Shown here: in pieces, positions 1 through 64,000 of the stretch
How positions within the stretch are numbered: the first letter of the stretch is position 1
Layout: every line of letters starts with the position of its first letter
DNA from: Egicoccus halophilus
GTDB lineage: Bacteria > Actinomycetota > Nitriliruptoria > Nitriliruptorales > Nitriliruptoraceae
DNA length: 64,000 bases
NCBI RefSeq assembly: GCF_004300825.1
Contig: NZ_CP036250.1
Span: 1,736,001 to 1,800,000, forward strand
Direction of reading: 5' to 3'
Program-made: the position numbers and the translations under genes
The notes under the pieces: model-generated
Seen by the model: the letters and a program-made list of their open reading frames with translations, nothing else
Databases searched by the model: none
Told to the model about the DNA's origin: nothing

Positions 1-1174
1 CGACAGCCAACGCGAGCCAGCGCAACTCCGAGCCGGCCAGCGCCAGCAGCCCGGCCAGCACCAGCACGTGGGTCACCTGCAGCGCGAGCTTGCGGTTGAG
101 GTCGGCGGTCGCCTCGCAGATGACCGCGCCGAACAGTGCCAGCAGGCTGCCGACGGCGGACACGGTGAGGAACGGCAGCACGCTCGCCGCCTGGTCCCAC
201 TGGTCACCCAGCACCACGCGCACGAGCGGCCCGGCCGCGACGGCCATGCCGGCGGCGGTCGGAATGAGCAGCGCCGCCGCGATGCCCAGCGCGCTGCGGT
301 AGACCCGGGCCAGACGCTCGCGTTCGTCCTGGATGCGGCTGAAGGCCGGAAACAGCACGCTCTGCACGCCCTGCATCAGGCGTTCGAGCGGCAGCGTCAC
401 CAGCAGGTAGGCACGGTTGTACTGACCGAGGGCCGAGCCGCCAGCGACCCGACCGATGATGAGCGTGTCGAGGCTCATACCGAGGAACTCGGCGTAGCTG
501 ATGATGCTGACGCGTCCACCGAAGCGCAGCAACGCGCCGGCGTCGCGCCGGTTCCAGCCGAGGCGCACCGGGTGCGGCCGCGCGAGCAGGGTCAGGATCG
601 TGTTCAGCAGGGACTGGCTGAGGTGGGCGGCCACCAGGCTCCACACGCCGGCACCGAGCAGCGCGGCACCGAGGCCGACCACCAGGTAGCCGATCACGAA
701 GCTGACCAGCTGGATGATCGCCAGGCGGCGGAAGTCGAGTTCTCTCCGCAACAGCGCGTTCGACGTGGCGCCGAGGGCGGAGAACAGCAGACCGAGCGCC
801 ATCACGCGCGCGACCGGGACGACCACCGGGTCGTCGAGCAGGTTCTGCGCCAAACCGGCGATCGCGACGAACACCGCGACGACCGCGGTGCTCAAGCCGA
901 GATTGGTCAGGAACGCCGTGCTGATGCGGCGGTCGGTCAACGACGGTGCCTGCACCAGCGCCGGTCCGACCCCCATCTGCGCGAAGTACTGCCCGAACCG
1001 CAGGAAGACCGTGGCCACGGCCAGCACGCCGAAGTCGGCGGGCCGCAGCAGCCGGCCCATCGCGGCGGTGTAGCCGACCTGCAGGAGCGCCCCGAAGATC
1101 GAGGCCCCGTAGGTCCACTGCAATCCGCTCCAGGTCCGCTTCGACATGGAGTCCGTGGCGGACTCATTGCTCAC
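1..1174 (-). CDS. Wzx-type polysaccharide flippase, 3' end cut by window edge
   Basis: Membrane flippase of the MATE/Wzx superfamily that would move a lipid-linked oligosaccharide across the plasma membrane. Reading the minus strand from GTG at 1174 gives an open frame of about 391 codons that leaves the window at base 1 without a stop. The N-terminus (SKRTWSGLQW, then GRLLRPADFGVLAVATVFLRFG) is the classic opening of these flippases, followed by repeated hydrophobic helices. Family members are usually 430-500 residues, so roughly the last 50-100 are missing. The GTG overlaps the upstream gene's TGA (GTGA), which implies translational coupling. It is the last visible gene of a minus-strand operon with two Wzc-like proteins and a WecG-type glycosyltransferase. 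The family is clear; the substrate is unknown. Confidence 0.85.
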   Translation of the reverse strand, partial: MSNESATDSMSKRTWSGLQWTYGASIFGALLQVGYTAAMGRLLRPADFGVLAVATVFLRFGQYFAQMGVGPALVQAPSLTDRRISTAFLTNLGLSTAVVAVFVAIAGLAQNLLDDPVVVPVARVMALGLLFSALGATSNALLRRELDFRRLAIIQLVSFVIGYLVVGLGAALLGAGVWSLVAAHLSQSLLNTILTLLARPHPVRLGWNRRDAGALLRFGGRVSIISYAEFLGMSLDTLIIGRVAGGSALGQYNRAYLLVTLPLERLMQGVQSVLFPAFSRIQDERERLARVYRSALGIAAALLIPTAAGMAVAAGPLVRVVLGDQWDQAASVLPFLTVSAVGSLLALFGAVICEATADLNRKLALQVTHVLVLAGLLALAGSELRWLALAV

Positions 1175-1965
1175 CGCCGTACCTCGCCGGCCGTGCGACG
1201 ACGGCGGACGGTCTCGAGCGTGACCAGCAGGGCGAAGCCGGGGTTGTTGAACAGGTAGCGGCGCCACAGTCGCCGCGGCTCGCGCCACAGGCGGTAGGCC
1301 CACTCCAGCCCCCGCTCCTGGAGCCAGTCGGGCGCCTGCGGGACGGTGCCGCTCAACAGGTCGAACGCCGCGCCGACGCCCATGACCGCCACGCCGGGCA
1401 GACGGTCGGCGACCCGGTGCATCCACCGTTCCTGCTTGGGCATGCCGAGCCCGACCCACAGCACGTCGGCACTCGACGCCAACACCTGCGCCACGACCTC
1501 GTCGTCCTCGGCGGGGGTCAGCGGCCGGTACGGCGGCGCGATCCGGCCGACGATCTCGACGCCCGGCGCGAGCTCCTGCGCGCGGGACTGGAGCCGGTCG
1601 AGCGTCTCGTCGTTGGCGCCGAAGAAGAAGTGCCGCCAGCCGCGCTCGACCCCGTGCGGCAGCGCCAGCTCCATCAGGTCGGGCCCGTACACCCGGGGCT
1701 GGTCGGGATGGCCGCGGCGACGCAGGGTCCACACCAGCGGCATCCCGTCGGGCGTGGCCACGTCCATGGCGTCGAGCGCGGCCCGCAGCGCCGGATCCCG
1801 GCGTGCCGACATCACGGAGTGGACGTTGCAGAAGGCGAATCGCTGTACGCGGTCGCGCGGGCGCGCCTCGATACGGGCGAGGACGTCGTCGTAGGACGTG
1901 GCGTCGATGCGCGTGCCGAGGATGGTGTCACCCGCCAGGGGCGGCAGGTCGTGGTCGGACGTCAT
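1171..1965 (-). CDS. WecG/TagA/CpsF-family glycosyltransferase (GT26)
   Basis: 264 residues, the usual length for this family, which transfers a sugar (often ManNAc or ManNAcA) onto a lipid-linked acceptor at the membrane surface. Family marks are TPDGMPLVW at 71-79 (its Asp is the expected catalytic residue), GLGMPKQERWM at about 172-182 and GVGAAFDLLSG just after 190. The C-terminus ends in a basic amphipathic stretch (YRLWREPRRLWRRYLFNN) typical of the membrane-binding tail. The start overlaps the stop of the Wzc-like gene upstream by 4 nt, and its own stop overlaps the flippase start. It is very likely an early transferase for the same polymer. The donor sugar cannot be read from sequence. 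Confidence 0.88.
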   Translation of the reverse strand: MTSDHDLPPLAGDTILGTRIDATSYDDVLARIEARPRDRVQRFAFCNVHSVMSARRDPALRAALDAMDVATPDGMPLVWTLRRRGHPDQPRVYGPDLMELALPHGVERGWRHFFFGANDETLDRLQSRAQELAPGVEIVGRIAPPYRPLTPAEDDEVVAQVLASSADVLWVGLGMPKQERWMHRVADRLPGVAVMGVGAAFDLLSGTVPQAPDWLQERGLEWAYRLWREPRRLWRRYLFNNPGFALLVTLETVRRRRTAGEVRR

Positions 1966-3581
1966 GGCGAGCGCTCCCCGGTCGGGACCGGGGAGGACGC
2001 GGGACGCGCGGCGTTCCGGTCGTTCCCCAGCTGCCAGGCGCGGGCGCGCACCAGGCCATAGTCGAAGTTGGTGTCGTCGAGGGCACCCTTGGACAGGTGG
2101 ACGAACCCGACCAGGCGGCGCCCGAGGAACTGCAGGCGGTCGCGCGCCCGTTCGAGCTCGGCGGACCCGGTGCCCTCGCGCACGACCAGCAGCACGGCGT
2201 CGACCTGCTCGGCGAGGGTGGCCGTGTCGGCGACCGAGAGCATGGGCGGTGCGTCGAGCACGACCAGTTCGTAGCGGGCCTCGAGCCGACGCAGCACCGG
2301 CACGAACCAGTCCCCGGTCAGCGGCACCTCGTGTGCGTCCGGCCGACCCGCCGGGAGCAGGTCGAGCCGGTGCTCGACGTCGATCCGGTACGGGAACGGG
2401 CGGAACTCGCGGTCGGCGAGCGACGGGTCGCTCGCGAGGTCGAGCAGGCCGGCCAGCCGTTCGGTCCGGAAGAAGTTCGTCAGTGCCCGCATGCGCACGT
2501 CGGCGTCGACGAGCAGGACCTCGCGGCCGCGCCGGCGGGCGGTCGCCGCGAGCTGCAGGGCCGTCTCCGTCTTGCCCGCGCCGGGAGCGGCGCTGGTGAC
2601 CATGACGCTGGTCCCGCGCAGCTCCTTGAGGACGCCCTCGAGCGCGACGGCGACGAAGCGGTAGGCCTCGGTGACCCGGGCCTCCAGCGCGACCCGTTCG
2701 GCCAGCGTCCCGGTGTCGCGGACCCGGTACAGCGGCAACACCCCGAGCAGCGGCACCCCGAGGACCTGCTGCACCTCGGCCGCGGTGCGCAGCCGACGGG
2801 AACGACCCGCCAGCCAGTAGGCGACCGCGGCGGCCAGCAGCGCGCCCAGCAGACCGGCGGCGGCGGCGTCACGACGCGGGCTCGGCGAGAACGGCCCGGT
2901 CGCCGGCTGGGCGGCCTCCTGCAGTTCCACGCCGGCGCCGAACAGCCGGGTGTCGACCCGCAGTTGCCGCGCCAGCGCCTCGAGCTCGACCTGACGCTGG
3001 GTGAGCAGCGACACCTGCGTCTGCGCTCCGGCGTCGGTCGGGTCGTCCGTCTCGAGCTGATCGACCTGCGTCGCGATGGACGCGACCGTGGCGTCGAGCT
3101 CGGTCACGGCCCGCTCCACCCGCTCGGCCTGCGCGGTGCGCACGGCGTCCTGGTAGGCCGCGGCGAGCGCGTTCGCGGCCTGCGCCGCCCGCTCCGGGTC
3201 GCCGTCGCTGACGAACAGCGTCAGCGTCCCGAGCTCCTCGTCGTGCTCGACCGTCAGCCGCTGCTCGAGTCCGTCGGCGTCGAGGCCCTCGACCTGCTCG
3301 GCGGCCGCGGCCAGCACGGGCGCCGACACCACCCGGCGGGCCTGCTGGGGCACGTGGCGGTCCAGGCTGACCGGGCGGCCCGTCGGCGTGAACACCGCGG
3401 TGCTGCCCGGTGCGGTGAGGAACAGCCGGGTGCTGCTCTGGTACTGCGCGGGCTGCATGCTCGACAGGACGTACACCCCGCCGCCCAGGACCAGTGCCGC
3501 CGCGAGCACTAGCCAGCGGTGGCGCCAGACGGAGAGGGTCAGCCCCGGCCCGTCGGCCCACCGTTCCGGCGCCGGCTTCAT
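1962..3581 (-). CDS. Wzc-like polysaccharide co-polymerase fused to BY-kinase domain (copy 1)
   Basis: 539 residues. An N-terminal Wzz domain has membrane segments at about 23-41 and 238-257, with a helical periplasmic part rich in Gln/Glu/Arg around 150-210. The C-terminal cytoplasmic BY-kinase domain has Walker A SAAPGAGKT (330-338), Walker A' VLLVDADVR (355-363) and Walker B LVVLDAPPML (438-448). Such proteins set chain length and couple it to tyrosine autophosphorylation. The tail after the kinase holds one Tyr only (FDYGLVRA), not the usual Tyr cluster. It aligns without gaps to the next upstream gene through residue 340, so the pair is a tandem duplication. There is a 72-nt gap to that paralog and a 4-nt overlap with the GT26 gene downstream. 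Confidence 0.85.
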   Translation of the reverse strand: MKPAPERWADGPGLTLSVWRHRWLVLAAALVLGGGVYVLSSMQPAQYQSSTRLFLTAPGSTAVFTPTGRPVSLDRHVPQQARRVVSAPVLAAAAEQVEGLDADGLEQRLTVEHDEELGTLTLFVSDGDPERAAQAANALAAAYQDAVRTAQAERVERAVTELDATVASIATQVDQLETDDPTDAGAQTQVSLLTQRQVELEALARQLRVDTRLFGAGVELQEAAQPATGPFSPSPRRDAAAAGLLGALLAAAVAYWLAGRSRRLRTAAEVQQVLGVPLLGVLPLYRVRDTGTLAERVALEARVTEAYRFVAVALEGVLKELRGTSVMVTSAAPGAGKTETALQLAATARRRGREVLLVDADVRMRALTNFFRTERLAGLLDLASDPSLADREFRPFPYRIDVEHRLDLLPAGRPDAHEVPLTGDWFVPVLRRLEARYELVVLDAPPMLSVADTATLAEQVDAVLLVVREGTGSAELERARDRLQFLGRRLVGFVHLSKGALDDTNFDYGLVRARAWQLGNDRNAARPASSPVPTGERSP

Positions 3582-3653
3582 CGGCGCCGCCCGCGGTGCC
3601 CGCTGCCGGCGACGGGTCGTGTCCGCGGCGAGCTCACGTCGCGCACCGTCGCC

Positions 3654-5267
3654 TCATGAGCGCGTCGGCTCCGAGGGCGCCAGGCTGCCGGGCCGGTTGG
3701 CGGGCCGACTGGCGCCGGGCCGGTTGGCCTGCGCCCGCACCAGGCCGTAGTCGAAGCTGCTGTTCTCCAGCGCGGACGGGCTGAGGTACACGTAGCCGAC
3801 CAGCCGTTGGCCGACGAAGCGCAGCCGTTCGCGGACGCGCTCGAGGTCGGCGAGGTCCATGCCCTCGCGGACGACCAGCACCACCGCGTCGGTGTAGGCG
3901 GCCACGGTCGCCGCGTCGGCGATGGCCAGCAGCGGGGGGCTGTCCACGACCGTGAGGTCGAAGTGCTGGGTGAGCTGCGGGAAGGCGTGGCCGAACCACG
4001 ACTCGCGCAGCTGCTCGGTGCCCTCGCCCCCCACCCGTCCGGTGGTCAGCACGCCGAGGTCGGCGCCCTCGACGTACGGGTACGCCGTGACGGCCTCCAG
4101 CGGCTCGCGCGTGGTGTCCTCGAGGTCGAGCAGGCCACGCTCGCGCTCCGAACGCAGGAAGCGGGTGAGGCCCTGCATGCGGAAGTCCGCGTCGACCAGC
4201 AGCGTGCGCCGGCCCCGGGTCTGGGCGGTGACGGCCAACTGCAGCGCCGTCTCGGTCTTGCCGGTCTTCGGCCGGGCGCTGGTCACCATCACCGAACGGG
4301 CCCCGGTCTCGCGCAGCAGCAGCTCCAGCGAGGTGTAGACGAACCGGTAGGCCTCGGCGGTCAGCGGCTCGAGGTCGACCCGGTGGCGCAGCGTGCCCTC
4401 GGCGTCGACGTCGTAGGTCGGCAGCGACCCCAGCAGCGGCACCCCCAGCACCTGGCTGGGCTGCTCGGACGAGGTCACCCGCTGGCCGCGACCGGCCAGC
4501 CAGTAGGCGACGGCACCGCCGAGCAGGGCACCGAGCAGGGCGGCGATCAGCGCGTCACGGACCGGCGCCGGCGACACCGGTGCCAGCGGCTCCTCGGCCT
4601 GTTCGACGAACTCGACCCCGGCACCGAACAGGCGCGCGTCGACCCGCAGCTGCTGCGAGAGCGCCTCCACCTCCAGCAGCCGTTGCGTGAGCACGTTGAC
4701 CTGGGCGAGCAGGGCGGGTTCGTCCTCGCCCGCCTCGCCCAGCGCCTGGACCTGTGCCTCGATGTCGGCGGCGGCCGTCTCGAGCTCCGAGGCGGCCCGG
4801 TCGGCCCGTTCGAGCTCGGCCGTGCGCACCGCCTCCTGGTAGGCCTCGGCCATGGCGTCGGCGGCGGCCGCGGTGAAGCCCGGCGAGTCGCCGGTGACCG
4901 TGATCTCCAGCGTCGCGAGCTCGACGTCACCGGTGACCTCGACCAGTTCGTGCAGGTCGTCGGCGGTGGTGCCGTCGTCGAGCGCCTCGGCGGCCAGCGT
5001 CTTGACCGGGGTGGACATCGCCCGCTCGGCCTGCTGGGGCACGTAGCGGTCGAGGTTCGTGCCGGCACCGCCGCCGAAGACCGCCGACGAGCCCGGGTCG
5101 GTCAGGTACAGCACCGTCGAGGTCTCGTACACCGGCGGCTGCGCCCGTGAGAGCAGGAACCCCCCGACGGCGGCGACCACGGTCACGGCCAGGACGAGCC
5201 ACCGGAACCGCCACAGGGCGCCCACCACGCTGGGCGACTCCGCCCCGCGCTCGGTCACGCGACTCAT
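3654..5267 (-). CDS. Wzc-like polysaccharide co-polymerase fused to BY-kinase domain (copy 2)
   Basis: 537 residues with the same plan as its neighbour: membrane segments at about 23-40 and 240-257, Walker A SARPKTGKT at 330-338, Walker A' TLLVDADFR, and Walker B LTVVDSPPLL. Motifs fall at identical residue numbers in both paralogs. The tail FDYGLVRAQA is followed by a Pro/Arg/Ser-rich stretch with repeated ASRPANRPGS character and a single Tyr. First gene of the minus-strand operon; its ATG at 5267 faces the gmd gene across a 134-nt divergent gap. It is probably a chain-length regulator for the same glycan, perhaps forming hetero-oligomers with copy 1. Whether both are active kinases is not known. 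Confidence 0.85.
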   Translation of the reverse strand: MSRVTERGAESPSVVGALWRFRWLVLAVTVVAAVGGFLLSRAQPPVYETSTVLYLTDPGSSAVFGGGAGTNLDRYVPQQAERAMSTPVKTLAAEALDDGTTADDLHELVEVTGDVELATLEITVTGDSPGFTAAAADAMAEAYQEAVRTAELERADRAASELETAAADIEAQVQALGEAGEDEPALLAQVNVLTQRLLEVEALSQQLRVDARLFGAGVEFVEQAEEPLAPVSPAPVRDALIAALLGALLGGAVAYWLAGRGQRVTSSEQPSQVLGVPLLGSLPTYDVDAEGTLRHRVDLEPLTAEAYRFVYTSLELLLRETGARSVMVTSARPKTGKTETALQLAVTAQTRGRRTLLVDADFRMQGLTRFLRSERERGLLDLEDTTREPLEAVTAYPYVEGADLGVLTTGRVGGEGTEQLRESWFGHAFPQLTQHFDLTVVDSPPLLAIADAATVAAYTDAVVLVVREGMDLADLERVRERLRFVGQRLVGYVYLSPSALENSSFDYGLVRAQANRPGASRPANRPGSLAPSEPTRS

Positions 5268-5359
5268 GTGAACTCGATCCCCGGTCGTGCCACATGGTCG
5301 CTCTGCGCAACCAGGACGGCCACTTTCTGCAACCCGACGGTGCGACGGGTCGATGTCGT

Positions 5360-5365
5360 TAGCCT
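5360..5365. promoter_or_regulatory. TAGCCT/TAGGCT -10-like element in divergent gap
   Basis: TTAGCCTATC lies 37 nt before the gmd ATG. Read on the minus strand it gives TAGGCT, about 95 nt before the Wzc copy 2 start, so it could serve either direction. It matches hexamers found 32-37 nt before other starts in this window. No clear -35 box was seen. Confidence 0.35.
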
Positions 5366-5401
5366 ATCGGCGCCCGACGCACGGGTTCGAGGAGTTCACG
5401 C

Positions 5402-6436
5402 ATGGATCGCACGGCGCTCGTCACCGGTATCTCGGGTCAGGACGGTTCGTACCTGGCGGAATTGCTGTTGGAGAAGGGATATCGGGTCCACGGTCTCATC
5501 CGCCGTGCGTCGTCGTTCAACACCGACCGCATCGACCATCTCTACCAGGATCCGCACGAGGAAGACGTGCGGCTGACGCTCCATTACGGCGACCTCACCG
5601 ACGGTTCGCAGCTGGCACGGTTGATCCGCGCGATCAACCCCGACGAGATCTACAACCTCGCGGCCCAGTCGCACGTCGCGGTGTCGTTCGACCAGCCGCA
5701 GTACACCGGCAACGTCGGCGCGCTCGGCACGGTCCGCCTGCTCGAGGCGATCCGGGAGACCGGCATCGACACCCGGCTCTACCAGGCGGGCACCTCGGAG
5801 ATGTTCGGGGCGTCCCCGCCGCCGCAGCACGAGGACACCCCGTTCCGTCCCCGCTCGCCGTACGCCGCCGCGAAGCTCTACGCCTACTGGGTCGTGGACA
5901 ACTACCGCGAGGGCTACGGGATGTACGCCGTCAACGGCATCCTGTTCAACCACGAGTCGCCGCGTCGCCATGCCACCTTCGTCACCCGCAAGGTGACCCG
6001 GGCCGTCGCCCGCATCATCGCCGGCAAGGACGAGAAGGTCTATCTCGGCAACCTCGACGCCGAACGCGACTGGGGCCACGCCCGCGACTACGTGCGGGCC
6101 ATGTGGATGATGCTCCAGCAGGACACGCCGCGCGACTTCGTCATCGGCACCGGTGAGTCGCACACGATCCGCGAGCTGTGCGAGGTCGCCTTCGGCAGGG
6201 TCGGGCTGGATTGGCAGTCGTTCGTCGAGGTCGACCCGCGCTACTTCCGCCCGGTCGAGGTCGAGCGGCTCCAGGCCGACCCGAGCCGGGCCAACAGCCT
6301 GCTCGGCTGGAAGCCGGAGGTGGGCTTCGAGGAGTTGATCGAGGAGATGGTGGCGGCCGACCTGCAGGCCGAGGGGTTGACGCTGGACGCCGCGCGCGCC
6401 GTCGTGGCGGAGAAGTTCACCGCGGGCCGCCGATGA
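5402..6436 (+). CDS. gmd: GDP-mannose 4,6-dehydratase
   Basis: Converts GDP-D-mannose to GDP-4-keto-6-deoxy-D-mannose, the first step to GDP-L-fucose. 344 residues of the extended SDR fold: NADP motif [11 protein letters not shown] at 8-18, the hallmark [15 protein letters not shown] region, TSEMFG at 131-136 and the catalytic YxxxK as Y154-K158. NHESPRR and [11 protein letters not shown] further on are also typical. The ATG follows the GTTCGAGGAG stretch, giving a good ribosome-binding site. The stop overlaps the fcl start (ATGA). Together with fcl it makes GDP-fucose for the polymer. Confident call. Confidence 0.95.
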
Positions 6437-7386
6437 GCCAGCCCTACGACCTCACCGGCAAGCGGGTCTGGGTCGCCGGACACCGCGGCATGGTCGGCTC
6501 GGCCCTGGTGCGACGGCTCGCACGGGAACCGGTCGCCGACGTGGTGACCGCCACCTCCGCCGAGGTGGACCTGCGCCGTCAGGAGCCCACCGAGCGCTTC
6601 GTCGCCGACGAGCGTCCCGACGTGGTGCTGCTGGCCGCGGCCAAGGTCGGCGGCATCGAGGCCAACCGCACCGCCCAGGCCGAGTTCCTCTACGACAACC
6701 TGATGATCGCCGCCAACGTGATCGAGGCGGCCCGCCGGGTCGGCGTGGAGCGCTTCGTCGTGCTCGGTTCCTCCTGCGTCTACCCGCGTGAGGCGCCGCA
6801 GCCGATCGCGGAGTCGTCGTTGCTGACCGGGCCGCTCGAGCCGACGAACGAGGGCTACGCGGTCGCCAAGATCGCCGCGCTCGAGCTCGCCAAGTTCTAC
6901 CGGCGCCAGCACGGCATGGACGCGATCAGCCTCATGCCGAGCAACCTCTACGGTCCCAACGACAACTTCGACCCGACCGGGTCGCACGTGCTCGCGGCGC
7001 TGCTGCGCAAGGTGCACCTCGCCAAGGTCACCGGTGCGCCCAGCGTGCCGGTGTGGGGGACCGGGACGCCGCGGCGGGAGTTCCTGCACGTCGACGACCT
7101 CGCCGACGCCACGGTGCACGCGCTGTGCCACCACGCCGGCGAGGAGCACCTCAACGTCGGGTGGGGCGACGACGTCACCATCCGTGCGGTCGCCGAGCTG
7201 ATCTGCGAGGTCGTCGGCTACGACGGCGAGCTGGCGTTCGACACCTCCATGCCCGACGGGATGCCGCGCAAGCTGCTCGACACCAGCCGCATGCAGGCGC
7301 TGGGCTGGCAGCCGCGCATCGGTCTGCGCGAGGGGCTCACCGACGCCTACCGCTGGTTCGTCGACCACGTCGCCGAACGGGTGTGA
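6433..7386 (+). CDS. fcl: GDP-L-fucose synthase
   Basis: Epimerises and reduces GDP-4-keto-6-deoxymannose to GDP-L-fucose. 317 residues from the ATG that overlaps the gmd stop. NADP motif GHRGMVGSA at 16-24, the LGSSCVYP segment at 111-118 that carries the catalytic Ser/Cys pair, and Y142xxxK146 in [10 protein letters not shown]. Length and order match the E. coli WcaG/Fcl family. A longer upstream frame exists but is gmd read in another phase, so the ATGA start is preferred. Translationally coupled to gmd. Confidence 0.95.
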
Positions 7387-7504
7387 GGATGGACTCCCGT
7401 CGCGCCGGGCACGCCGCGGACGGTCCGTGTCCGGGGCCTGTCGCGTTCTGCGCGCGTGCCCGGAACGGCGCTTCGCACGCCGCACGCCCGCGGCCGGGCT
7501 GCCG

Positions 7505-7510
7505 TAGGCT
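7505..7510 (+). promoter_or_regulatory. TAGGCT -10-like element before the cupin gene
   Basis: TAGGCT sits 37 nt before the cupin ATG, in the 160-nt gap after fcl. Same position class as the other TAG-N-N-T boxes in this window. Confidence 0.35.
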
Positions 7511-7530
7511 GCCGCGACCGTTCGAGATGG

Positions 7531-7546
7531 GGCAACGGGGGACGAG
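7531..7546 (+). repeat. 16-nt leader element, copy 1
   Basis: GGCAACGGGGGACGAG ends immediately before the cupin ATG. The identical 16-mer occurs at 16640-16655 before rfbF, and a close variant GGCACGAGGGGACGAG lies at 20439-20454 before the Tat-signal gene. It contains the ribosome-binding purine run. Confidence 0.5.
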
Positions 7547-7930
7547 ATGACCGACGCAGCACTCGACACCGGGGGGGCGGCGCTGCAGCCGCAGCCGCTG
7601 GTCGACGAACGTCCGTGGGGGCGGTTCCACCGCTACACCCACAACGAACGCTCGACGGTGAAGATCATCACCGTCGAGGCGGGCGCGTCGTTGAGCCTCC
7701 AGCGTCACCAGTCGCGGGACGAGTGGTGGGTGGTCCTCGACGACGGGCTGCTGATCCAGGTCGGCGAGGACACGGTCGAGGCCTCCGCGGGCGAGGAGTT
7801 CTTCGTCCCGCGCGGCGTCGTGCACCGGGTGTCGGGCGGCCGCACCGGTGGTCGCTTCCTGGAGATCGCGCTCGGGCACTTCGACGAGGACGACATCGAG
7901 CGTCTCGACGACTGCTACGGGCGTACCTGA
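7547..7930 (+). CDS. Stand-alone cupin of the mannose-6-phosphate isomerase type II family
   Basis: 127 residues, corresponding to the C-terminal cupin of bifunctional ManC/AlgA enzymes without the GDP-mannose pyrophosphorylase half. Metal-ligand pattern: H54 and E59 in QRHQSRDEWW, then PRGVVHRV with H93. Such enzymes interconvert fructose-6-P and mannose-6-P, feeding GDP-mannose. The position just after gmd and fcl fits a role in supplying GDP-mannose/fucose. It has its own promoter-like box and a strong GGGGGACGAG ribosome-binding site, so it need not be part of the gmd operon. Stand-alone cupins of this type can have other sugar-related jobs. Confidence 0.8.
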   Translation: MTDAALDTGGAALQPQPLVDERPWGRFHRYTHNERSTVKIITVEAGASLSLQRHQSRDEWWVVLDDGLLIQVGEDTVEASAGEEFFVPRGVVHRVSGGRTGGRFLEIALGHFDEDDIERLDDCYGRT

Positions 7931-7933
7931 GCA

Positions 7934-7951
7934 GGGCACGACGTCGTGCCC
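7934..7951. terminator. 18-bp perfect palindrome after the cupin stop
   Basis: GGGCACGACGTCGTGCCC is self-complementary over all 18 bases and starts 3 nt after the cupin stop codon. It lies between convergent genes, so a terminator is possible, but there is no loop and no T-run. A dimeric protein site is the alternative. Confidence 0.35.
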
Positions 7952-8146
7952 GCCGGGCACGACGGGTACGCAGAGACGGGGAGGCCCGGTGGGCATGCCG
8001 CGTCGGCCAACCTGGCGTGCGAGAACCAGAACACCTTCGGCGAGCCCTACGGCTGGAACGGGCTGCACCTGTCGGTCCGGCTCGGCAACGGGCCCTACCG
8101 CCAGCTGGTCGACGTTCCCCCGCCGGGACGCGCGCGCGGCCGCTGA
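7946..8146 (+). pseudogene. Possible gene remnant, 66 codons, unidentified
   Basis: The stretch from about 8010 to 8140 reads as protein with near-complete G/C at third codon positions and an ordinary amino-acid mix (NLACENQNTFGEPYGWNGLH and on). It has no ribosome-binding site, begins inside the palindrome and matches no family I recognise. It may be the tail of a gene lost from this spot. It could equally be chance in GC-rich DNA between the cupin and GT2 genes. Confidence 0.2.
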
Positions 8147-8164
8147 CCGCGGCGCCGGCGGAGG

Positions 8165-9238
8165 TCAGCGGCCGCCGATCGGGAGGAGCCGGTGTGCGGT
8201 CGACGAGGCGCACCGGCGAGCCTGCCCCAGACCACGGCGACTGGCCGCCAAGCGCGGCCACCACCGCAGCGCGCGCACGTACAGCTGCCATGCCGATGCC
8301 GGTTCCCTGTCCCGTCGGAAGTCCGCGTGCTGGAGGAGCGCGAGGGCGCACGCACGGCGGAAGTAGGCCACGGTCGCCGCGTCCTCGCGAACGCTCGCGC
8401 GGGAGAGGACCTCTTGCATGCCGGCCAGTCCCACACGCAGCTGGGACGCCGTTCCCATGCTCTCGCGGCGCGCATGGAAGGTCGTGACCATGGACTCGGC
8501 TTCCTCGAGGCTCACCGGACGTTCGAGGTAGCGGGCGAGCGCCCGTCGACGGACGACGGGTCCCTGCCGTTCCCGCTCGGACATCGTCGAGCGGGTGAGC
8601 GAGGACGCAAGGATGCGGTAGTGCACCAGTACTTCGGGCAGGTTGGCCGCCTTGGTGACCTGACGCAGCCGATCCCACATGTCGCCGTCCTCGCCGAATC
8701 GATAGGCCGGGTCGAACCCGCCGAGCTCTCGGACCAGGTCGGTGCGGAAGACGACACCGGGCGAGCAGAAGGAGTTGACGAACAGCTCGCGGAGACGGAT
8801 CGGCCCGTCCTCGGTGGGGAAGCGGGCGACGCCGAGCGGAACGGCGTCCTCGGTCATGCGCTGCGCGGCACAGGAGAGCAGTCCGACCTCGGGATGAGCG
8901 TCGAGGAAACGAACCTGTCGTTCGAGACGCTCGGCGGCATAGCGGTCGTCGGCGTCCGCCCGTGCCACCAAGGGGGCGCGACAGCGCGCCAGGCCACGGT
9001 TCAGCGCGGTGGAGAGGCCCCGGTTGGGCTCGCCCGACAGCACGACGACGCGGGGGTCCTCGTTGGCGGCGCGCTCGAAGATCTCGAGGGTGGCGTCCGT
9101 GCTCCCGTCGTCGACGGCGACCAGCTCGAAGTCGGAGAAGGTCTGGTGCAACAGGTCGTCCAGGGCCTCCTGCAAGTAGTTCTCCGCGTTGTACGCGGGC
9201 AGCAGGATGCTGACACGTGGCCTGGAGTCTGCCGTCAT
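8165..9238 (-). CDS. GT2-family glycosyltransferase
   Basis: 357 residues with a GT-A fold at the N-terminus: VSILLPAYNAENYLQEAL at 9-26, AVDDGSTD at 41-48, and metal-binding DADD at 95-98 in VARADADDRYA. The HPEVGLLSCAAQRM and FGEDGDMWDRL segments follow in the usual order. The C-terminal 100 residues are helical and Arg-rich with no clear membrane segment. An AGGAGG ribosome-binding site stands 7 nt before the ATG. It lies 54 nt downstream of the topoisomerase gene on the same strand. Probably adds one sugar to a lipid-linked repeat unit in the cytoplasm; donor and acceptor unknown. Confidence 0.85.
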   Translation of the reverse strand: MTADSRPRVSILLPAYNAENYLQEALDDLLHQTFSDFELVAVDDGSTDATLEIFERAANEDPRVVVLSGEPNRGLSTALNRGLARCRAPLVARADADDRYAAERLERQVRFLDAHPEVGLLSCAAQRMTEDAVPLGVARFPTEDGPIRLRELFVNSFCSPGVVFRTDLVRELGGFDPAYRFGEDGDMWDRLRQVTKAANLPEVLVHYRILASSLTRSTMSERERQGPVVRRRALARYLERPVSLEEAESMVTTFHARRESMGTASQLRVGLAGMQEVLSRASVREDAATVAYFRRACALALLQHADFRRDREPASAWQLYVRALRWWPRLAASRRGLGQARRCASSTAHRLLPIGGR

Positions 9239-9292
9239 GTACAGCCTCCTGCGCTCTTTCGATGCCGACCGACCATCTGCGACCGGGTGCGG

Positions 9293-11392
<2,100 letters not shown>

Positions 11393-11393
11393 C

Positions 11394-11399
11394 TAGCGT
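11394..11399 (+). promoter_or_regulatory. TAGCGT -10-like element
   Basis: CGCTAGCGTT lies 32 nt before the GTG of the SAF-domain dehydrogenase, in the 221-nt divergent gap opposite the topoisomerase gene. It is identical to the TAGCGT boxes at 15987, 18088 and 48279. Confidence 0.4.
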
Positions 11400-11430
11400 T
11401 CGCAGCCGTCGACACGGCAGAGGATCGTTC

Positions 11431-12693
11431 GTGGTGCTGGGCATGGGGCAGTCGGAAGGCGAGAGCGCGGGCGTGCAGGCGCGGGTGGCCGTCGTCGGGG
11501 CGGGGTTCGTCGGTCGGGGACTGGTCCACCGCCTGGCGCGGCGCACGTCGGTCGCGGGTCTGCTGGTCGTCAACCGTCGTGCCGAGCGCGCCGTGCAGGC
11601 GTTCGCCGACGCCGGGGTCGACCCCGACGCCGTGGTGCGCGAGGACGATCCGGCCCGCGTCGGGGAGGCGGTGGCCGAGGGGCGGCCCGCCGTCCTCGCG
11701 GACGCGTCGGTCCTGCCCGAGGTGCCCGGCATCGACGTGGTCGTCGAGGCCACCGGCGCGATGACGTTCGGTACCCGGACCATCCTCGCCGCGCTCGAGG
11801 GCGGTCGCCACGTCGTGTCGATGAACGCCGAGGTGGATGCGCTGCTCGGCCACCACCTGCAGGCGGTCGCCGAACGGGCCGGGGTGGTCTACACCATCGG
11901 CGACGGCGACCAGCCCGGCGTGCTGCTGCGGGTGATGCACGAGGCGGAGCAGCTCGGTCTGCGTCCGACGGTCGCCCTCAACTGCAAGCGCAACCTCGAC
12001 GTCCACCAGAACCCCGACGACAGCCGGCCCTACGCCGAACGGGACGGGACCAGCGTCGAGATGACCACCGCGTTCGGCGATGGCACCAAGATGCACATCG
12101 AGAACGTGGTGACCGCCAACCTCAGCGGGTTGCGACCCGCCCCGATCGGGACGCCCGGCGTCCGGACCGAACTGGCCGCGGTGGCCGACGACGTGCGCGC
12201 GGCCGGCATCGAGCCCGGCACGGTGCACTTCACCCTCGGTGGCGACTTCGGGGGTGGCGTGCTGGTGCTGGCCGGCACGGACGATCCCGACTTCGACGCG
12301 CCCTACCTGCGCTACGGCAAGCTCGGTGACGGTCCCTGGTACCCGCTGTTCCGGCCCTACCACCTCATCCACATGGAGGTGCCGGTCACCATCGACCAGG
12401 TGCTGGCTGGCGGACCGGCGTTGGGCACGCGCACGCCGGCACCGGTGGCGACCTGCGTGGCGGTCGCCAAGCGCGACCTGCGGGCGGGCGAGCAGCTCGA
12501 CGGGATCGGCGGCTTCACCGCCTACGGGGTCGCGGCCACGGTCGAGGAGGGCGCCGAGCTGCTGCCGATCGGGCTGTCGCAGCACGCGACGCTGCGCCGC
12601 GACGTCGGCGTCGACCAGCCGGTCCGGCTCGAGGACGTCGAGCTCGACGAGGACGCCGAGCTCGTGCGCCTCGCCCGTCAGAGGCGCGGGTAG
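11431..12693 (+). CDS. Homoserine-dehydrogenase-like NAD(P) oxidoreductase with C-terminal SAF domain
   Basis: 420 residues. A Rossmann motif VAVVGAGFVGRGL lies at 19-31, then VVVEATGAMTFGT and HVVSMNAEVDALLG as in homoserine-dehydrogenase-like proteins of COG4091. The last quarter (TCVAVAKRDLRAGEQLDGIGG) looks like a SAF domain. GTG at 11431 is preferred because GAGG stands 7 nt upstream; an in-frame ATG at 11443 is the alternative. The substrate is unknown. COG4091-type proteins are oxidoreductases acting on sugar-derived or amino-acid-derived compounds. The gene ends 16 nt inside the convergent ugd gene. Confidence 0.7.
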   Translation: MVLGMGQSEGESAGVQARVAVVGAGFVGRGLVHRLARRTSVAGLLVVNRRAERAVQAFADAGVDPDAVVREDDPARVGEAVAEGRPAVLADASVLPEVPGIDVVVEATGAMTFGTRTILAALEGGRHVVSMNAEVDALLGHHLQAVAERAGVVYTIGDGDQPGVLLRVMHEAEQLGLRPTVALNCKRNLDVHQNPDDSRPYAERDGTSVEMTTAFGDGTKMHIENVVTANLSGLRPAPIGTPGVRTELAAVADDVRAAGIEPGTVHFTLGGDFGGGVLVLAGTDDPDFDAPYLRYGKLGDGPWYPLFRPYHLIHMEVPVTIDQVLAGGPALGTRTPAPVATCVAVAKRDLRAGEQLDGIGGFTAYGVAATVEEGAELLPIGLSQHATLRRDVGVDQPVRLEDVELDEDAELVRLARQRRG

Positions 12694-14009
12694 CCGATCC
12701 CGTCGTAGCGTCCGACCGCGTCGGGGGGGAGCACCCGGCGACCGTCGACGACCGGGACGTCGCGTGCCGCGAGCAGCTCGGGCACGTCGCGGTACTCCGG
12801 CCAGGACGTGACCAGCAGCACCGCGTCGGCGCCGTCGAGCGCCGTGGCGAGCTCGGTGGTGTAGGCGACACCGTCCGTGCCGAGCACCGCCTGGGCCGGG
12901 CCGGTCGCGATCGGGTCGTGGACCACCACCTCGGCGCCGCGGGCGACGAGTTCGGGGACGATCGTCAGCGTCGGGGATTCGCGCACGTCGTCGGTGCCGG
13001 GTTTGAACGCCGCGCCGAGGACCGCCACGCGGGAACCGGCCGGGGCCACATGGTGCTCGAGGCGCTCGAGCAGCTGCAACGGTTGGCGGGCGTTGACGGC
13101 CAGCACCGCTTCGAGCAGGTCCATCGACGCGTCGGTGGACCGGCCGTGGGCGACCAGCGCCTTGACGTCCTTCGGGAAGCAGCTGCCGCCGAACCCGCAG
13201 CCGGCCGCGAGGTAGGTCAGCATTACCGGACGCACCCGGGTGCCGTCCACGACCGGGGAGAAGCGGCGGTCGAGGTGGACGCCCTCGAGCACGTCGACCA
13301 CGTCCACGCCGAGCTCGCCGGACAGATTGCCGACCTCGTTGGAGAACGAGATCAGCGTCGCGAGCAGCGCGTTGGCGGTGTACTTGATCATCTCGGCGGT
13401 GCGCGGGTCGACCCGCAGGACCGGGGTGTCGTCGAACACGGCGTACAGCGCCGCCATGGTGTCGAGCGTGCGCTCGTCGACGCCGCCGAGCACGATCCGG
13501 TCGGGTTCGAGGAAGTCCTGCACGGCGACACCCTCGCGTAGGAACTCCGGGTTCATCGCGAGCCCGATCTCGGCGCCGACACGACGTCCCGACGCGGCCT
13601 CGAGCGCCGGGCCGACGACGTCCTCGGTGGTGCCCGGCACCACCGTCGACTTGACCGCGACGACGTGGTAGCGGTCGAGCTCGGCCACGACCTTGCCGAC
13701 CTGCCGGGCGGCCTCCTCGATCTGGCCGAGGTCGATGCGGTCCTCGCCGAAGGGGGTGCCGACCGCGAGGATCGTCACCTCCGTGTCGCGCACGGCGTCG
13801 GCGAGGTCGGTCGTGGCCCGGAACCGGGTGCCGACGACGCCGGCGAGCAGCTCGGGCAGCCCGTCCTCGTGGATCGGGGACTGGCCCGCGTTGATGCGCT
13901 CGACCTTGGCCTCGTCGAGGTCGACGCACACGACGTCGTGGCCGACGTGCGCGAGGCAGACGCCCGAGACCAGGCCGACGTAACCGGTGCCGACGATCGA
14001 GACACGCAT
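12678..14009 (-). CDS. ugd: UDP-glucose 6-dehydrogenase
   Basis: Oxidises UDP-glucose to UDP-glucuronate with NAD. 443 residues, normal length. NAD motif GTGYVGLV at 7-14, VKSTVVPGTT in the middle, the nucleophile C277 in GCGFGGSCFPKD and the C-terminal FKPGTDDVRESP. It lies 2 nt downstream of the UDP-xylose-synthase-like gene, so product and consumer enzyme are co-transcribed. Its 3' end overlaps the convergent SAF-domain gene by 16 nt. Confident call. Confidence 0.95.
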   Translation of the reverse strand: MRVSIVGTGYVGLVSGVCLAHVGHDVVCVDLDEAKVERINAGQSPIHEDGLPELLAGVVGTRFRATTDLADAVRDTEVTILAVGTPFGEDRIDLGQIEEAARQVGKVVAELDRYHVVAVKSTVVPGTTEDVVGPALEAASGRRVGAEIGLAMNPEFLREGVAVQDFLEPDRIVLGGVDERTLDTMAALYAVFDDTPVLRVDPRTAEMIKYTANALLATLISFSNEVGNLSGELGVDVVDVLEGVHLDRRFSPVVDGTRVRPVMLTYLAAGCGFGGSCFPKDVKALVAHGRSTDASMDLLEAVLAVNARQPLQLLERLEHHVAPAGSRVAVLGAAFKPGTDDVRESPTLTIVPELVARGAEVVVHDPIATGPAQAVLGTDGVAYTTELATALDGADAVLLVTSWPEYRDVPELLAARDVPVVDGRRVLPPDAVGRYDGIGYPRL

Positions 14010-14011
14010 GC

Positions 14012-15124
14012 TCAGGCCTCCTGCTGGGCGAGGTACCAGCGCAGGGCCCGGCGCAGACCCTCCTCGAGGCGGACCTCGGGGGCGTAGCCGAGCTCCTCGC
14101 GCGCCTTGTCGATGACCGGCTGCCGCCGGTTGGGGTTGTCGGTCAGGTAGTCGACGTCGTCGGAGGTCGCGGTGCCGACCCGCCCCTGGTAGCCGAGCTC
14201 CGCGCGGGCGAGCTCGACGACCCGTTCGGCGAGCTCGCGCATGGAGATCTCCGAGGCGTCGGTCCCGATGTTGTAGGGCTCGCCGGGACGGCCGTCGACC
14301 AGGATCCGGAAGTAGCCGTCGACCGCGTCGGCGACGTAGCAGAAGGTCCGTGACGCCGAGCCGTCGGAGAGCAGGGTGATGTCCCGACCGGCGAGGACGT
14401 CACGCATGAAGTCGGGCAGCACGCGGCGGTCGTCGATGCGGAGGCCCGGGCCGTAGTTGTTGAACGGGCGGGCGATCGTGACCGGGACGCCGCGGTGGCG
14501 GGCGAAGTTCACGCACAGGGTCTCGCCGTAGCGCTTGGACTCGTCGTAGCAGGCACGTGGCCCGGTGCACGACACGTGGCCGCGGTAGGTCTCCGGCGTC
14601 GGGATGTTGGCCGGGTCGGGATCGCCGTAGATCTCGCTGGTGGAGAAGAACAGCAGGCCGCGCAGCGGGTCGTCACCGTGCGCGCGGGAGGCCGCGTGGT
14701 CGAGCAACAGCCGCAGCCCGTCGACGTTGGCGTCCATCGTCTCGATCGGGAAGCGGCGGTAGTAGGTCGGCGAGGCCACCGACGCGGCGTGCACGATCCA
14801 GTCGAAGGTCGGCTCGTCGGCCGGCAGCGGCGCGAGGACATCGCGCTCGACCACCCGCAGCGACGCGTCGTCGAGGTCGGTCAGCCAGGCCGGCACGCCT
14901 CGCAGGAAGTTGTCGTGCACCGTGACCCGGATCGCCGGCCGGGACGGGTTCGCCCGGCTCCAGGCCAACGGGGCCTGCACCAGGTAGTAGCCGAGGAAGC
15001 CGGCACCGCCGGTGATCAGCAGGTCGTCGCCCGCCATGCGGGTGAAGACGCCGTCGAGCCGCTCTGCCAGACGGCGCAGGTCATCGGCCGTCACGTCCGG
15101 TACCGCGCTCACGCCACTGCCCAT
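14012..15124 (-). CDS. Extended SDR, probable UDP-glucuronate decarboxylase (UDP-xylose synthase-like)
   Basis: 370 residues. NAD motif ITGGAGFLG ends at 45, TSEIYGDP at about 162-169, then the PRACYDESKRYGE segment at 189-201 with catalytic Y193 and K197. The PRACYDE-K-R form is characteristic of UDP-glucuronate decarboxylases and close relatives. Being directly upstream of ugd supports a UDP-glucuronate to UDP-xylose route. An N-terminal extension of about 30 residues precedes the Rossmann fold. A dTDP-glucose dehydratase-like activity is less likely but not excluded. Confidence 0.75.
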   Translation of the reverse strand: MGSGVSAVPDVTADDLRRLAERLDGVFTRMAGDDLLITGGAGFLGYYLVQAPLAWSRANPSRPAIRVTVHDNFLRGVPAWLTDLDDASLRVVERDVLAPLPADEPTFDWIVHAASVASPTYYRRFPIETMDANVDGLRLLLDHAASRAHGDDPLRGLLFFSTSEIYGDPDPANIPTPETYRGHVSCTGPRACYDESKRYGETLCVNFARHRGVPVTIARPFNNYGPGLRIDDRRVLPDFMRDVLAGRDITLLSDGSASRTFCYVADAVDGYFRILVDGRPGEPYNIGTDASEISMRELAERVVELARAELGYQGRVGTATSDDVDYLTDNPNRRQPVIDKAREELGYAPEVRLEEGLRRALRWYLAQQEA

Positions 15125-15184
15125 CGTCTGCCGCCCTGTCCCCGTCGTCCGTCCGTCGGCGTCCGGTGCGGACGCCGGCGAAGG

Positions 15185-15985
15185 CTAACGGTCACGGGCC
15201 AGCAGAGCGGCCACGACGTCGAGATCGTGCGGCGTCACGACGTGCACGTTGCGCGGGTCGCCGGGCACCACGACGACGTCGTGCCCGATCGCGGTGACCA
15301 GCGCCGTGTCCTCGAGCGCCGGTGGGGGAGCGGACCCGCCGGCCGCCCCGCCGGCCGCCCTGCCGGCCGGTCCGCCGGCCGGTCCGCTCGCCGTGGCGCG
15401 TGCGGTCGCGCCGGCGGCGTGGGCCCGGCGCAGGACGTCGTTGCGGAACGCCGCGGGGGTCTGGACCAGCACCAGCTCGTCACGGCCGACGACCTCGTCG
15501 AGCCGGCCGTCGCGGGTCCGGCGCACGAGGTCGCCGGGGCGCAGACCCGGGACGGCCGCGTCGGCACCGTCGCGGACGGTGCGCACGAGCCGCTCGACCA
15601 GGGCGGCGTCGGCCAGCGGGTTGGCGGCCTGGTGCACCACGACCACGCCCCGGTGCGCCGGGACCGCGGCCAGCCCGTTGCGCACCGAGGCGGGCCGGTC
15701 GGGGCCGCCGGTGACGACCGCGTCGACCGGCGCGCCGTCCCAGTCGGCACCTGGTGGCAGGACCAGCACGACACCGTCACAGCAGTCGCGCACCGCGGCG
15801 AGCGCGAGATCGACCAGCCGGTGTCCGGCGACCGTGACGAACTGCTTGGGGCGGCCGAACCGGCTGCCGCTGCCGCCGGCGAGCACGACGGCCCACACGG
15901 GACCGTCGGCGGCAGCCGTGTCGACGGCCGGCGTGTCGACGGCCGGCGTGTGAGCGTGCGGCGTAGCCGGGTGGGGCGAGGTCAC
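15185..15985 (-). CDS. IspD-like nucleotidyltransferase with altered catalytic motifs
   Basis: 266 residues of the GT-A-like IspD/TarI family. The nucleotide loop GGSGSRFGRPKQ (37-48) and QTPAAF (175-180) are intact. The usual HDAARP motif, whose Asp and Arg are catalytic in E. coli IspD (D106, R109), reads HQAANP at 118-123. The C-terminal Lys of the NxK motif is also missing (NVHVVTP). A Gly/Pro/Ala-rich insert at 200-218 comes from a 12-bp tandem repeat. The N-terminus has a repeated TPAVD segment. It heads the ugd operon, 60 nt before the SDR. A normal methylerythritol-phosphate enzyme is doubtful; a diverged sugar- or alditol-phosphate cytidylyltransferase, or an inactive copy, fits better. 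Confidence 0.6.
   Translation of the reverse strand: MTSPHPATPHAHTPAVDTPAVDTAAADGPVWAVVLAGGSGSRFGRPKQFVTVAGHRLVDLALAAVRDCCDGVVLVLPPGADWDGAPVDAVVTGGPDRPASVRNGLAAVPAHRGVVVVHQAANPLADAALVERLVRTVRDGADAAVPGLRPGDLVRRTRDGRLDEVVGRDELVLVQTPAAFRNDVLRRAHAAGATARATASGPAGGPAGRAAGGAAGGSAPPPALEDTALVTAIGHDVVVVPGDPRNVHVVTPHDLDVVAALLARDR
15335..15382. repeat. Four tandem 12-bp repeats inside the IspD-like gene
   Basis: Units CCCGCCGGCCGC, CCCGCCGGCCGC, CCTGCCGGCCGG and TCCGCCGGCCGG lie head to tail. They keep frame and encode the Gly/Ala/Pro-rich insert of the protein, so they likely arose by slippage. Confidence 0.8.
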
Positions 15986-15986
15986 C

Positions 15987-15992
15987 TAGCGT
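15987..15992 (+). promoter_or_regulatory. TAGCGT -10-like element before rfbC
   Basis: CCTAGCGTTC lies 50 nt before the rfbC ATG, in the divergent gap with the IspD-like gene. Same hexamer as at 11394, 18088 and 48279. Confidence 0.35.
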
Positions 15993-16041
15993 TCCCCTGG
16001 CGGTCGACGGAGCCGCGGAGTCTGACAGAGGAGCCCGACGG

Positions 16042-16587
16042 ATGCGGTTCACCCCGACCGAGGTCGACGGCGTGTTCGTCGTGGACGTCGAGCCGCACGC
16101 CGACGAGCGGGGCAGCCTCGCGCGCGCCTACTGCGCCGAGGAACTCGCGGCCCACGGGCTCGAGGCGGACGTGGCGCAGATGAACCTCAACCACAGCGTG
16201 CGGGCAGGGACGCTGCGCGGGCTGCACTTCCAACATGCGCCCCACGGGGAGGCGAAGCTGGTTCGCTGCGTCCGTGGCGCCGTCTTCGACGTCGCGGCCG
16301 ACGTGCGACCCGACTCGCCGACCTACGGTCGCTGGGTCGGGGTCGAGCTGACCGCGGACAACCGCCGGGCACTGTTCGTCCCGGCCGGCTGCGCGCACGG
16401 GTTCCAGACCCTGGTCGACGACACCGAACTGCTCTACACCGCCAGCCACCCCTACACGCCGGGGGCGGAGGGCGGCGTGCACCACGCCGACCCGATGTTC
16501 GAGATCCCCTGGCCGCTGCCGGTCGCCTCGGTGTCCGACAAGGACGCGTCCTGGCCGCACGTGCCGTCGGCGGACACGACGGGGTGA
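16042..16587 (+). CDS. rfbC: dTDP-4-dehydrorhamnose 3,5-epimerase family protein
   Basis: 181 residues of the RmlC cupin family. The catalytic base H62 is present in LRGLHFQ, followed by KLVRCVRGAVFDV, and LYTASHPYTPGAEGG carries the expected Tyr. FVPAGCAHGFQ is also typical. No rfbA, rfbB or rfbD is in the window, and the next gene makes CDP-glucose. It may therefore epimerise a CDP- or GDP-linked 4-keto-6-deoxy sugar, or pair with dTDP genes elsewhere. The ATG follows GACAGAGGAGCCCGACGG, a good ribosome-binding site. Confidence 0.88.
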   Translation: MRFTPTEVDGVFVVDVEPHADERGSLARAYCAEELAAHGLEADVAQMNLNHSVRAGTLRGLHFQHAPHGEAKLVRCVRGAVFDVAADVRPDSPTYGRWVGVELTADNRRALFVPAGCAHGFQTLVDDTELLYTASHPYTPGAEGGVHHADPMFEIPWPLPVASVSDKDASWPHVPSADTTG

Positions 16588-16639
16588 CCCGGCGCGAAAC
16601 CGAGGTCCCACGCCGCCCTGCCGGGTACCGTCGGGCATC

Positions 16640-16655
16640 GGCAACGGGGGACGAG
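16640..16655 (+). repeat. 16-nt leader element, copy 2
   Basis: Identical to 7531-7546 (GGCAACGGGGGACGAG). Here it ends 10 nt before the rfbF ATG and is followed by GGGAGTCGGT. Confidence 0.5.
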
Positions 16656-16665
16656 GGGAGTCGGT

Positions 16666-17469
16666 ATGAAGGCGGTCCTGCTCGCCGGCGGATTCGGGAC
16701 GCGACTGAGCGAAGAGACCTCGGTACGTCCCAAGCCGCTGGTCGAGATCGGCGGACGGCCGATCATCTGGCACATCATGCAGACCTATGCCGCGCACGGG
16801 ATCGACGACTTCGTCGTCTGCTGCGGCTACCGGGGGGACCTGCTCAAGGAGTACTTCGTCAACTACTGCCGCTGGGAGTCGGACTTCACGGTCGACCTCG
16901 GCTCGGGAGAGGTGGAGATCCACCGCTCCCCGCGCGAGTCCTGGCGGGTCACCCTGGTCGACACCGGCCTGCACACGATGACGGGAGGCCGTGTCCGTCA
17001 CGTGCGTGATCTGCTCGACGACACGTTCTTCCTCACCTACGGCGACGGGGTCGCCGACGTCTCCATGTCGGACCTGCTCGCCTTCCACCGTCGCCAGGAC
17101 GCCCTGGTCACGCTCACCGCGGTGCAGCCGCCGGGACGCTTCGGCGCGCTGACGATCGCGCCCGACGAGGACAAGATCACCCGCTTCCACGAGAAGCCGA
17201 GCAGCGGCGACGGTGGCGGGGAGGCGTGGATCAACGGCGGCTACTTCGTCGTCGAACCGTCGGCCCTCGACTACGTCGACGGACCCGACACGGTGTGGGA
17301 ACGCGAGCCGCTGGAGCGGTTGGCCTCCGAGGGCAACCTCGCCGCCTACCGCCACGCCGGCTTCTGGCATCCGATGGACACCCTGCGCGACAAGCACCAG
17401 CTCGAGGAGTTGTGGAGCGGCGGGTCGGCGCCGTGGACCGCCGCCTGGCCCGTGCCCCTGCAAGCTTGA
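16666..17469 (+). CDS. rfbF: Glucose-1-phosphate cytidylyltransferase
   Basis: Makes CDP-glucose from CTP and glucose-1-phosphate, the first step to CDP-linked dideoxy or branched sugars. 267 residues. The nucleotidyltransferase signature LAGGFGTRLSEETSVRPKPL begins at residue 6, with IGGRPIIWHIMQTYAAHG, FLTYGDGVADV and FHEKP further on; this is the RfbF rather than the RfbA pattern. The expected partner CDP-glucose 4,6-dehydratase (RfbG) is not recognisable here, though the GalE-like SDR at 18191 is close. The gene has its own leader and a TACCGT box at 16626-16631. Confidence 0.9.
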   Translation: MKAVLLAGGFGTRLSEETSVRPKPLVEIGGRPIIWHIMQTYAAHGIDDFVVCCGYRGDLLKEYFVNYCRWESDFTVDLGSGEVEIHRSPRESWRVTLVDTGLHTMTGGRVRHVRDLLDDTFFLTYGDGVADVSMSDLLAFHRRQDALVTLTAVQPPGRFGALTIAPDEDKITRFHEKPSSGDGGGEAWINGGYFVVEPSALDYVDGPDTVWEREPLERLASEGNLAAYRHAGFWHPMDTLRDKHQLEELWSGGSAPWTAAWPVPLQA

Positions 17470-17484
17470 CGCGCTCGCGGCGAG

Positions 17485-17925
17485 TCAGCGAGGCGTAGCC
17501 CGACGTCGCGAGAGGCCGCAGTTGGGTCGGGCCTCGATGACCGGATCGGTTGGCAGTTCGACGCTCGAGCGGGTGCTGAGGCAGACGCCGGCCTCGCCGT
17601 CCTCCCCGCCCGCGCCGAGCGGATCGGCGGATCCTCCACCAGCCCCTGGATCGGAAGGCGCGTCGAGCGCGGCGCGGAGTTCGGACTGCAGTACCTCGCG
17701 GGCGGTCGATCGCGCGCCGCGAACCTCACGTCTCACCGTGCGGAAATCCTCGCCGAATCCGTCGACCGCGGCCTCGCGTTTTAGCTCGGCCAACGCGGTA
17801 CCGGTCTCTTGACGGAGGCGCGACAACACCTTCGCCACGTCACCTGTCAACTTGGGGAGCCGGTTCGGACCGACGACCAGCACCGCCACGACCGCGATGA
17901 CCAACAGTTCCTGGAACCCCGGCAC
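17485..17925 (-). CDS. TatA/TatB-family Sec-independent translocase component
   Basis: 146 residues if begun at GTG 17925, which has GAGG 5 nt upstream and puts the family hallmark at the very N-terminus: one short membrane helix (FQELLVIAVVAVLVVG), the hinge GPNRLP and an amphipathic helix (LTGDVAKVLSRLRQET). ATG at 17985 would add 20 residues. The length and acidic, Ser/Gly-rich tail favour TatB over TatA. No tatC is nearby. A twin-arginine substrate is encoded 2.5 kb away, which makes a dedicated role conceivable. Convergent with rfbF, 15 nt apart. Confidence 0.75.
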   Translation of the reverse strand: MPGFQELLVIAVVAVLVVGPNRLPKLTGDVAKVLSRLRQETGTALAELKREAAVDGFGEDFRTVRREVRGARSTAREVLQSELRAALDAPSDPGAGGGSADPLGAGGEDGEAGVCLSTRSSVELPTDPVIEARPNCGLSRRRATPR

Positions 17926-18087
17926 GTGGACCTCGAACGGAGAGGATGCGTCTGCCCCCACGCCGAACCGTACAGAGGCAGGCATGCCCTGTCTCGGGAA
18001 CTGGCGGGGAACGGCTCCCGCCGACCGGGCTCGGACGAGCGAATCGACGTCTTTCTCCGTTGGCGAGACACGACGCCTGCGTCGGGC

Positions 18088-18093
18088 TAGCGT
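18088..18093 (+). promoter_or_regulatory. TAGCGT -10-like element
   Basis: GGCTAGCGTC lies 98 nt before the epimerase ATG in the divergent gap with the Tat gene. The longer distance leaves room for a leader. Confidence 0.3.
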
Positions 18094-18190
18094 CTCCGAC
18101 GGGCAAGTCGGTTCCTGTACGCGGATCGGGGCGATCCGGGGGAACCGTGTCGTGCGTGGGGGCACGTCCCAGGGATGTGGGGGGTGGAAC

Positions 18191-19174
18191 ATGCGGGTCG
18201 TGGTGACCGGAGGCGCTGGGTTCATCGGCGCCAACCTCGTCAGGCGCCTGGTGACGACGCCGGGGATCACCGGTGTGGTCGTCGTCGACGACCTGTCCAC
18301 TGGTGGACTGGCGAATCTTGCAGGCATCGACGACGAGGACGTCGAGACACCGGTCGATGTCAGGATCGGGAGCATCCTCGACGAGGGCCTGCTGCAGGCG
18401 GCCTTTGCCGGCGCTGACGCGGTCGTGCACTTGGCGGCGTTGCCGTCAGTCCCGCGCTCCATCGATGATCCGATGGCCAGTCACCTCGTCAACGCGACCG
18501 GCACGCTGTCGGTGCTCGAGGCGGCACGTCGTGCCGGGAACCTGCACGTGGTACTCGCGTCGTCCTCGTCGGTGTACGGCGCGAACCCCGCCCTGCCGAA
18601 GTCCGAGAACCTGCAGCTGCGACCGATGTCGCCCTACGCGGTGTCGAAGCAGGCAACGGAGGCGTATGCGCTCGCCTACGCCCACTGCTTCGGCCTTCCC
18701 GTCCTGCCGTTCCGGTTCTTCAACGTCTTCGGTCCTCTGCAGGCCGCCGGGCACGCCTACGCCGCCGCGATCCCGGCGTTCCTCGACGCTGCCATGCGTG
18801 GGGTGCCGGTCCCCATCGAGGGAGACGGGCTCCAGACCCGCGACTTCACCTACGTCGGGTCGGTGAGCATGGCGGTCATCGATGCGCTGCAGCGTCGCGT
18901 GACCAGCGACACGGCCGTGAATCTCGCCTTCGGCAGCCGCTGCACGCTGCTCGAACTGATCGACGAGTTGGAACGTCAGGTGGGAACACCGCTCGTCCGT
19001 GAACACCGTGCACCACGCCAAGGGGACGTGCGCCACTCGCAGGCCGACGCGACGCGACTTCGTGCCCTGTTCCCCGAGCTGGAACCCGTCGACCTGCAGA
19101 CGGGGTTGCGGCAGACCATCGACTGGTTCCGCACGCTGCCCGAGTACGCCCTGGGCGGCGCCAGCGTGCGCTGA
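18191..19174 (+). CDS. NAD-dependent sugar epimerase/dehydratase (UDP-glucose 4-epimerase-like SDR)
   Basis: 327 residues from the ATG after a GGGGGGTGG ribosome-binding run. NAD motif TGGAGFIG at 6-13, ASSSSVYG at 123-130 and catalytic Y149xxxK153 in SPYAVSKQATEAY. FRFFNVFGP and TRDFTYVG follow in order. The pattern fits GalE/WbpP-type 4-epimerases of UDP-hexoses or UDP-HexNAc. The aminotransferase gene begins 1 nt after its stop. It could supply a 4-epimer or a 4-keto intermediate for that enzyme. Confidence 0.85.
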   Translation: MRVVVTGGAGFIGANLVRRLVTTPGITGVVVVDDLSTGGLANLAGIDDEDVETPVDVRIGSILDEGLLQAAFAGADAVVHLAALPSVPRSIDDPMASHLVNATGTLSVLEAARRAGNLHVVLASSSSVYGANPALPKSENLQLRPMSPYAVSKQATEAYALAYAHCFGLPVLPFRFFNVFGPLQAAGHAYAAAIPAFLDAAMRGVPVPIEGDGLQTRDFTYVGSVSMAVIDALQRRVTSDTAVNLAFGSRCTLLELIDELERQVGTPLVREHRAPRQGDVRHSQADATRLRALFPELEPVDLQTGLRQTIDWFRTLPEYALGGASVR

Positions 19175-19175
19175 C

Positions 19176-20318
19176 GTGACCGCCGACCCACCGATCCGGA
19201 TCCACCTGTCACCACCACACGTCGGGGTGGAGGAGCGCGAGCACCTGCTCGAAGCGTTCGAGTCGAACTGGATCGCGCCCCTCGGCCCAGACGTCGATGC
19301 GTTCGAGGCGGAGTTCGCCGCCGTGCTGGGCGCTCCGCACGCCGTGGCGCTCTCGTCGGGAACCGCCGCCCTGCACCTCGCGCTCCGTCAGGTGGGGGTG
19401 GGCCCCGGTGACCGGGTCCTGTGCTCGACGATGACCTTCGTCGCGAGCGCCGCTCCGATTCGCTACCTGGGCGCAGAGCCCGTGTTCGTGGACGCCACCG
19501 AGGACTCGTGGAACCTCGACGTCGATCTCGTCGCCGAGGCGCTCGACGAGGCAGCGCGCATCGGCCGGCCGTACCGGGCGCTCGTGGCCGTCGACCTCTA
19601 CGGCCGTTGCTGCGACTACGAGCGTCTCGCGCCGTTGTGCCGCGACCATGGCGTGGCGCTGGTCGAGGACGCGGCCGAGGCGCTGGGCGCCCGCCATCGT
19701 GGTCGCGCCGCCGGCACGTTCGGTGCGGCTGGCGTGTTCTCCTTCAACGGCAACAAGATCCTGACGACCTCGGGGGGTGGGATGCTCGTGACCACGGACG
19801 CGGATCTGGCGGCGCGCACCCGGCACCTCGCCACGCAGGCCCGTGAGCCGGCCGCTCACTACGAGCACGTGGAGGTCGGCTACAACTACCGCCTCAGCAA
19901 CTTGTTGGCGGCCCTCGGCCGGGCACAGCTGCGCAAGCTCGAGGAACGGGTTTCCCGTCGTCGGGAGATAGGACGCCGCTATCGGGAGGCGCTGACGGAC
20001 CATCCGGGCGTCCACTTCGCGCCGATGGGCGACCCTGACGAGAGCAACCACTGGCTCACCTGCTTGACGGTCGACCCGCTGGTTGCGCGGGTCGACCGGG
20101 AAGCGTTGCGGCAGCATCTCCGGTCACGCGGCATCGAGGCGCGACCTGTCTGGAAGCCGATGCATCGCCAGCCGGTCTTCGGCGACTGCGACGTGCTCGG
20201 TGGCAAGGTGGCCGAGCGGCTCTTCGAGGAAGGACTCTGCCTGCCCAGCGGCTCGTCGCTCACGGAGGCGGAGCAGGACGAGGTCGTCACCGAGATTGGC
20301 CACGTCCTAGGTCGTTGA
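19176..20318 (+). CDS. DegT/DnrJ/EryC1/StrS aminotransferase (PglE/perosamine-synthase-like)
   Basis: 380 residues from GTG at 19176. PLP-dependent sugar aminotransferase that would convert a nucleotide-linked 4-keto-6-deoxy sugar to a 4-amino sugar using glutamate. NWIAPLGPDVDAFE near the start is typical of the 4-aminotransferase branch, SGTAALHLAL begins at 61, VEDAAEALGA contains the PLP-binding Asp, and SFNGNKILTTSGGGM holds the Schiff-base K194. Best paired with the WbpM/PglF-type dehydratase at 24187. Confident family call; the exact product is inferred. Confidence 0.9.
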   Translation: MTADPPIRIHLSPPHVGVEEREHLLEAFESNWIAPLGPDVDAFEAEFAAVLGAPHAVALSSGTAALHLALRQVGVGPGDRVLCSTMTFVASAAPIRYLGAEPVFVDATEDSWNLDVDLVAEALDEAARIGRPYRALVAVDLYGRCCDYERLAPLCRDHGVALVEDAAEALGARHRGRAAGTFGAAGVFSFNGNKILTTSGGGMLVTTDADLAARTRHLATQAREPAAHYEHVEVGYNYRLSNLLAALGRAQLRKLEERVSRRREIGRRYREALTDHPGVHFAPMGDPDESNHWLTCLTVDPLVARVDREALRQHLRSRGIEARPVWKPMHRQPVFGDCDVLGGKVAERLFEEGLCLPSGSSLTEAEQDEVVTEIGHVLGR

Positions 20319-20400
20319 AGGCCCGACAGCGTGTACCGCCCGGAGATCGCTGCGTACGAAATCTACGTGCGGGCAGGACCGTCACCGCAGCGGTCGCGCG

Positions 20401-20406
20401 TAATGT
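20401..20406 (+). promoter_or_regulatory. TAATGT -10-like element
   Basis: TAATGT lies 49 nt before the ATG of the Tat-signal protein and is the most A/T-rich hexamer of that 136-nt gap. No recognisable -35 box. Confidence 0.3.
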
Positions 20407-20454
20407 GCTGGTTGCTGGGACGGTCACCTGCGGCCGTCGGCACGAGGGGACGAG

Positions 20455-20970
20455 ATGCACGACGACGAGAAGATCGAGGGCGCGGGCGCCGGACGCCGCG
20501 ACTTCCTCAAGCGCACCGCCGTGGTCGGGGGCATGGTGTGGGCTGCGCCACTGATCCAGAGCGCACCGGCGTTCGCGGCCCAGACGTCGCCGCCTCCGCC
20601 GACCGGAGGCCAGGACATCTCGTTCGTCGCCTTCGTCATCGAGAACCGGTCGAGTACCCGCTACAAGTACGAGGACGCCGGGAAGAACACGGAGTGCACG
20701 TTCGAGGGCGGCGGGGAGTTGAACAAGCACTTCGACGGCTACCCCGCGCTCCAAGAGGAGTGGAAGAACACGCCGCAGGGCAGCCCCACCGATGGGCGCG
20801 TCAGCCTCTCGTGCACCGACGACAAGGTGTGGACGATCACCCCGAGCGCGAACTACCGCGTCAAGTGGGCGCTGGTGAAGAGCGGCTCGAAGTCCATGGC
20901 GACGGCGTTCCTCGGGCCCACCGGGACGGGCTACCCGCATGGACAGGCGGTGCAGGTCTTCCAAGCCTGA
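20455..20970 (+). CDS. Small twin-arginine-signal exported protein, unknown function
   Basis: 171 residues. A Tat signal peptide is clear: RRDFLKR at 14-20, then a hydrophobic stretch (TAVVGGMVWAAPLI) and a likely AFA-A cleavage near 42. The mature part begins with a Pro-rich linker (TSPPPPTGG) and is a compact domain of about 120 residues with two Cys (ECTF and SCTD), which could form a disulfide. I do not recognise the family. The ribosome-binding site is GAGGGGACGAG, part of the shared leader element. It directly precedes the HprK-like/PqqD genes and is the best candidate substrate or cargo of that system. Confidence 0.8.
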   Translation: MHDDEKIEGAGAGRRDFLKRTAVVGGMVWAAPLIQSAPAFAAQTSPPPPTGGQDISFVAFVIENRSSTRYKYEDAGKNTECTFEGGGELNKHFDGYPALQEEWKNTPQGSPTDGRVSLSCTDDKVWTITPSANYRVKWALVKSGSKSMATAFLGPTGTGYPHGQAVQVFQA

Positions 20971-21020
20971 TTCAGCTCGGCAGTGGAGGGACGGTCTCGG
21001 GCCGCCGCCTCGGGTGCTTC

Positions 21021-21926
21021 TCAAGCATCGTCGGCCGCCGCCATCAGGCGTCGTACGGTTGCAACCGCTTCGTCGAGTCGTCCGAACGAGAGACGGAAGG
21101 CGGGCACGTCGGTGAGTGCGTTCTTGAGACCACGCAGTTCACGGATGCCGCTCGAGGTCTCTTCGACCGCGAAGGCACACGACGAGGCGTGACGGAGCGC
21201 ATCAGCTCCTGACAGCGGCTCGAGCCGCACCGGCTGGTCCGCGACGTACTCGGGGAACACGAGCAGCCGGAGGTAGCCCTCCGCGACGACATCGGTGAAC
21301 CCCGTTGCCAGGACCTGCCACTGGTCACGGTGGTAGTGCTTGAGGCGCTGGGGAAGTTCCGGCTCGTGGTGAGGAAGCACCGGCCAGGACCCGGGGTCCA
21401 GTGAGAGCGGCTTCCGATATCCCTGGACCAGTCCGTCGGCGGACAAGGCCACCGCCTCGTCGGTGAGATAGGCCAGGCCCGTATCCAGGAGTCCCGCCAC
21501 CAACGTCGTCTTGCCGGACTCCATGGCAGCCGGCAGGAGTACGACCGCGTCGCCACGTGCGACCGCTCCGGCATGCAGGAGCACGCGGTCCTGGACGGGC
21601 TGGATCACGTGACGGTTCACGGCCCAGAACAGTTGAGCAACCAGGGTCCCGGGGTCCGCCGATACGGCGATCTCGATGTCGTCGCGCCAGACGCCGCCAC
21701 GGCCGTGGTCGGGCGTCAGAACCGAAAAGCACGCCGATCGGTCGTCGGCGTCCGAGCTCCGCATCGGTGCGTAACAGGCGTCGAGATGAGTGGACAGTTC
21801 GGGGTCGGAGGTGCGGATGCTCCAGCTACGCCCGAAGCACTGGAACGGCCCGACTCGGTGATGGCACCGCTCGTCACGTTGCCTGGACAGAATCGCCGAC
21901 CTGCCGTCCGATGGTGACTCCCGCAC
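21021..21926 (-). CDS. HprK-like P-loop protein (HPr kinase C-terminal-domain relative)
   Basis: 301 residues from GTG at 21926, chosen because GGCGGGGG lies 6 nt upstream; an in-frame ATG at 22052 would add 42 residues of low-complexity sequence. The core LLHAGAVARGDAVVLLP (from 117) leads into a P-loop AAMESGKT at 133-140, where Ala replaces the first Gly of Walker A, then YLTDE at 153-157 and RKPLSLDPGSWP. This is the order seen in HprK-like proteins that occur with PqqD proteins and NTP_transf_5 proteins in RiPP and HPr-rel-A loci. Activity (kinase, ATPase) is unproven. Divergent from the first PqqD-like gene. Confidence 0.8.
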   Translation of the reverse strand: MRESPSDGRSAILSRQRDERCHHRVGPFQCFGRSWSIRTSDPELSTHLDACYAPMRSSDADDRSACFSVLTPDHGRGGVWRDDIEIAVSADPGTLVAQLFWAVNRHVIQPVQDRVLLHAGAVARGDAVVLLPAAMESGKTTLVAGLLDTGLAYLTDEAVALSADGLVQGYRKPLSLDPGSWPVLPHHEPELPQRLKHYHRDQWQVLATGFTDVVAEGYLRLLVFPEYVADQPVRLEPLSGADALRHASSCAFAVEETSSGIRELRGLKNALTDVPAFRLSFGRLDEAVATVRRLMAAADDA

Positions 21927-22129
21927 CAAAAGCCCCCGCCCTATCCCCACGACCGCACACCATACTGCAGCGAGAGATCGCCGCAGTCGGTAGCTCGAGA
22001 ACGTCAGAAGAGGGCGTTCGGCGAACGATGCGGGCGACCAACGTGCGAACATTTCACTGATGCGGCATGGTCTCCGTCCGGCGTCCGGTCGCGGAATCGG
22101 CGCCTGCGTGGGTCGGACGTGGAGGGGCC
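21927..22129. promoter_or_regulatory. Divergent intergenic region with GTTCG-N-CGAAC inverted repeat
   Basis: This 203-nt stretch separates the HprK-like and PqqD-1 genes and must hold both promoters. GTTCGGCGAAC at 22016-22026 has perfect 5-bp arms. A related GTTCGGTCGAAC lies at 22583-22594 before the LuxR-type gene, suggesting a shared operator. If the HprK-like gene starts at the ATG at 22052, the element would lie inside it. Confidence 0.35.
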
Positions 22130-22489
22130 ATGTCATTCGTTATCGATGGTTCCTACGTTCCGAGTCTCGGCAGCGGCGTGATCGCAATGCCCGTCGCGGA
22201 GGAGACCCTGCTCTTCGATGAACAACGCGGCATGCTGCACCAACTCGACCCCATCGGGGCGGCCGTATGCAGCTGCATGGACGGTGAGACGTCGATCGAT
22301 CAGGCGGTCGACGAACTCGCTGCTGCCTTCGGAGCCCCCCGTGATCAGGTCGCCAGCGATGTACTGGCCCTCGTGGAGGAGTTCGGACGGCTGGGGCTGC
22401 TCGATGGCCTGGAGCCGGAACCCGCCCCCGCTGCGATCAAAGGAGACGACGTCCAGTTTCCCGATTCCGGCGGGGCGTGCGGTCCGTGA
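22130..22489 (+). CDS. PqqD/RRE-like protein 1 with C-terminal tail
   Basis: 119 residues from ATG 22130, directly after GGAGGGG. Residues 1-93 follow the PqqD fold pattern: a beta-rich start (IAMPVAEETLLFDEQRGMLHQL) and then DPIGAAVCSCMDGETSIDQAVDELAAAFG with the usual winged-helix segments. PqqD-type domains (RREs) bind leader peptides or partner enzymes. Beyond the domain is a 26-residue tail, Pro/Ala-rich then ending DSGGACGP, which is unusual. The tail might be a linker, a docking site or an encoded peptide substrate. No PQQ genes are present, so a role in PQQ synthesis is unlikely. Confidence 0.75.
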   Translation: MSFVIDGSYVPSLGSGVIAMPVAEETLLFDEQRGMLHQLDPIGAAVCSCMDGETSIDQAVDELAAAFGAPRDQVASDVLALVEEFGRLGLLDGLEPEPAPAAIKGDDVQFPDSGGACGP

Positions 22490-22826
22490 CGTCGACCAGA
22501 AGGTGTATCGCGCACTCCTGGCCGACGAAAAGGGGCCGTCTGGCCTTTGATGGTTTGAACCACATCGACTAGTTACTGCATGGTTCGGTCGAACGCGTGT
22601 GGCAAGTGTTCCAGTCGCCTTCCGAAGTGAAATCGAACCAATGTAGTTCCTTCGTCCTTCGAATGTGGTCCTTTGCGGCAAGCACTTCTCTTCTGCCGAT
22701 TCGATTGACGAGTCGAGCAGGGACATGCATGCTCCTCGTTGTCCGACGGATGTCAGCAGTTGGGGTGATGGGCAGGCCGGCGGAGGGGCGCGAGTCGAGC
22801 GGCTCGCAAGGGGCGACAGGCGAGCC
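22490..22826. promoter_or_regulatory. 337-nt gap with operator-like inverted repeats upstream of the LuxR-type gene
   Basis: Noticeably richer in A/T than its surroundings between about 22545 and 22700. It contains TGGTTTGAACCA (22551-22562, perfect 5-bp arms around TG), then GTTCGGTCGAAC (22583-22594, 5-bp arms around GT) about 30 bp later, and a GAACCA half-site near 22632. No convincing small gene was found. This looks like a regulated promoter region. Confidence 0.4.
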
Positions 22827-23867
22827 ATGGCTCGGGGCGAAGCAACGGTACGAGTGGGCATTCTTGCGGCTGATCGTGCCTTCGCGGAGGGCCTTGATGC
22901 GGCGCTCGGACGTTGCGGTGTCGAGGCCACACTGCTGCCTCCCGATCCGTCGGCATGGCCACAGGACCTGACCGCTCTGGCGGTCGAACTCGGCCATGAC
23001 GACTCCGACGCTGCCTGGGCTCGGGTGTCGGGGTGCGCACCTGCTGCCGTGATCGGTCTCGGCGCCGCCCTGGATGTCGGACTGCACTCGTCGGTGACCG
23101 TGCGCCTGGGCATCGACGCCAGCCTTCGGCAGTTCCTCCATGCGGTGGCGCCCGAAGTGGATGCCGTCGGATCGGAGGAGCGACCGGCCTCGCCGGTGCG
23201 CGTCCGGGTCGTGTTGGTCGACCCGCACCGACTGCGGCGTGAGGTCACCGCAGCCGCACTCGACCGGCAGCCCGGTATCGAGGTCGCGGCTTGTGCCGAC
23301 GACGCGTCGACGGCGCTGTTGCAGATGGAGCGTGTCGGTGCCGCGGTGGTCGTCGTGGCGGTGGGAGTCGCTGACGCCGGGCGGATCTGCGCGGCTGCAC
23401 GCGCCGACGGCCGCCCTCGCGTGCTGTTGCTGGACCGCGCAGCCGATGAGGTTCGCCTCCTCGATGCGATCGAGGCCGGCGCCGATGGCTACACGGTTGG
23501 CGAGAACGGCATCACCGGCGTCGCTCGGGCGGTCGAAGCGATCGCGCGAGGGGAGACGGTCGTCCCGGCCGTACTGCTGGGACCGCTGCTCCGACGCCTG
23601 ATCCGTCGTCAGCGCGATGCTGCACAGGCCGCAGAGCGGCTCGTGGTGCTGACGCCTCGCGAGCGTGAGGTACTGGCGCTCCTCGTGGAGGGGAGCGACC
23701 AGCTCGGCATCGCCAGCGCGCTGTTCATCTCACCGGAGACGGCGCGCACGCACCTGCAGCGCCTCCTGCGCAAGCTCGGCGTCCGCTCCCGCGCGGAGGC
23801 GGTCGCTCTGGTGGAGCAGACCGGTATGGCAGAGCGCCTGGGACGCATCGTGGAGGCTGCGTCGTGA
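22827..23867 (+). CDS. Orphan LuxR-type transcriptional regulator with two degenerate receiver-like domains
   Basis: 346 residues from ATG 22827. Two receiver-like Rossmann units come first, beginning VRVGILAADRAF (about 8) and VRVRVVLVDPHRL (about 124). Neither shows an Asp at the phosphorylation position; strand 3 of the second reads AAVVVVAVGVADA. The C-terminal LuxR HTH starts at LTPREREVLALL and continues SPETARTHLQRLLRKLGVRSR. No histidine kinase is adjacent, so control by ligand or protein binding is more likely than phosphorylation. The next gene, PqqD-2, starts within its stop codon (GTGA), so regulator and RRE protein are made together. It is the likely regulator of this operon. Confidence 0.8.
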   Translation: MARGEATVRVGILAADRAFAEGLDAALGRCGVEATLLPPDPSAWPQDLTALAVELGHDDSDAAWARVSGCAPAAVIGLGAALDVGLHSSVTVRLGIDASLRQFLHAVAPEVDAVGSEERPASPVRVRVVLVDPHRLRREVTAAALDRQPGIEVAACADDASTALLQMERVGAAVVVVAVGVADAGRICAAARADGRPRVLLLDRAADEVRLLDAIEAGADGYTVGENGITGVARAVEAIARGETVVPAVLLGPLLRRLIRRQRDAAQAAERLVVLTPREREVLALLVEGSDQLGIASALFISPETARTHLQRLLRKLGVRSRAEAVALVEQTGMAERLGRIVEAAS

Positions 23868-24190
23868 ACGATCCCGTCCCGTCGTTGGCGGCTCACCGGG
23901 GCGTGACGCAGACGCTTCCGTCCCGGCGCGGTGACGTCGAACGGTATGACGGCGGAACCGAGAGCGTGTTGTTCGTTGCTGGTAGCAGTCAGCGGCACGT
24001 CCTGAATGCACCGGCACGCGCCATCTGGGAGGCCTGCGACGGCACCACCACGATCGAGGAGCTCGTCCGAGCCATCTGCACCGTGTTCTCGGTGTCGTAC
24101 GGCGCGGCGTTGCACGACATCGAGGTGGTTCTCGGGGCGCTCGAGCGAGCCGGACTGGTGGCATGGACAGGGAACGAGGGGCGGACATGA
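23864..24190 (+). CDS. PqqD/RRE-like protein 2
   Basis: 108 residues from a GTG overlapping the regulator's TGA. The PqqD pattern is clear: ESVLFVAGSSQRHVLNAPARAIWEACDG, then TTIEELVRAICTVFSVSYGAALHDIEVVLGALERAGLV. The IWEACDG-TTIEELV segment is the typical helix-turn before the wing. It ends in the start codon of the WbpM-like gene (ATGA). By analogy it binds a peptide or partner enzyme; nothing shows which. Confidence 0.8.
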   Translation: MNDPVPSLAAHRGVTQTLPSRRGDVERYDGGTESVLFVAGSSQRHVLNAPARAIWEACDGTTTIEELVRAICTVFSVSYGAALHDIEVVLGALERAGLVAWTGNEGRT

Positions 24191-26082
24191 TGCTCGATGG
24201 GGACGTGCGCGTGCACGGGCGCGCCGCGTGGTGGACGTCGGCGGCGCGACGCAGCGTACGAGGGCCTTCCGACGTGGCGCTGACGATCCTCGATGTCGCG
24301 CTCGTCGGAGTCGCCTACGCGACGACACTGGTCCTGCGCTACGAACTGGCCGTTCCCGCCGCGGCGTGGAACGGTCTGCTGCGGTTCCTGCCCATCGCCG
24401 TGGTCGCCCACGTCGTCACCAACCGTGTAGCGGGGGTGTACGGGCCGGTCTGGCAGCAGGCATCGATCCTCGAAGCCCAGCGCATCGCCGCCGCCGGCGT
24501 CGTCGCGATGGGCAGCCTGCTCGCCGGCGTGTACCTGATCGATCGCGCGGTTCCGTTGCTGGTGGTGCTCGCGGGCGGCCTGCTGACGACCGCGCTGCTC
24601 GGCGTCCTCCGGTTCCAGTCGCGCCTGTTCGCCTTCCACCGCCGCGGTGGGGGTGGCGGGACCCGGGTGTTGGTCGCGGGGGCCGGCGAGTCGGCCGGAT
24701 CGATCCTCCGTGAGCTCTCACGGATGCCGACCCCCAACGCGACCATCGTCGGGTTCGTCGACGACGACCCGCGCAAGGTCGGCCGGCTGCTCGGGAACGT
24801 GCCGATCCTCGGTTCCATCGACGAACTCGTCGAGGTCGGCCGCCAGGTGCAAGCCGAGCAGGTGCTGCTGGCGATCCCGTCGGCAAACTCCACCCTGGTG
24901 CGCCGGGTCGCGGACGCGACCGCGCGGCTGGGTGTCCCGCTGAAGGTGTTGCCCAGCGTCTCCGAGTTGATGGACAACCAGCCGCACCTGCGGGACGTGC
25001 GTGACCTGTCCATCGACGACCTGCTCGGGCGCGAACCCATCTCGACCGATCTCGCCTCGGTCCAGGCGCTCGTCAAGGGACGGTGTGTGCTCGTGACCGG
25101 GGGTGGCGGATCCATCGGTTCGGAGATCGTACGTCAGGTCGCGGCCTACGCCCCGGCGCGACTGTTGGTGCTCGACCGCGACGAGACCCACCTGTTCGAC
25201 GCGATGGCGGCCATCGAAGGGCGGGCGGTTCCCATCCTGCTCGACGTCCGCGATCGACGAGCCGTGCGGGAACTGTTCGAGCGCGAACGTCCGGACATCG
25301 TGTTCCACGCGGCTGCCAACAAGCACGTGCCGTTGCTGGAGTCCCACCCGCGCGAGGCCGTCACCAACAACGTGCTCGGGACGGAGAACCTCGTGACCGC
25401 GGCCCGCTCCGTGGCCACCCCGCGGGTGGTCTTCATCTCCACGGACAAGGCCGTCAATCCCTCGAGCGTCATGGGCGCGTCCAAGCGAATGGGCGAGCGC
25501 CTGGTCCACGCCAACGCGCCGCAGGGTGCGGCCTGGTGTGCCGTCCGTTTCGGCAATGTCCTCGGCAGTCGGGGAAGTGTGGTGCCGACCTTCGTCCGGC
25601 AGATCCGCAGTGGCGGACCGGTCACGGTCACCCACCAGGACATGACGCGGTACTTCATGAGCATCCCCGAAGCCGTGCAGTTGGTGTTGCAGGCGGCAGC
25701 CCTGGCCGAGGACCGCGAGGTGTTCATGCTCGAGATGGGCGCTCCCGTGCGCATCGTCGACCTCGCACACCGCATGATCTCCCTGGCCGGCCTTCGCGTC
25801 GGGACAGACATCGAGGTGCAGGTCACCGGTTTGCGCCCCGGCGAGAAGATCACCGAGGAGCTGCGGACCTCGGACGAGCGCGCTGAGCACACGAGCCACC
25901 CGAAGATCCTGCGCCTGCATCCTCCGGCCGTCGACCCTGGCATCGTGTCGGCGACGGTGCAGGGGCTGTCGGTGGCCGCCGCCGAGCGTGACGACCAGGA
26001 AACGATCCGCCTGCTGTTCGACGGGGAGCTCCCGCAATGTCTCGACCTGACCTCGCCAGACCTCATCAGGCTGCGGGAGTGA
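24187..26082 (+). CDS. Membrane-bound WbpM/PglF/CapD-type nucleotide-sugar 4,6-dehydratase
   Basis: 631 residues from ATG 24187, which overlaps the PqqD-2 stop and follows GAGGGGC. Four N-terminal membrane segments (about 25-130) are followed by a CoA-binding-like Rossmann unit (RVLVAGAGESAG) and the catalytic SDR domain (VLVTGGGGSIGSEIVRQV). The active-site segment STDKAVNPSSVMGASK has Met where most SDRs have Tyr, the mark of UDP-GlcNAc 4,6-dehydratases of this type. It would make UDP-4-keto-6-deoxy-GlcNAc, the substrate of a PglE-like aminotransferase. Central enzyme of the operon; confident family call. Confidence 0.92.
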   Translation: MMLDGDVRVHGRAAWWTSAARRSVRGPSDVALTILDVALVGVAYATTLVLRYELAVPAAAWNGLLRFLPIAVVAHVVTNRVAGVYGPVWQQASILEAQRIAAAGVVAMGSLLAGVYLIDRAVPLLVVLAGGLLTTALLGVLRFQSRLFAFHRRGGGGGTRVLVAGAGESAGSILRELSRMPTPNATIVGFVDDDPRKVGRLLGNVPILGSIDELVEVGRQVQAEQVLLAIPSANSTLVRRVADATARLGVPLKVLPSVSELMDNQPHLRDVRDLSIDDLLGREPISTDLASVQALVKGRCVLVTGGGGSIGSEIVRQVAAYAPARLLVLDRDETHLFDAMAAIEGRAVPILLDVRDRRAVRELFERERPDIVFHAAANKHVPLLESHPREAVTNNVLGTENLVTAARSVATPRVVFISTDKAVNPSSVMGASKRMGERLVHANAPQGAAWCAVRFGNVLGSRGSVVPTFVRQIRSGGPVTVTHQDMTRYFMSIPEAVQLVLQAAALAEDREVFMLEMGAPVRIVDLAHRMISLAGLRVGTDIEVQVTGLRPGEKITEELRTSDERAEHTSHPKILRLHPPAVDPGIVSATVQGLSVAAAERDDQETIRLLFDGELPQCLDLTSPDLIRLRE

Positions 26083-26089
26083 CGGCTCG

Positions 26090-27757
26090 ATGACGGTCGA
26101 TGCGCCGATCATCCGGTTCGTCCTCGCGCTGCGACGCTGGTGGACGGTGGTCGCCGGCCTCGTCGTGGTCGCCCTCGTCGGTACGTGGCTCACCCTGCCC
26201 GCTCACGCCCCCCAGGCGGACGTCGAGCCTGGCGTGAACTACACGGCGACGCATCTGCTGCTCAGCGAGAACCCGACGGTGGAGACCGGCAACCTCGATC
26301 TGGTCGTTCTGCTCGCGCAGCAGGGCGAGGTCCGCACCAGGGTCACGGGGGCACTCGGGGACGGCTTCCCGGTGGGCACGGCCGAATCGGTCTCCATCGC
26401 GCCGAACAAGGAGCTCGGGACGCTCGAGCTCACCACGGTGCAGCCGACGGCCGACCAGGCCGCCCTGGTCGTCAACACCTACGCCGAGGTGCTGCGTGAG
26501 TTCTTCGACGGCCGCGCGGCGGCGGGTGTGCAGCGGGACTTCGACGCGGCCGTCGAGCGCCTGCTCGCCTTCGGAGAGCGCATCCGCGGCCTCGAGGACG
26601 AGATCAACGGCTTGACCGAGTCGAGCATCGAGCGTCGACTGCTCGAGGCGGAACTCGACGTGCTCGTCGAGCAGTACGGCCTGCTGCAGGCCGAGGTGCA
26701 GTCGCTCAACGCGCGCACCATCGGCGACAACCCGACCTTCACGACGCTGCAGGAGCCGGTGCCGACCCCGATCGCGACCGGCCAGCTGTTCAGCATGCCG
26801 ACCAATCGGGGCTTTCGGTTCGTGCTCGCACTGTTCGCCGCACTGTTCGCCGGCTTGGGTGCCGTATTCGCCATCGACTGGCTCGACAGCCGGCTGCGCA
26901 CCCGACAGGACGTCGAGGACGCCTACGGCCTGCCGGTCATCGCCGAGTTGCCCCGGATGCGACGACGTGAGGTGCACCAGGACCCGTTGCCAGCACTGAC
27001 ACGACCCGGCTCCCGCGCGGCGGAGGTCTACCGCTCGTTGCAACTGACGCTCGCGTTGGCGTTGCGGTGGCAGCTCGACCGCAGCACGCCGACGGGCAGT
27101 GCGGCCGTCGGGTCCGCCGAACGCATCGAGGGCAGCGGCCCACCGCGGACCTTGTTGGTCACCTCGGCACGGGCGGGCGAAGGCAAGTCCACCATCGTCG
27201 GCAATCTTGCCGCCAGCTTCGCGGAGACGGGGCAGCGGGTCCTGGTGGTCGACTGTGACTTCCGCCGATCCGCCGTCGCCGATCTCCTCGGCGCCGAGAA
27301 GGGGCCGAGTCTGCGCGATTACGCCGACCCGCGTTTCGACGGACTCCAGGGCCTCATCGTGTCCTCGGCGGTGCCGCGCGTCACGACCGTCCGTGCCGGA
27401 ACACCCGGGGTCGCGCCGGTGTGGTTCTTCAGCCGATGCGCCGATCTGGTCGCCGAAGCACGTGAGCATGCCGACATCGTCGTCTTCGACGCCGGCCCTC
27501 TGCTCGCGACCAACGAGGCAGCGGCGCTGGTCCCGCACGTCGACTCGGTGCTCGTCGTCACCTGCAGCGGACGTCTGGCCGCGTCACTTGCGCGCCGTGC
27601 CCTCGAGACGCTAACGCAACTCAAGGCCACGGTGGCCGGCATCGTGCTCCTCGGTGGCGACGACTCGCCGCGGCGCTATGGCCACTACTACGAGCCGCTG
27701 CGCAAGGCCGCAGCGACGCAGGCTCTGGACGACGTCACCCCGGCCGAGCGGGTATGA
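26090..27757 (+). CDS. Wzc-like co-polymerase/BY-kinase with tyrosine-containing tail (copy 3)
   Basis: 555 residues. Membrane segments at about 19-36 and 243-262, coiled-coil-like region about 145-205, then a BY-kinase domain with Walker A SARAGEGKST (359-368) and Walker A' VLVVDCDFR (384-392); IVVFDAGPLL is the Walker B region. Unlike the two copies at 2-5 kb it ends in a Tyr cluster (RRYGHYYEP), the expected autophosphorylation tail. It starts 7 nt after the dehydratase, and its stop overlaps PqqD-3 (ATGA). It likely sets chain length of the glycan made by this operon. Confidence 0.87.
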   Translation: MTVDAPIIRFVLALRRWWTVVAGLVVVALVGTWLTLPAHAPQADVEPGVNYTATHLLLSENPTVETGNLDLVVLLAQQGEVRTRVTGALGDGFPVGTAESVSIAPNKELGTLELTTVQPTADQAALVVNTYAEVLREFFDGRAAAGVQRDFDAAVERLLAFGERIRGLEDEINGLTESSIERRLLEAELDVLVEQYGLLQAEVQSLNARTIGDNPTFTTLQEPVPTPIATGQLFSMPTNRGFRFVLALFAALFAGLGAVFAIDWLDSRLRTRQDVEDAYGLPVIAELPRMRRREVHQDPLPALTRPGSRAAEVYRSLQLTLALALRWQLDRSTPTGSAAVGSAERIEGSGPPRTLLVTSARAGEGKSTIVGNLAASFAETGQRVLVVDCDFRRSAVADLLGAEKGPSLRDYADPRFDGLQGLIVSSAVPRVTTVRAGTPGVAPVWFFSRCADLVAEAREHADIVVFDAGPLLATNEAAALVPHVDSVLVVTCSGRLAASLARRALETLTQLKATVAGIVLLGGDDSPRRYGHYYEPLRKAAATQALDDVTPAERV

Positions 27758-28023
27758 GTTCCGCCGAGTGGCGGCGGAATCCGCTGGCGCTCTGGCGTCG
27801 GTCGGGGGTCCGGATCGTGTTGATCCCACCCGGCGAGGAACATGCACTGGTGCTCGACGGCAGCAGCGCCCTCATCTGGCTCCTGCTCGGCGACGACGGA
27901 CGATCGGCGGATGCCCTGGCCGGCGAGTTGTCGACGTTCTACACCGAGGAGGTCGGTGCGATCCAGCCAGCGCTGACGTCCTTCCTGCACGAGCTCCGTG
28001 GCCTGGGAGTGGTGACGACGTGA
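27754..28023 (+). CDS. PqqD/RRE-like protein 3
   Basis: 89 residues, a near-minimal PqqD domain: VRIVLIPPGEEHALVLDGSSALIWLLLGDDGRSADALAGELS, then TFYTEEVGAIQPALTSFLHELRGLGVV. It is coupled on both sides: ATGA with the BY-kinase and GTGA with the nucleotidyltransferase. PqqD-NTP_transf_5 pairing is common in RiPP-like and HPr-rel-A loci, so this copy probably serves the next gene's product. Confidence 0.75.
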   Translation: MSSAEWRRNPLALWRRSGVRIVLIPPGEEHALVLDGSSALIWLLLGDDGRSADALAGELSTFYTEEVGAIQPALTSFLHELRGLGVVTT

Positions 28024-29108
28024 TCCCGTGGTTGCGGGCGGCCTCCAGCCACGGCCTTCCCGGCGGTCGCGCACCGATGCCTGCTGCCCCGTTGCCCGCT
28101 GACGCATGGACGGAGATGCTCGCCGCCGTGCGGCATCATCGCGTGCTGGGGTTCCTGCAGTCCGCGATCGAGGACGGCGTCTTCCCGGCAACCGACGAGC
28201 AGGCCGAGCAGGTCGAGGATGCGCACCTGCAGGCGATGATCTGGGGCATCCATCTCGAGCGCCGCCTGTTGCGGATCCTTGACGTGCTCGAAACCGGGGG
28301 GGTCGAGGCGGTGGTGTTGAAGGGGACGTCCTCGGCGCACCTGATGTATCCCGACCCGGCGGTGCGCACGTTCAACGACAACGACTTGCTGTTCCGTTCG
28401 GAACAGTTCGACGACGCGATGGGGATGCTCGTGGCGACCGGCTACCGGCGCCTGTTCCCGCCCACCAGCCCGGCGTTCGACCGGCACTTCGGCAAGGGTG
28501 CCACCCTGCGAGGCAGGGGAGGTGACGAGCTCGACGCGCATCGCAATCTGGTGTTCGCCACGTTCGGTCTGCGGATCGAACTCGACGAGTTGTTCCGGTC
28601 GAGTCGCACCTTCGTCCTCGGGGGACACGACGTCCGGACCCTGGGTGCCGAGACCCGTCTGCTCCACGCGTGCTATCACGCGGCGCTCGGTGATCCCGAC
28701 CCGCGGTTGAGCAGTCTGCGCGACGTCGCACAGTTGCTGGCGTTCGGCACCCACAGCATCCCGCACGTGCAATGGCTCGCGCACCAGTGGCGTGCCCAAG
28801 CGGTGCTTGCACGCGCGTTCCGGCTCTGCCGTCAACACCTCGATCTGGAGGTCGGTGGACCGCTCGTCGACTGGGCGGAGCGGCACGAATCCACCCGTGC
28901 CGAACGCCGGGCCATCGAGGCCTATGTCGGACGCAACCGGCATCACGCAGTCAAGCTGCGCGCCTCCTTGCCTTTTCTCCCGGGTCCGCGGACGAAGCTC
29001 CGTTTCGTCCGGGCGGCGCTTCCGTCATCCGGTTTCGTCGAACAGGTCGGTCAGGAGCCGCGCCGCAGCTGGCTCCTTCGTGGCGTGCGAGCGATGTTCG
29101 ATGTCTGA
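28020..29108 (+). CDS. NTP_transf_5-type nucleotidyltransferase
   Basis: 362 residues from GTG overlapping the PqqD-3 stop. It fits the uncharacterised nucleotidyltransferase family PF14907: VVLKGTSSAHLMYPDP (from 98), R116, then NDNDLLF with D120 and D122 as the probable metal site, ELDAHRNLVF, and ETRLLHACYHAALGD with RDVAQLLAFG towards the C-terminus. In lasso-peptide and related loci such enzymes occur with HprK-like kinases and PqqD proteins; their reaction is mostly unknown. Here all partner types lie within 9 kb. It ends the coupled operon, 65 nt before a GT4 gene. Confidence 0.75.
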   Translation: MIPWLRAASSHGLPGGRAPMPAAPLPADAWTEMLAAVRHHRVLGFLQSAIEDGVFPATDEQAEQVEDAHLQAMIWGIHLERRLLRILDVLETGGVEAVVLKGTSSAHLMYPDPAVRTFNDNDLLFRSEQFDDAMGMLVATGYRRLFPPTSPAFDRHFGKGATLRGRGGDELDAHRNLVFATFGLRIELDELFRSSRTFVLGGHDVRTLGAETRLLHACYHAALGDPDPRLSSLRDVAQLLAFGTHSIPHVQWLAHQWRAQAVLARAFRLCRQHLDLEVGGPLVDWAERHESTRAERRAIEAYVGRNRHHAVKLRASLPFLPGPRTKLRFVRAALPSSGFVEQVGQEPRRSWLLRGVRAMFDV

Positions 29109-29173
29109 GCGCATGCAGCTGCGGGTGCGAAGTCGGGGCACGATTGAGCGATCTGGGATGTCATCCGTCCGCC

Positions 29174-30325
29174 ATGGAAAGGGCCGTTGCATTGAGCCGG
29201 TCTCGTGTCCTGTGGGTGATCAAGGGGCTGGGCCTCGGCGGTGCCGAACGGCTGCTCTCCCTGGTCGTCCCGCGCCTCGACGCCGACCGCTTCGTGGTCG
29301 ACGTCGCCTACGTGCTGCCGCACAAGGACGCACTCGTCCCGGGGTTGCGGGCACACGGGGTCCGCGTGGCCGCGCTGGCCCGACCGGAGGACCGGCCCGG
29401 ACATTGGATGCGACGACTGGCGCGGCTGGTCCGGCGCGAGGGGTACGACCTCGTCCACACCCACAGTCCGGTGCCGGCCGCGGTCGTGCGCCTGAGCGTG
29501 CCGAGGTCCGTCACCGTGGTCCACACCGAACACAATCAGTGGGAGCGGTACCGACTACCGACGCGTCTGGCCAACGCGGTCACCTACGGTCGCAACGATG
29601 CCGTCCTGTCGGTCAGCGACGGGGTGACCGGTTCGATCCGCCCGCCGGCTGTCGGTCTTGGCGGTCGAGCACCTGAGACGGAGACGCTGTTGCACGGCGT
29701 CGTGCCGGAGACGGCGCCGCGCGGGCCGGTGGCGAGGCAGGACGCGCGGACCCGCCTCGGATTTGCCGACAACGACCTGTTGATCGGCTGTGTGGCCAAC
29801 TTCACCCCCAAGAAGGATCATGCCGGCCTGCTCGAGGCCTTCGCGCAGGTCCACGTCGAGTTGCCGCGGACCCGTCTGCTCCTCGTCGGGACCGGACCGC
29901 TCGAGGTGGGGCTCAGAAGTCGCGTGACGGACCTCGGGTTGTCTGCGGCGGTGCGATTTCTTGGGCGACGCGACGACGCGCTCGATCTGTTACCGGCCCT
30001 CGATGTGTTCGTGCTCGGTTCGCGCTTCGAGGGACTGCCAATTGCGCTGATCGAGGCGATGGCCGCCGAAGTGGCGTGTGTGGCCACTCGCGTCGGTGGT
30101 GTGCCGGAAGCTGTCCGAGACGGCGTCACCGGTCGTTTGGTGGTTGCCCGTCGGCCGGCAGCGTTGGCCGGTGTACTGCTCGAGCTCCTACACGACGAGC
30201 AACAGCGGCATCGCCTGGCCCACTCGGGTCGAGAGCATGTCGCCGAGCACTTCTCGATCGACCGGGCCGTACAGCGGACGACCGAGCTCTACACCGCGCT
30301 GCTCGCACGTGGGGAGCGGCCGTGA
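29174..30325 (+). CDS. GT4-family glycosyltransferase
   Basis: 383 residues if begun at ATG 29174; TTG at 29192, preceded by GGAAAGGG, is a credible alternative. N-terminal GT-B half: VLWVIKGLGLGGAERLLSLV, the opening of many GT4 capsule and O-antigen enzymes. C-terminal half: FTPKKDHAGLLEAF, LLLVGTGPLE and the donor-binding SRFEGLPIALIEAMAAEVACVATRVGGVPEAV. Acts in the cytoplasm on a lipid-linked acceptor. Follows the nucleotidyltransferase in the same direction. Confidence 0.87.
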   Translation: MERAVALSRSRVLWVIKGLGLGGAERLLSLVVPRLDADRFVVDVAYVLPHKDALVPGLRAHGVRVAALARPEDRPGHWMRRLARLVRREGYDLVHTHSPVPAAVVRLSVPRSVTVVHTEHNQWERYRLPTRLANAVTYGRNDAVLSVSDGVTGSIRPPAVGLGGRAPETETLLHGVVPETAPRGPVARQDARTRLGFADNDLLIGCVANFTPKKDHAGLLEAFAQVHVELPRTRLLLVGTGPLEVGLRSRVTDLGLSAAVRFLGRRDDALDLLPALDVFVLGSRFEGLPIALIEAMAAEVACVATRVGGVPEAVRDGVTGRLVVARRPAALAGVLLELLHDEQQRHRLAHSGREHVAEHFSIDRAVQRTTELYTALLARGERP

Positions 30326-30381
30326 GTCGGACACCGTCGTCGTGGTCCGACGTCGATGGCGCCGAGATCTGCCGGATGGCC

Positions 30382-30402
30382 GTCGGCGGGCGGACCGCCG
30401 AC
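30382..30402. terminator. GC-rich hairpin between convergent genes
   Basis: GTCGGCGG-GCGGA-CCGCCGAC forms an 8-bp perfect stem with a 5-nt loop, in the 125-nt gap between the convergent GT4 and polymerase genes. A second hairpin, GTCGGAC at 30326-30332 with GTCCGAC at 30345-30351, precedes it. No T-run follows, so termination is inferred. Confidence 0.45.
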
Positions 30403-30450
30403 TACGGCTGAGCTCGCGCCCGCGATGCAGGGCAGGGCTGGACTCGCGAC

Positions 30451-31899
30451 TCAGGTCGCGGGTTCGTCTCCGCCCTGCTGCTCGCCCTTCGGAGGGAGGT
30501 ACACGAGCGCTGGCGATGGCTGGCGGCGGAACCGGATGTTCTCCCTGGACGGCGCCGCCGGCGCTCGGTGACCTTGCTCGACGGGCAGAACGAGCAGCAG
30601 CGCGACGAACGGGAGCAGCTGCGCACGCTGTCGGGTCAGGATGCCGAAGTTGCCGACGTTGGAGAACGCGGTGATGAACCCGATGCTGTAGGCCGCCGCG
30701 AGCGTCACCATCGGTTGCTTGAGTATGCGACGTGGCACGCTGGAGAGCCGAGGGAGGGACACCGCGAACAGGCCGAGCAGGAACACCCCTTCCAGGGAGG
30801 TCAGCTGCGCTTGACGATTGTGTGCCTCGGTCGGGAACGGGCGGAACGGGACGGTGATCGCGGCATGCACGAAGTCAACGGGGTTGCGAACCGGCCGGCT
30901 CTCGAATCCCGAGCCTCCCTGGCTGGTGCGGCGATCGGTTTCGGCGAAGATCTGATCGGTCGTCGAACCCTCCACCGACTCGTCCTTGGGTAGTCGGTCG
31001 CCGAAGTTCATGATCAGCACGACGGCGCCCGTGCCGGCGATGATCAGTCCGATCAGGAACCCTGCGGCGCTCTGCTTGATGCTGCGGTCACGGGCTCTCA
31101 CGAGGAAGGCGCCTGCGAACGCGAGGCCGAACAGCGCTCCCATGTGTGGGCGAACCTGATAGGTCGCGAGGGTGCCCAGCACCAACACGAGGTAACCGAA
31201 GCGTTGTCGCGCCAACACACGGGCTCCCCCGTAGGTGGCAAGTCCGAGTCCGAAGACGAGCCAGGCCTCCTTGCCCAGACTGGAGGGCCAGAACACCATG
31301 GTGGGCAGGAACATCACCAGCATGGCGTAGCGGCGCAGATCCGCCCCGGGAGCCGCCAGCTTCGCCGCTTGCACGAACAGGTAGGCACCGACATAGGCGA
31401 GCAGGGAGAAGACGGCGAAGCCGACGAGCACGTGCGCCGGCGCGACGGCGAAGAGCACACCGGAGAGGAAGTCCATGAAGGGCGTACCGGTCTCCCGGGC
31501 CTGCTCGGGCAACTGACCGGATCGGATGACGCCTGCCAGCCTGCGGCCGTTCTCGACGTAGCGGTTGAAGTCCCCGCGTCCGCCGTAGAGGTCGCCCATG
31601 ATGGTGTATCGCGCTATGGCGCCGACCAGTTTCGCGCCCAGGCCGAGCACCAGGATGCGCCGCAGACGGGCGTCGTCCTCTCGGCGCAGGGCCCAACGCA
31701 ATGCGAACAGGATCCCGACCGCCGCGACACCGCCCATGCCGAGCGCCAGAACCTGCGATGCCCCCACCGTGCCCCTCGTGACGATGCGTCGAAGAATACG
31801 GCGAGCCGCGGGCCACCGTGGGCCGTAGGCGTTACGCTCGCCCACGTCTCGGGGCGGGGCTGTTGCCGGGACCGGGTCGTGCGAAGGGCGCACGAGCAC
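30451..31899 (-). CDS. Polytopic membrane protein, probable Wzy-type polysaccharide polymerase
   Basis: 482 residues from GTG 31899 (the first 45 are basic and the true start could be later). About ten hydrophobic segments, for example VLALGMGGVAAVGILFALRW and HVLVGFAVFSLLAYVGAYLFV. A large extracytoplasmic loop sits around residues 300-360 (DRLPKDESVEGSTTDQ onward), a layout common in O-antigen polymerases. Conserved-looking motifs include YGGRGDFNRY, MVFWPSSLGKEAW and YQVRPHMG. No exact family is recognised; its place between GT4 genes and the ABC exporter supports Wzy or a related polymerase. Convergent with the GT4 gene, divergent from the exporter. Confidence 0.65.
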   Translation of the reverse strand: MLVRPSHDPVPATAPPRDVGERNAYGPRWPAARRILRRIVTRGTVGASQVLALGMGGVAAVGILFALRWALRREDDARLRRILVLGLGAKLVGAIARYTIMGDLYGGRGDFNRYVENGRRLAGVIRSGQLPEQARETGTPFMDFLSGVLFAVAPAHVLVGFAVFSLLAYVGAYLFVQAAKLAAPGADLRRYAMLVMFLPTMVFWPSSLGKEAWLVFGLGLATYGGARVLARQRFGYLVLVLGTLATYQVRPHMGALFGLAFAGAFLVRARDRSIKQSAAGFLIGLIIAGTGAVVLIMNFGDRLPKDESVEGSTTDQIFAETDRRTSQGGSGFESRPVRNPVDFVHAAITVPFRPFPTEAHNRQAQLTSLEGVFLLGLFAVSLPRLSSVPRRILKQPMVTLAAAYSIGFITAFSNVGNFGILTRQRAQLLPFVALLLVLPVEQGHRAPAAPSRENIRFRRQPSPALVYLPPKGEQQGGDEPAT

Positions 31900-31906
31900 C
31901 CGAAGC

Positions 31907-33703
31907 GTGGGGTCGGACGTGGGGCAGACACTTCGACAGGCGTTCCACCTGGTCGGGCGTGGGCAATCGCGACGCTGGCTCAGTCTCGTCGTGCTGGCGG
32001 TGATCGCCAGCGGCTTCGAGATGCTCGGTGCGGTGCTCGTCTACGTCCTGCTCGCGCTCGTGGTCGACCCGAGCGGGGATGTCGAACTCCCAATGCTCGG
32101 TGACCTTCGCGCGCTGTTCCCGCGAGTGGCACAGGAGCGGCTGCTGCTGTGGCTGGTGATTGCGATGGCAGTGTTCTTCGTGGTCAGGACGGCCGTACAG
32201 GTCGGTGTCACCTACGTTCAGCAACGGGTCGCCCACAACGCCGGTGCCCGCCTGTCGATCCGTATGGTCGAGGGATACCTCCGCTGGCCCTACAGTTGGC
32301 ACCTGAGCCGCCCGTCCGCGGAGCTGATCCGGAATGGGCATCAGGCCGTCGATCAGTTGATCTCCCAGGTGTTCCTGCCCGTCGTCCGGGTGACGGCTGA
32401 GGGCTTCTTGACACTCGGCATGCTCTTCGTGCTGTTGGCGATCGCCCCCGGGGCGACCGGGATGGCCGTCGTCGTGGTCGGCGCTGCGGCCGCGTTGCTG
32501 TTGTTCGTCGTGCAGCCGCGGCTCAAGGCACTCGGTAGCCGTGCGCACGTCGCGTCCAAGGACGCCTACGCATCCCTCCAGCAGTCGCTGCACGGCGTAC
32601 GTGACATCCGAATACTCGGTCGTGAGCGGCACTTTTCGCGCGTCTATGCGCGCAGCCGGCTGCAGCTGGCGCGCTCGCACTATCTGCGCTCGACCCTCAC
32701 CGAGCTGCCGCACTCCATCATCGAGCTCGCGCTCATCGGATTCATCCTGCTGTTCTTCGGGCTCACCCTGATGCGGGGAACCGACGCGCAGTCGGCGCTC
32801 TCGGTACTCGGCCTGTTCGCCTACGCCGGGTTGCGCTTGCAGCCGTCCCTGCAGCGCATCATCAGCGGCCTGAACAACATCCGATTCTCCGCCGCACCAC
32901 TGGCCGACCTGCACGCCGACCTGCAGGCCATCGAGGGCCTGGAGCGATCGGCTCGCGAGCCGGCACCGCTGCCGTTCGACGTCGGCATCGAGTTGCGTGG
33001 CGTCGCATTTCGCTACGCGACCGCGGACCGAGACGCGCTGGCCGGTGTCGATCTGACGATCCGACCTGGTGAACAGATCGGCATCTGTGGCGCGACGGGT
33101 GGCGGGAAGACCACGCTCGTCGACGTGATCGCCGGTCTCCTCGATCCGGACGCCGGCCAGGTGCTCGTCGATGGGCGGGACGTGCACCGCAATAGCCGCG
33201 CGTGGCAGCGCAACCTCGGCGTCGTGCCGCAGATGGTGTTCCTGGTCGACGGGACGCTGCGCGCGAACATCGCCCTCGGTGTCGCGGACGAAGACGTCGA
33301 CGAAGTCGCGCTCGATGAAGCGATCGAGCTCGCGCAACTGCGGGAGTTCGTCGACTCGGTCCCTGATGGACTCGAGACACAGGTCGGTGAGCGAGGGGTG
33401 CGGGTCTCGGGCGGCCAGCGTCAGCGCATCGCGATCGCCCGCGCGCTGTACCGCCGTCCGCAGGTGTTGATCTTCGACGAGGGGACCTCCGCCCTCGACA
33501 ACATGACGGAGGCGGCCCTCATGAACGCGATCGAACGCCTGAAAGGTTCCCACACGATCATCCTGATCGCCCACCGCCTCTCGACGGTCGAGAAGTGCGA
33601 CCGGATCGTGTTCATGGAGAACGGCCGTGTCGCCGGACTGGGAACCTACGACGACCTTCGGCGCGACAGTCGGGGCTTCCGGGCACTCGCCGGCAGCCAC
33701 TGA
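31907..33703 (+). CDS. ABC exporter half-transporter (PglK/MsbA-like)
   Basis: 598 residues from GTG 31907; GTG 31919 (594 residues) is equally plausible. Six membrane helices occupy about 25-320. The ATPase domain has Walker A CGATGGGKTT (about 394-403), signature SGGQRQR (from 501), VLIFDEGTSALD and the switch His in LIAHRLST. The architecture is that of lipid-linked oligosaccharide flippases such as PglK, but peptide exporters have the same layout, including those in lasso-peptide loci. With PglC-, PglD-, PglE- and PglF-like genes nearby, glycan flipping is favoured. Only 7 nt separate it from the divergent polymerase start. Confidence 0.85.
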   Translation: MGSDVGQTLRQAFHLVGRGQSRRWLSLVVLAVIASGFEMLGAVLVYVLLALVVDPSGDVELPMLGDLRALFPRVAQERLLLWLVIAMAVFFVVRTAVQVGVTYVQQRVAHNAGARLSIRMVEGYLRWPYSWHLSRPSAELIRNGHQAVDQLISQVFLPVVRVTAEGFLTLGMLFVLLAIAPGATGMAVVVVGAAAALLLFVVQPRLKALGSRAHVASKDAYASLQQSLHGVRDIRILGRERHFSRVYARSRLQLARSHYLRSTLTELPHSIIELALIGFILLFFGLTLMRGTDAQSALSVLGLFAYAGLRLQPSLQRIISGLNNIRFSAAPLADLHADLQAIEGLERSAREPAPLPFDVGIELRGVAFRYATADRDALAGVDLTIRPGEQIGICGATGGGKTTLVDVIAGLLDPDAGQVLVDGRDVHRNSRAWQRNLGVVPQMVFLVDGTLRANIALGVADEDVDEVALDEAIELAQLREFVDSVPDGLETQVGERGVRVSGGQRQRIAIARALYRRPQVLIFDEGTSALDNMTEAALMNAIERLKGSHTIILIAHRLSTVEKCDRIVFMENGRVAGLGTYDDLRRDSRGFRALAGSH

Positions 33704-33786
33704 GGTCACCGCACTTCGGCAAGCCACCACAAATGTTCAGCAGCACGGATGGAACGCCGCACCTCACCGGCGGTGGGACGTCGAGC

Positions 33787-35034
33787 ATGGCGCAGCAGGT
33801 TCTCATGTCGCAACGGGAGCATCCGGCGGTGTCTCGAACTCGTGTGCTGCACGTCGTGAATCAAGTCGGCGCCCAGGCTGGTGCGGAGGTGTCGATACGC
33901 AGCATCATCCTCGGATCGCGAACCGACCTCGCTCATGCCGTCGTCGTCCTCCGCTCGGAGAAGGACGGGCTGGAAGAACTGCACGCGGCAGGCGTGCCCG
34001 TCTTCTCTCCCGACAGGACGCTGACCAGGGCCGGCGCGGTCAGGCACGTCATCGGAGCCTGCCGGGCGTTCTCGCCCGATGTGCTGCACACGACCCTGTT
34101 CGATGCTGACTTCGCCGGTCGCCTGGCTGCTTGGATCCGAGGTGGCCAGCGCGTGGTGAGTAGCGTCGTCAACACGCCGTACGCGCCGGAAGCGCGTGCC
34201 GCCGAGCGTGTGTCGCCGCGGAAGCTCTGGGTCGTGAGGTCGGTGGACCGGGCCTTGGCGCGTCATGCCACCAGCGCCGTCCATGCCATCAGCGACGCCA
34301 CGGCAGAGCACGCACGGACGCACCTCGGCATGCCGCCCGAACGTCTGCGATGCGTACCTCGTGGCCGCAGCGCGGCACTGCTCGATCACCGCACGGCAGC
34401 TCGCCGTCAGGACGTGCGAGCGCGGCTCGACTGGGGCAGTCGCCCGGTGGTGGTGAACGTCGCGCGACAGGAACCGCAGAAGGGACACGTGTATCTGGTG
34501 GAGGCCTTCGCGAGGATGCGCGCGGCGCATGGGGATGCGCTGCTCGTCCTGGTCGGGCGCAGCGGTCGCAGCACACCCCAAGTCAACCGGGCGATCGAAC
34601 AGCACGACGTTGGGGACGCGGTCGTGCAGCTGGGAGTGCGTCAAGACGTGGCTGACCTCGTCGCCGCGGCCGACGTCTTCGCGTCTTCGTCCCGTTACGA
34701 GGGGCTCGGCGGGGCGGTCGTCGAGGCCTGCGGCATCGGCACCCCGGTGGTCACCTTCGACGTGCCGGCGGTTCGGGAGGTCGTCGGTGATGCCCACCCG
34801 TGGCTCGTGCCCCTGGGCGACACGGCGGGCCTGGCCGACGCGATCGGTGAGGTGCTGACGTCACCGGCCACGGCCGAGAGGGTTGCAGCGAGGCAGCAGG
34901 CCCGTTTCCGCGACCGCTTCGAACTCGACGCGACCGTGCAGGCCATGGTCCAGTTCTACGAGGACGTGGCCGCCGCTGATGTCGGGCACGGCCGTGTGCG
35001 GCACCGGGTCCCTCCGGTTCGGGTGTCGTGGTGA
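33787..35034 (+). CDS. GT4-family glycosyltransferase
   Basis: 415 residues from ATG 33787 (RVLHVVNQVGAQAGAEVSIRSII is the acceptor-side start; the first 15 residues may be an extension). Donor-binding region: NVARQEPQKGHVYLVEAF, LVGRSGRSTPQ, then SSRYEGLGGAVVEACGIGTPVVTFDVPAVREVV. The EX7E-type Glu pair lies in the last segment. The following GT4 gene overlaps its stop, so the two are co-translated. Sugar specificity unknown. Confidence 0.85.
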   Translation: MAQQVLMSQREHPAVSRTRVLHVVNQVGAQAGAEVSIRSIILGSRTDLAHAVVVLRSEKDGLEELHAAGVPVFSPDRTLTRAGAVRHVIGACRAFSPDVLHTTLFDADFAGRLAAWIRGGQRVVSSVVNTPYAPEARAAERVSPRKLWVVRSVDRALARHATSAVHAISDATAEHARTHLGMPPERLRCVPRGRSAALLDHRTAARRQDVRARLDWGSRPVVVNVARQEPQKGHVYLVEAFARMRAAHGDALLVLVGRSGRSTPQVNRAIEQHDVGDAVVQLGVRQDVADLVAAADVFASSSRYEGLGGAVVEACGIGTPVVTFDVPAVREVVGDAHPWLVPLGDTAGLADAIGEVLTSPATAERVAARQQARFRDRFELDATVQAMVQFYEDVAAADVGHGRVRHRVPPVRVSW

Positions 35035-36083
35035 AGTCATTGCACGTGGTCACCAGTCCCGCGAGGCGCGGTGCGGAAACCTTCGCGATCGAGCTGGTGG
35101 CGGCCCTGCACGATCGCGGTGACGACGCCGACATCGCGGCACTGCATCCGACACCGTCGCAGAACCCTTACGCGATGCGGGTGCTCGGCACCGGCCGGCG
35201 AGCGCCGGCGACCTTGCGTGCCCTGCGGCAGGCCGCCCAAGACGTCGACGTGGTCGTCGCCCATGGCTCGTCGACCTTGGAGGCATGCAGCGTCGCCCTG
35301 GCCGGCAGCGGCACGCCCTTCGTCTACCGCTTCATCGGGGACCCCAGCTACTGGACCGCGTCCTGGCACAAGCAGCAGCTCGTGCGCCTCCTGCTACGCC
35401 GGCCCGCACGCTACGTCGCCCTCTGGCAGGGGGCAGGGACCCAGCTCGCGGAGCGGTACGGCCTACCCAGCGGTCGGATCGGCGTCATCCCGAACGGCGT
35501 TCCGGAAGGGCGTTTCTCCGCTGTTGACGGCCAGCGGGAACGGTTGCGGGTGCGCTTCGACATCCCGCCCGGCAGGCCCTGTCTGGGCTTCGTCGGCGCG
35601 CTCGCCCCCGAGAAGAACCTCGACGTGGCCATCGTCGCCGCTGCGCGCAGCGACGCTCATCTGCTCGTGGCCGGGGACGGCCCAGAACGAACACGACTCG
35701 AGACGCTGGCCGCACGGCTCGCTCCCGGACGCGTCGCGTTCCTCGGGACCCTGGGCGACCCGCGCGAGGTGTACTGGGCCAGCGACGTTCTCGTGCTACC
35801 CAGCCGATCGGAGGGAATGCCGGCGGTCGTCATCGAGGCAGCGCTCGCCGGTGTCGCCACGGTCGCCACCCGGGTCGGCGCCCTGCCGGACATGATCGTC
35901 GACGGTGAAACCGGATTCCTGGTCGAGCCCGATCGGACCGACGCGTTCGTCGCCCGCGTCTCGGACGCCCTGTCGGGCGCGGTTGACGCTGGCCGTCGGG
36001 CCCAGGCCGCGTTCGAGCGGCGGTACACGATGGGGACCGTCTGCGAACTGTGGCGGGCCACGATGCTGATGACAGCATCGTGA
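35031..36083 (+). CDS. GT4-family glycosyltransferase
   Basis: 350 residues from GTG 35031, which overlaps the previous stop as GTGA (an in-frame GTG at 35028 is possible). KSLHVVTSPARRGAETFAIEL opens the N-terminal domain; LGFVGALAPEKNLDVAI, HLLVAGDGPERTRLE and SRSEGMPAVVIEAALAGVATVATRVGALPDMI complete the donor half. Middle of a three-gene GT4 run. Its stop is overlapped by the next start. Confidence 0.86.
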   Translation: MKSLHVVTSPARRGAETFAIELVAALHDRGDDADIAALHPTPSQNPYAMRVLGTGRRAPATLRALRQAAQDVDVVVAHGSSTLEACSVALAGSGTPFVYRFIGDPSYWTASWHKQQLVRLLLRRPARYVALWQGAGTQLAERYGLPSGRIGVIPNGVPEGRFSAVDGQRERLRVRFDIPPGRPCLGFVGALAPEKNLDVAIVAAARSDAHLLVAGDGPERTRLETLAARLAPGRVAFLGTLGDPREVYWASDVLVLPSRSEGMPAVVIEAALAGVATVATRVGALPDMIVDGETGFLVEPDRTDAFVARVSDALSGAVDAGRRAQAAFERRYTMGTVCELWRATMLMTAS

Positions 36084-37246
36084 AGCGTCAGCCCCGCGTC
36101 GTGCATCTCACCACCGTCGACATGTCGCTGGTGCTGTTGCTGCTCCCGCAACTCGTGGCCTTCCGTGAGGCCGGCTACGAGGTGATCGGGGTCTCGGCGC
36201 CCGGTCCGTACGTCACGCAACTCGAGGACGCCGGCATCCGCCACGTCGCGCTCGAAGGCTCGACACGCTCCGCAGACGTGCGGGCCGACCTCGTCGCCGC
36301 ACGTGAGTTCGTGCGGCTGTGCCGGCGCCTGCGCCCCGACCTCGTGCACACCCACAACCCGAAACCCGGCGTGTACGGCCGCATCGGCGCCCGGCTGGCC
36401 GGCGTGCCGCACGTCGTCAACACCGTCCACGGCCTGTACGCCCAGCCCGACGACGCCTGGCGGAAGCGGGCGGTCGTCTACGGACTCGAGCGCGCCGCCG
36501 CGACGTTCTCGGACGCCGAGCTGCTGCAGAACCCCGAGGACCTGCCGGTGCTGCGGCGGCTGCGCACGCCGGCACGCAAGCTGCAGGTGCTCGGCAACGG
36601 GGTCGACCTCGCCCGCTTCGACCTCGACCGGCTCGCACCGCAGCGCGCCGAGGTACGTCGTGAGCTCGGCGTCGGCGACAACGAGGTCGTCGTCGGTCTC
36701 GTCGGCCGGCTGGTGGCCGAGAAGGGCTACCGCGAGGTGTTCGAGGCGGCCCGGGCGCTGCGACACACCCACCCGCGGGTGCGGTTCGTGGTGGTGGGAC
36801 CGACCGACACCGACAAGCCGGACGCGATCACCACCGACGAGCTGGCTGCCGTGGCCGCCGCCACGGGTCTGCGCCACCTCGGCGCCCGGTCCGACGTCGA
36901 GCGGCTCTACCTGGCGATGGATCTGTACGTCCTCGCCTCGCATCGGGAGGGCTTCCCGCGTTCGGCGATGGAGGCCGCCGCGATGGGGCGTCCGGTGATC
37001 GCGACCGACATCCGCGGCTGCCGACAGGTCGTCGACCATGGCACCAACGGTGTGCTGGTCCCGGTCCGCGACCCGGTGGCGCTCACCGCGGCGATCGCCC
37101 GCCTCGCCGACGAGGCCATCCTGCGGGCTTCGATGGGGGCGGCCAGTCGGCGCAAGGCCGAGCGTGAGTTCGACGACCGCCGTCAGATCCGCGTCACCCT
37201 GGATGTCTACGAGCGGCTCCTCGGCGCACACGGCGGGTCGCGATGA
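36080..37246 (+). CDS. GT4-family glycosyltransferase (PglA/WbpX-like)
   Basis: 388 residues from GTG 36080 (GTGA overlap). VVHLTTVDMSLVLLLLPQL, then LVHTHNPKPGVYGRIGARLAGVPHVVNTVHGLYA is the signature of the GT4 branch that acts early on undecaprenyl-PP-linked HexNAc (PglA, CapM, WbpX types). Donor part: LVGRLVAEKGYREVF and SHREGFPRSAMEAAAMGRPVIATDIRGCRQVV. Being coupled to PglD- and PglC-like genes suggests it adds the second sugar to the primed lipid. That role is inferred. Confidence 0.87.
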   Translation: MKRQPRVVHLTTVDMSLVLLLLPQLVAFREAGYEVIGVSAPGPYVTQLEDAGIRHVALEGSTRSADVRADLVAAREFVRLCRRLRPDLVHTHNPKPGVYGRIGARLAGVPHVVNTVHGLYAQPDDAWRKRAVVYGLERAAATFSDAELLQNPEDLPVLRRLRTPARKLQVLGNGVDLARFDLDRLAPQRAEVRRELGVGDNEVVVGLVGRLVAEKGYREVFEAARALRHTHPRVRFVVVGPTDTDKPDAITTDELAAVAAATGLRHLGARSDVERLYLAMDLYVLASHREGFPRSAMEAAAMGRPVIATDIRGCRQVVDHGTNGVLVPVRDPVALTAAIARLADEAILRASMGAASRRKAEREFDDRRQIRVTLDVYERLLGAHGGSR

Positions 37247-37884
37247 GCGCCGGGGCGTCGCGCGTCGACGTGGTCGTGGTCGGCACGGGCGGGATGGGAC
37301 GCGAGGCCGCCGCCTGGGTGCACGACCTGTCCGGGCAGTACCGCCTGCTCGGCTTCGTCGACGACGCCGCACCGGCCACCACCGTCGCCGACCTGCCGGT
37401 CCTCGGCCCGCTCACTTGGCTGCAGGAGCACCCGCAGGTGCAGGCGGTCGTCGCCGTCGGCGCCCCGGCGACCCGGGCCGACATCGTTCAGCGCCTCGAC
37501 GCGTGGGGCGTCGACCTCGCGCAGGTCGTGCACCCCTCGAGCGTCGTCGGCCCGCGGGTCGAGCTGGGGGAGGGGACCATCGTCTGCCCCCAGGCCGTGC
37601 TGACCTGTGACATCCGGCTCGGCCGGGCCGTGATCGTCAACTACGGCGCCATGCTCGGACACGACGGCGTCGTCGGTGACCACGCGTTCCTCGCGCCCGG
37701 GGTGCATCTCGCCGGGAACGTCACGATCGAGGCCGGCGCCGACGTCGGGATCGGCGCGTCGGTCCGGCAGGGGATCACGATCGGCGCCGGCGCGGTCGTC
37801 GGCGCCGGTGCCGCCGTCGTCCGCGACGTCGCCCCGGCCACCACCGTCGTCGGTGTGCCCGCGCGACCCATCCGGCGAGGCTGA
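37243..37884 (+). CDS. Sugar O/N-acyltransferase, PglD/NeuD family
   Basis: 213 residues. N-terminal nucleotide-sugar-binding Rossmann-like domain (VDVVVVGTGGMGREAAAW), then a left-handed beta-helix of hexapeptide repeats from about 95. The catalytic base H140 lies in VNYGAMLGHDGVVGD, and APGVHLAGNVTIEAGADVGIGASV continues the helix. In UDP-bacillosamine synthesis this enzyme acetylates the 4-amino group of the UDP-sugar. ATGA overlap with the GT4 gene upstream; the phosphoglycosyltransferase starts 1 nt after its stop. Confidence 0.88.
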   Translation: MSAGASRVDVVVVGTGGMGREAAAWVHDLSGQYRLLGFVDDAAPATTVADLPVLGPLTWLQEHPQVQAVVAVGAPATRADIVQRLDAWGVDLAQVVHPSSVVGPRVELGEGTIVCPQAVLTCDIRLGRAVIVNYGAMLGHDGVVGDHAFLAPGVHLAGNVTIEAGADVGIGASVRQGITIGAGAVVGAGAAVVRDVAPATTVVGVPARPIRRG

Positions 37885-37885
37885 C

Positions 37886-38539
37886 GTGCGAGGCGAACGC
37901 TACGACCCCCTGAAGCGGCTGATCGACGTCGTCGGTGCCCTGATCGGGCTGGTCGTCCTCGCCCCGGTCATGGCCCTCGTCGCGGTGCGCGTCCGCCGCG
38001 AGATCGGCACGCCGGTGCTGTTCCGCCAGCAGCGCCCCGGACGGCACGCCCGGCAGTTCACGCTGCGCAAGTTCCGCACCATGACCGACGCCCGCGATGC
38101 CGGAGGCGACCTGCTGCCCGACCAGGCGCGGCTGACCCCGCTGGGACGGTTCCTGCGGGCGAGTTCTCTGGACGAGCTCCCCGAGCTGCTCAACGTCCTG
38201 CGCGGTGAGATGTCGCTGGTTGGCCCGCGGCCGCTGCTGCCCGAGTACCTCGACCGCTACACGCCGACGCAGGCGCGACGCCACGAGGTGCGTCCGGGGC
38301 TGACCGGCTGGTCGCAGGTCAACGGCCGCAACGACCAGACGTGGGAGGACAAACTCGCCCTCGACGTCTGGTACGTCGACCACCGCAGCCTGTGGCTCGA
38401 CGTCCGCATCGTCGTGCGCACCCTCGCCGTGGTCGTCACCCGTCGGGGCGTGTCGCTCGACGGGCACGCGACCACCATCCCGTTCCAGGGCGGCGTCGGA
38501 TCGACGCCGCCCGCCGACGACGAGGACGCCCGTGGCTGA
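37886..38539 (+). CDS. Small monotopic phosphoglycosyl transferase (PglC-like initiating enzyme)
   Basis: 217 residues from GTG 37886. A re-entrant hydrophobic segment at about 12-33 (LIDVVGALIGLVVLAPVMALV) precedes the catalytic core: RKFRTMTDARD, the Asp-Glu dyad D96-E97 in SLDELPELLNVLRGEMSLVGPRP, and RPGLTGWSQVNGRN. Transfers a phospho-sugar from a UDP-sugar to undecaprenyl phosphate, starting the repeat unit. The absence of the extra N-terminal helices of WcaJ/WbaP types points to a PglC-like enzyme. The pair with the PglD-like gene matches pgl-type loci. Confidence 0.92.
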   Translation: MRGERYDPLKRLIDVVGALIGLVVLAPVMALVAVRVRREIGTPVLFRQQRPGRHARQFTLRKFRTMTDARDAGGDLLPDQARLTPLGRFLRASSLDELPELLNVLRGEMSLVGPRPLLPEYLDRYTPTQARRHEVRPGLTGWSQVNGRNDQTWEDKLALDVWYVDHRSLWLDVRIVVRTLAVVVTRRGVSLDGHATTIPFQGGVGSTPPADDEDARG

Positions 38540-39491
38540 CGAACTCGAGGTCCGCGAGGCCGTCGACACCGACCTGCCGCAGCTGCTCGAGCTGCTGCAG
38601 TCGTCGCTCGGCTGGGTGCCCGACGCCCAGTACGCCGACTTCTACCACTGGAAGCACCATGACAACCCGTTCGGGCGCTCGCCGGCGTGGGTCGCGACCG
38701 ACGGCGATCGCATCGTCGGGCTGCGCGTGTGGTTGCGCTGGCGGTTCACCGACGGGGAACGGACGTGGGACGCCGTTCGGGCGGTCGACACGGCCACCCA
38801 TCCCGACCACCAGGGGCGGGGCATCTTCCGCCGCCTGACCACCTCCTCGCTCGAGGTGCTGCGCGAGCAGGGGGTGGCGCACGTCTTCAACACCCCCAAC
38901 GAGCAGTCCCGCCCCGGCTACCTCAAGATGGGTTGGCAGCAGGTCGGCAGGCTGCCGGTCGGCGTCCGCTTCCGTTCGCCGGCCGCCGCGCTCGGTGCCG
39001 TGCGGGCCCGGGTGCCCGCCGACAAGTGGTCGCTGCCCGCTACCGTCGGCGAGAGGGCCGCCGAGGTGCTGGCCGACGACGTGCGGCTCGGACGCCTGCT
39101 CGCGGCGACCCGCCTACGCGGTATCGCGACCGAGTTGTCGCCCGCGTTCCTGCGCTGGCGCTACGGCTTCGGCCCGTTGCACTACCGCGGACTGCAGGAG
39201 GACGACGGGCTGGTGCTGTTCCGGCTGCGCCGACGCGGGCCGGCGACCGAGTGCGTGGTCGGGCACCTGCTGGCCACCGACGACGCGGTCGCGGGTCGGT
39301 TGCTGCGCAGGATGGCCAGGGAGACGCGCGCCGACCAGGTGCTGCAGATCGCCGCCCGACCCCACCTGCGCGGTGGTTTCCTGCCGCTGTCCGGCGGTGG
39401 CCCGATCCTGACCTGGCGGGCGCTGGCCAGCACGCCGATGCCGCCGCTGGGGGCCTGGGACCTCACCATGGGTGACGTCGAGCTCTTCTGA
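38532..39491 (+). CDS. GNAT-family acetyltransferase
   Basis: 319 residues from GTG 38532, 8 nt inside the previous gene. The N-terminal GNAT domain has VDTATHPDHQGRGIFRRL with the acetyl-CoA loop QGRG at 94-97 and FNTPNEQSRPGYLKMGW, seen in GNAT proteins of polysaccharide loci. The C-terminal 170 residues (ELSPAFLRWRYGF, LHYRGLQ) look like a second, FemX-like half. May N-acetylate an amino sugar or decorate the glycan. Substrate unknown. Confidence 0.75.
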   Translation: MADELEVREAVDTDLPQLLELLQSSLGWVPDAQYADFYHWKHHDNPFGRSPAWVATDGDRIVGLRVWLRWRFTDGERTWDAVRAVDTATHPDHQGRGIFRRLTTSSLEVLREQGVAHVFNTPNEQSRPGYLKMGWQQVGRLPVGVRFRSPAAALGAVRARVPADKWSLPATVGERAAEVLADDVRLGRLLAATRLRGIATELSPAFLRWRYGFGPLHYRGLQEDDGLVLFRLRRRGPATECVVGHLLATDDAVAGRLLRRMARETRADQVLQIAARPHLRGGFLPLSGGGPILTWRALASTPMPPLGAWDLTMGDVELF

Positions 39492-39509
39492 CCTCGGAAA
39501 GGACCCGAT

Positions 39510-40334
39510 GTGGGCGCATTCGACCGGCTGACCGGCCCGCAGCTGCGGCGGGGGCTCAAGCATGGACTGGCGACGGTGCGCCGGCCAGCTGGCGGCCGGG
39601 GTCCCAGCGGCACGGTGGTGCTGATCTACCACCGGGTCGGTGGTGGAACGCCCGACGAGCGCGACCTCGCGCTCGCCGACTTCGAGGCCCAGGTCGCGGA
39701 GCTGGCGCGCCACCGCGTGGTCGCCCTCGACACCGCCCTCGACGAACTCGCCGCCGGCGACGACTCACCCAAGGTGGTGCTCACCTTCGATGACGGGTTC
39801 GAGGACGTCCACGCCGTCGCCTGGCCGTTGCTACGCGAGGCCGGCCTGCCGTTCACGCTCTACGTGACCACGGCCTACCTCGACGGGACGATGCACTGGC
39901 CTGGGTCGACCTCGAACCATCCCGGTCCGGCGCTGCGGTGGCGGCAGCTCGAGGAACTGGCCGCCTCACCGCTGGTCACGCTCGGCAACCACACCCACAC
40001 GCACGCCCGGCCCGAGGCGCTGACCGCCGAGGAGTTCGACACCTGCTCGGCGCTGCTGGAGGCCCGCCTCGGCGTCGTGCCCCAGCACTACTGCTTCACC
40101 TGGGGCGTGCCGGTGCCGGCGGCGAACGAGCTGCTGGCCGCCCGCTTCCGCTCCGCTGCGACCGGCATCGTCGGACTCAACCGTCCGGGCACCGATCCCC
40201 TCGGCCTCCACCGGGTCCCCGTCCGCGGCACCGATCCGCTGCCGTTCTTCCGCGCCAAGCTCGGCGGCGACCTCACCGTCGAACGTGCGTACGAGCGCGT
40301 CGTCCAGACCGCCAAACGCTTTGGCGCCGGCTGA
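39510..40334 (+). CDS. Polysaccharide deacetylase (NodB domain)
   Basis: 274 residues. NodB motif 1 TFDDGF at 92-97 (metal Asp and catalytic base) and motif 2 NHTHTH at 160-165 are present, as is the opening LIYHRVGG. The C-terminal metal/leaving-group motif is weaker. No signal peptide is visible, so it probably works in the cytoplasm or on a lipid-linked intermediate. The position in the operon suggests removal of an acetyl group from a HexNAc. Start ATG/GTG near 39510 with GGAAAGGA upstream. Confidence 0.82.
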   Translation: MGAFDRLTGPQLRRGLKHGLATVRRPAGGRGPSGTVVLIYHRVGGGTPDERDLALADFEAQVAELARHRVVALDTALDELAAGDDSPKVVLTFDDGFEDVHAVAWPLLREAGLPFTLYVTTAYLDGTMHWPGSTSNHPGPALRWRQLEELAASPLVTLGNHTHTHARPEALTAEEFDTCSALLEARLGVVPQHYCFTWGVPVPAANELLAARFRSAATGIVGLNRPGTDPLGLHRVPVRGTDPLPFFRAKLGGDLTVERAYERVVQTAKRFGAG

Positions 40335-40346
40335 CCGGCCCGAAGC

Positions 40347-40880
40347 TCAGCAGGCGCGGCGAAAGGTGATGGCGGCGGGGACGCCGGCGACCTCCTTCAG
40401 CCAGCGGGCGGTCCCGACGGACTGTCCTTCTGACCTCACGGCACCGACCACGGCGACGCGGTCGCCCAGGCACTGGCGGAACAGCAGCCGGGCCCGGGCC
40501 GTATGGAAATGAGAGGTGGCCACGGCAACGCGCTCCCACTGCCTTTCCTGCATCAGTTGACGCACGGCGACGGCCTCGCCTGCGGTGTTCTCCGGCTCGG
40601 GCATGATGCAGATCGCGCTTTGCGCGCAACGCCGCCCGAGTTGCTCACCGAAGTGTGCAGCGGAGGAGGACAGCACCAGTGTCGCGTCGTACTCCTCGGC
40701 CAGCGCAATCCCGAGCCGGGCGCGCTCACTGCCGGCGCCGCCGAGCACGATGACGGCGTCCGGGGCCTCGACTGCGTCGTTGTACGGAACGACCACGTAG
40801 ATCAGCACGCCAGCGACTGCCGCCATGAAGGCAGCAGCAACGACGCTGACTGGATGCCATCGCTGCGTGGTGGTCGTCAT
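40347..40880 (-). CDS. DUF218/YdcF-ElyC-family membrane-anchored protein
   Basis: 177 residues from ATG 40880, preceded by AGGAG. One N-terminal membrane segment (VSVVAAAFMAAVAGVLIYVVV), then the DUF218 core: DAVIVLGGAGSERARLGIALA, PEPENTAGEAVAVRQLM and ATSHFHTARARLLFRQCL. Members such as ElyC and SanA affect envelope polysaccharide and lipid-carrier metabolism. Convergent with the deacetylase 12 nt away. Family confident, function inferred. Confidence 0.8.
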   Translation of the reverse strand: MTTTTQRWHPVSVVAAAFMAAVAGVLIYVVVPYNDAVEAPDAVIVLGGAGSERARLGIALAEEYDATLVLSSSAAHFGEQLGRRCAQSAICIMPEPENTAGEAVAVRQLMQERQWERVAVATSHFHTARARLLFRQCLGDRVAVVGAVRSEGQSVGTARWLKEVAGVPAAITFRRAC

Positions 40881-40957
40881 CGCTCCTGGCCAGTCGACTC
40901 CTGTCCCGTCGCTGCCGAGGGGGTTCGAGGCACGGTCGGGCTCGGGGTGTGGCTCGC

Positions 40958-40963
40958 TACGAT
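40958..40963 (+). promoter_or_regulatory. TACGAT -10-like element
   Basis: GCTACGATGA lies 28 nt before the ATG of the zinc-ribbon gene, in the 110-nt divergent gap. It is close to the actinobacterial -10 consensus. Confidence 0.4.
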
Positions 40964-40990
40964 GACACACCTTGCAGTCGAGGAGAGCAT

Positions 40991-41314
40991 ATGGCCCGCG
41001 CGTCCGATTCGATGCCGATGTCTCCGGCGCGAATCCGCTGCTCGTGCGGGGCGATCCTGGCCGACTCGATCTCCGGCAGGTCCGTGGTGATCGACGGGGT
41101 GGAATACCAGTTCCGGCGCAGGAACGATCGCCTGGTCTGCCCCGACTGCGGGATCGCCCACCCCATGAAGAGCCTGCGCCCCGACAACACCGAAGGCGGC
41201 GCAGACACTCTGGAGCGTCGCCGCCGCGGGGATCGCGCAACCGACCTGGGGGACCAGGACGATGGCGGGTCGGCTGGGACCGTCGGTCCATCAGCGATTG
41301 CACCAGCGGGTTGA
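40991..41314 (+). CDS. Small zinc-ribbon-like protein
   Basis: 107 residues from ATG 40991, preceded by AGGAGAG. Two CxxC-type knuckles, CSCG and CPDCG, separated by about 30 residues (DSISGRSVVIDGVEYQFRRRNDRLV in part), suggest a Zn ribbon of rubredoxin or transcription-factor type. The C-terminal 45 residues are charged and probably disordered. Function unknown. It stands alone between the DUF218 gene and a long leader before the G8-domain gene. Confidence 0.6.
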   Translation: MARASDSMPMSPARIRCSCGAILADSISGRSVVIDGVEYQFRRRNDRLVCPDCGIAHPMKSLRPDNTEGGADTLERRRRGDRATDLGDQDDGGSAGTVGPSAIAPAG

Positions 41315-41570
41315 GGGGCTGGGGCTGACCTCAACGTCGAAGAGGTAGCCACGGCAGCGTCCTTCCTTCGGCGAGGCGAACTGCCACAGGAGGCCTGCCC
41401 GAGAGACACGGCCCGGCCTAGGGTCATGGCGCTAGTCCTCCTTCGCGTCTGCTCGCGGCCGAGTCGGTGCACTGGGCGCACCCTGAGTTGGGGGTTTTTT
41501 CTCGAACACTCAAGTGCCGCAGTTCACGCGTCGTCAGGGAGCCGGACACCCCCATCTCTGGATCTCAGCC
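41315..41570. other. 256-nt leader before the G8-domain gene, with one T-run
   Basis: No gene is seen. TTGGGGG followed by six T (41495-41500) is the only long T-run nearby; ACCC at 41480-41483 could pair weakly with GGGT to make a poor terminator or attenuator. CCTAGG near 41417 and GCTAG near 41431 are promoter-like. No known riboswitch was recognised. Confidence 0.3.
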
Positions 41571-44168
41571 ATGCCACGCGCTCTGCGCCGTACGGCCACG
41601 ACCATTCTCCTTCTGGTCGCGCTGCTGGCTGGCCTCTGGTCCGCCGCGCCGCAGCCGGCCGACGCCGCTACGGTCCGCATCACGGACAGCACCAGCGCGA
41701 CCTCCACGCGTGACGGGGTAGCGCTGACCATCAAGACGCCGCCGTTGACGCGACCGGGTGATCTCCTGCTCGCCATCGTCAGCGTCAAGGACGATCTGGC
41801 GGTGAGTGCTCCGGCCGGGTGGGCCCCTCTTCATCGCGAGGCGTTCGCGCGGGAGGTGACCCAATCCCTGTGGGTCCGCCGCGCGCAGGAGGGCGAGCCC
41901 GCCGCGCACACCTTCAACGGAGTCACCCGCGAAGCCAAGTCCGGCCTGATCCTCACGGTCGCCGGCGCCGCCAACGTCTCCACCTCTTCGCCGTCCAGCC
42001 GAGCGCTGGTCGGGGGCACGTCACCGATCGAGGTCCCCTCTCTCCGTGCCACGAAGCAGGGCTCGCTCCTTCTCGGCGCATACTCGGTCCACGCCGACGA
42101 GCTCATTCGGCTTCCGCAGTCGCTCGAAGACCGACGAAGCGTCACCGCCGGCATCAGTGTCGCCATCGGGGCGGAAGTCGTTCCGACGGCCTCGGACACC
42201 GGCTCGCGCACGGCGACGAGGTCACAGCGCGGCGGTGCCGTCGGTCGCCTCCTGCTGATCGAGCCGAGCGAAGGTCCCACGCCGACGCCGACGCCCACGC
42301 CGACGCCCACGCCGACGCACGATCACGAGCACGAAGAGCCGTCTCCGGCGCCGCTCGCCACGCAACGGTGGAGTGAGGCCGGCACGTGGCCGAGCCGCTC
42401 CATCCCGTCTGGGAACACCGACGTCAAGGTGACCGGTCACGTGGTCATCGACGGGCCCGCCCAGGCCGGGTCCGTGGTGGTGGAGCCCGGCGCGGTCCTC
42501 GAGTTCTCCGGCGGACATTCTGCGACGCTAGAAGTGAGTGGCAATGTCGAGATCCGCGGCACGCTGCGTATGAAGCCTGCTGGAGCAACTTCGACGCACG
42601 TCCTGCGCTTCGTCGGCGTCGACGAGTCCCGTTACGTCGGCGGCGGCCACCACGTGGTGGCGAGTGACGTAGGACTTTGGTTCAGCGGCGCTGGCAAGGC
42701 CGAGATCCGTGGCGCCGACGTGCTGCCCTGGACGCGTGCTTCCACGACCGTGGCCAAGGGAGCCCTCAACATCAGCCTGGAGCAGGCGCCGGCTGGCTGG
42801 CGCGTCGGCGACGAGATCGCCGTCGTCCCGACCGCCGCGCCGGGAGTCAGCGGTTTCAAGGACGGCTACAGCTACGCCCGCGTCTCCTCGATCTCCGGCA
42901 ACACCGTGCATCTCGACACGGCGACCAAATTCGATCATCCTCGCGTCGCGGGGCAGTGGGGCGCCGAGGTCATGAACCTCACGCGCAACGTCCGGATCGA
43001 GGGTACGCCGTCAGGTCGAGCGCATGTGCTGTTCAACCACACGAGCGGTTCCCAGGAGTTGCGTAACCTGCAACTTCGGCACCTCGGCCCGCGTCAGGCC
43101 ACCAGTGAGACCTACCGGTCCGGCAGCAGTTTCGTCCCGATCACCGCGAGTGTCACCGGCCGGTACCCCCTGCACTTCCACCACAATGGCGCTGGTTCGC
43201 GCGGAACCCTGGTCGAGAACGTCGTGGTACGTGATTCGGGCGGACGCGCTTTCGTCGCTCACGCGTCCGACGGCATCACCTTCCGGGGAACGATCGCCCA
43301 CGACGTCTTCGATACGCCGTACTGGTGGGACCGAACCACCGGCTGCTGTGGCCAGAACGCCCAATGGCAGCCCGGAAGCCTCTCGATCACCTATGAGCGA
43401 GCCATCGCGTCGTACGTGAAGGCCGATCCCCCGTTCCGTGGCTTCCGACTGTCGGGTTTTGAACTTGGCCACGGCAAGGACCTCAAGATCACCGACTCGG
43501 TCGCCGTCGGCGTACAGGGCAGTGTGCACGCAGCCGGTTTCAACTGGCCGGAAGGCGTTGTCAAGGAGTTCGACCCATCGCTCGAGGACCATTGGCAGTT
43601 CGAGCGAAACGTGGCTCACAACAACGCAATGAATGGCATTTTCGTCTGGCAGAACACCGATGATCGCCGCCACGTCATCGCGTCATCGATCCTGTACCAC
43701 AACGGACAAGACGGCATCAACCATGGTGCGTACTCGAACAATTATCAGTATCGAGGTCTGACGCTGCATGGCAACGGACGAAGTGGCGTCGAACTCCATG
43801 CCCAGGGTGGGATGCGGTTCGCGGACATCGTCTTCGACGGTGCGGGCGTGAGCGCGTTCGCCTTCCAAACGGCGAAACACCGCACGGATGCTGGCCCGAC
43901 CGTTGTCCAGAACGGCACCTTCCGCGGCTACCGGACTCGCGCGATCGCCTTCCTGGCTGCCGAACGGGTCCAGCTCGATGTCGTCAATCCGACGTTCGAG
44001 GGAGCACAGGGGACGTGGTTCCACCTGGCGAATCAGGTGCCGGAGTCGTCCGTCATCCGCGTCAAGCTCAAGGATGGATCGACCTTCCGGCTGCACCCCG
44101 TGTCCAGCAAGCGTGGCACCCTTGTCCCTGAGTGGAACGCCCGCCGAGAGGTGATCCCCAACTTCTGA
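41571..44168 (+). CDS. Secreted G8-domain, right-handed beta-helix protein (CEMIP/TMEM2-like architecture)
   Basis: 865 residues from ATG 41571, which gives a clean Sec signal peptide (RRTATTILLLVALLAGLW, cleavage near ADA-A). Domain order: a beta-sandwich-like region (about 34-230, GDLLLAIVSVKDDLAVSAPAGW), a Thr-Pro repeat linker (about 237-250) with a His/Glu-rich HDHEHEE, a G8 domain (about 265-390, starting RWSEAGTWPS-SIPSGNTDV), then parallel beta-helix repeats. The segment RYPLHFHHNG corresponds to the conserved YPIHFH-type motif that follows G8 in CEMIP-like proteins. Extracellular glycan binding or cleavage is likely. Lower GC bias in the last third than in its neighbours. Confidence 0.8.
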   Translation: MPRALRRTATTILLLVALLAGLWSAAPQPADAATVRITDSTSATSTRDGVALTIKTPPLTRPGDLLLAIVSVKDDLAVSAPAGWAPLHREAFAREVTQSLWVRRAQEGEPAAHTFNGVTREAKSGLILTVAGAANVSTSSPSSRALVGGTSPIEVPSLRATKQGSLLLGAYSVHADELIRLPQSLEDRRSVTAGISVAIGAEVVPTASDTGSRTATRSQRGGAVGRLLLIEPSEGPTPTPTPTPTPTPTHDHEHEEPSPAPLATQRWSEAGTWPSRSIPSGNTDVKVTGHVVIDGPAQAGSVVVEPGAVLEFSGGHSATLEVSGNVEIRGTLRMKPAGATSTHVLRFVGVDESRYVGGGHHVVASDVGLWFSGAGKAEIRGADVLPWTRASTTVAKGALNISLEQAPAGWRVGDEIAVVPTAAPGVSGFKDGYSYARVSSISGNTVHLDTATKFDHPRVAGQWGAEVMNLTRNVRIEGTPSGRAHVLFNHTSGSQELRNLQLRHLGPRQATSETYRSGSSFVPITASVTGRYPLHFHHNGAGSRGTLVENVVVRDSGGRAFVAHASDGITFRGTIAHDVFDTPYWWDRTTGCCGQNAQWQPGSLSITYERAIASYVKADPPFRGFRLSGFELGHGKDLKITDSVAVGVQGSVHAAGFNWPEGVVKEFDPSLEDHWQFERNVAHNNAMNGIFVWQNTDDRRHVIASSILYHNGQDGINHGAYSNNYQYRGLTLHGNGRSGVELHAQGGMRFADIVFDGAGVSAFAFQTAKHRTDAGPTVVQNGTFRGYRTRAIAFLAAERVQLDVVNPTFEGAQGTWFHLANQVPESSVIRVKLKDGSTFRLHPVSSKRGTLVPEWNARREVIPNF

Positions 44169-44171
44169 CCC

Positions 44172-44205
44172 GGTGGACGGGCAAGGGCCGACCCGGCCCG
44201 CCACC
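44172..44205 (+). terminator. Hairpin just after the G8-domain gene
   Basis: GGTGGACGGGC (44172-44182) pairs with GCCCGCCACC (44196-44205), with one bulged A, around a 13-nt loop. It begins 3 nt after the stop codon. No T-run. Confidence 0.5.
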
Positions 44206-45060
44206 CGTCAGTGGGTTCTCTGTCCGTGTTCACCGTGGACGTGCGGGCGAACCGGTTCCGTTCGCTGGACGAGGCGGGTGAGGATCACCCCGCGAGACTG
44301 GACGGGCTCCGTCGATCCCGCGTGACGGGCAGCCCTGCACGGTCTCGTGGCAACGTCCCGCCACCGCGTCCATCTCTGCGGTGACCGTCCGCACCGTCTG
44401 TCCGCGAGCCGAGCGTGCCGGATCCGGCCGCGCAGGCAGCTGATGACCGGCGTGGCAGGGCATCGATCCTTCGTCGAACACCTGCCGTGGATCCCGCCCG
44501 CGCGCTTGCTGGAGGCGGCGGAGCCGGACATTCGCCGCCTACACAAGCCGTCGGCAGTTCGTGACCGCGTGTGGTGTACTCCTTGCCTCTTCCTGGCGAG
44601 CAGGTACTCGACCTCGGCGAGCAGCTCGCAGCCGTCGTCGAGGTGGGCGTCGGCCGGGCCGGACCAGGGCCGGGGCGAGCAGCGCCTCGCCCCACCTCCA
44701 GAAAAGCGGTGTTGGGGCGCACGTACGGGCTCGGTCGCTCGGTGGGTGGACACCTCGAGCACCAAGGTCGTACGGGATCTCGCCGAGCGTCACCGAGCGA
44801 TGTACCCACCACCATGGTGAGGCCCGGGCTGCTCGGCCATCCGCCCAGTGCGAGGGGTTTCGTGGCGCCCGAGGAAGTTCGGTGTCCGTTGACGCCCCGC
44901 AAGCCAAACGGTCGTGGCATCCTGCCGATGCCCGTCTGCCGGCTCGTACGGTCCAGCCGAAGCCGCTGCAGCGGACACGGAGTTCGCTCCTGTGCTACGC
45001 CGGGCGGGCGACCAATCATCTCGAGATGAGAACGAACGAATCGCACTCGATCTACCAGAG
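44206..45060. other. About 850-nt stretch without a recognisable gene
   Basis: Several open frames cross this region on both strands, but all are Arg/Pro/Ser-rich, overlap one another and lack ribosome-binding sites and motifs. Codon third-position bias is not sustained in any one frame. It may be decayed coding sequence at the edge of an inserted segment. The right end holds a 14-bp palindrome at 45016-45029. Confidence 0.4.
45016..45029. promoter_or_regulatory. 14-bp perfect palindrome upstream of GT2
   Basis: TCATCTCGAGATGA is fully self-complementary and lies 49 nt before the preferred GT2 start. A dimeric repressor or activator site is possible. Confidence 0.35.
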
Positions 45061-45078
45061 ATGCACAGGATCCAACAC

Positions 45079-45867
45079 ATGCCGTTGTTTACGGTCGTCG
45101 TTCCTTCTTTCGGCAGGCCCGCTTACCTGTCGGATGCCATCAAGACGATCTTTCAGCAAACGGTGCGTGACTTCGAGGTCATCGTCGTCGACGACGCGTC
45201 CCCCGAGCCTGTCGAGGTCGACGATGCAAGAGTCAGGGTGGTGCGCTTGCCCGTCAACAGTGGCCCGGCCGCTGCTCGGAATCACGGGGTCGCGATGTCT
45301 GACAGTCAGTACGTAGCCCTTCTTGACGATGACGATCGTTGGCATCCCGAGCGGTTGGCTATGGCGCTGGCCGCGTTCGGGCGCGCACCGATCGCAATCT
45401 GTGGGCAGTCACCTACGGGGATTCGAAGGCTCGAGGGGTTCGTTCATGACGTAGTGCTCGACGGTTTGACGCCGAATCCGGGTGCCACCGCACTGCGTCG
45501 GTCGGCGTGGGTGCCGATGGACGAGAGCTATCGCGCTGCTGAAGACCTGGCATGGTGGCTTGACCTCAGCGAAAGTTTCGCGGTTGCTACGGTGTCGGCT
45601 CAAGGACTGTTCGTACGTGAGCATGACGGAGTGCGTCGCGGCTACGGAGCAGACAAGCGGATAACGTCCAGCTTACGTCTGCTGGAGGAACGACGAGGGT
45701 ACTTCGACATGCATCCCAGAGCCGCTTCCTTCCGCTGGAAGAGAATCGGGCTGATGCATGACAAGCTGGGCCAAAGGGATCAAGCACGATCGGCGTACCT
45801 GCGTTCGATCAGGATTCGTCCGACCCTCGCGTCGCTTGCGCACTATGGCCGGACGTTTCGCGGATAA
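45079..45867 (+). CDS. GT2-family glycosyltransferase
   Basis: 262 residues from ATG 45079 (AGGA about 8 nt upstream); ATG 45061 would add 6 residues. LFTVVVPSFGRPAYLSDAI opens the fold, VIVVDDASPEP follows, and the metal site is LLDDDDRWHPERL (81-84 DDDD). AEDLAWWLDLSESF is the equivalent of the GT2 catalytic ED region. The C-terminal 50 residues look like a short TPR-type helix pair (HDKLGQRDQARSAYLRSIRI). A/T-ending codons are much more frequent than in the flanking operons, suggesting a different origin. Confidence 0.83.
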   Translation: MPLFTVVVPSFGRPAYLSDAIKTIFQQTVRDFEVIVVDDASPEPVEVDDARVRVVRLPVNSGPAAARNHGVAMSDSQYVALLDDDDRWHPERLAMALAAFGRAPIAICGQSPTGIRRLEGFVHDVVLDGLTPNPGATALRRSAWVPMDESYRAAEDLAWWLDLSESFAVATVSAQGLFVREHDGVRRGYGADKRITSSLRLLEERRGYFDMHPRAASFRWKRIGLMHDKLGQRDQARSAYLRSIRIRPTLASLAHYGRTFRG

Positions 45868-45908
45868 CAGAGAGTTGAGGGGACTCTGACGCTGGATCGA
45901 AAGAGCAA

Positions 45909-46778
45909 TCAAAGATAGAGGACTCGGGATTCCCAACTGCCAGCCGCTCGTCCGCAGAGTGAACTCAGGCTTCGGACCCACACGCCGCGGGTCCGCCTAT
46001 TGGGTAAACGGGGGAGGAACCAAACGAGCCAGGCTATCGCTCGAATCACTTCTCGAAGTGGTCGACGTGCCGCCCCATCCTGTCGGTACTTCCGGTAGAG
46101 TCTCGGACCCGCCTTTGCCTTCCTATAGGCCTTCCTGCGGAGCTCACCGAGCGTCCCCGGTAGGCGGTAGTGCATGATTGCGTCTTCCGCGAAAGCGATA
46201 CGGAAGCCTGCCAGCTGGGCTCTCCAGCAGAAGTCGATCTCGTCGCCCCCCGCCGCGAACGTCTCGTCCCAACCGCCGATCGATTCATACACTTCGCGTC
46301 GAAATCCGAGACTCGCGCCTACGGCGTAGGGAAGGAAGGACGCGCTGACGGGTAGCGATTTCCTCTCCCCGCCTTGCCACTCTCGCTGCATCGAAGTGTT
46401 CAACTGTTCGACGGAGAGCGCTCCGCCAACGAGGTCTGCGGATTCGAGTTCTCGAGCCATCGAGAGGACCCAGCGGACATCAGCGACATCATCGGCGTCG
46501 CAATGGAGAATCAGGTCGCCGCGGGCAATCTCGACTCCGGTATTTCTTGCGAAATTGATCCCCGTCCGCTTCGAAGCATCCACCAGTCGTACTCGCGGAT
46601 CTCCGATCGAGAATGTTCTGACGACAGCTGCGGTTCCGTCCGTGGAACCGTTATCAGCAACGAGGATCTCGGCAAGCTCGAATCCATGATGGAGCTCCTG
46701 CCGCTGCAGCGCATCCAACTGCAGTCCGATAGTGGCCTCAGCGTTTCGCGCCGGTATGACGACCGAAACGACCTTCAT
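45909..46778 (-). CDS. GT2-family glycosyltransferase
   Basis: 289 residues from ATG 46778 (GGGG upstream). VVSVVIPARNAEATIGLQLDAL, LVADNGSTDGTA, metal site HCDADD at about 90-95, and GGWDETFAAGGDEIDFCWRAQLAGF with the catalytic Asp region; RLPGTLGELRRKAYRKAKAG is common in this subfamily. Convergent with the previous GT2 gene. Codon use is less GC-biased than in the main operons. Donor unknown. Confidence 0.85.
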   Translation of the reverse strand: MKVVSVVIPARNAEATIGLQLDALQRQELHHGFELAEILVADNGSTDGTAAVVRTFSIGDPRVRLVDASKRTGINFARNTGVEIARGDLILHCDADDVADVRWVLSMARELESADLVGGALSVEQLNTSMQREWQGGERKSLPVSASFLPYAVGASLGFRREVYESIGGWDETFAAGGDEIDFCWRAQLAGFRIAFAEDAIMHYRLPGTLGELRRKAYRKAKAGPRLYRKYRQDGAARRPLREVIRAIAWLVWFLPRLPNRRTRGVWVRSLSSLCGRAAGSWESRVLYL

Positions 46779-47211
46779 CGGGAGCCCCACTTCCGCGACA
46801 GTTCGGTGGCAGCTTAGACGGAACCACTTCACGTGGCGCCGTCATGGGTTGCGAATGTCCCCGTCACCGGTGTTCCGGGACGGCGGGATGCTGAACCCGA
46901 GAGGGTTCCGAGCACTCGGGGGCTGCAGCCGTTGCGCGCAGTGGCCGCCGTCGCGGGCGTCGGGAAGGCGTACGGCACGCCGGCATCGCTGAGCGCTGCG
47001 ACGCCGGCGGGCCGGATGCCGTCGAACCGGCGTCCGTGCCGTCGGACTGGCGCCATCGGGGAGATCATCGACCGCCCCTACGGTGGTGTCAGGTCCTGGT
47101 CGTCGGCGGACTCCGCCGATGCCATGGGACCAAGTGTGCGACTTGCTTCGTCAGCACGACCTTGCTGGGTGCAACCGCGACGTACAGTGCGGCTGGGGAG
47201 AGGGGTGCAAG
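46779..47211. other. 433-nt gap with no recognised gene
   Basis: Divergent region between the GT2 gene and the DUF707-like gene, so it should hold two promoters. Short open frames on both strands lack ribosome-binding sites and motifs. Nothing specific was identified. Confidence 0.35.
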
Positions 47212-48078
47212 GTGGAACGTAGACTGGTGTTCGTCTCGGCCGGCGACCGCCACCGACTCGACCCGTCGCTGGTGAGCGGCAACGGTTTCGACGTCTTGAT
47301 CTACTTCTACGGCGACGACCGGGGCGTCCAGAACGACCTCGCCCGTCGAGGCCAACTTGTCGAGCGCAAGGGGGGCAAGTGGCCGAACCTGTTGGCGGCG
47401 CACCGGTCGAATGTGGCGAATCTGGGTAGCTATGATGCCGTTCTCGTACTGGATGACGATCTTGCACTGACGAACATCGAAGTGCTTCGCCTCTTCGATG
47501 TTCGGGAACACTACAACCTCTGCATCGCCCAGCCGGCCTTCGATCGCCGCGGCAGAGTGAGCTATGCAATTTCGACGCCTTCACCCTGGACGTCGCTGCG
47601 GTATGTCGAACTGGTGGAGGTCAATGCCCCGTTGTTCGCCGCAGAGCAACTGATCACGTTCCTCGACGTCTATGACGGATCCCTGACCGGCTGGGGGGTC
47701 GACTGGTGGTACACCGAGGTGCTTTGTAGCGGCGCTCGGATGTTCGCGGTCGTAGACGAGGTCGTGTGTATCAATCCGCTCGACCGTGAAGGCCAGCGCG
47801 AGATCGAACGCCTGCAGAGCAAGGCGCAGAGAATCGCCGATTGGGAGCGGGTGCGAGAGCAGCACGGACTGCAGCAGCTTCGCGCGCCGCGAACGGTGGG
47901 CAGGGTCTGGAGACGCCCGGATCGTGCGCTCGTGGCGTTTCTCGTCGAAGCCGGGCGTGTTGTCGCGCTGCTCCGAGCAGGTGGTGAGCCACGGCGTCTG
48001 CAGCTCAAGCGATGGCGGATGGGGAGCAAGCGTTGCATCCGTGGCGTCGTGGTCCGCCTGCCGGTCGGACCGAACTGA
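47212..48078 (+). CDS. DUF707-like protein (putative glycosyltransferase-like fold)
   Basis: 288 residues from GTG 47212, preceded by GGGGAGAGGGG. The pattern YDAVLVLDDDLALTNIEVLRLFDV, LCIAQPAFD, VELVEVNAPLFAAEQL, GWGVDWWYTEV and FAVVDEVVCINP matches the DUF707 family, whose members resemble GT-A glycosyltransferases with a DxD-like site (here DDD). DUF707 is best known from plants but occurs in bacterial polysaccharide loci. The last 60 residues are basic. Biochemical role unproven. Confidence 0.6.
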   Translation: MERRLVFVSAGDRHRLDPSLVSGNGFDVLIYFYGDDRGVQNDLARRGQLVERKGGKWPNLLAAHRSNVANLGSYDAVLVLDDDLALTNIEVLRLFDVREHYNLCIAQPAFDRRGRVSYAISTPSPWTSLRYVELVEVNAPLFAAEQLITFLDVYDGSLTGWGVDWWYTEVLCSGARMFAVVDEVVCINPLDREGQREIERLQSKAQRIADWERVREQHGLQQLRAPRTVGRVWRRPDRALVAFLVEAGRVVALLRAGGEPRRLQLKRWRMGSKRCIRGVVVRLPVGPN

Positions 48079-48278
48079 AGGCGCGGTTGCAGCCGGCTGC
48101 TGCTGACTCCTTGCGACGGTGCGATCTCTTCCGCTGCCGACCCGTGCGATGCCCATCGAATGGCGCTGCCCGTCTTCTCGCAGGGCGACAGCTCAGCGGC
48201 GCGTCGTCTCGCGCGCTACCCCGCAGCGGCAACGGCCCTTCGGGCGGACGGTCAGGGGTGATGACCCGCGAAACCTCC

Positions 48279-48284
48279 TAGCGT
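48279..48284 (+). promoter_or_regulatory. TAGCGT -10-like element before the MscS gene
   Basis: TCCTAGCGTC lies 32 nt before the GTG start, the same spacing as at 11394. Confidence 0.4.
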
Positions 48285-48315
48285 CGCGGACGGCGTCACG
48301 ACGGCGAGGGAGATC

Positions 48316-49278
48316 GTGCAGGAGCTCGAGGCGGAGCCGACGGAGCCGACCGAGCCGATCCTGCGCGACGTCGACGTGGACATCACCGATCCGGGCAGCA
48401 TCCTCGACGTGCTGGGGGAGGCGTCCCGCACACTCGCGGAAGGCTTCCTGTCCCGGCTGCCGCTGATCGTCCTCGGGCTGCTGCTGCTGGTCGTCGGCCT
48501 GCTGTTCGTCAAACTGCTGCTGCGCTGGACCGAGCACGGCCTGCGGCGCGCCCGCATCGAGCGCTCCGCCGAACGCCTCGTCATCAACCTGCTCCGCGTC
48601 TTCCTCGTCGTCTCCGTCCTGTTGTTCGCGCTCAACATCGCCGGCGTCGAGGTCGGCGCGGTCCTCGCCGGTCTGGGACTCGCCGGCCTGGCGCTCGCGT
48701 TCGCGCTGCAGAACATCCTGGAGAACTTCGTCGCCGGCATCCTGATCCTCATGCGGCGCCCGTTCCGTGCGGGTGACCAGATCGAGACCAACGAATACGC
48801 CGGCACGGTCGACGACATCGACCTGCGGGTCACGCGCCTGCGCGACTTCGACGGTGAACTGGTCCTGATCCCCAACGCGACCGTGTTCACCGAGCCGATC
48901 ATCAACCTCACACGGCTCGGCGCCCGCCGCACCCGCGTCGTCGTGGGCATCGACTACCGCGACGACCACGACCGCGCCCGCGAGGTGCTCCACGACGCGG
49001 TGGCCGCCGTCGACGGGGTCCTGGCGCACCCGGCACCCGAGGTGCTGTGCATCGAGCTCGGTGACTCGAGCGTCGACTTCGAGCTCGCCTACTGGACCGC
49101 CCCGGACATGCGCACCGTCCGCCACGTCCGCGACCGCGTCCTGCGTGCGGCCAAGTCGGGCGTCGAGGCGGCCGGGATGACCATTCCCTGGCCGATCCGC
49201 ACCCTCGAGTGGGGCCGCAGCGGGCTCGAGCTGGGACCTGGGAGCCGCGCGAGCCGTCCGGAGCACACCGAGCGGTGA
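48316..49278 (+). CDS. MscS-family mechanosensitive channel
   Basis: 320 residues from GTG 48316. Three membrane helices: about 45-68, 90-108 and the pore helix VGAVLAGLGLAGLALAFALQNILENFVAGI, the Gly/Ala-rich TM3 diagnostic for MscS. The beta domain follows (RRPFRAGDQIETNEYAGTVDDIDLRVTRLRDFDG with LVLIPNATVF). An acidic N-terminus (EAEPTEPTEP) precedes TM1. Releases solutes on hypo-osmotic shock; no obvious tie to the glycan genes. Confidence 0.93.
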   Translation: MQELEAEPTEPTEPILRDVDVDITDPGSILDVLGEASRTLAEGFLSRLPLIVLGLLLLVVGLLFVKLLLRWTEHGLRRARIERSAERLVINLLRVFLVVSVLLFALNIAGVEVGAVLAGLGLAGLALAFALQNILENFVAGILILMRRPFRAGDQIETNEYAGTVDDIDLRVTRLRDFDGELVLIPNATVFTEPIINLTRLGARRTRVVVGIDYRDDHDRAREVLHDAVAAVDGVLAHPAPEVLCIELGDSSVDFELAYWTAPDMRTVRHVRDRVLRAAKSGVEAAGMTIPWPIRTLEWGRSGLELGPGSRASRPEHTER

Positions 49279-49297
49279 CGGTCCCGGGACGTCGGGT

Positions 49298-49801
49298 TCA
49301 CCCTCCGGCGCCCGCCGTCCCGCCGTCCCGAGCCCGTTGCAGCAGTCGGAGCACGAGCGCGCCGACGACGTACCCGAGCAGCGCACCACCGGTGTTCGCC
49401 ACGACGTCCCACACGTTCGGTTGCCGTTGCGGGACGAGCCACTGCGTCAGTTCGATCATCACGGAGGCGGCCGGAGCGAGCCACAGCAGACGTGGGCGGG
49501 AGGCCAGTCCCAGCACGAGCCCGACGGGTACGAACAGGGCCACGTTGAGGACGAAGGCCAGCTCGCCGGGCTCGACGCCCCTCGGGGCCAGACGGTCCGC
49601 GGCCCACAGGAACGGGGCCGGCGACCCGGGGAACAGCGTCAGCGTGACGATGGCGCCGACGGCGATGCCCGCCGCGAACCACAGCAGGTTCCCGACCAGG
49701 CCCGGCGAGGGCATCCGCAGCTGCTCGCGCAGGCTGCCGTCCCGTGGGCACTCGTCGGCACGCGGAGCACGGTCGACCCCCGGTCCGGCATCGTCGGTCA
49801 C
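49298..49801 (-). CDS. VanZ-like membrane protein
   Basis: 167 residues from GTG 49801 (GGGCGGGG upstream). Four membrane segments, with the VanZ-like pattern LNVALFVPVGLVLGLA, SVMIELTQWLVPQRQPNVWDVVANTGGALLGYVVGAL. The E-x-x-Q and D-V-x-x-N-T-x-G residues are the family's conserved positions. A TAGCAT box lies at 49842-49847 on the minus strand, 40 nt upstream. VanZ-like proteins are envelope proteins of unclear function. Convergent with MscS. Confidence 0.82.
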   Translation of the reverse strand: MTDDAGPGVDRAPRADECPRDGSLREQLRMPSPGLVGNLLWFAAGIAVGAIVTLTLFPGSPAPFLWAADRLAPRGVEPGELAFVLNVALFVPVGLVLGLASRPRLLWLAPAASVMIELTQWLVPQRQPNVWDVVANTGGALLGYVVGALVLRLLQRARDGGTAGAGG

Positions 49802-50085
49802 GCCGCCCCGCCCTTCGCCCCTACGTCGTTCCGGCCGGCGGATGCTACTGCGGTCGCCGGCGGCCGGTGCGGCCCTCGACCCGCGGACCGCCATGCGCGC
49901 GATCACGCGTCCCGCGGAGCTTCGGCACGTCGGACCGAACGCTTGAGCACCGCTCATCGAGATCTCAGGTTCCGGGCCGACCGCAGCGGATCCCGCGCGA
50001 GGACTGCACCCGGCGACGGGCAACGCAAGGTCCCGGAGGCGTCCGGCCGACGGGATCCGGTGACAGGGACGTCACCGAGGTCACC

Positions 50086-51765
50086 ATGCGCCCATCCTTC
50101 CGCCGCCGCGCTCGTCTGCTGCCGGCGTTGACCATCACGGCGGCACTGCTGGCGACACCGCTCGCCGCGGCCGCTGCCACGCCGCCGAACGCGGCCCCCG
50201 CCACGCCGCCGACCGCGGCTCCCGCCACGCCGCTGGCCGCGGCCGGCGCCACGTCGCTCACCGCGGGCGGCGTCGCCCGCAGCTGCCCCCGGGACGTCGG
50301 TGCGGTGCGTCTGGCCGACGTGGGTGCCGGCGTCCACCGCGACAACGTCGTCTGCCTCGCTGCGCAGCAGGTCGTGGTCGGCTATGGCGACGGCACGTTC
50401 CGTCCCACGAACCCGGTCAGCCGCGCGCAGTTCGCGACCTTCCTCCACCGGCTCGTCACCGTCGAGCGTGGCCGCCCGGCGCCCGCCGCGGTCCCGTTCA
50501 CCGACGTCCCGGCCGGTTCCACCCACGCCGAGGCGATCGGCGCACTCACCGCCGCCGGCATCGTCAGCGGCACGAGCGCCACCACCTTCGCCCCCGACCG
50601 GCAACTCAACCGTGGCCAGATGGCGGCGCTGCTCGCGCGCACCCACCGCCACCTGCAACCGGCGACGGCCGGACCGGTGGCTCTCGCCGCCGCTCCCCGC
50701 GACGTCGTGGGAACCACGTTCGAACACGAGGTCCGGCAGGTCATCGGCGCCGGCATCGCCGCCGGTCACGCCGACGGCACGTTCCGTCCCGGCGTGCAGG
50801 TCACCCGGGAGCAGATGGCCACCTTCCTGGTCCGGCTGCAGCAGGCGATCGCCGACCCCGACATCCCACCGTCCGACCCGTCGGCGCCGGCGCCGTCGAC
50901 CCCCGCCGCACCCGCGCCGTCGGCCCCCACGGCGCCCCTGCCGGCCGCCCCGGCCGCGCCTCGCGTCGTGGTGCCGACCGACGGCCCCCGCGACAGCACC
51001 CTGCCGGAGCCGATCCGCGACCCGGAGGCCCTCGGCTTCCCGGGGCCCTCGACCACCGGGGTGACCGACCCGTCCCGCCTGCGGCTGGTCGAGGGCCGCG
51101 TGAACCTCTCCCGCGACGGCGAGGTGTTCGAGAACGCGTTGGTCCGGGGCCGGATCTACGTCACCGGCAAGGACGTCACCATCCGCAACGTGCGCCTCGA
51201 GACCGGTGCGGACTGGGGCATCCACGTCGACAGTCGCAACGGCGCCCGCCGACTGCTCGTGGTCGACACCGAGATCATCGGCCAGGGCGACACGTGCATC
51301 GCCGGCATCGCCCACGGGAACTTCACCGCCCGACGGGTCGAGGTCACCAATTGTGACGACGGCATGCGCATCGGGCCCGACACCACCGTCGAGGGCTCCT
51401 TCGTCCACGGCCTGCGCAAGTCCAAGGGCGACGAGCACAACGACGCGCTGCAGACCACCGGCGGCAGCAACATCCGCATCCGCAACAACACGCTGATCTC
51501 CGTGTGGAAGCGGCAGACCTCGTCGGTCTTCCTCCAGGCGATCTTCGGCCCGATCGACAACGTCGTGGTGGAGGGCAACCTGATGAGCGGCGGCACCTAC
51601 ACCGTCTACGTCGAGAACGTCGGCGAGCAGCCCGGACCGACCAACGTGCACATCCGCGACAACGTGTTCGTGCAGGACTCGTGGCTGTACGGCCACCGAC
51701 GGTTCCGCGACGCCCAGGTCACCTGGCGCGACAACGTCACCTCGAGTGGCCAACGGCTGTCCTGA
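50086..51765 (+). CDS. SLH-domain cell-surface protein with right-handed beta-helix
   Basis: 559 residues from ATG 50086 after GAGGTCACC. Signal peptide (RRRARLLPALTITAALLATPLAAAAA), an 8-residue repeat region, three SLH-like repeats (VVGYGDGTFRPTNPVSRAQFATFLHRL, FAPDRQLNRGQMAALLAR, GHADGTFRPGVQVTREQMATFLVRL) at about 80-270, a Pro/Ala linker and a C-terminal beta-helix from about 320. The beta-helix is closely similar to the one at 60386-61561, including GQGDTCI-GIAH, NCDDGMRIGPDTTVE and SSVFLQAIFG. Probably wall-anchored and acting on or binding the polymer of the adjacent locus. Confidence 0.85.
   Translation: MRPSFRRRARLLPALTITAALLATPLAAAAATPPNAAPATPPTAAPATPLAAAGATSLTAGGVARSCPRDVGAVRLADVGAGVHRDNVVCLAAQQVVVGYGDGTFRPTNPVSRAQFATFLHRLVTVERGRPAPAAVPFTDVPAGSTHAEAIGALTAAGIVSGTSATTFAPDRQLNRGQMAALLARTHRHLQPATAGPVALAAAPRDVVGTTFEHEVRQVIGAGIAAGHADGTFRPGVQVTREQMATFLVRLQQAIADPDIPPSDPSAPAPSTPAAPAPSAPTAPLPAAPAAPRVVVPTDGPRDSTLPEPIRDPEALGFPGPSTTGVTDPSRLRLVEGRVNLSRDGEVFENALVRGRIYVTGKDVTIRNVRLETGADWGIHVDSRNGARRLLVVDTEIIGQGDTCIAGIAHGNFTARRVEVTNCDDGMRIGPDTTVEGSFVHGLRKSKGDEHNDALQTTGGSNIRIRNNTLISVWKRQTSSVFLQAIFGPIDNVVVEGNLMSGGTYTVYVENVGEQPGPTNVHIRDNVFVQDSWLYGHRRFRDAQVTWRDNVTSSGQRLS
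50176..50271 (+). repeat. Four 24-bp repeats encoding an 8-residue unit
   Basis: Consecutive units read ATPPNAAP, ATPPTAAP, ATPLAAAG and ATSLTAGG just after the signal peptide of the SLH protein. They form a flexible spacer before the first SLH repeat. Confidence 0.7.
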
Positions 51766-51780
51766 CCGGCCGCGCCGGTC
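51764..51780. terminator. GACCGGC-CGC-GCCGGTC hairpin between convergent genes
   Basis: A perfect 7-bp stem with a 3-nt loop overlaps the stop codon of the SLH gene and ends 7 nt before the convergent GT2 stop. It could terminate both directions. No T-run. Confidence 0.5.
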
Positions 51781-51787
51781 GCGCCGG

Positions 51788-52663
51788 TCACGCGGCGCGG
51801 CTGGTCTCGTCGCGCAGCCAGCGGTCCTGGCCGCGGCGCTCGGCGAGTCGGGCCAGGACGCGACTGACCACCGCGACCAGGACGAACAACGCCGCCCCCG
51901 GCCACCATCGCGGCTGCCGCAGGTGTCGGAGCAGGAACGTGCGGGTCGAATCGGTCGTCGAGCCCGACACCGACGCGTCGTCGACGCGCTCGAGGCGCCG
52001 GTTCAGGCGCTGGATGCGCACGCTGCGCTGCAGTTGCGCCCGCATCGTCCGTGGCGTCGAGATCACGAACGTCCCGGGGGAGCGCACCCGGTCCTGCGGC
52101 GGGATCAACCGCTGCACGAACGCGTCGTCGGGAAGGTCACGAGGCCACGGCCCGAACCGCTCCCGCCCCGCACGGGTCAGCGCGAACACGCCCGAACCGA
52201 CGTAGCCGGCCCCGTAGACCGGATGCCGGGACAGGAAGCCGAAGTAGGACCGCACGGCGGCACTCGCGGCAGACGCGTCGAAGCGCGGTGCCGGCGCCCC
52301 GGCGAGGCCCCGTTCGCGCAGCTCCGCGGCCAGCGCCCGTGCCGTGCGACCGTGCATCTGCACGTCCGCGTCGAGGTAGATGCGCGGGTACACGCTCGCG
52401 ACGTCGTCACCGCGCTGCAGGGCGGCCTGCTTGGAGGGTTCGGCGATCTCCTCGACGCGCACGCCCGGATGGCGGCGGGCGCGCTCGGCGGTGTCGTCGC
52501 CGCAGCCGTTGCAGACCACGATCACCTCGAACTCGCCGGGGCGGACGTCCTCGAGCAGCACCCGCAGGCACCGGTCGATGACCGCCCCCTCGTCATGCGC
52601 CGGGATGACGACGCTGGCCGACGGACCGCTGCCGCCGCTGCTGCTGCTGCCGCCGCTGCTCAT
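51788..52663 (-). CDS. GT2-family glycosyltransferase
   Basis: 291 residues from ATG 52663, overlapping the stop of the upstream GT2 gene by 4 nt. After a Ser/Gly-rich start, ASVVIPAHDEGAVIDRCLRVLL, VIVVCNGCGDDTAE and the metal site IYLDADVQMHG. One membrane segment lies near the C-terminus (WWPGAALFVLVAVVSRVLARL), which may hold it at the membrane. Part of a two-gene minus-strand operon facing the SLH gene. Substrate unknown. Confidence 0.82.
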   Translation of the reverse strand: MSSGGSSSSGGSGPSASVVIPAHDEGAVIDRCLRVLLEDVRPGEFEVIVVCNGCGDDTAERARRHPGVRVEEIAEPSKQAALQRGDDVASVYPRIYLDADVQMHGRTARALAAELRERGLAGAPAPRFDASAASAAVRSYFGFLSRHPVYGAGYVGSGVFALTRAGRERFGPWPRDLPDDAFVQRLIPPQDRVRSPGTFVISTPRTMRAQLQRSVRIQRLNRRLERVDDASVSGSTTDSTRTFLLRHLRQPRWWPGAALFVLVAVVSRVLARLAERRGQDRWLRDETSRAA

Positions 52664-53643
52664 GCCGCCGCCGCACGGGCCGCCGTGAGCTCGGCGGCGG
52701 TGCGGTCGCCGACCGTCGGGTGCCCACCGGTCCACGCCCGACGGTGCTCGAACAGGGCCTGCCAGTTGGCGGCGGCTCGCCGTCGGCCCGGCAGCAGTCG
52801 ACCGATCCGGCCGCGGACGGCCGCGCCGACGACCAGCAGGGCGACCGCCAGCGGGCCGAGGAGCGGACCGAGATGGGTGCGGTACAGCTGCGCCTTGCCC
52901 CGGAACAACAGCACGTCGCGACGCAACGGATCGGACGACGACGCCGCCCCGACATGGGTGTAGTCGACGTCGGTGTGGACCGCGGTCGGCCGACCGTGCC
53001 GGGCCGCGCGGGCGGCGAGGTCGACGTCCTCGCCGTACAGGAAGAACGCCTCGTCGAAGCCGCCCAGCTGTTCCCAGGCCTCCCGGCGTACGGCCAGCAC
53101 CGCACCCGACACGGCCGGGACGCGTCGAACCCCCGCACCGGCGGCGAGTTCGACCGGACCGTGACCCACCAGCGTCGGCACCCGGCGGCGCAGGGGAACG
53201 TCGAGCAACGTGGCGAACGCCACCGCTCCGGAGAGGTTCGGCAGGCCGAGCACGCAGCGTTCGTCGTAGCGACCGTCGGCATGGACGGCGCGGGCGCCCA
53301 GGAGCCCGATCCGCGGGCGCGATCGCACGGCCGCCACCAGACGTGCCAGGCCGCCGGGTGCGAGCACCGCGTCGGGGTTGACCAGCACGACGACCGGTGA
53401 GGCCGTCGCCGCGACGGCCCGGTTGCAGCCGCCGGCGAACCCGAGGTTCTCGCCGAAGGCCAGCACCCGCGCGTCACCGCGGCCACGGACGTGCTCGACG
53501 GTGCCGTCGGTCGAGCCGTTGTCGGCCACCACGAGCTCGCCGCCGACCTCGGCGACCTGCGGCGCCAGCGCGTCCAGACAGGCGTCGATCGTGCGTCGCG
53601 AGTGGAAGGTCAGCACGATGACGCTGACGGCGAGGTCGCTCAC
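52660..53643 (-). CDS. GT2-family glycosyltransferase (WbbL/rhamnosyltransferase-like)
   Basis: 327 residues from GTG 53643. VSVIVLTFHSRRTIDACLDAL, LVVADNGSTDGTVEHVRG, the GENLGFAGGCNRAV segment and metal site LVNPDAVL are typical of the WbbL-type branch; GGFDEAFFLYGEDVDLAARAARHG contains the catalytic Glu-Asp. A C-terminal hydrophobic segment follows. A TAGGTT -10-like box lies just upstream on this strand (53675-53680). Rhamnosyl transfer is the commonest activity of close relatives, but is only inferred. Confidence 0.85.
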   Translation of the reverse strand: MSDLAVSVIVLTFHSRRTIDACLDALAPQVAEVGGELVVADNGSTDGTVEHVRGRGDARVLAFGENLGFAGGCNRAVAATASPVVVLVNPDAVLAPGGLARLVAAVRSRPRIGLLGARAVHADGRYDERCVLGLPNLSGAVAFATLLDVPLRRRVPTLVGHGPVELAAGAGVRRVPAVSGAVLAVRREAWEQLGGFDEAFFLYGEDVDLAARAARHGRPTAVHTDVDYTHVGAASSSDPLRRDVLLFRGKAQLYRTHLGPLLGPLAVALLVVGAAVRGRIGRLLPGRRRAAANWQALFEHRRAWTGGHPTVGDRTAAELTAARAAAA

Positions 53644-53794
53644 GCAGTGTCCTCTTCTGGGCGGGCCGCAGAACCTAGGTGCCGTCCGGATCCGGCGCCC
53701 GGTCCAGGGCCGCCCGCCCGGCCGATGCGCGCACCACGTCCCAGCGGTTCCGAGCGGTGCCGCACGGTCGCGATCCGCCGGGGGCGACCGTCGC

Positions 53795-53800
53795 TAGTCT
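53795..53800 (+). promoter_or_regulatory. TAGTCT -10-like element
   Basis: CGCTAGTCTC lies 33 nt before the proposed TTG start of the GT4 gene and would drive the plus-strand operon to about 60.4 kb. Confidence 0.4.
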
Positions 53801-53832
53801 CGGCGCCTGCTGGGGCCTCCGGAGTCGAAACC

Positions 53833-54900
53833 TTGCGCGAGCGTGACCGTCCATTGGTGCTGCACGTCGTCGAGGCGCTCGGCGGTGGCGTCCAGTCGGC
53901 CTTGATCGACCACCTGCGATCGGTGCCGGAGTTCGACCACGTCGTGCTGGGACCGCCACGTCCGGGACACGCCACCGGCGAGGCGCTCGTGCCGCCGGCC
54001 AAGCGCTGGGTGCCCTGCCCGCGCCGTCTCGACCGGGCCGCGTACGCGCTGCACCGGATCCACCGGCGCCTGCGGCCCGACGTCGTGCACGCCCATTCCT
54101 CGTTCGCGGGGGTATGGGTCCGCGCCTCGGCCATCCCGACCCGACGGATCGTCTACACGCCCCACTGCTACGCCTTCGAGCGGGTCGACCTGTCCCCGCT
54201 GGTGCGACGGACCGTCCACGGCGTCGAGCGGGCGTTGGCCCCCCGCACCGGGGTCGTCGCCGCGGTCAGTCCACGTGAGGCCGAACTGGCCTCCGACCTG
54301 AGCAACGGCGCGGCCAGGATCGTGTACGTGCCCAACGTCGCGCGGGTCGCCGACGTGTCTCCCGCGGAACCCGTCGAGCGCACCGTGCTCGGCATCGGCC
54401 GGTTCTCGGCGCAGAAGGACCCGTACTTCTTCGCGGACGTGGCCGGACGCCTGCGCGACGAGGGGTGGCGGTTCACCTGGATCGGGGACGGGCCCGACGC
54501 CTACCGGTCCGTGCTCGAGGCCAACGGCGTCGCCCTGCCGGGCTGGCGTACCCGGGAGCAGGTCCTGGACACCCTGGCCTCCTCGGCGGTCTACCTGCAC
54601 ACCGCCGCGTGGGAAGGGGCCCCGGTCACGCTGCTCGAGGCGGCGGCGTTGGGACGCCCGATCGTCGGCCGACGCATCCCGGCACTGGCCTCGCTCGGCG
54701 TCGAGGGGCTCGGGGACACCCCGGCGGAGGTCGCCGACTCGATCCGGGCGCTCGGAGATCCCGACGCGCTGCGTGCGGCGAGTGACGCCTCGCGCCAGCT
54801 CGACGCCCGCCACTCCGGCGAGGCGCAGCGCCGCGGACTGCTCGAGGCGTACGCCGCCGTGCTCGGTACCGCTCCGGACGCGGAGGTCCGCGTGCCATGA
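53833..54900 (+). CDS. GT4-family glycosyltransferase
   Basis: 355 residues from TTG 53833, with GGAG 8 nt upstream; no ATG or GTG is as well placed. LVLHVVEALGGGVQSALIDHL and VVHAHSSFAGVWVRASAIPTRRIVYTPHCYAFE form the N-terminal half; IGRFSAQKDPYFFADVAGRL, WIGDGPDAY and TAAWEGAPVTLLEAAALGRPIVGRRIPAL the donor half. First gene of a plus-strand polysaccharide operon. Its stop is overlapped by the Alg14/Alg13-type gene. Confidence 0.84.
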   Translation: MRERDRPLVLHVVEALGGGVQSALIDHLRSVPEFDHVVLGPPRPGHATGEALVPPAKRWVPCPRRLDRAAYALHRIHRRLRPDVVHAHSSFAGVWVRASAIPTRRIVYTPHCYAFERVDLSPLVRRTVHGVERALAPRTGVVAAVSPREAELASDLSNGAARIVYVPNVARVADVSPAEPVERTVLGIGRFSAQKDPYFFADVAGRLRDEGWRFTWIGDGPDAYRSVLEANGVALPGWRTREQVLDTLASSAVYLHTAAWEGAPVTLLEAAALGRPIVGRRIPALASLGVEGLGDTPAEVADSIRALGDPDALRAASDASRQLDARHSGEAQRRGLLEAYAAVLGTAPDAEVRVP

Positions 54901-55835
54901 CGACCATCCTCGCGGTCGCCAACCTCGGCGGCCACCTGCGGCAGCTGCTCGAGTTGCTGCCCCGGCTCGACGTCCAGGGCGACGTGCTGTGGATGACCAA
55001 CGACGGCGAGCAGAGTCGCTCGCTGCTGGCCGACCAGACCGTCTGCTACCTGCCCTATCCACGGGCGGGCAGCATCGGGGACGCGGTCAGCAACGCGCGC
55101 ATCGCCGCGCGGGCCCTGCGGGGCCGGTCGGTCGATGTCGCCGTGTCCACCGGGTCGAGCCTGGCGGTGTCGGTGCTGCCGCTGGCCGCGGCACGGGGGG
55201 CCGAGGTCCACTACATCGAGTCGGCGACCCGCACCGCCGGTCCGTCGCGGGCGGGACAGCTCCTGCAACGGCTGCCCGCCGTCCACCTCTACACCCAGAG
55301 CACCGACTGGGCGGACCACCGCTGGCGCTACGTCGGCGACGTGTTCGACGGCTTCACCCTGCGGCCGCGGGCCACCGGGGGGATCCGCCGGGTCGTGGTC
55401 ACCCTGGGCACGTCGACCTTCGGCGGGTTCCGGCGGCTGTGCGAGCGGCTGCTCACGATCCTGCCCGCCGACGTCGAGGTGCTGTGGCAGACCGGCACCA
55501 CCGACGTGACGGGCCTGCCGATCGAACCGACCGTCGAGCTGCCCGCAACCGCACTCGAGGCCGCGATCGTCGCCGCCGACGTGGTGGTCTCGCACGCCGG
55601 CACCGGCTCGGCGCTCACGGCGCTGGCCAACGGCAAGGCTCCGGTGCTGGTACCACGGGACCCGCTGCACGGTGAGCACGTCGACGGTCACCAGTTCGAG
55701 ATCGCCGAGCGGCTCGCGGCCGCTGGTCTGGGGATCGTCCGGAGGGTCGAGGAACTGACCCTGGACACCCTGACCGAGGCGGCGTCGTTCGAGGCGGTCC
55801 GCCTCGGGGACACCCGCCCATTCCCGTTGACCTGA
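54897..55835 (+). CDS. Fused Alg14-Alg13-type glycosyltransferase (EpsD-EpsE/PssD-PssE-like)
   Basis: 312 residues. The N-terminal half (TTILAVANLGGHLRQLLELL, then VSTGSSLAVSVLPLAAARGAEVHYIESATR) resembles Alg14/PssD, the membrane-recruiting half. The C-terminal half (RRVVVTLGTSTFGGFRRL, VVSHAGTGSALTALANGKAPVLVPR) resembles Alg13/PssE, the catalytic half. In most bacteria these are separate genes; here one frame covers both. It would add a second sugar to an undecaprenyl-PP-linked sugar. ATGA overlap with the GT4 gene. Confidence 0.82.
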   Translation: MTTILAVANLGGHLRQLLELLPRLDVQGDVLWMTNDGEQSRSLLADQTVCYLPYPRAGSIGDAVSNARIAARALRGRSVDVAVSTGSSLAVSVLPLAAARGAEVHYIESATRTAGPSRAGQLLQRLPAVHLYTQSTDWADHRWRYVGDVFDGFTLRPRATGGIRRVVVTLGTSTFGGFRRLCERLLTILPADVEVLWQTGTTDVTGLPIEPTVELPATALEAAIVAADVVVSHAGTGSALTALANGKAPVLVPRDPLHGEHVDGHQFEIAERLAAAGLGIVRRVEELTLDTLTEAASFEAVRLGDTRPFPLT

Positions 55836-55902
55836 CCGCCGCCGTGGGTCACCCTGCCAACGCCACGTCCGACGCCCCTTCCCAGTCCTGGTCGTCCCCT
55901 CG

Positions 55903-56613
55903 ATGAGCACGTCGCTGACCGTCCTGCGCGCCGCCGCGTCTCCCCGCCGGCGGGTGTCGGCGCGCCTGCTGCGCCGGTTGCTGCTGGCGGTGGCGCTGCT
56001 CTGTCTGGTGATGGCCTTCGTGACGGCCGAGGTGCGCTACCAGGCGTCGGCGGACCTGCTCTTCGTCCACGACGAGCTCGAGCTGTCGAGCACGGCCACG
56101 GTGACGGCCGATGGCGAGGGGGTCCCGGCCGTCGAACCGCAGTACCAGGGTCGGACGGGGACGGGCTACTACGCCGAACTGCTGCGGGCCAGGACCGAGG
56201 AACCGGGCGTGGCCGCGCGACTGACGGGCGTCCCCGGCAGCGAGGTGACGATCGAGTACCACCGCTGGGACGCGGCCCCGTTGCTCGGGCTCACCGTCCG
56301 CGGGGTCGAGCGCGAGCAGATCGCCCCCGCCCTCGCCGCCACGGTGGCCGGTCTGCGTGGCGACCTGGCCGCGCTCCAGGTCGCGCGGGAGGACGCCGGG
56401 CAGTCGTCGCTGTCGCTGATGGCCCTGCCGGCCGAGGCGCCGCCGCGGCTCGATCCCGAGGGGCTGCTCGAACCGTTCTTCTGGCTCGTCGGTGCGGTGT
56501 TCGCCATCGGGATCTGGATCGGCCTCGACGGTGCCCGCTGGATCGCCGGTCCTGCCGGCGACCGTCGACGCGACGCGCCGGACGCGTCCGACGCGCCGGG
56601 GGCGCATCCATGA
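55903..56613 (+). CDS. Short Wzz-like membrane protein (polysaccharide co-polymerase without kinase)
   Basis: 236 residues with two membrane segments, about 25-45 (LLRRLLLAVALLCLVMAFV) and 190-208 (FFWLVGAVFAIGIWIGL), flanking an extracytoplasmic domain. That is the Wzz topology, with a short loop and no kinase domain. Sequence similarity is weak, so the call rests on topology and position directly before the Wzy/ligase gene (ATGA overlap) and near a second Wzz-like gene. Confidence 0.55.
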   Translation: MSTSLTVLRAAASPRRRVSARLLRRLLLAVALLCLVMAFVTAEVRYQASADLLFVHDELELSSTATVTADGEGVPAVEPQYQGRTGTGYYAELLRARTEEPGVAARLTGVPGSEVTIEYHRWDAAPLLGLTVRGVEREQIAPALAATVAGLRGDLAALQVAREDAGQSSLSLMALPAEAPPRLDPEGLLEPFFWLVGAVFAIGIWIGLDGARWIAGPAGDRRRDAPDASDAPGAHP

Positions 56614-58058
56614 GCCTCGCCATCCGCCCTGGAGAACGTCGTCGGCAGGACGGGCTCGGTCCGGCGACCACGCTGCGGACCGGCCGTGACGTCACCACGC
56701 CGCTGGTCATCGCCTACGTGCTGCTGCTGTTCGTCCTCCCGGCCCGGTTGACGGTGATGGCCATGGGCGGCATCGGCCAGCCGGCGCTGTTGCTGGGCAT
56801 CCTGCTCGCGCTGATGTGGTGCATGGACAAGGTCGTCCCCGGCGGTGACCTGCACCGGGGGCCCAACCCGATCCGCTGGGCGCTGGTGCCCTACGCGGTG
56901 CTGTTGCTGCTCAACCACCTCGTGCTGCAGTTGCGACCCCAGACCGGCCTCGAGGCCAGCTCCTCGACCCGCATCCTCATCATCAACCTGACGATGATCG
57001 GGGTGGCGCTGTTCGTCAGCGACACCCTGCCCGGGCGTCGTCAGCTGCATGCGGTGCTCAAGGCGGTCGTCGTGGGTGCTGCGGCCTGCGCCGTGGTCGG
57101 CCACGTGCAGTTCTTCACCGGATTCGACCTGCCGGCGCTGCTGGACCTCCCGGGGCTCGACTACAGCACCCCGTTCGACGGGGTGTTCTCCCGCAGCGGG
57201 ATGAACCGACCCGCCGGGACCACCCTGCACCCGATCGAGTACGGCGTCGTCCTGGGTGCCGCGCTGCCGCCGGCGTTGCACGTCGCCCTGGCGGCCCCGC
57301 ACCGACGTCGCGTCCGATGGTGGATCGCGGTCGCACTGATCGCCAGCGGGGTGCTGCTGTCGGTATCGCGGTCCGGGGTGCTCGCTGCCGGGGCGGCCCT
57401 GTTGCCACTGCTGCTGCACTGGGACTGGCGCCGTCGCGCCAACACGTTGCTGGTCGCCATGGCCGGCCTGGTCGTGTCCTGGCTGGCCCTTCCCAACCTC
57501 ATCAGCACGTTCCGGTCGCTGTTCGGGACGCTGGAGACCGACCCGAGCGCGCAGGCCCGGCTCGAGCGGTTCCCGATCGCCTTCGAGACGACGATGCAGC
57601 GGCCCTGGCTCGGTCGCGGCCTGGGCACCTACACCGTCGAGGAGGGCACGCTGCTCGACCAGCAGCTCTACCAGAGCGCGATCGAGCTCGGCCTGGTGGG
57701 TCTCGCCCTGACGGTGCTGCTGGTCGGCATCGCGGTCGGCGTCGGCATCGCGATCTTCCTCGACCGGCGACGCACCGCTGCCGATGCCTCGTTGGCGATG
57801 GCCCTGGTCGGCGCGATCGCCGCGTTGGCCGTCTCGAGCGCCACCTACACCGCCTTCTGGTATCGCATCCACCTCAGCCTGCTGTTCCTCGTGATCGGGC
57901 TGCTGGGTGCGCTGTGGACGCTGGTCACCAGCGGCGAGCCGACCACGACCGACGCCGTCGCGGTCGCCGACGTCCCTGCCCCGGGAACCGACGGGGACGA
58001 TGGGCGCGCTGCGGACCGGGCGCACGGTCCACGTCGACACCCGGGGGCTGATCGCTAA
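56610..58058 (+). CDS. O-antigen ligase/Wzy-type polymerase
   Basis: 482 residues, about ten to twelve membrane segments. The hallmark Wzy_C/WaaL region is visible: RFPIAFETTMQRPWLGRGLGTYTVEEGTLLDQQLYQSAIELGLVG, with preceding helix SVSRSGVLAAGAALLPLLLHW. The large periplasmic loop around 160-220 (FTGFDLPALLDL; SRSGMNRPAGTTLHPIEYG) fits. It polymerises or transfers lipid-linked repeat units on the outer face of the membrane. Coupled to the short Wzz-like gene. Confidence 0.85.
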   Translation: MSLAIRPGERRRQDGLGPATTLRTGRDVTTPLVIAYVLLLFVLPARLTVMAMGGIGQPALLLGILLALMWCMDKVVPGGDLHRGPNPIRWALVPYAVLLLLNHLVLQLRPQTGLEASSSTRILIINLTMIGVALFVSDTLPGRRQLHAVLKAVVVGAAACAVVGHVQFFTGFDLPALLDLPGLDYSTPFDGVFSRSGMNRPAGTTLHPIEYGVVLGAALPPALHVALAAPHRRRVRWWIAVALIASGVLLSVSRSGVLAAGAALLPLLLHWDWRRRANTLLVAMAGLVVSWLALPNLISTFRSLFGTLETDPSAQARLERFPIAFETTMQRPWLGRGLGTYTVEEGTLLDQQLYQSAIELGLVGLALTVLLVGIAVGVGIAIFLDRRRTAADASLAMALVGAIAALAVSSATYTAFWYRIHLSLLFLVIGLLGALWTLVTSGEPTTTDAVAVADVPAPGTDGDDGRAADRAHGPRRHPGADR

Positions 58059-58127
58059 GGTGGCGCCGTCGACGACGGCCCCGCACACTTCGCTGGGCCG
58101 TCGTACTGCTGAGTCGAAGGGGACTCG

Positions 58128-59453
58128 TTGGATCCGGTCGAGCTCGTCCGTGTCAGCGTCCGACGCTGGTACGTGACCGTGCCACTGCTCGCGCTCGGCG
58201 TCGTGGCCGCAGTCTTCATCCTCGTCAACGCCGAACGGGTGCACGAGGTGAACGGTTCGGTGCTGCTCGCCGACCGGGCCGTACTGGACGCGGAGGCCGG
58301 CGGGGACTTCGGCGCCGCCCGTGACGAGACCCCGCCCGACGGCGACGTGCCCGAGGGCGACGGGACGGTCGCTGACGCGCTCGACGACGACACGGTCGAC
58401 GACGGCACGGTCGACGGTGCCCTCGAAGGCGAGGACGGCGACGCGGCGGGGGCCGCAGCGAACGAGCAGGACGAGGACGAGGGCATCAGCGCCGGGCTGC
58501 TGGCCGAGATCATCAACCTCGACGGTCGCGCGACGACCAACCCCGACGAGGGCAGCGGTGCCAGCCTGCGTGCCAACGGGGTGTCCAACACGACGTTGCG
58601 CATCGACGTGTTCAGCGACGACCCGGCCGAGGCACAGGCGCTGCTCGAGGAGAAGTACGTCGAGGCGGCGCAGATCATCGGTGAGCAGCGGGTCCTCGAG
58701 CAGGTCGTGTTCCCGCAGGAGGCCTCGCCGTCGAGCGACGGCCGGGGAGCGTTCCAGTCGTCCGCGCTGCTGCGCATCCGGGAACTCGACGTCGGCGGGG
58801 GCGAGCCGATCGCCAGCGGCTATGCGCTGCAGGTCGTGACCGAGCTGATGCTCGCCGCGGAGTCGTACGCCGCCGTCGAGGCCGCCACCGGTGGCGTCGA
58901 GTTCGACTACACCGTGGCGCAGCTCGCGGCCGACCAGGCGCCGCTGCTCGACATCACCGTCGAGGCCCCGTCCGAGGAGGACGCCGAACGCGTCTGGGTC
59001 GCCGTCCGCGACGTCGCCGACGAGCGCCTCGAGCGTCTCCAGCAGGTGCACGGGGTCCCCCAGGAGCAGTGGCTCGGCTTCGCGGAGCTGGTCCGCGACC
59101 CGCCGCAGGAGTTGACGACGTCCGAGGGCCGCCGTCTGGCGATGATCGCCCTCGGGATCTTCGGTCTGCTCGCGCTGGCCGCCGGCCTCGCGGTCGACGG
59201 TGCCGCCCGTCGCCGTGCCCTGGCGGACGCCGACGAGCCGGTCGGGGACGCCGACGAGCCGGTCGGGGATGCCGACGAGCCGGTCGGGGACGTCGACGAG
59301 CCGGTCGGGGACGCCGACGAGCCGGTCGGGGATGCCGACGAGCCGGTCGGGGACGTCGACGAGCCGGTCGACGAGCGCTGGGACGTCGATGATCCCGCCG
59401 TGCGGACGCCGAGCGACGACGGACCGGTGGAGGAGCGGCGCGAGCGTGTCTGA
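58128..59453 (+). CDS. Wzz-like membrane protein with acidic segment and heptapeptide-repeat tail
   Basis: 441 residues from TTG 58128, with AAGGGG 5 nt upstream. Membrane segments at about 16-34 (VTVPLLALGVVAAVFILVN) and 344-361 (MIALGIFGLLALAAGLAV) frame a large extracytoplasmic domain, the Wzz topology. Residues about 60-130 are extremely acidic (Asp/Glu/Gly, for example ALDDDTVDDGTVDGALEGED). The cytoplasmic tail has seven copies of D-A/V-DEPVG (367-415) and no kinase domain. Probably controls chain length with the short Wzz-like protein; the repeat tail may bind a cytoplasmic partner. The next GT2 gene overlaps its 3' end by 8 nt. Confidence 0.65.
   Translation: MDPVELVRVSVRRWYVTVPLLALGVVAAVFILVNAERVHEVNGSVLLADRAVLDAEAGGDFGAARDETPPDGDVPEGDGTVADALDDDTVDDGTVDGALEGEDGDAAGAAANEQDEDEGISAGLLAEIINLDGRATTNPDEGSGASLRANGVSNTTLRIDVFSDDPAEAQALLEEKYVEAAQIIGEQRVLEQVVFPQEASPSSDGRGAFQSSALLRIRELDVGGGEPIASGYALQVVTELMLAAESYAAVEAATGGVEFDYTVAQLAADQAPLLDITVEAPSEEDAERVWVAVRDVADERLERLQQVHGVPQEQWLGFAELVRDPPQELTTSEGRRLAMIALGIFGLLALAAGLAVDGAARRRALADADEPVGDADEPVGDADEPVGDVDEPVGDADEPVGDADEPVGDVDEPVDERWDVDDPAVRTPSDDGPVEERRERV
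59226..59372 (+). repeat. Seven tandem 21-bp repeats with a 63-bp higher-order period
   Basis: Each unit encodes DADEPVG or DVDEPVG (last unit ends D). Units 2-4 and 5-7 repeat the same GAC-GCC, GAT-GCC, GAC-GTC series, so a 63-bp block was itself duplicated. In-frame in the Wzz-like gene. Confidence 0.85.
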
Positions 59454-60357
59454 CGCGACCTCGACGCCTCCGTCCGCCGACCCGGCGGCCGACACCGCCG
59501 ACCGGGCCGCGCCGCCGCGTGTCGACGTGCTGATGATCACCCACCGGCGGCCCGACTACACCCGCCTGGCGTTGCCACGGTTGCTCGAGGCCACCGGACC
59601 ACACGTCAACGTGTGGGTGTGGCACAACGGCGACCACGCCGAGACCCTCGAGGTGGTGCAGGCCCACCGGGACCACCCCCGGCTCGCCCGCTTCCACCAC
59701 AGCCGCGAGAACCTCGGTCTGCGTGCACCGACCAACTGGCTGTGGACCGAGTCGGACGCCCCCTACGTGTCCAAGGTCGACGACGACTGCCTCGTCGACC
59801 ACGCCTTCACCGACCCGATGCTCGCGGCCCACGTCGACGTCCCGCGGCTCGGGGTGGTCGGGGCATGGCGCTTCCTCGACGAGGACTACCGCCGGTTCGC
59901 CTCCCGCCGCAAGATGGTCACGTTGCCCGGCGAACACCAGCTGCTGCGCAACCTGTGGGTGCAGGGGAGCAGCTACGTGATGAAGCGCGAGATCGTCGAG
60001 CGGCTCGGGCCACTGCCCGAGGGGGTGACCTTCCCCCAGTACTGCCGCCGCGCGGCGGCCGCTGGATGGCTCAACGGCTGGCTGTACCCGTTCGTGCGCG
60101 AGCAGCACCTCGACGACCCTCGATTCCGCCTCAGCGCCCTGCGCGACCCGGAGGTCTTCGCCCGGGAGGCGCCGCTGTCGGCCCGCATGGAGGGCGTCCA
60201 CACCGTCGACCAGTGGCGACGGGAGATGACGATCTCGGCGCTGCGCGTGCAACGGGCGCCACTGAACCCGGCGCGCCACGACGGTCTGCCCGGAAAGGTC
60301 ATCCAGGCCCGCAAGCGGGTCCGGCGCCTGCTGCGACGCGCTGGCGTCCCCCTCTGA
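59446..60357 (+). CDS. GT2-like glycosyltransferase
   Basis: 303 residues from GTG 59446, 8 nt inside the Wzz-like gene. VDVLMITHRRPDYTRLALPRLL opens the GT-A fold; VWVWHNGDHAETLEVV and HHSRENLGLRAPTNWLW follow, with metal site KVDDDCLVDHAF. SSYVMKREIVERLGPLPEG continues the usual order. Basic C-terminus (ARKRVRRLLRRAG) may bind the membrane. Last gene of the plus-strand operon that starts at 53833. Convergent with the second beta-helix gene. Confidence 0.78.
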   Translation: MSDATSTPPSADPAADTADRAAPPRVDVLMITHRRPDYTRLALPRLLEATGPHVNVWVWHNGDHAETLEVVQAHRDHPRLARFHHSRENLGLRAPTNWLWTESDAPYVSKVDDDCLVDHAFTDPMLAAHVDVPRLGVVGAWRFLDEDYRRFASRRKMVTLPGEHQLLRNLWVQGSSYVMKREIVERLGPLPEGVTFPQYCRRAAAAGWLNGWLYPFVREQHLDDPRFRLSALRDPEVFAREAPLSARMEGVHTVDQWRREMTISALRVQRAPLNPARHDGLPGKVIQARKRVRRLLRRAGVPL

Positions 60358-60385
60358 GCCCACGGCCGTCCGCGGCGCACCAGGG

Positions 60386-61561
60386 TCACTCGAGCGTCGC
60401 CCCGTCCGTGGTCGTGTTGCCCTCCCAGGTGACCTCCGCGTCGCCGTCGAGTCGGTGGGTGCCGTAGATCGAGGAGTCCGCGACGAACACGTTGTCGCGG
60501 ACGACCACCCGCGTCGCCGGTGGCTGGTCGACGGACTCGACGTACAGCGTGTACGAGCCGCCGGCCAGCAGGTTCCCCTCGACCACGACGTCGTCGATCG
60601 TGCCGAAGATGGCCTGCAGGAACACCGACGAGGTCTGCCGTTGCCACACCGAGATCAGAGTGTTGTTGCGCAGCACCATGTTGCTGCCACCGGTGGTCTG
60701 CAACGGGTCGTTGTGTTCGTCACCGTCGGACTTGCGCAGTCCGTGGACGAAGCTGTCCTCGACCGTGGTGTCGGGCCCGATGCGCATCCCGTCGTCACAG
60801 TTGGTGACCTGCACGCGTCGCGCCGTGAACCGGGCATGGGCGATGCCGCCGATGCAGGTGTCGCCCTGTCCGACGATGGTGGTGTCCTCGACGAGGAGGT
60901 TGCCGCCGCCGGCCTCGGGGTCGACGGCGATACCCCACTCGGCACGGGTCTCGAGCCGTACGTTGCGGATCACGACGTCCTGGGCGGTGACCCGGATGTT
61001 GCCGCGCACGAGCGCGTTCTCGAACACCTGCCCGTCCTGGTCGAGATCGACCCGTCCGTCGATCTCCTCGAGCAGTTCCGCCTCGCGCACGCCGGTGGTC
61101 CGGGGACCGGGGAAGCCGAACGCCTCCGGGTGCAGCAGCGCCACCGGGACCTCGCCCTCGGACGGGAAGTCGGTCGCGGCGCGCACGTGACCGTCGACCT
61201 CGACGAAGTCCCCGGGTCGGTCGTCGGGTGGGTCGGTCGGCGACAGTTCGTCGACGTCGACGGTGTCGTCGAGCGCGAAGGTCGGAGACGGCGGCGCCGG
61301 GTCCGCCGCGTCCTCGGTTCCCCCGTCCGGGTCGTGGTCGGCGGCGGGCCCACCGTCCGTCGGCGTCGGAGGTGCCTCCTGCGCCGACGGCGGAGCGTCA
61401 CCGGCGGGCACCGCGCCGTCCCCGTCGTCGTCGAAGAGGACCAGGAGCAGCGCGACGAACAGGGCCACGGCGACGACGACGAACGGCGCGGCGGCCATGG
61501 CCTGCCGCCGCCGGGTGTCGATGTCGGCGGCGGGGCGGTCGTCGGGGTGCGCGGCGGGCAT
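60386..61561 (-). CDS. Membrane-anchored right-handed beta-helix protein, paralog of the SLH protein
   Basis: 391 residues. A single N-terminal membrane anchor (AAAPFVVVAVALFVALLLVLF, about 22-43) replaces the signal peptide and SLH repeats of the paralog at 50086. After an acidic, Pro-rich linker the beta-helix begins near 145 (HPEAFGFPGPRTTGV) and matches the paralog over about 235 residues (VFENALVRG, VIRNVRLET, GQGDTCIGGIAH, NCDDGMRIGPDTTVE, SSVFLQAIFG). Probably a surface polysaccharide-modifying or -binding protein. It and its paralog bracket the second glycan locus. Confidence 0.82.
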   Translation of the reverse strand: MPAAHPDDRPAADIDTRRRQAMAAAPFVVVAVALFVALLLVLFDDDGDGAVPAGDAPPSAQEAPPTPTDGGPAADHDPDGGTEDAADPAPPSPTFALDDTVDVDELSPTDPPDDRPGDFVEVDGHVRAATDFPSEGEVPVALLHPEAFGFPGPRTTGVREAELLEEIDGRVDLDQDGQVFENALVRGNIRVTAQDVVIRNVRLETRAEWGIAVDPEAGGGNLLVEDTTIVGQGDTCIGGIAHARFTARRVQVTNCDDGMRIGPDTTVEDSFVHGLRKSDGDEHNDPLQTTGGSNMVLRNNTLISVWQRQTSSVFLQAIFGTIDDVVVEGNLLAGGSYTLYVESVDQPPATRVVVRDNVFVADSSIYGTHRLDGDAEVTWEGNTTTDGATLE

Positions 61562-61568
61562 GGAACTC

Positions 61569-62945
61569 CTACGGGCGCAACGAGCGGCCAGCGGTGAGGA
61601 CCTCGCGGATCTGTTCGCGGCCGACGAGCAGCAGACCGAGCGAGTATGTCGCGGCGCCGGCCAGGACGCACGCCACCAGCACGGCCAGATCCGTCGCGCC
61701 GGCCATCGTGGCCCGCACGAGCAGCACGCCGCCGACCATGATGCCGGTGGCGAGCACGACGGGCGCCACCTGTCGGGCGAACGCGCCGACGTCGAGCCGC
61801 ACGGTGCGGCGCATGACCGCCAGACTGACCGGCACGAACAGGGTCGTGACGGCCGCCTGGCTGGCCGCCACGGCCACGAAGTCCTGCGTGGCCAGGGCCG
61901 CCGTCACGAAGAACGTCAACGACGTGACGGCACGGGCCAGCTGGAGCCACAGCCGCAGTCCGGCCCGTCCCGAGGCCAACAGCACGTCGTAGACGAAGTA
62001 GTCGAAGTTCTGCACGGCGACGACCACGCACAGCCACTGCATGGCCGGTACGGCGGGCAGCCACTGCGCTCCGAACACCAACGGCACGATCTCGGGTGCC
62101 ACGAGGGCCAGGCCGACGGCGGCCGGCATCGCCGCCGTCAGGGTCATGGTCGTGGCCTGCGAGAAGGCACGCGCGAGCCGCACCGGCTCGTCCTGCAGAC
62201 GCGAGAAGGTCGGCACCGCCACCTGCTGCACGGTCTTGCTCAGGGCCTCCGACATGACCGCCAGCAGCCGGTAGGCGATCGTGTAGTAGCCGAGTGCGAC
62301 CGAACCGATCAGTGCGCCGAGCACCAGGTCGTCGCCACGCTTGTGGGCCAGGGTCAGCAGGTCGAACCCGAGCACCCGGTTGCCGACCTGCCACAGCGGC
62401 CGGAACTCCGTCCGGTCGAAGCTGGCGCGTGGCCGGTAGCGCGCGATCGTGAGGACCACGACCGTCGTGACGAGCGCCTGCAGCAGGTTCTGCACCACCA
62501 GCGCCCACACCCCGGCCCCGAGGAACGCGAGCCCGATGGCGACGGCTCCGGCCACGGTGTTGGCGAGGATCCCTCGCAGCGCCAGCGCCCGGAACTCGAA
62601 ACGGCGCATCACCAGTGCCGTCGGGATGCGCCCGAACGCGGCGAGCACCATGCCCAGCGCCAGCCACGGCAGCACGTCACGGATGCCCGGCTCGCCGAAC
62701 AGGATCGCGAAGGGACCCGCGAGCGCGGCCACGATCCCGCCGAGCAGCACCCCGAAGACGATGCTGAACCAGAACGCGCTGTGGACCTGCCGGTCGGTGA
62801 GGTCCTTGCGCTGCACCACGGCGAGGGTGAGTCCCTGCTCGCGCAGGCGTTCGGTCACGTCCACGATCGCCGCGGACAGGGCGACCAGACCGAACGCCGC
62901 CGGATCGAGCAGCCGGGCCAGCACGATGAACACGGCGGTCGACAA
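61569..62945 (-). CDS. Wzx/WzxC-type polysaccharide flippase, true start probably upstream
   Basis: 458 residues from TTG 62945, the only conventional start codon in frame. The conserved flippase N-terminus continues upstream in the same frame (RTTAIRGAAWSALEKWGARLL), so translation probably begins earlier, at CTG 63008 or CTG 63068; an in-frame TAG near 63127 sets the limit. At least ten membrane segments follow, with typical RLLDPAAFGLVALSAAIVDV, RKDLTDRQVHSAFW and GALIGSVALGYYTIAYRLL. It would flip the lipid-linked repeat of the 50-64 kb locus. 7 nt downstream is the beta-helix gene. Confidence 0.85.
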   Translation of the reverse strand: MSTAVFIVLARLLDPAAFGLVALSAAIVDVTERLREQGLTLAVVQRKDLTDRQVHSAFWFSIVFGVLLGGIVAALAGPFAILFGEPGIRDVLPWLALGMVLAAFGRIPTALVMRRFEFRALALRGILANTVAGAVAIGLAFLGAGVWALVVQNLLQALVTTVVVLTIARYRPRASFDRTEFRPLWQVGNRVLGFDLLTLAHKRGDDLVLGALIGSVALGYYTIAYRLLAVMSEALSKTVQQVAVPTFSRLQDEPVRLARAFSQATTMTLTAAMPAAVGLALVAPEIVPLVFGAQWLPAVPAMQWLCVVVAVQNFDYFVYDVLLASGRAGLRLWLQLARAVTSLTFFVTAALATQDFVAVAASQAAVTTLFVPVSLAVMRRTVRLDVGAFARQVAPVVLATGIMVGGVLLVRATMAGATDLAVLVACVLAGAATYSLGLLLVGREQIREVLTAGRSLRP

Positions 62946-63178
62946 CAGCCGGGCGCCCCACTTCTCCAGCGCCGACCATGCCGCCCCGCGGATCGCGGTG
63001 GTGCGCAGATCGACGCCGTCGTCGGGGCGTTCGGGCCCGGCGTCGCCGGTGCCGTCGTGGCTGGTCAGGGCCGCCCCCGTGCTCGGTCCGCGGACTACAG
63101 TCGACTGCGCGCAGCCGGGCGCACGCTAGCCGACACCTTCCGGCACTCGACCCGGTACTCGACGAGGGGGACGCGCGC

Positions 63179-64000
63179 GTGGGGACCCGGGTCGTGACCG
63201 TCGACGTCTTCGACACCGTCCTGGTGCGTTCGGTCGCCAGTCCCGAGGCCGTACCCGCCATGCTCGGCCGGCTGCTCGAGCAGGACGGGACGCCGGGGGA
63301 GGCGGCCGCGTTCGCCGAGACCCGGCAGCGGGCCGCGGACCGCGCCTGGCGCCGCTGCGGCGGCGTGGACCCGCCGCTGGCGGCGATCTACACGGAGGTG
63401 GCGGCGGCCCGGCGCTGGACCGCCGAGCGGGCCCGGGCGGTCCTCGAACGGGAGATCGACCTCGAGGGTCGGCTGCTGCACCCGGTTCCCGGCATGGTCG
63501 AACGGCTCGCCCGTCTGCGTGCCGACGGCCACCGCATCGCGTTCCTCTCCGACACCTCGCACGCGAGTTCGACGCTGCGGCGCTGGCTCGACGAGCGCGG
63601 GCTGCTCGGTGCCGACGACCGGGTGTACGCCTCCTGCGAGCTCGGCGCGAGCAAACGTCGCGGGGACGCGTTCGCGGCCGTGGTCGCGGTCGAGAACCGC
63701 GACGGCGAGGTGGTGCGCCACCTCGGCAACGACGCCTTCGCCGACGTCCGGCGTGCCGCCGAGGCGGGGCTGGCCGCGACCCACCTGCCCGCCGCCAATC
63801 TCACGGGCGACGAGCGGCGACTGGTCGCCGGACGGGATGCGCACGGACTGGCGCAGGCGCTGGCCGGCGCCGCCCGGCTGGCGCGCCTGCGTACGCCGGC
63901 GGAGGGTCGCCAGCGGGCCGTGCGGGACGTCACGGCCGACGTGGCCGGACCGCTGCTGGCCACGTTCACCCGCTGGAGCCTCGAGCGCGCCGTCGAGCGG
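63179..64000 (+). CDS. HAD-superfamily protein (COG5610-like), 3' end beyond window
   Basis: 274 codons from GTG 63179, after GAGGGGGA, with no stop before the window edge. HAD motif I is VDVFDTVLVRS near the N-terminus, and IAFLSDTSHAS fits motif II; GNDAFADVRRAAEAGL fits motif IV (GND-xxAD). DVFDT-LLVR proteins of this type occur in capsule and EPS clusters, often with a C-terminal glycosyltransferase-like region that would lie outside the window. Divergent from the flippase gene. Substrate unknown. Confidence 0.75.
   Translation, partial: MGTRVVTVDVFDTVLVRSVASPEAVPAMLGRLLEQDGTPGEAAAFAETRQRAADRAWRRCGGVDPPLAAIYTEVAAARRWTAERARAVLEREIDLEGRLLHPVPGMVERLARLRADGHRIAFLSDTSHASSTLRRWLDERGLLGADDRVYASCELGASKRRGDAFAAVVAVENRDGEVVRHLGNDAFADVRRAAEAGLAATHLPAANLTGDERRLVAGRDAHGLAQALAGAARLARLRTPAEGRQRAVRDVTADVAGPLLATFTRWSLERAVER

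Follow-up and report, generated by a model that had tools for sequence, protein, structure and literature searches.

A conserved IspD-like paralogue with altered active-site residues heads a ugd operon in Egicoccus halophilus

Within a 64,000-nucleotide stretch of the Egicoccus halophilus genome (the window), the first gene of a ugd operon encodes an IspD-like protein that is a real, conserved and probably functionally shifted relative of a known kind of enzyme. In the explanation we favor, to which we assign a probability of roughly one half (0.52), this IspD-fold cytidylyltransferase uses CTP and has been recruited to surface-glycan synthesis, its acceptor being neither MEP nor ribitol-5-phosphate. 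We infer that the window-type proteins, namely this protein and its orthologues, are active, that CTP is their nucleotide and that their product enters a glycan.

Fold and active-site residues of the window protein

The Pfam IspD family (PF01128) matches the window protein with 105.4 bits against a cut-off of 27, and NTP_transf_3 is an additional Pfam match. The NCBIfam IspD equivalog TIGR00453 scores the four window-type proteins at 128.8 (window protein), 138.1, 137.5 and 137.5 bits, all below its cut-off of 181.3. As modeled by AlphaFold from a 47-row alignment (mean pLDDT 89.2), the window protein has the IspD fold; the best PDB matches of the model are the IspDs of M. smegmatis and M. tuberculosis with CTP or CMP, S. 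aureus TarI enters the Foldseek matches from rank 23, and the TM score against M. smegmatis IspD is 0.83-0.84 by target length.

Alignment with E. coli K-12 IspD places Q119, N122 and H248 at D106, R109 and K213, respectively, and NVHVVTP stands where NxK-TP is expected, so that both the change of HDAARP to HQAANP and the absent NxK lysine, reported by an earlier first-pass annotation of this DNA, are borne out by the reading frame and the alignment. A 48-row alignment of 4 window-type, 3 other divergent and 41 canonical proteins then allows a residue-by-residue comparison in E. coli numbering. D106, R109, Q167, D190, K213 and T215 occur in 41/41 canonical rows; position 140 is T or S in all 41, and position 189 is T or S in these rows save for one other residue. 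In each of the four window-type proteins, by comparison, the same replacements are found, namely D106Q, R109N, T140L, Q167A, D190E and K213H. Position 189 is L or I, and position 215 is V, A, A and T, meaning that T215 is lost in three of the four. In the window protein itself the changes beyond those first noticed are T140L, Q167A, T189L, D190E and T215V. The combination of HQAANP with N-x-H, present in 4/4 window-type and 0/41 canonical rows, exceeds chance.

The residues kept are equally consistent. All four window-type proteins possess G16, G18, R20, K27, Q28, R85, S88, R157 and T165, among them the G18, R20, K27 and S88 required of an IspD, and G82 is kept in three and is A in one. VLAGGSGSRFGRPKQF is retained in the window protein, and the CTP loop is intact as first described.

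A review of IspD has R20 and K27 contacting the phosphates of CTP, counts D106, R109 and K213 among the strictly conserved residues, and infers that R157 and K213 contact MEP (PMC11770629). The three strictly conserved positions are Q, N and H in the window-type proteins. The structure paper on B. subtilis IspD reports a contact between the K213 equivalent and the alpha-phosphate of CTP, counts D104 among the CTP-binding residues and describes a bond from T211 to the R20 equivalent (PMC5099578); we assign D104 to D106 from sequence and T211 to T215 by position. Because equivalents of K213, D106 and T215 take part in CTP binding in that enzyme, the CTP side and the acceptor side are not cleanly separable, and lost or slowed catalysis is thus a real possibility.

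The Gly/Pro/Ala insert built from repeats, also seen in the first pass, was recovered by TRF as a 12-bp tandem unit of 3.9 copies at 15335-15381, and pLDDT falls to 57-63 over residues 201-220 of the model. The orthologues keep HQAANP and N-[VL]-H without having the insert, which marks the motif as a trait of the lineage and the insert as specific to the window protein. We therefore reject the insert as the cause of a changed function; it is real, present only in the window protein, and uninformative about the subfamily.

Table 1. Features of the window discussed in the text (strand relative to the window).
Feature	Position	Strand	Remarks
DXR-II-like (DLO-type) SAF-domain oxidoreductase	11443..12693	+	convergent with ugd; exact start uncertain
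ugd, nucleotide-sugar (UDP-glucose) 6-dehydrogenase, operon gene 3	12678..14009	-	TIGR03026, 401.6 bits (cut-off 189.8)
UXS-like SDR (UDP-glucuronate decarboxylase-like), operon gene 2	14012..15124	-	Epimerase; PDB 2b69, E 7e-49
IspD-like cytidylyltransferase paralogue	15185..15985	-	266 aa, free of internal stops; starts with GTG at 15985
NVH for NxK	15242..15250	-	E. coli K213 to H
Gly/Pro/Ala insert, about 28 codons (195-222)	15320..15403	-	absent from the 3 orthologues
HQAANP for HDAARP	15617..15634	-	residues 118-123; D106Q and R109N in E. coli numbering
CTP/P-loop region, kept, LAGGSGSRFGRPKQ	15842..15883	-	E. coli G16, G18, R20, K27, Q28 in 4/4 window-type proteins
15-bp tandem repeat, 3.1 copies	15905..15951	-	in N-terminal extension; TRF
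rmlC-like 3,5-epimerase	16042..16587	+	divergent from the IspD-like gene; TIGR01221, 163.2 bits (cut-off 155.75)
rfbF, glucose-1-phosphate cytidylyltransferase	16666..17469	+	TIGR02623, 384.5 bits (cut-off 300.25)

Distribution, selection and origin of the clade

A protein search over 101 genomes, comprising the host and 100 relatives, yields two matches far above the rest, in G019 (62% identity) and G010 (65% over the matched stretch). A scan of genome contigs found 99 relatives, of which 80 were kept for analysis. D106, R109 and K213 are all present in 73 of the 80, with an ispF match on the locus in 67 of these 73. Two are of the window type, one from a Nitriliruptoraceae MAG (L035, the same sequence as in G019) and one from a MAG labeled Syntrophomonadaceae (L036). 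Three others (L063, L070 and L085) and the frame-broken L103 diverge in another way, and L107 is too short to classify. In total there are four distinct window-type proteins; the three orthologues (P0002 from G019, P0003 from G010, and that of L036) are 61-64% identical, keep HQAANP and N-[VL]-H, and have SDR and ugd neighbors as in the window. The SDR on the L036 contig (L036:1-8947) is 95% identical to that of the Nitriliruptoraceae MAG, so this contig is probably misbinned or its label wrong.

Among 35 genomes of the host family, three carry the window type with scores above 400 bits, the next match reaching 101.6, in a search whose profile was built from the same three proteins that it ranks first. 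These three again rank first when a seven-row model (A4) is run over 396 genomes of the phylum, 98 of which match it at E 1e-40 or better. Thirty loci were drawn from this phylum search, and the 27 that are not of the window type all possess D106, R109, K213 and an ispF match; a second ispD in genome G315 is likewise canonical (D, R, K). A plasmid collection searched for close relatives of the window protein returned 18 records, all below 60% identity.

The window-type gene is under purifying selection. Comparison of the G019 and L036 genes gives dN 0.125 and dS 0.56 (dN/dS about 0.22), and that of the window gene with the other three members gives dN/dS 0.30-0.43 at dS 0.80-1.06. Synonymous change thus exceeds amino-acid change, as not expected of a decaying gene, and the neighboring SDR and ugd genes display a similar pattern with stronger conservation. 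That the IspD-like gene is a decaying duplicate without function, with HQAANP a product of drift, is highly improbable: the window copy does have a repeat-built insert and an N-terminal repeat, but the insert is limited to that copy, and all four members have open frames, an identical motif and dN/dS well below 1.

In a 50-row tree the four window-type proteins group together (100/100), separate from a second group (100/100) formed by the three canonical IspDs that their genomes also encode. The window-type clade is placed among the IspDs of Acidimicrobiia and other Actinomycetota; its nearest canonical row in both trees computed is L037, from an Acidimicrobiia MAG, which is 59-60% identical to the window protein in MAFFT alignments and 53% by tblastn. 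Identity to the host's own IspD is 39-41%. Given its tree position apart from the host's canonical IspD, the window gene is not a recent copy of it, and on these trees both transfer and an old duplication are possible origins.

Gene neighborhood and candidate functions

The IspD-like, SDR and ugd genes follow one another on the minus strand with gaps of 60 and 2 bp, in agreement with the earlier claim that the first of them heads a ugd operon. The best PDB match of the SDR, 2b69, is UDP-glucuronate decarboxylase 1. Beside the three orthologues the SDR copies are 76-79% identical to that of the window and the ugd copies 71-80%, the L036 ugd being represented by its first 157 aa up to the contig end. 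An SDR match at E <1e-60 occurs in only 4 of the 396 phylum genomes, namely the same three and G393, where the SDR is 41% identical and the surrounding 17 kb gives no match to the IspD-like protein. Other sugar enzymes are also encoded in the window, as are glycosyltransferases and an ABC transporter. No Rfam family matches at gathering score in positions 8000-24000, and a tRNA scan of the window found none. The 171-aa protein encoded at positions 20455-20970, between a DegT gene and another open reading frame without a Pfam match, matches no Pfam family at 0.001; its N-terminus is twin-arginine-like (RRDFLKR).

Copies of rfbF, rmlC and the oxidoreductase gene lie near the window-type gene in G010 and L035, where the oxidoreductases are 72-74% identical and the L035 rfbF is cut by the contig end; the L036 contig ends before this region. 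A set of rfbF, rfbC and the oxidoreductase, with another SDR, occurs in four plasmid regions (two Deinococcus, one Paracoccus and one Gemmobacter; L205, L206, L207 and L208) chosen among the best 15 of 103 records. Nothing in these four regions matches the IspD-like protein, so the set can exist without the paralogue. The plasmid set of rfbF, SDR, rfbC and SAF-domain oxidoreductase looks like a CDP-sugar pathway with an uncharacterized reductase, and we take the set of rfbF, rmlC and oxidoreductase to resemble the streptomycin genes strQ, strX and strU. The two Deinococcus regions also carry a gene annotated as lhgO.

In the favored explanation, as judged from the residues kept, a window-type enzyme would probably bind CTP much as IspD does, through the Gly-rich loop and the equivalents of R20 and K27. 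A phosphate on the acceptor would then attack the CTP alpha-phosphate, pyrophosphate would leave, and the resulting CDP-conjugate would pass to the glycan machinery as a precursor of the surface polysaccharide made by the cluster; its putative link to the products of UGD and UXS is one of gene position. We further suggest, tentatively, that the HQAANP/NxH clade may constitute a third functional type beside the CDP-methylerythritol and CDP-ribitol types, forming a CDP-conjugate not yet known. The acceptor might then be tied to the UGD/UXS or the CDP-glucose branch, and the chemistry would proceed without the conserved Asp, Arg and Lys.

Several observations weigh against recruitment of an active CTP-using enzyme. 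With D106, R109 and K213 replaced, catalysis could have been lost, and the CTP side is touched too, T215 being lost in three of the four members and G82 in one. The plasmid regions that have the rfbF set without the paralogue count against it as well, as do the negative searches for PF04464 in the host and for LicD in the host, G010 and G019. An IspD-fold protein that is catalytically dead and kept for another job, for example to regulate the SDR or UGD or to act as a scaffold for either, is unlikely, yet a real possibility since residues strictly conserved in IspDs (PMC11770629) are gone, some of which touch CTP in the B. subtilis enzyme (PMC5099578). R20, K27 and S88, however, are unchanged in 4/4 members, the gene is under purifying selection, and at D106, R109, T140, Q167, D190 and K213 the four members share a single replacement each, which is not a random pattern. 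Of the two fates that the first-pass annotation proposed, recruitment to glycan synthesis thus gains from four members in the same gene setting under purifying selection, and inactivation has become the less likely one, weighed against the strictly conserved residues lost.

A nucleotidyltransferase with a changed nucleotide or acceptor class, which might for instance convert a sugar-1-phosphate to a UDP- or CDP-sugar and feed UGD and UXS directly, strikes us as quite unlikely. The position at the head of the operon, before the UXS-like SDR and ugd, would suit such an enzyme, and NTP_transf_3 also matches the window protein, but R20, K27 and S88 are unchanged and GalU scores over its cut-off in the host (G000) and G010, so that UDP-glucose supply needs no IspD-like gene there; G019, a draft of 290 contigs, has no GalU match over the cut-off.

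A role in isoprenoid biosynthesis was considered in two forms. The window gene is not the only ispD of the host, which would have spoken against a changed function. The host genome (3.98 Mb, one contig) contains four PF01128 matches, the best of which (173 bits) is a canonical ispD at 3884962-3885618 with HDAARA and MKVT; its product passes TIGR00453 (184.7 against 181.3), and the adjacent gene is ispF (PF02542, 199 bits). With this canonical ispD-ispF pair and DXR-I also present in the genome, the window gene is an extra copy, and the second ispD for which the earlier annotation had advised looking has been found.

The second form, a redundant MEP cytidylyltransferase paired with the DXR-II-like neighbor as a second entry into isoprenoids, is very unlikely. 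The neighbor is indeed a DXR-II relative (PF21135, 101.1 bits, with SAF; PDB 3upl, E 1.5e-53), and the literature describes this family as including MEP-forming enzymes, ties K191, K193 and T229 of DXR-II to substrate binding, and states that T229 is absolutely conserved in DXR-II and that the uncharacterized DLO1 family has hydrophobic residues at 229 (PMC3847144). By hand count along the PDB alignment, however, the neighbor has N, M and P at K191, T229 and H250 of the Brucella enzyme, and thus lacks the substrate anchors K191 and T229, with K193, R320 and Y322 kept. From its sequence we judge it to be DLO1-like and not MEP-forming, and we reject it as an unlikely MEP supplier. The IspD-like protein, moreover, lies below the TIGR00453 cut-off, and the stretches examined around the four window-type genes give no ispF match. 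Across the 35 family genomes, a weaker-scoring oxidoreductase (104-106 bits) occurs in exactly the three with an HQAANP protein, and a stronger-scoring type (164-214 bits) in seven others.

Separately, four genomes of one genus of the host family (G014, G025, G029 and G033; L151, L150, L148 and L149) have PF21135 DXR-II matches of 207-212 bits, and a PF02670 DXR-I match is absent from all four, so that DXR-II has likely replaced DXR-I naturally in these genomes.

A conserved clade in which the CTP loop is intact and the same set of other residues is exchanged would offer a natural test of what determines acceptor choice in the IspD fold. It could also point to a new activated building block for surface glycans in these actinobacteria, among whose carriers one is labeled Nitriliruptoraceae. 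There is also a practical warning: PF01128 labels such genes IspD, yet they should be left out of any tally of isoprenoid genes or drug targets.

Comparison with known cytidylyltransferases

Other divergent IspD paralogues resemble the window clade in part. Those of L063, L070 and L085 likewise have R109 changed and K213 replaced by H, but they differ from the window type at positions 105-109 (ASASH, VSAAH and ADAAH), and the genomes of L063, L070, L085 and L103 each hold a higher-scoring IspD with D106, R109 and K213. The two Acidimicrobiales paralogues (L063:3800-4468 and L070:7992-8648), with ASASH and VSAAH for HDAAR, QAPSAF and N-x-H, lie directly upstream of chorismate synthase (PF01264). 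The Kineosphaera limosa paralogue (L085:7866-8786), with ADAAHPL and N-L-H, adjoins obg (PF01018); a similar one in Piscicoccus intestinalis (L103:96-837) is split across two frames, its neighbor obg-like by sequence. In an all-column tree the four HQAANP rows cluster with the three N-x-H rows in a single group (97/88). When 17 active-site columns are removed, this group appears in 0% of 200 bootstrap trees, and constraining the rows together is not rejected (p-AU 0.323). On these alignments convergence and common origin both stand.

TarI makes a poor match. Alignment with TarI, which the first-pass annotation had advised, speaks against that identity: S. aureus TarI keeps HDAVRP and NIKVTTP, and the window protein has neither HDAxRP nor NxK. 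The similarity in sequence is weak as well (3.9e-7 for 4jis, where the best IspD reaches 3.2e-22), and the TarI family NF001183, with a cut-off of 166, scores the window protein at 44.7 bits, P0002 at 35.7 and L036 at 42.6, P0003 not being listed at 1e-8. TarI usually has a polyol-phosphate transferase (PF04464 or LicD) as a partner that is separate from the enzyme itself. Known transferases that use CDP-polyols were sought as these two families; the host genome has no PF04464 match, and LicD (PF04991) is absent from the host, G010 and G019. On the defining residues and family cut-offs we file the window protein neither as IspD nor as TarI, and among the titles and abstract openings listed in literature searches there was no IspD-like enzyme of a sugar cluster.

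Relative to IspD itself, the window protein shares the fold, the CTP loop and the equivalents of R20, K27, S88 and R157. It differs in the replacement of D106, R109, T140, Q167, T189, D190 and K213, in having no ispF neighbor, and in standing beside a canonical ispD in the same genome. The fold is common also to TarI and mammalian ISPD, and an IspD relative that serves a glycan has precedent in the literature (PMC4873967).

Follow-up and report, generated by a model that had tools for sequence, protein, structure and literature searches.

A candidate leader-guided modification system for a Tat-exported protein in an exopolysaccharide locus of Egicoccus halophilus

Here we describe, in the genome of Egicoccus halophilus, a link between a Tat-exported protein, an HprK-like kinase and a PqqD protein, and it is this link that is new. 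In our reading, which we consider probable, the genes encode a leader-guided protein modification that follows RiPP logic, with the Tat signal peptide as the leader. What the sequence itself offers is the genomic linkage, a motif in the signal peptide, the predicted fold of one PqqD protein and the division of the PqqDs into distinct lineages. Sets of HprK, PqqD and NTP_transf_5 genes recur across the polysaccharide loci of several phyla, and beyond lasso peptides and the linear polyphosphorylated peptides (LPPs) of Bacillota no substrate named for them was found in the open-access literature; nor was an earlier report of such a Tat-protein substrate found there, most subscription journals lying outside the search. 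With a defined substrate family and a docking motif of six residues, the question is now open to direct test. Should the reading be true, RiPP leader logic would no longer be confined to small peptides but would include exported proteins, and the Tat signal would gain a second function.

The locus and its three PqqD proteins

All positions refer to the window, i.e., the whole stretch of 64,000 nucleotides that was analysed. The proposed substrate, a Tat-exported protein of 171 aa and member of the leader family found beside HprK, is encoded on the plus strand at 20455..20970. Its signal peptide carries the twin arginine R14 R15 (20494..20499, plus strand), placed by the sequence and the leader alignment, an h-region and an AxA site, and scores 18.9 bits against TIGR01409 (cut-off 16.7), the second-best Tat match in the whole genome. 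Within the h-region lies W29-A-A-P-L-I34 (20539..20556, plus strand), the proposed RRE docking motif [W/Y]xxPx[V/I/L]. The HprK-like kinase, of the HprK-rel-A superfamily, is encoded on the minus strand (21021..22052), convergent with the Tat gene and divergent from PqqD1 (22130..22489, plus strand); the refined starts are probably at ~22052 for HprK and ~22130 for PqqD1. The kinase aligns over its full length with TIGR04352 (3.3e-24), and His161, Gly181-Lys182 and Glu200 are invariant in 14 relatives, the P-loop departing from the classical form despite the conserved motif residues.

Then follow, all on the plus strand, a NarL/LuxR-type regulator (22665..23867), PqqD2 (23864..24190), a WbpM/PglF-type nucleotide-sugar 4,6-dehydratase (24187..26082; PF02719, 6e-106), a Wzz/BY-kinase (26090..27757; TIGR01007, 6e-23), PqqD3 (27754..28023) and an NTP_transf_5 nucleotidyltransferase (28020..29108; PF14907, 1.9e-32) with a KG...DxD active-site pattern, in which K74-G75, D93 and D95 are invariant in 12 relatives. 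All nine genes named by the original prediction were thus recovered where it had placed them, with profile matches (Pfam, NCBIfam), and the joins it had noted from LuxR through PqqD2 to the dehydratase and from the BY-kinase through PqqD3 to NTP_transf_5 are exact 4-nt overlaps: LuxR ends at 23867 and PqqD2 starts at 23864, PqqD2 ends at 24190 and the dehydratase ATG is at 24187, the BY-kinase ends at 27757 and PqqD3 starts at 27754, and PqqD3 ends at 28023 and the NTP_transf_5 GTG is at 28020. The order BY-kinase, PqqD3, NTP_transf_5 is kept in loci L091, L104, L106, L108, L119 and L120. Furthermore, a Wzy-like membrane protein without a Pfam match (30451..31899, minus strand) is conserved near the module, its homologues adjoining NTP_transf_5 in L091, L104, L106, L108, L119, L186 and L218. 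An ABC exporter gene (31907-33703) may serve the polysaccharide, and PglF-, PglE- and PglD-like genes (amino sugar), also at the locus, would suit protein glycosylation and, equally, plain exopolysaccharide (EPS) synthesis.

The three proteins first called PqqD-like from the letters all match PF05402 above its cut-off (PqqD1 1e-13, PqqD2 9.6e-11, PqqD3 1.3e-8). The AF2 model of PqqD1 (pLDDT 84.9) finds its best Foldseek matches in lasso RRE-leader complexes (5v1u, 5v1v, 6jx3; TM(target) 0.80-0.87), which include TbiB1 and lasso B1 leader complexes; TbiB1 is likewise its best phmmer match and lasso_PqqD_Strm (5e-10) its best NCBIfam match. The predicted fold, together with the motif in 19/20 partner leaders, points to a lasso-type RRE that is predicted to bind the leader.

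In a tree of 85 PqqDs, PqqD1 falls in an HprK-linked clade (support 96/93) and PqqD2 in a clade whose members adjoin a LuxR gene (100/97), while PqqD3 groups with PqqDs linked to BY-kinase and NTP_transf_5, without resolved support; each type has a residue signature of its own, that of PqqD3 being N-terminal. As judged from these sequences, the three form separate groups with fixed partners, namely HprK, LuxR, and BY-kinase/NTP_transf_5. Homologues of the LuxR regulator regularly adjoin a PqqD2-type gene; the regulator matches GerE at 1.8e-16 and Response_reg only at 0.08, and its degenerate receiver domain is devoid of the phospho-acceptor Asp, here and in most relatives. Three RREs in one locus had been thought unusual, which did not hold, several per locus being common in relatives: what stands out is that each of the three PqqDs belongs to a lineage of its own and keeps its partner, and not their number.

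The best NCBIfam match of PqqD1, and the use of the same HprK/PqqD/NTP_transf_5 set by true lasso clusters of the host class, would also suit a degenerate or partial lasso-peptide cluster. We find this hardly credible, since the module showed neither a lasso precursor nor a B2 protease or Asn-synthetase-type cyclase, and since the tree, some forks of which are weak, separates PqqD1 from the PqqDs linked to lasso clusters. A lasso cluster in the window was rejected as a candidate, neither cyclase nor B2 being seen among the locus proteins with Pfam and NCBIfam. In relatives, lasso loci were identified by visual inspection of their precursors, the cyclase regex having missed SGGRDSS.

Cassettes in relatives and a motif in the Tat leaders

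About 18 cassettes were collected, by homology and then independently by position, also in other members of the phylum; in each, HprK has a Tat-signal protein no more than ~2 kb away, and a PqqD is almost always present. The Tat gene is near HprK and PqqD in other Actinomycetota too, and the co-occurrence in other genomes on which the original prediction depended is borne out in many of them. Chance adjacency of the Tat gene and HprK was rejected.

In 66 genomes of the host class, searched with TIGR04352, PF14907 and PF05402, the matching genes are tightly co-localised, and many loci contain from two to five PqqDs. A six-frame ORF search with the window proteins gave ten relatives of the Tat protein in the fetched class loci, nearly all adjoining HprK; the Tat-leader gene adjoins HprK in the window and in L091, L092, L093, L098, L100, L105, L110 and L117. 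Locus L234 (Egibacteraceae) is the same contig as L117. Outside the class, a phylum search of 397 genomes yielded non-seed loci with leader and HprK adjacent in G088, G328, G300 and G334, and an HprK-only scan of named genomes with a closer HprK alignment (at least 18 loci) added a groundwater MAG (L245) and a Frankiaceae MAG (L246), in both of which HprK and PqqD have a leader gene next to them.

A 45-column leader profile gave 13 matches in the 66 genomes at 47.8-80 bits, 11 of them seeds; the next score is 26.5 bits, where generic Tat signals begin. TIGR04352 (1e-8) is carried by 11 of the 15 genomes with a leader at >=35 bits vs 20 of 382 others (Fisher ~1e-10), a figure that is partly circular because the enlarged leader set includes seeds from HprK loci. 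Moreover, PqqD is present in all six re-tested leader genomes (G053, G126, G189, G300, G310, G328) and absent from six genomes with weaker Tat matches. Leader proteins away from HprK also occur (G088:C60, G088:C67, G189).

The motif [W/Y]xxPx[V/I/L] lies in the hydrophobic region of the Tat signal and occurs in 19 of 20 HprK-adjacent actinobacterial Tat proteins vs 0 of ~27 generic class Tat signals, a count that is partly circular in that some seeds were picked by leader similarity near HprK. Found by position only, with no leader profile, are WTTPVI (L219), WVAPVI (L221) and YAAPTI (L102), a small set (3/3 in Actinomycetota). The L102 Tat protein sits between HprK and PqqD, and its leader shares the heptapeptide AYAAPTI with a lasso precursor of L100. 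The motif regex also admitted F beside W/Y, and the AxA rule dropped a few known members. Discrete lasso RREs have the consensus [Y/W]xxPx[L/V/I/A/F/Y], and YxxP is required for binding in LPP (PMC13381572). The second Tat protein of E. halophilus itself has VATPLV in place of the W motif. By itself the motif is non-diagnostic, as WAAPII also stands in Tat proteins from two genomes without PqqD, G329 and G338, where these proteins are phospholipase-like.

Those WAAPII signals, like the leader proteins unlinked to HprK, would fit another explanation, in which the EPS locus encodes the Tat protein as a co-regulated surface protein and not as a substrate, the target of HprK and the PqqDs is a different one, for example the BY-kinase or a glycan precursor, and WxxP is a local flavour of Tat signals. 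We hold this to be unlikely, given the absence of the motif from the generic class signals, the seven residues that the L102 leader has in common with the lasso leader of L100, and two cassettes with neither an EPS enzyme nor a BY-kinase alongside. One of these, L110, lies on a 3.6-kb contig and comprises Tat protein, PqqD and HprK. The other, L105, is the second cassette of E. halophilus, whose whole 3.98-Mb genome holds one further PqqD only, beside the second HprK at C1:3,560 kb. Tat protein, PqqD and HprK look like the core because L105 holds these three without neighbouring EPS or NTP_transf_5 genes.

Proposed course of the modification

In the leader-guided modification that we favour, PqqD1, as a lasso-type RRE, would bind [W/Y]xxPx[V/I/L] in the Tat signal and present the Tat protein to the HprK-like kinase, which would phosphorylate a Ser/Thr of it, perhaps one close to where the mature protein begins. 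To that phosphate a sugar or sugar phosphate may then be added by the PF14907 enzyme, aided by PqqD3. RRE binding would shield the Tat signal until modification is complete, after which Tat would export the protein and signal peptidase would cut off the leader. Modification in the cytoplasm, before export, is suggested because the export signal holds a lasso-leader docking motif, and glycosylation of the phosphate by analogy with pseudomycoidin, where the NTP transferase glycosylates it (PMC8498205). An HprK-like kinase acting on a YxxPxL leader is strongly stimulated by an RRE (PMC10368454), and in a heterologous LPP system LppN was without activity (PMC13381572).

Binding, phosphorylation, glycosylation, the coupling to export, the order of the steps and a role in the polysaccharide coat are what we infer, the link to EPS from gene order. 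The original prediction had spoken of a peptide- or protein-modification system linked to glycan assembly: its best reading is that an exported protein is modified under the guidance of its leader, and the cassettes place the Tat protein within the system. The glycan part is still conjectural; the second cassette of the genome lies outside an EPS operon. The suggestion that RREs recruit a substrate has become concrete, in that they would do so through a lasso-type motif inside the Tat signal.

Relatives of the Tat protein align mainly over the signal peptide, their mature parts varying in length and sequence, and a single-sequence structure model was uninformative (pLDDT 43.8). Several Tat-leader proteins end in sortase-like LPxTG/LAxTG motifs; in some, LANTG or IAQTG stands at the C-terminus together with a hydrophobic segment and a basic tail. 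A Ser/Thr stands 12-15 residues past the motif Pro in 19/27 leaders and was considered as the phospho-site by analogy with LPP Ser3, but such a stretch near the mature N-terminus will often have one by chance.

This limitation of conservation to the signal peptide, and a Ser/Thr four residues past the motif Pro in 20/27 leaders, could also be explained if PqqD1 were a Tat proofreading chaperone like TorD/DmsD that times export, with HprK phosphorylating PqqD1 or the signal and the mature protein bearing no lasting modification. It is a rather improbable account, as related HprK/RRE/NTP_transf_5 sets modify the precursor core (PMC10368454, PMC13381572) and NTP_transf_5 would be left without an obvious role.

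Taken further, and here we are decidedly tentative, the leader-guided reading would imply a double code in one stretch, which would serve an RRE first, as the RiPP leader in cytoplasmic phosphorylation and phosphoglycosylation, and Tat afterwards. RiPP enzymes might in this way act on surface proteins of full size and perhaps turn them into EPS carriers or anchors; besides Actinomycetota, this would probably apply, in the form of HPr-rel-A, to Proteobacteria and Planctomycetota.

Comparison with known systems

The nearest known system is that of the LPPs (LppA/B/K/N/S/D), reported in 2026 and described by its authors as restricted to Bacillota, with precursors of 35-200 aa that have a conserved N-terminus with YxxPxV and variable C-termini (PMC13381572). 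Both systems have a discrete RRE, an HprK-like kinase and an NTP transferase, all recognised here; both lie in capsular or exo-polysaccharide loci, and both combine a conserved precursor N-terminus with a variable remainder and, as predicted here, leader removal by a signal-peptidase-like enzyme. The LPP leader, however, differs from a Tat signal and has a dedicated archaeal-type SpI to remove it. An MsbA-like exporter belongs to the LPP core set; the ABC exporter gene at 31907-33703 might be its counterpart or might serve the polysaccharide. In the system described here a Tat signal takes the place of the LPP leader, Trp is the usual aromatic residue, a single operon has three RRE lineages and the hosts are Actinomycetota. 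The LPP N-terminal consensus YxxPxVLxHQxIxFETxxS is absent from the leader, which reads RR...WAAPLI and has only the [Y/W]xxPx[V/I] core in common, and no dedicated SpI was found among those locus proteins that the Pfam scan covered.

Phosphorylated lasso peptides (paeninodin, pseudomycoidin, Bsf) share the kinase, RRE and nucleotidyltransferase families and the docking motif [W/Y]xxPx[L/V/I], but the system here has neither macrolactam cyclase nor B2 protease among the locus proteins, and its substrates would be of ~100-560 aa with a Tat signal. As with the Tat proofreading chaperones TorD/DmsD, a cytosolic protein would bind the Tat signal and hold back export until the substrate is mature; the fold is unrelated, the proposed binder being a kinase-linked RRE of the PqqD winged-helix type.

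Kinship with HPr-rel-A (TIGR04352/TIGR04353), a system named in the original prediction, is supported in part: HprK-rel-A, PqqD and NTP_transf_5 are adjacent in an EPS context and TIGR04352 matches well by E-value, but the kinase reaches 85.5 bits vs the curated cut-off of 200, passed by 0/397 phylum genomes sampled, and the PqqDs 28.1, 18.5 and 16.6 bits vs the TIGR04353 cut-off of 35. The curated cut-offs being missed, this is not the HPr-rel-A family as NCBI defines it, and as the LPP leader consensus fails too, the locus is filed as neither. In non-actinobacterial HPr-rel-A-type loci, a small RR-signal protein was not found in L235, L237, L243, L244, L247 and L249 and is present in L236/L242, L238, L239, L241 and L248, mostly without the Trp. 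Because several proteobacterial loci of this type (L236/L242, L238, L239, L248) also have such a protein, the actinobacterial system and proteobacterial HPr-rel-A may be one larger family.

Genes of the window

The window encodes a DegT aminotransferase (18999-20318), a PglF-type dehydratase (24187-26082) and a PglD-type acetyltransferase (37243-37884), which together possibly constitute a bacillosamine-type amino sugar pathway. Two more BY-kinase-type genes, homologues of the module's own, lie at the left end (1962-5267), and the gene at 41514-44168 encodes a large, exported protein of beta-helix type that matches a CEMIP-type beta-helix.

The regulator pair and a second cassette

A PqqD2-type gene regularly lies downstream of, and overlaps, a NarL/LuxR gene, both in the window (22665-24190) and in the related loci L116, L094, L109, L111, L189, L190, L092 and L122. 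The receiver domain of the paired regulator is degenerate in the window and in most relatives, and this regulator could be a transcription switch that senses a peptide.

The Egicoccus genome carries a second Tat protein-PqqD-HprK cassette (L105 9196-10936, i.e., G000:C1:3559196-3560936), with EPS genes and NTP_transf_5 absent from its flanks.

Leader proteins and related systems

In 20 of the 27 Tat leaders, a Ser or Thr stands four residues after the motif Pro. Sortase-like C-termini (LPFTG, LPETG, LAQTG, LANTG, IAQTG) are present on the Tat-leader proteins of L246, L159, L188, L117/L234 (a single contig) and L100.

Outside Actinomycetota, small RR-signal proteins likewise adjoin loci with the HprK/PqqD/NTP_transf_5 set in Proteobacteria, Desulfobacterales and Planctomycetota (L236, L242, L238, L239, L241 and L248, the last with three such proteins of 58-89 aa). 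Within the window's own class, true lasso clusters (L094, L096, L100, L095) contain HprK and PqqD, often together with NTP_transf_5, and the lasso precursors of the first three carry YxxPx[L/I].
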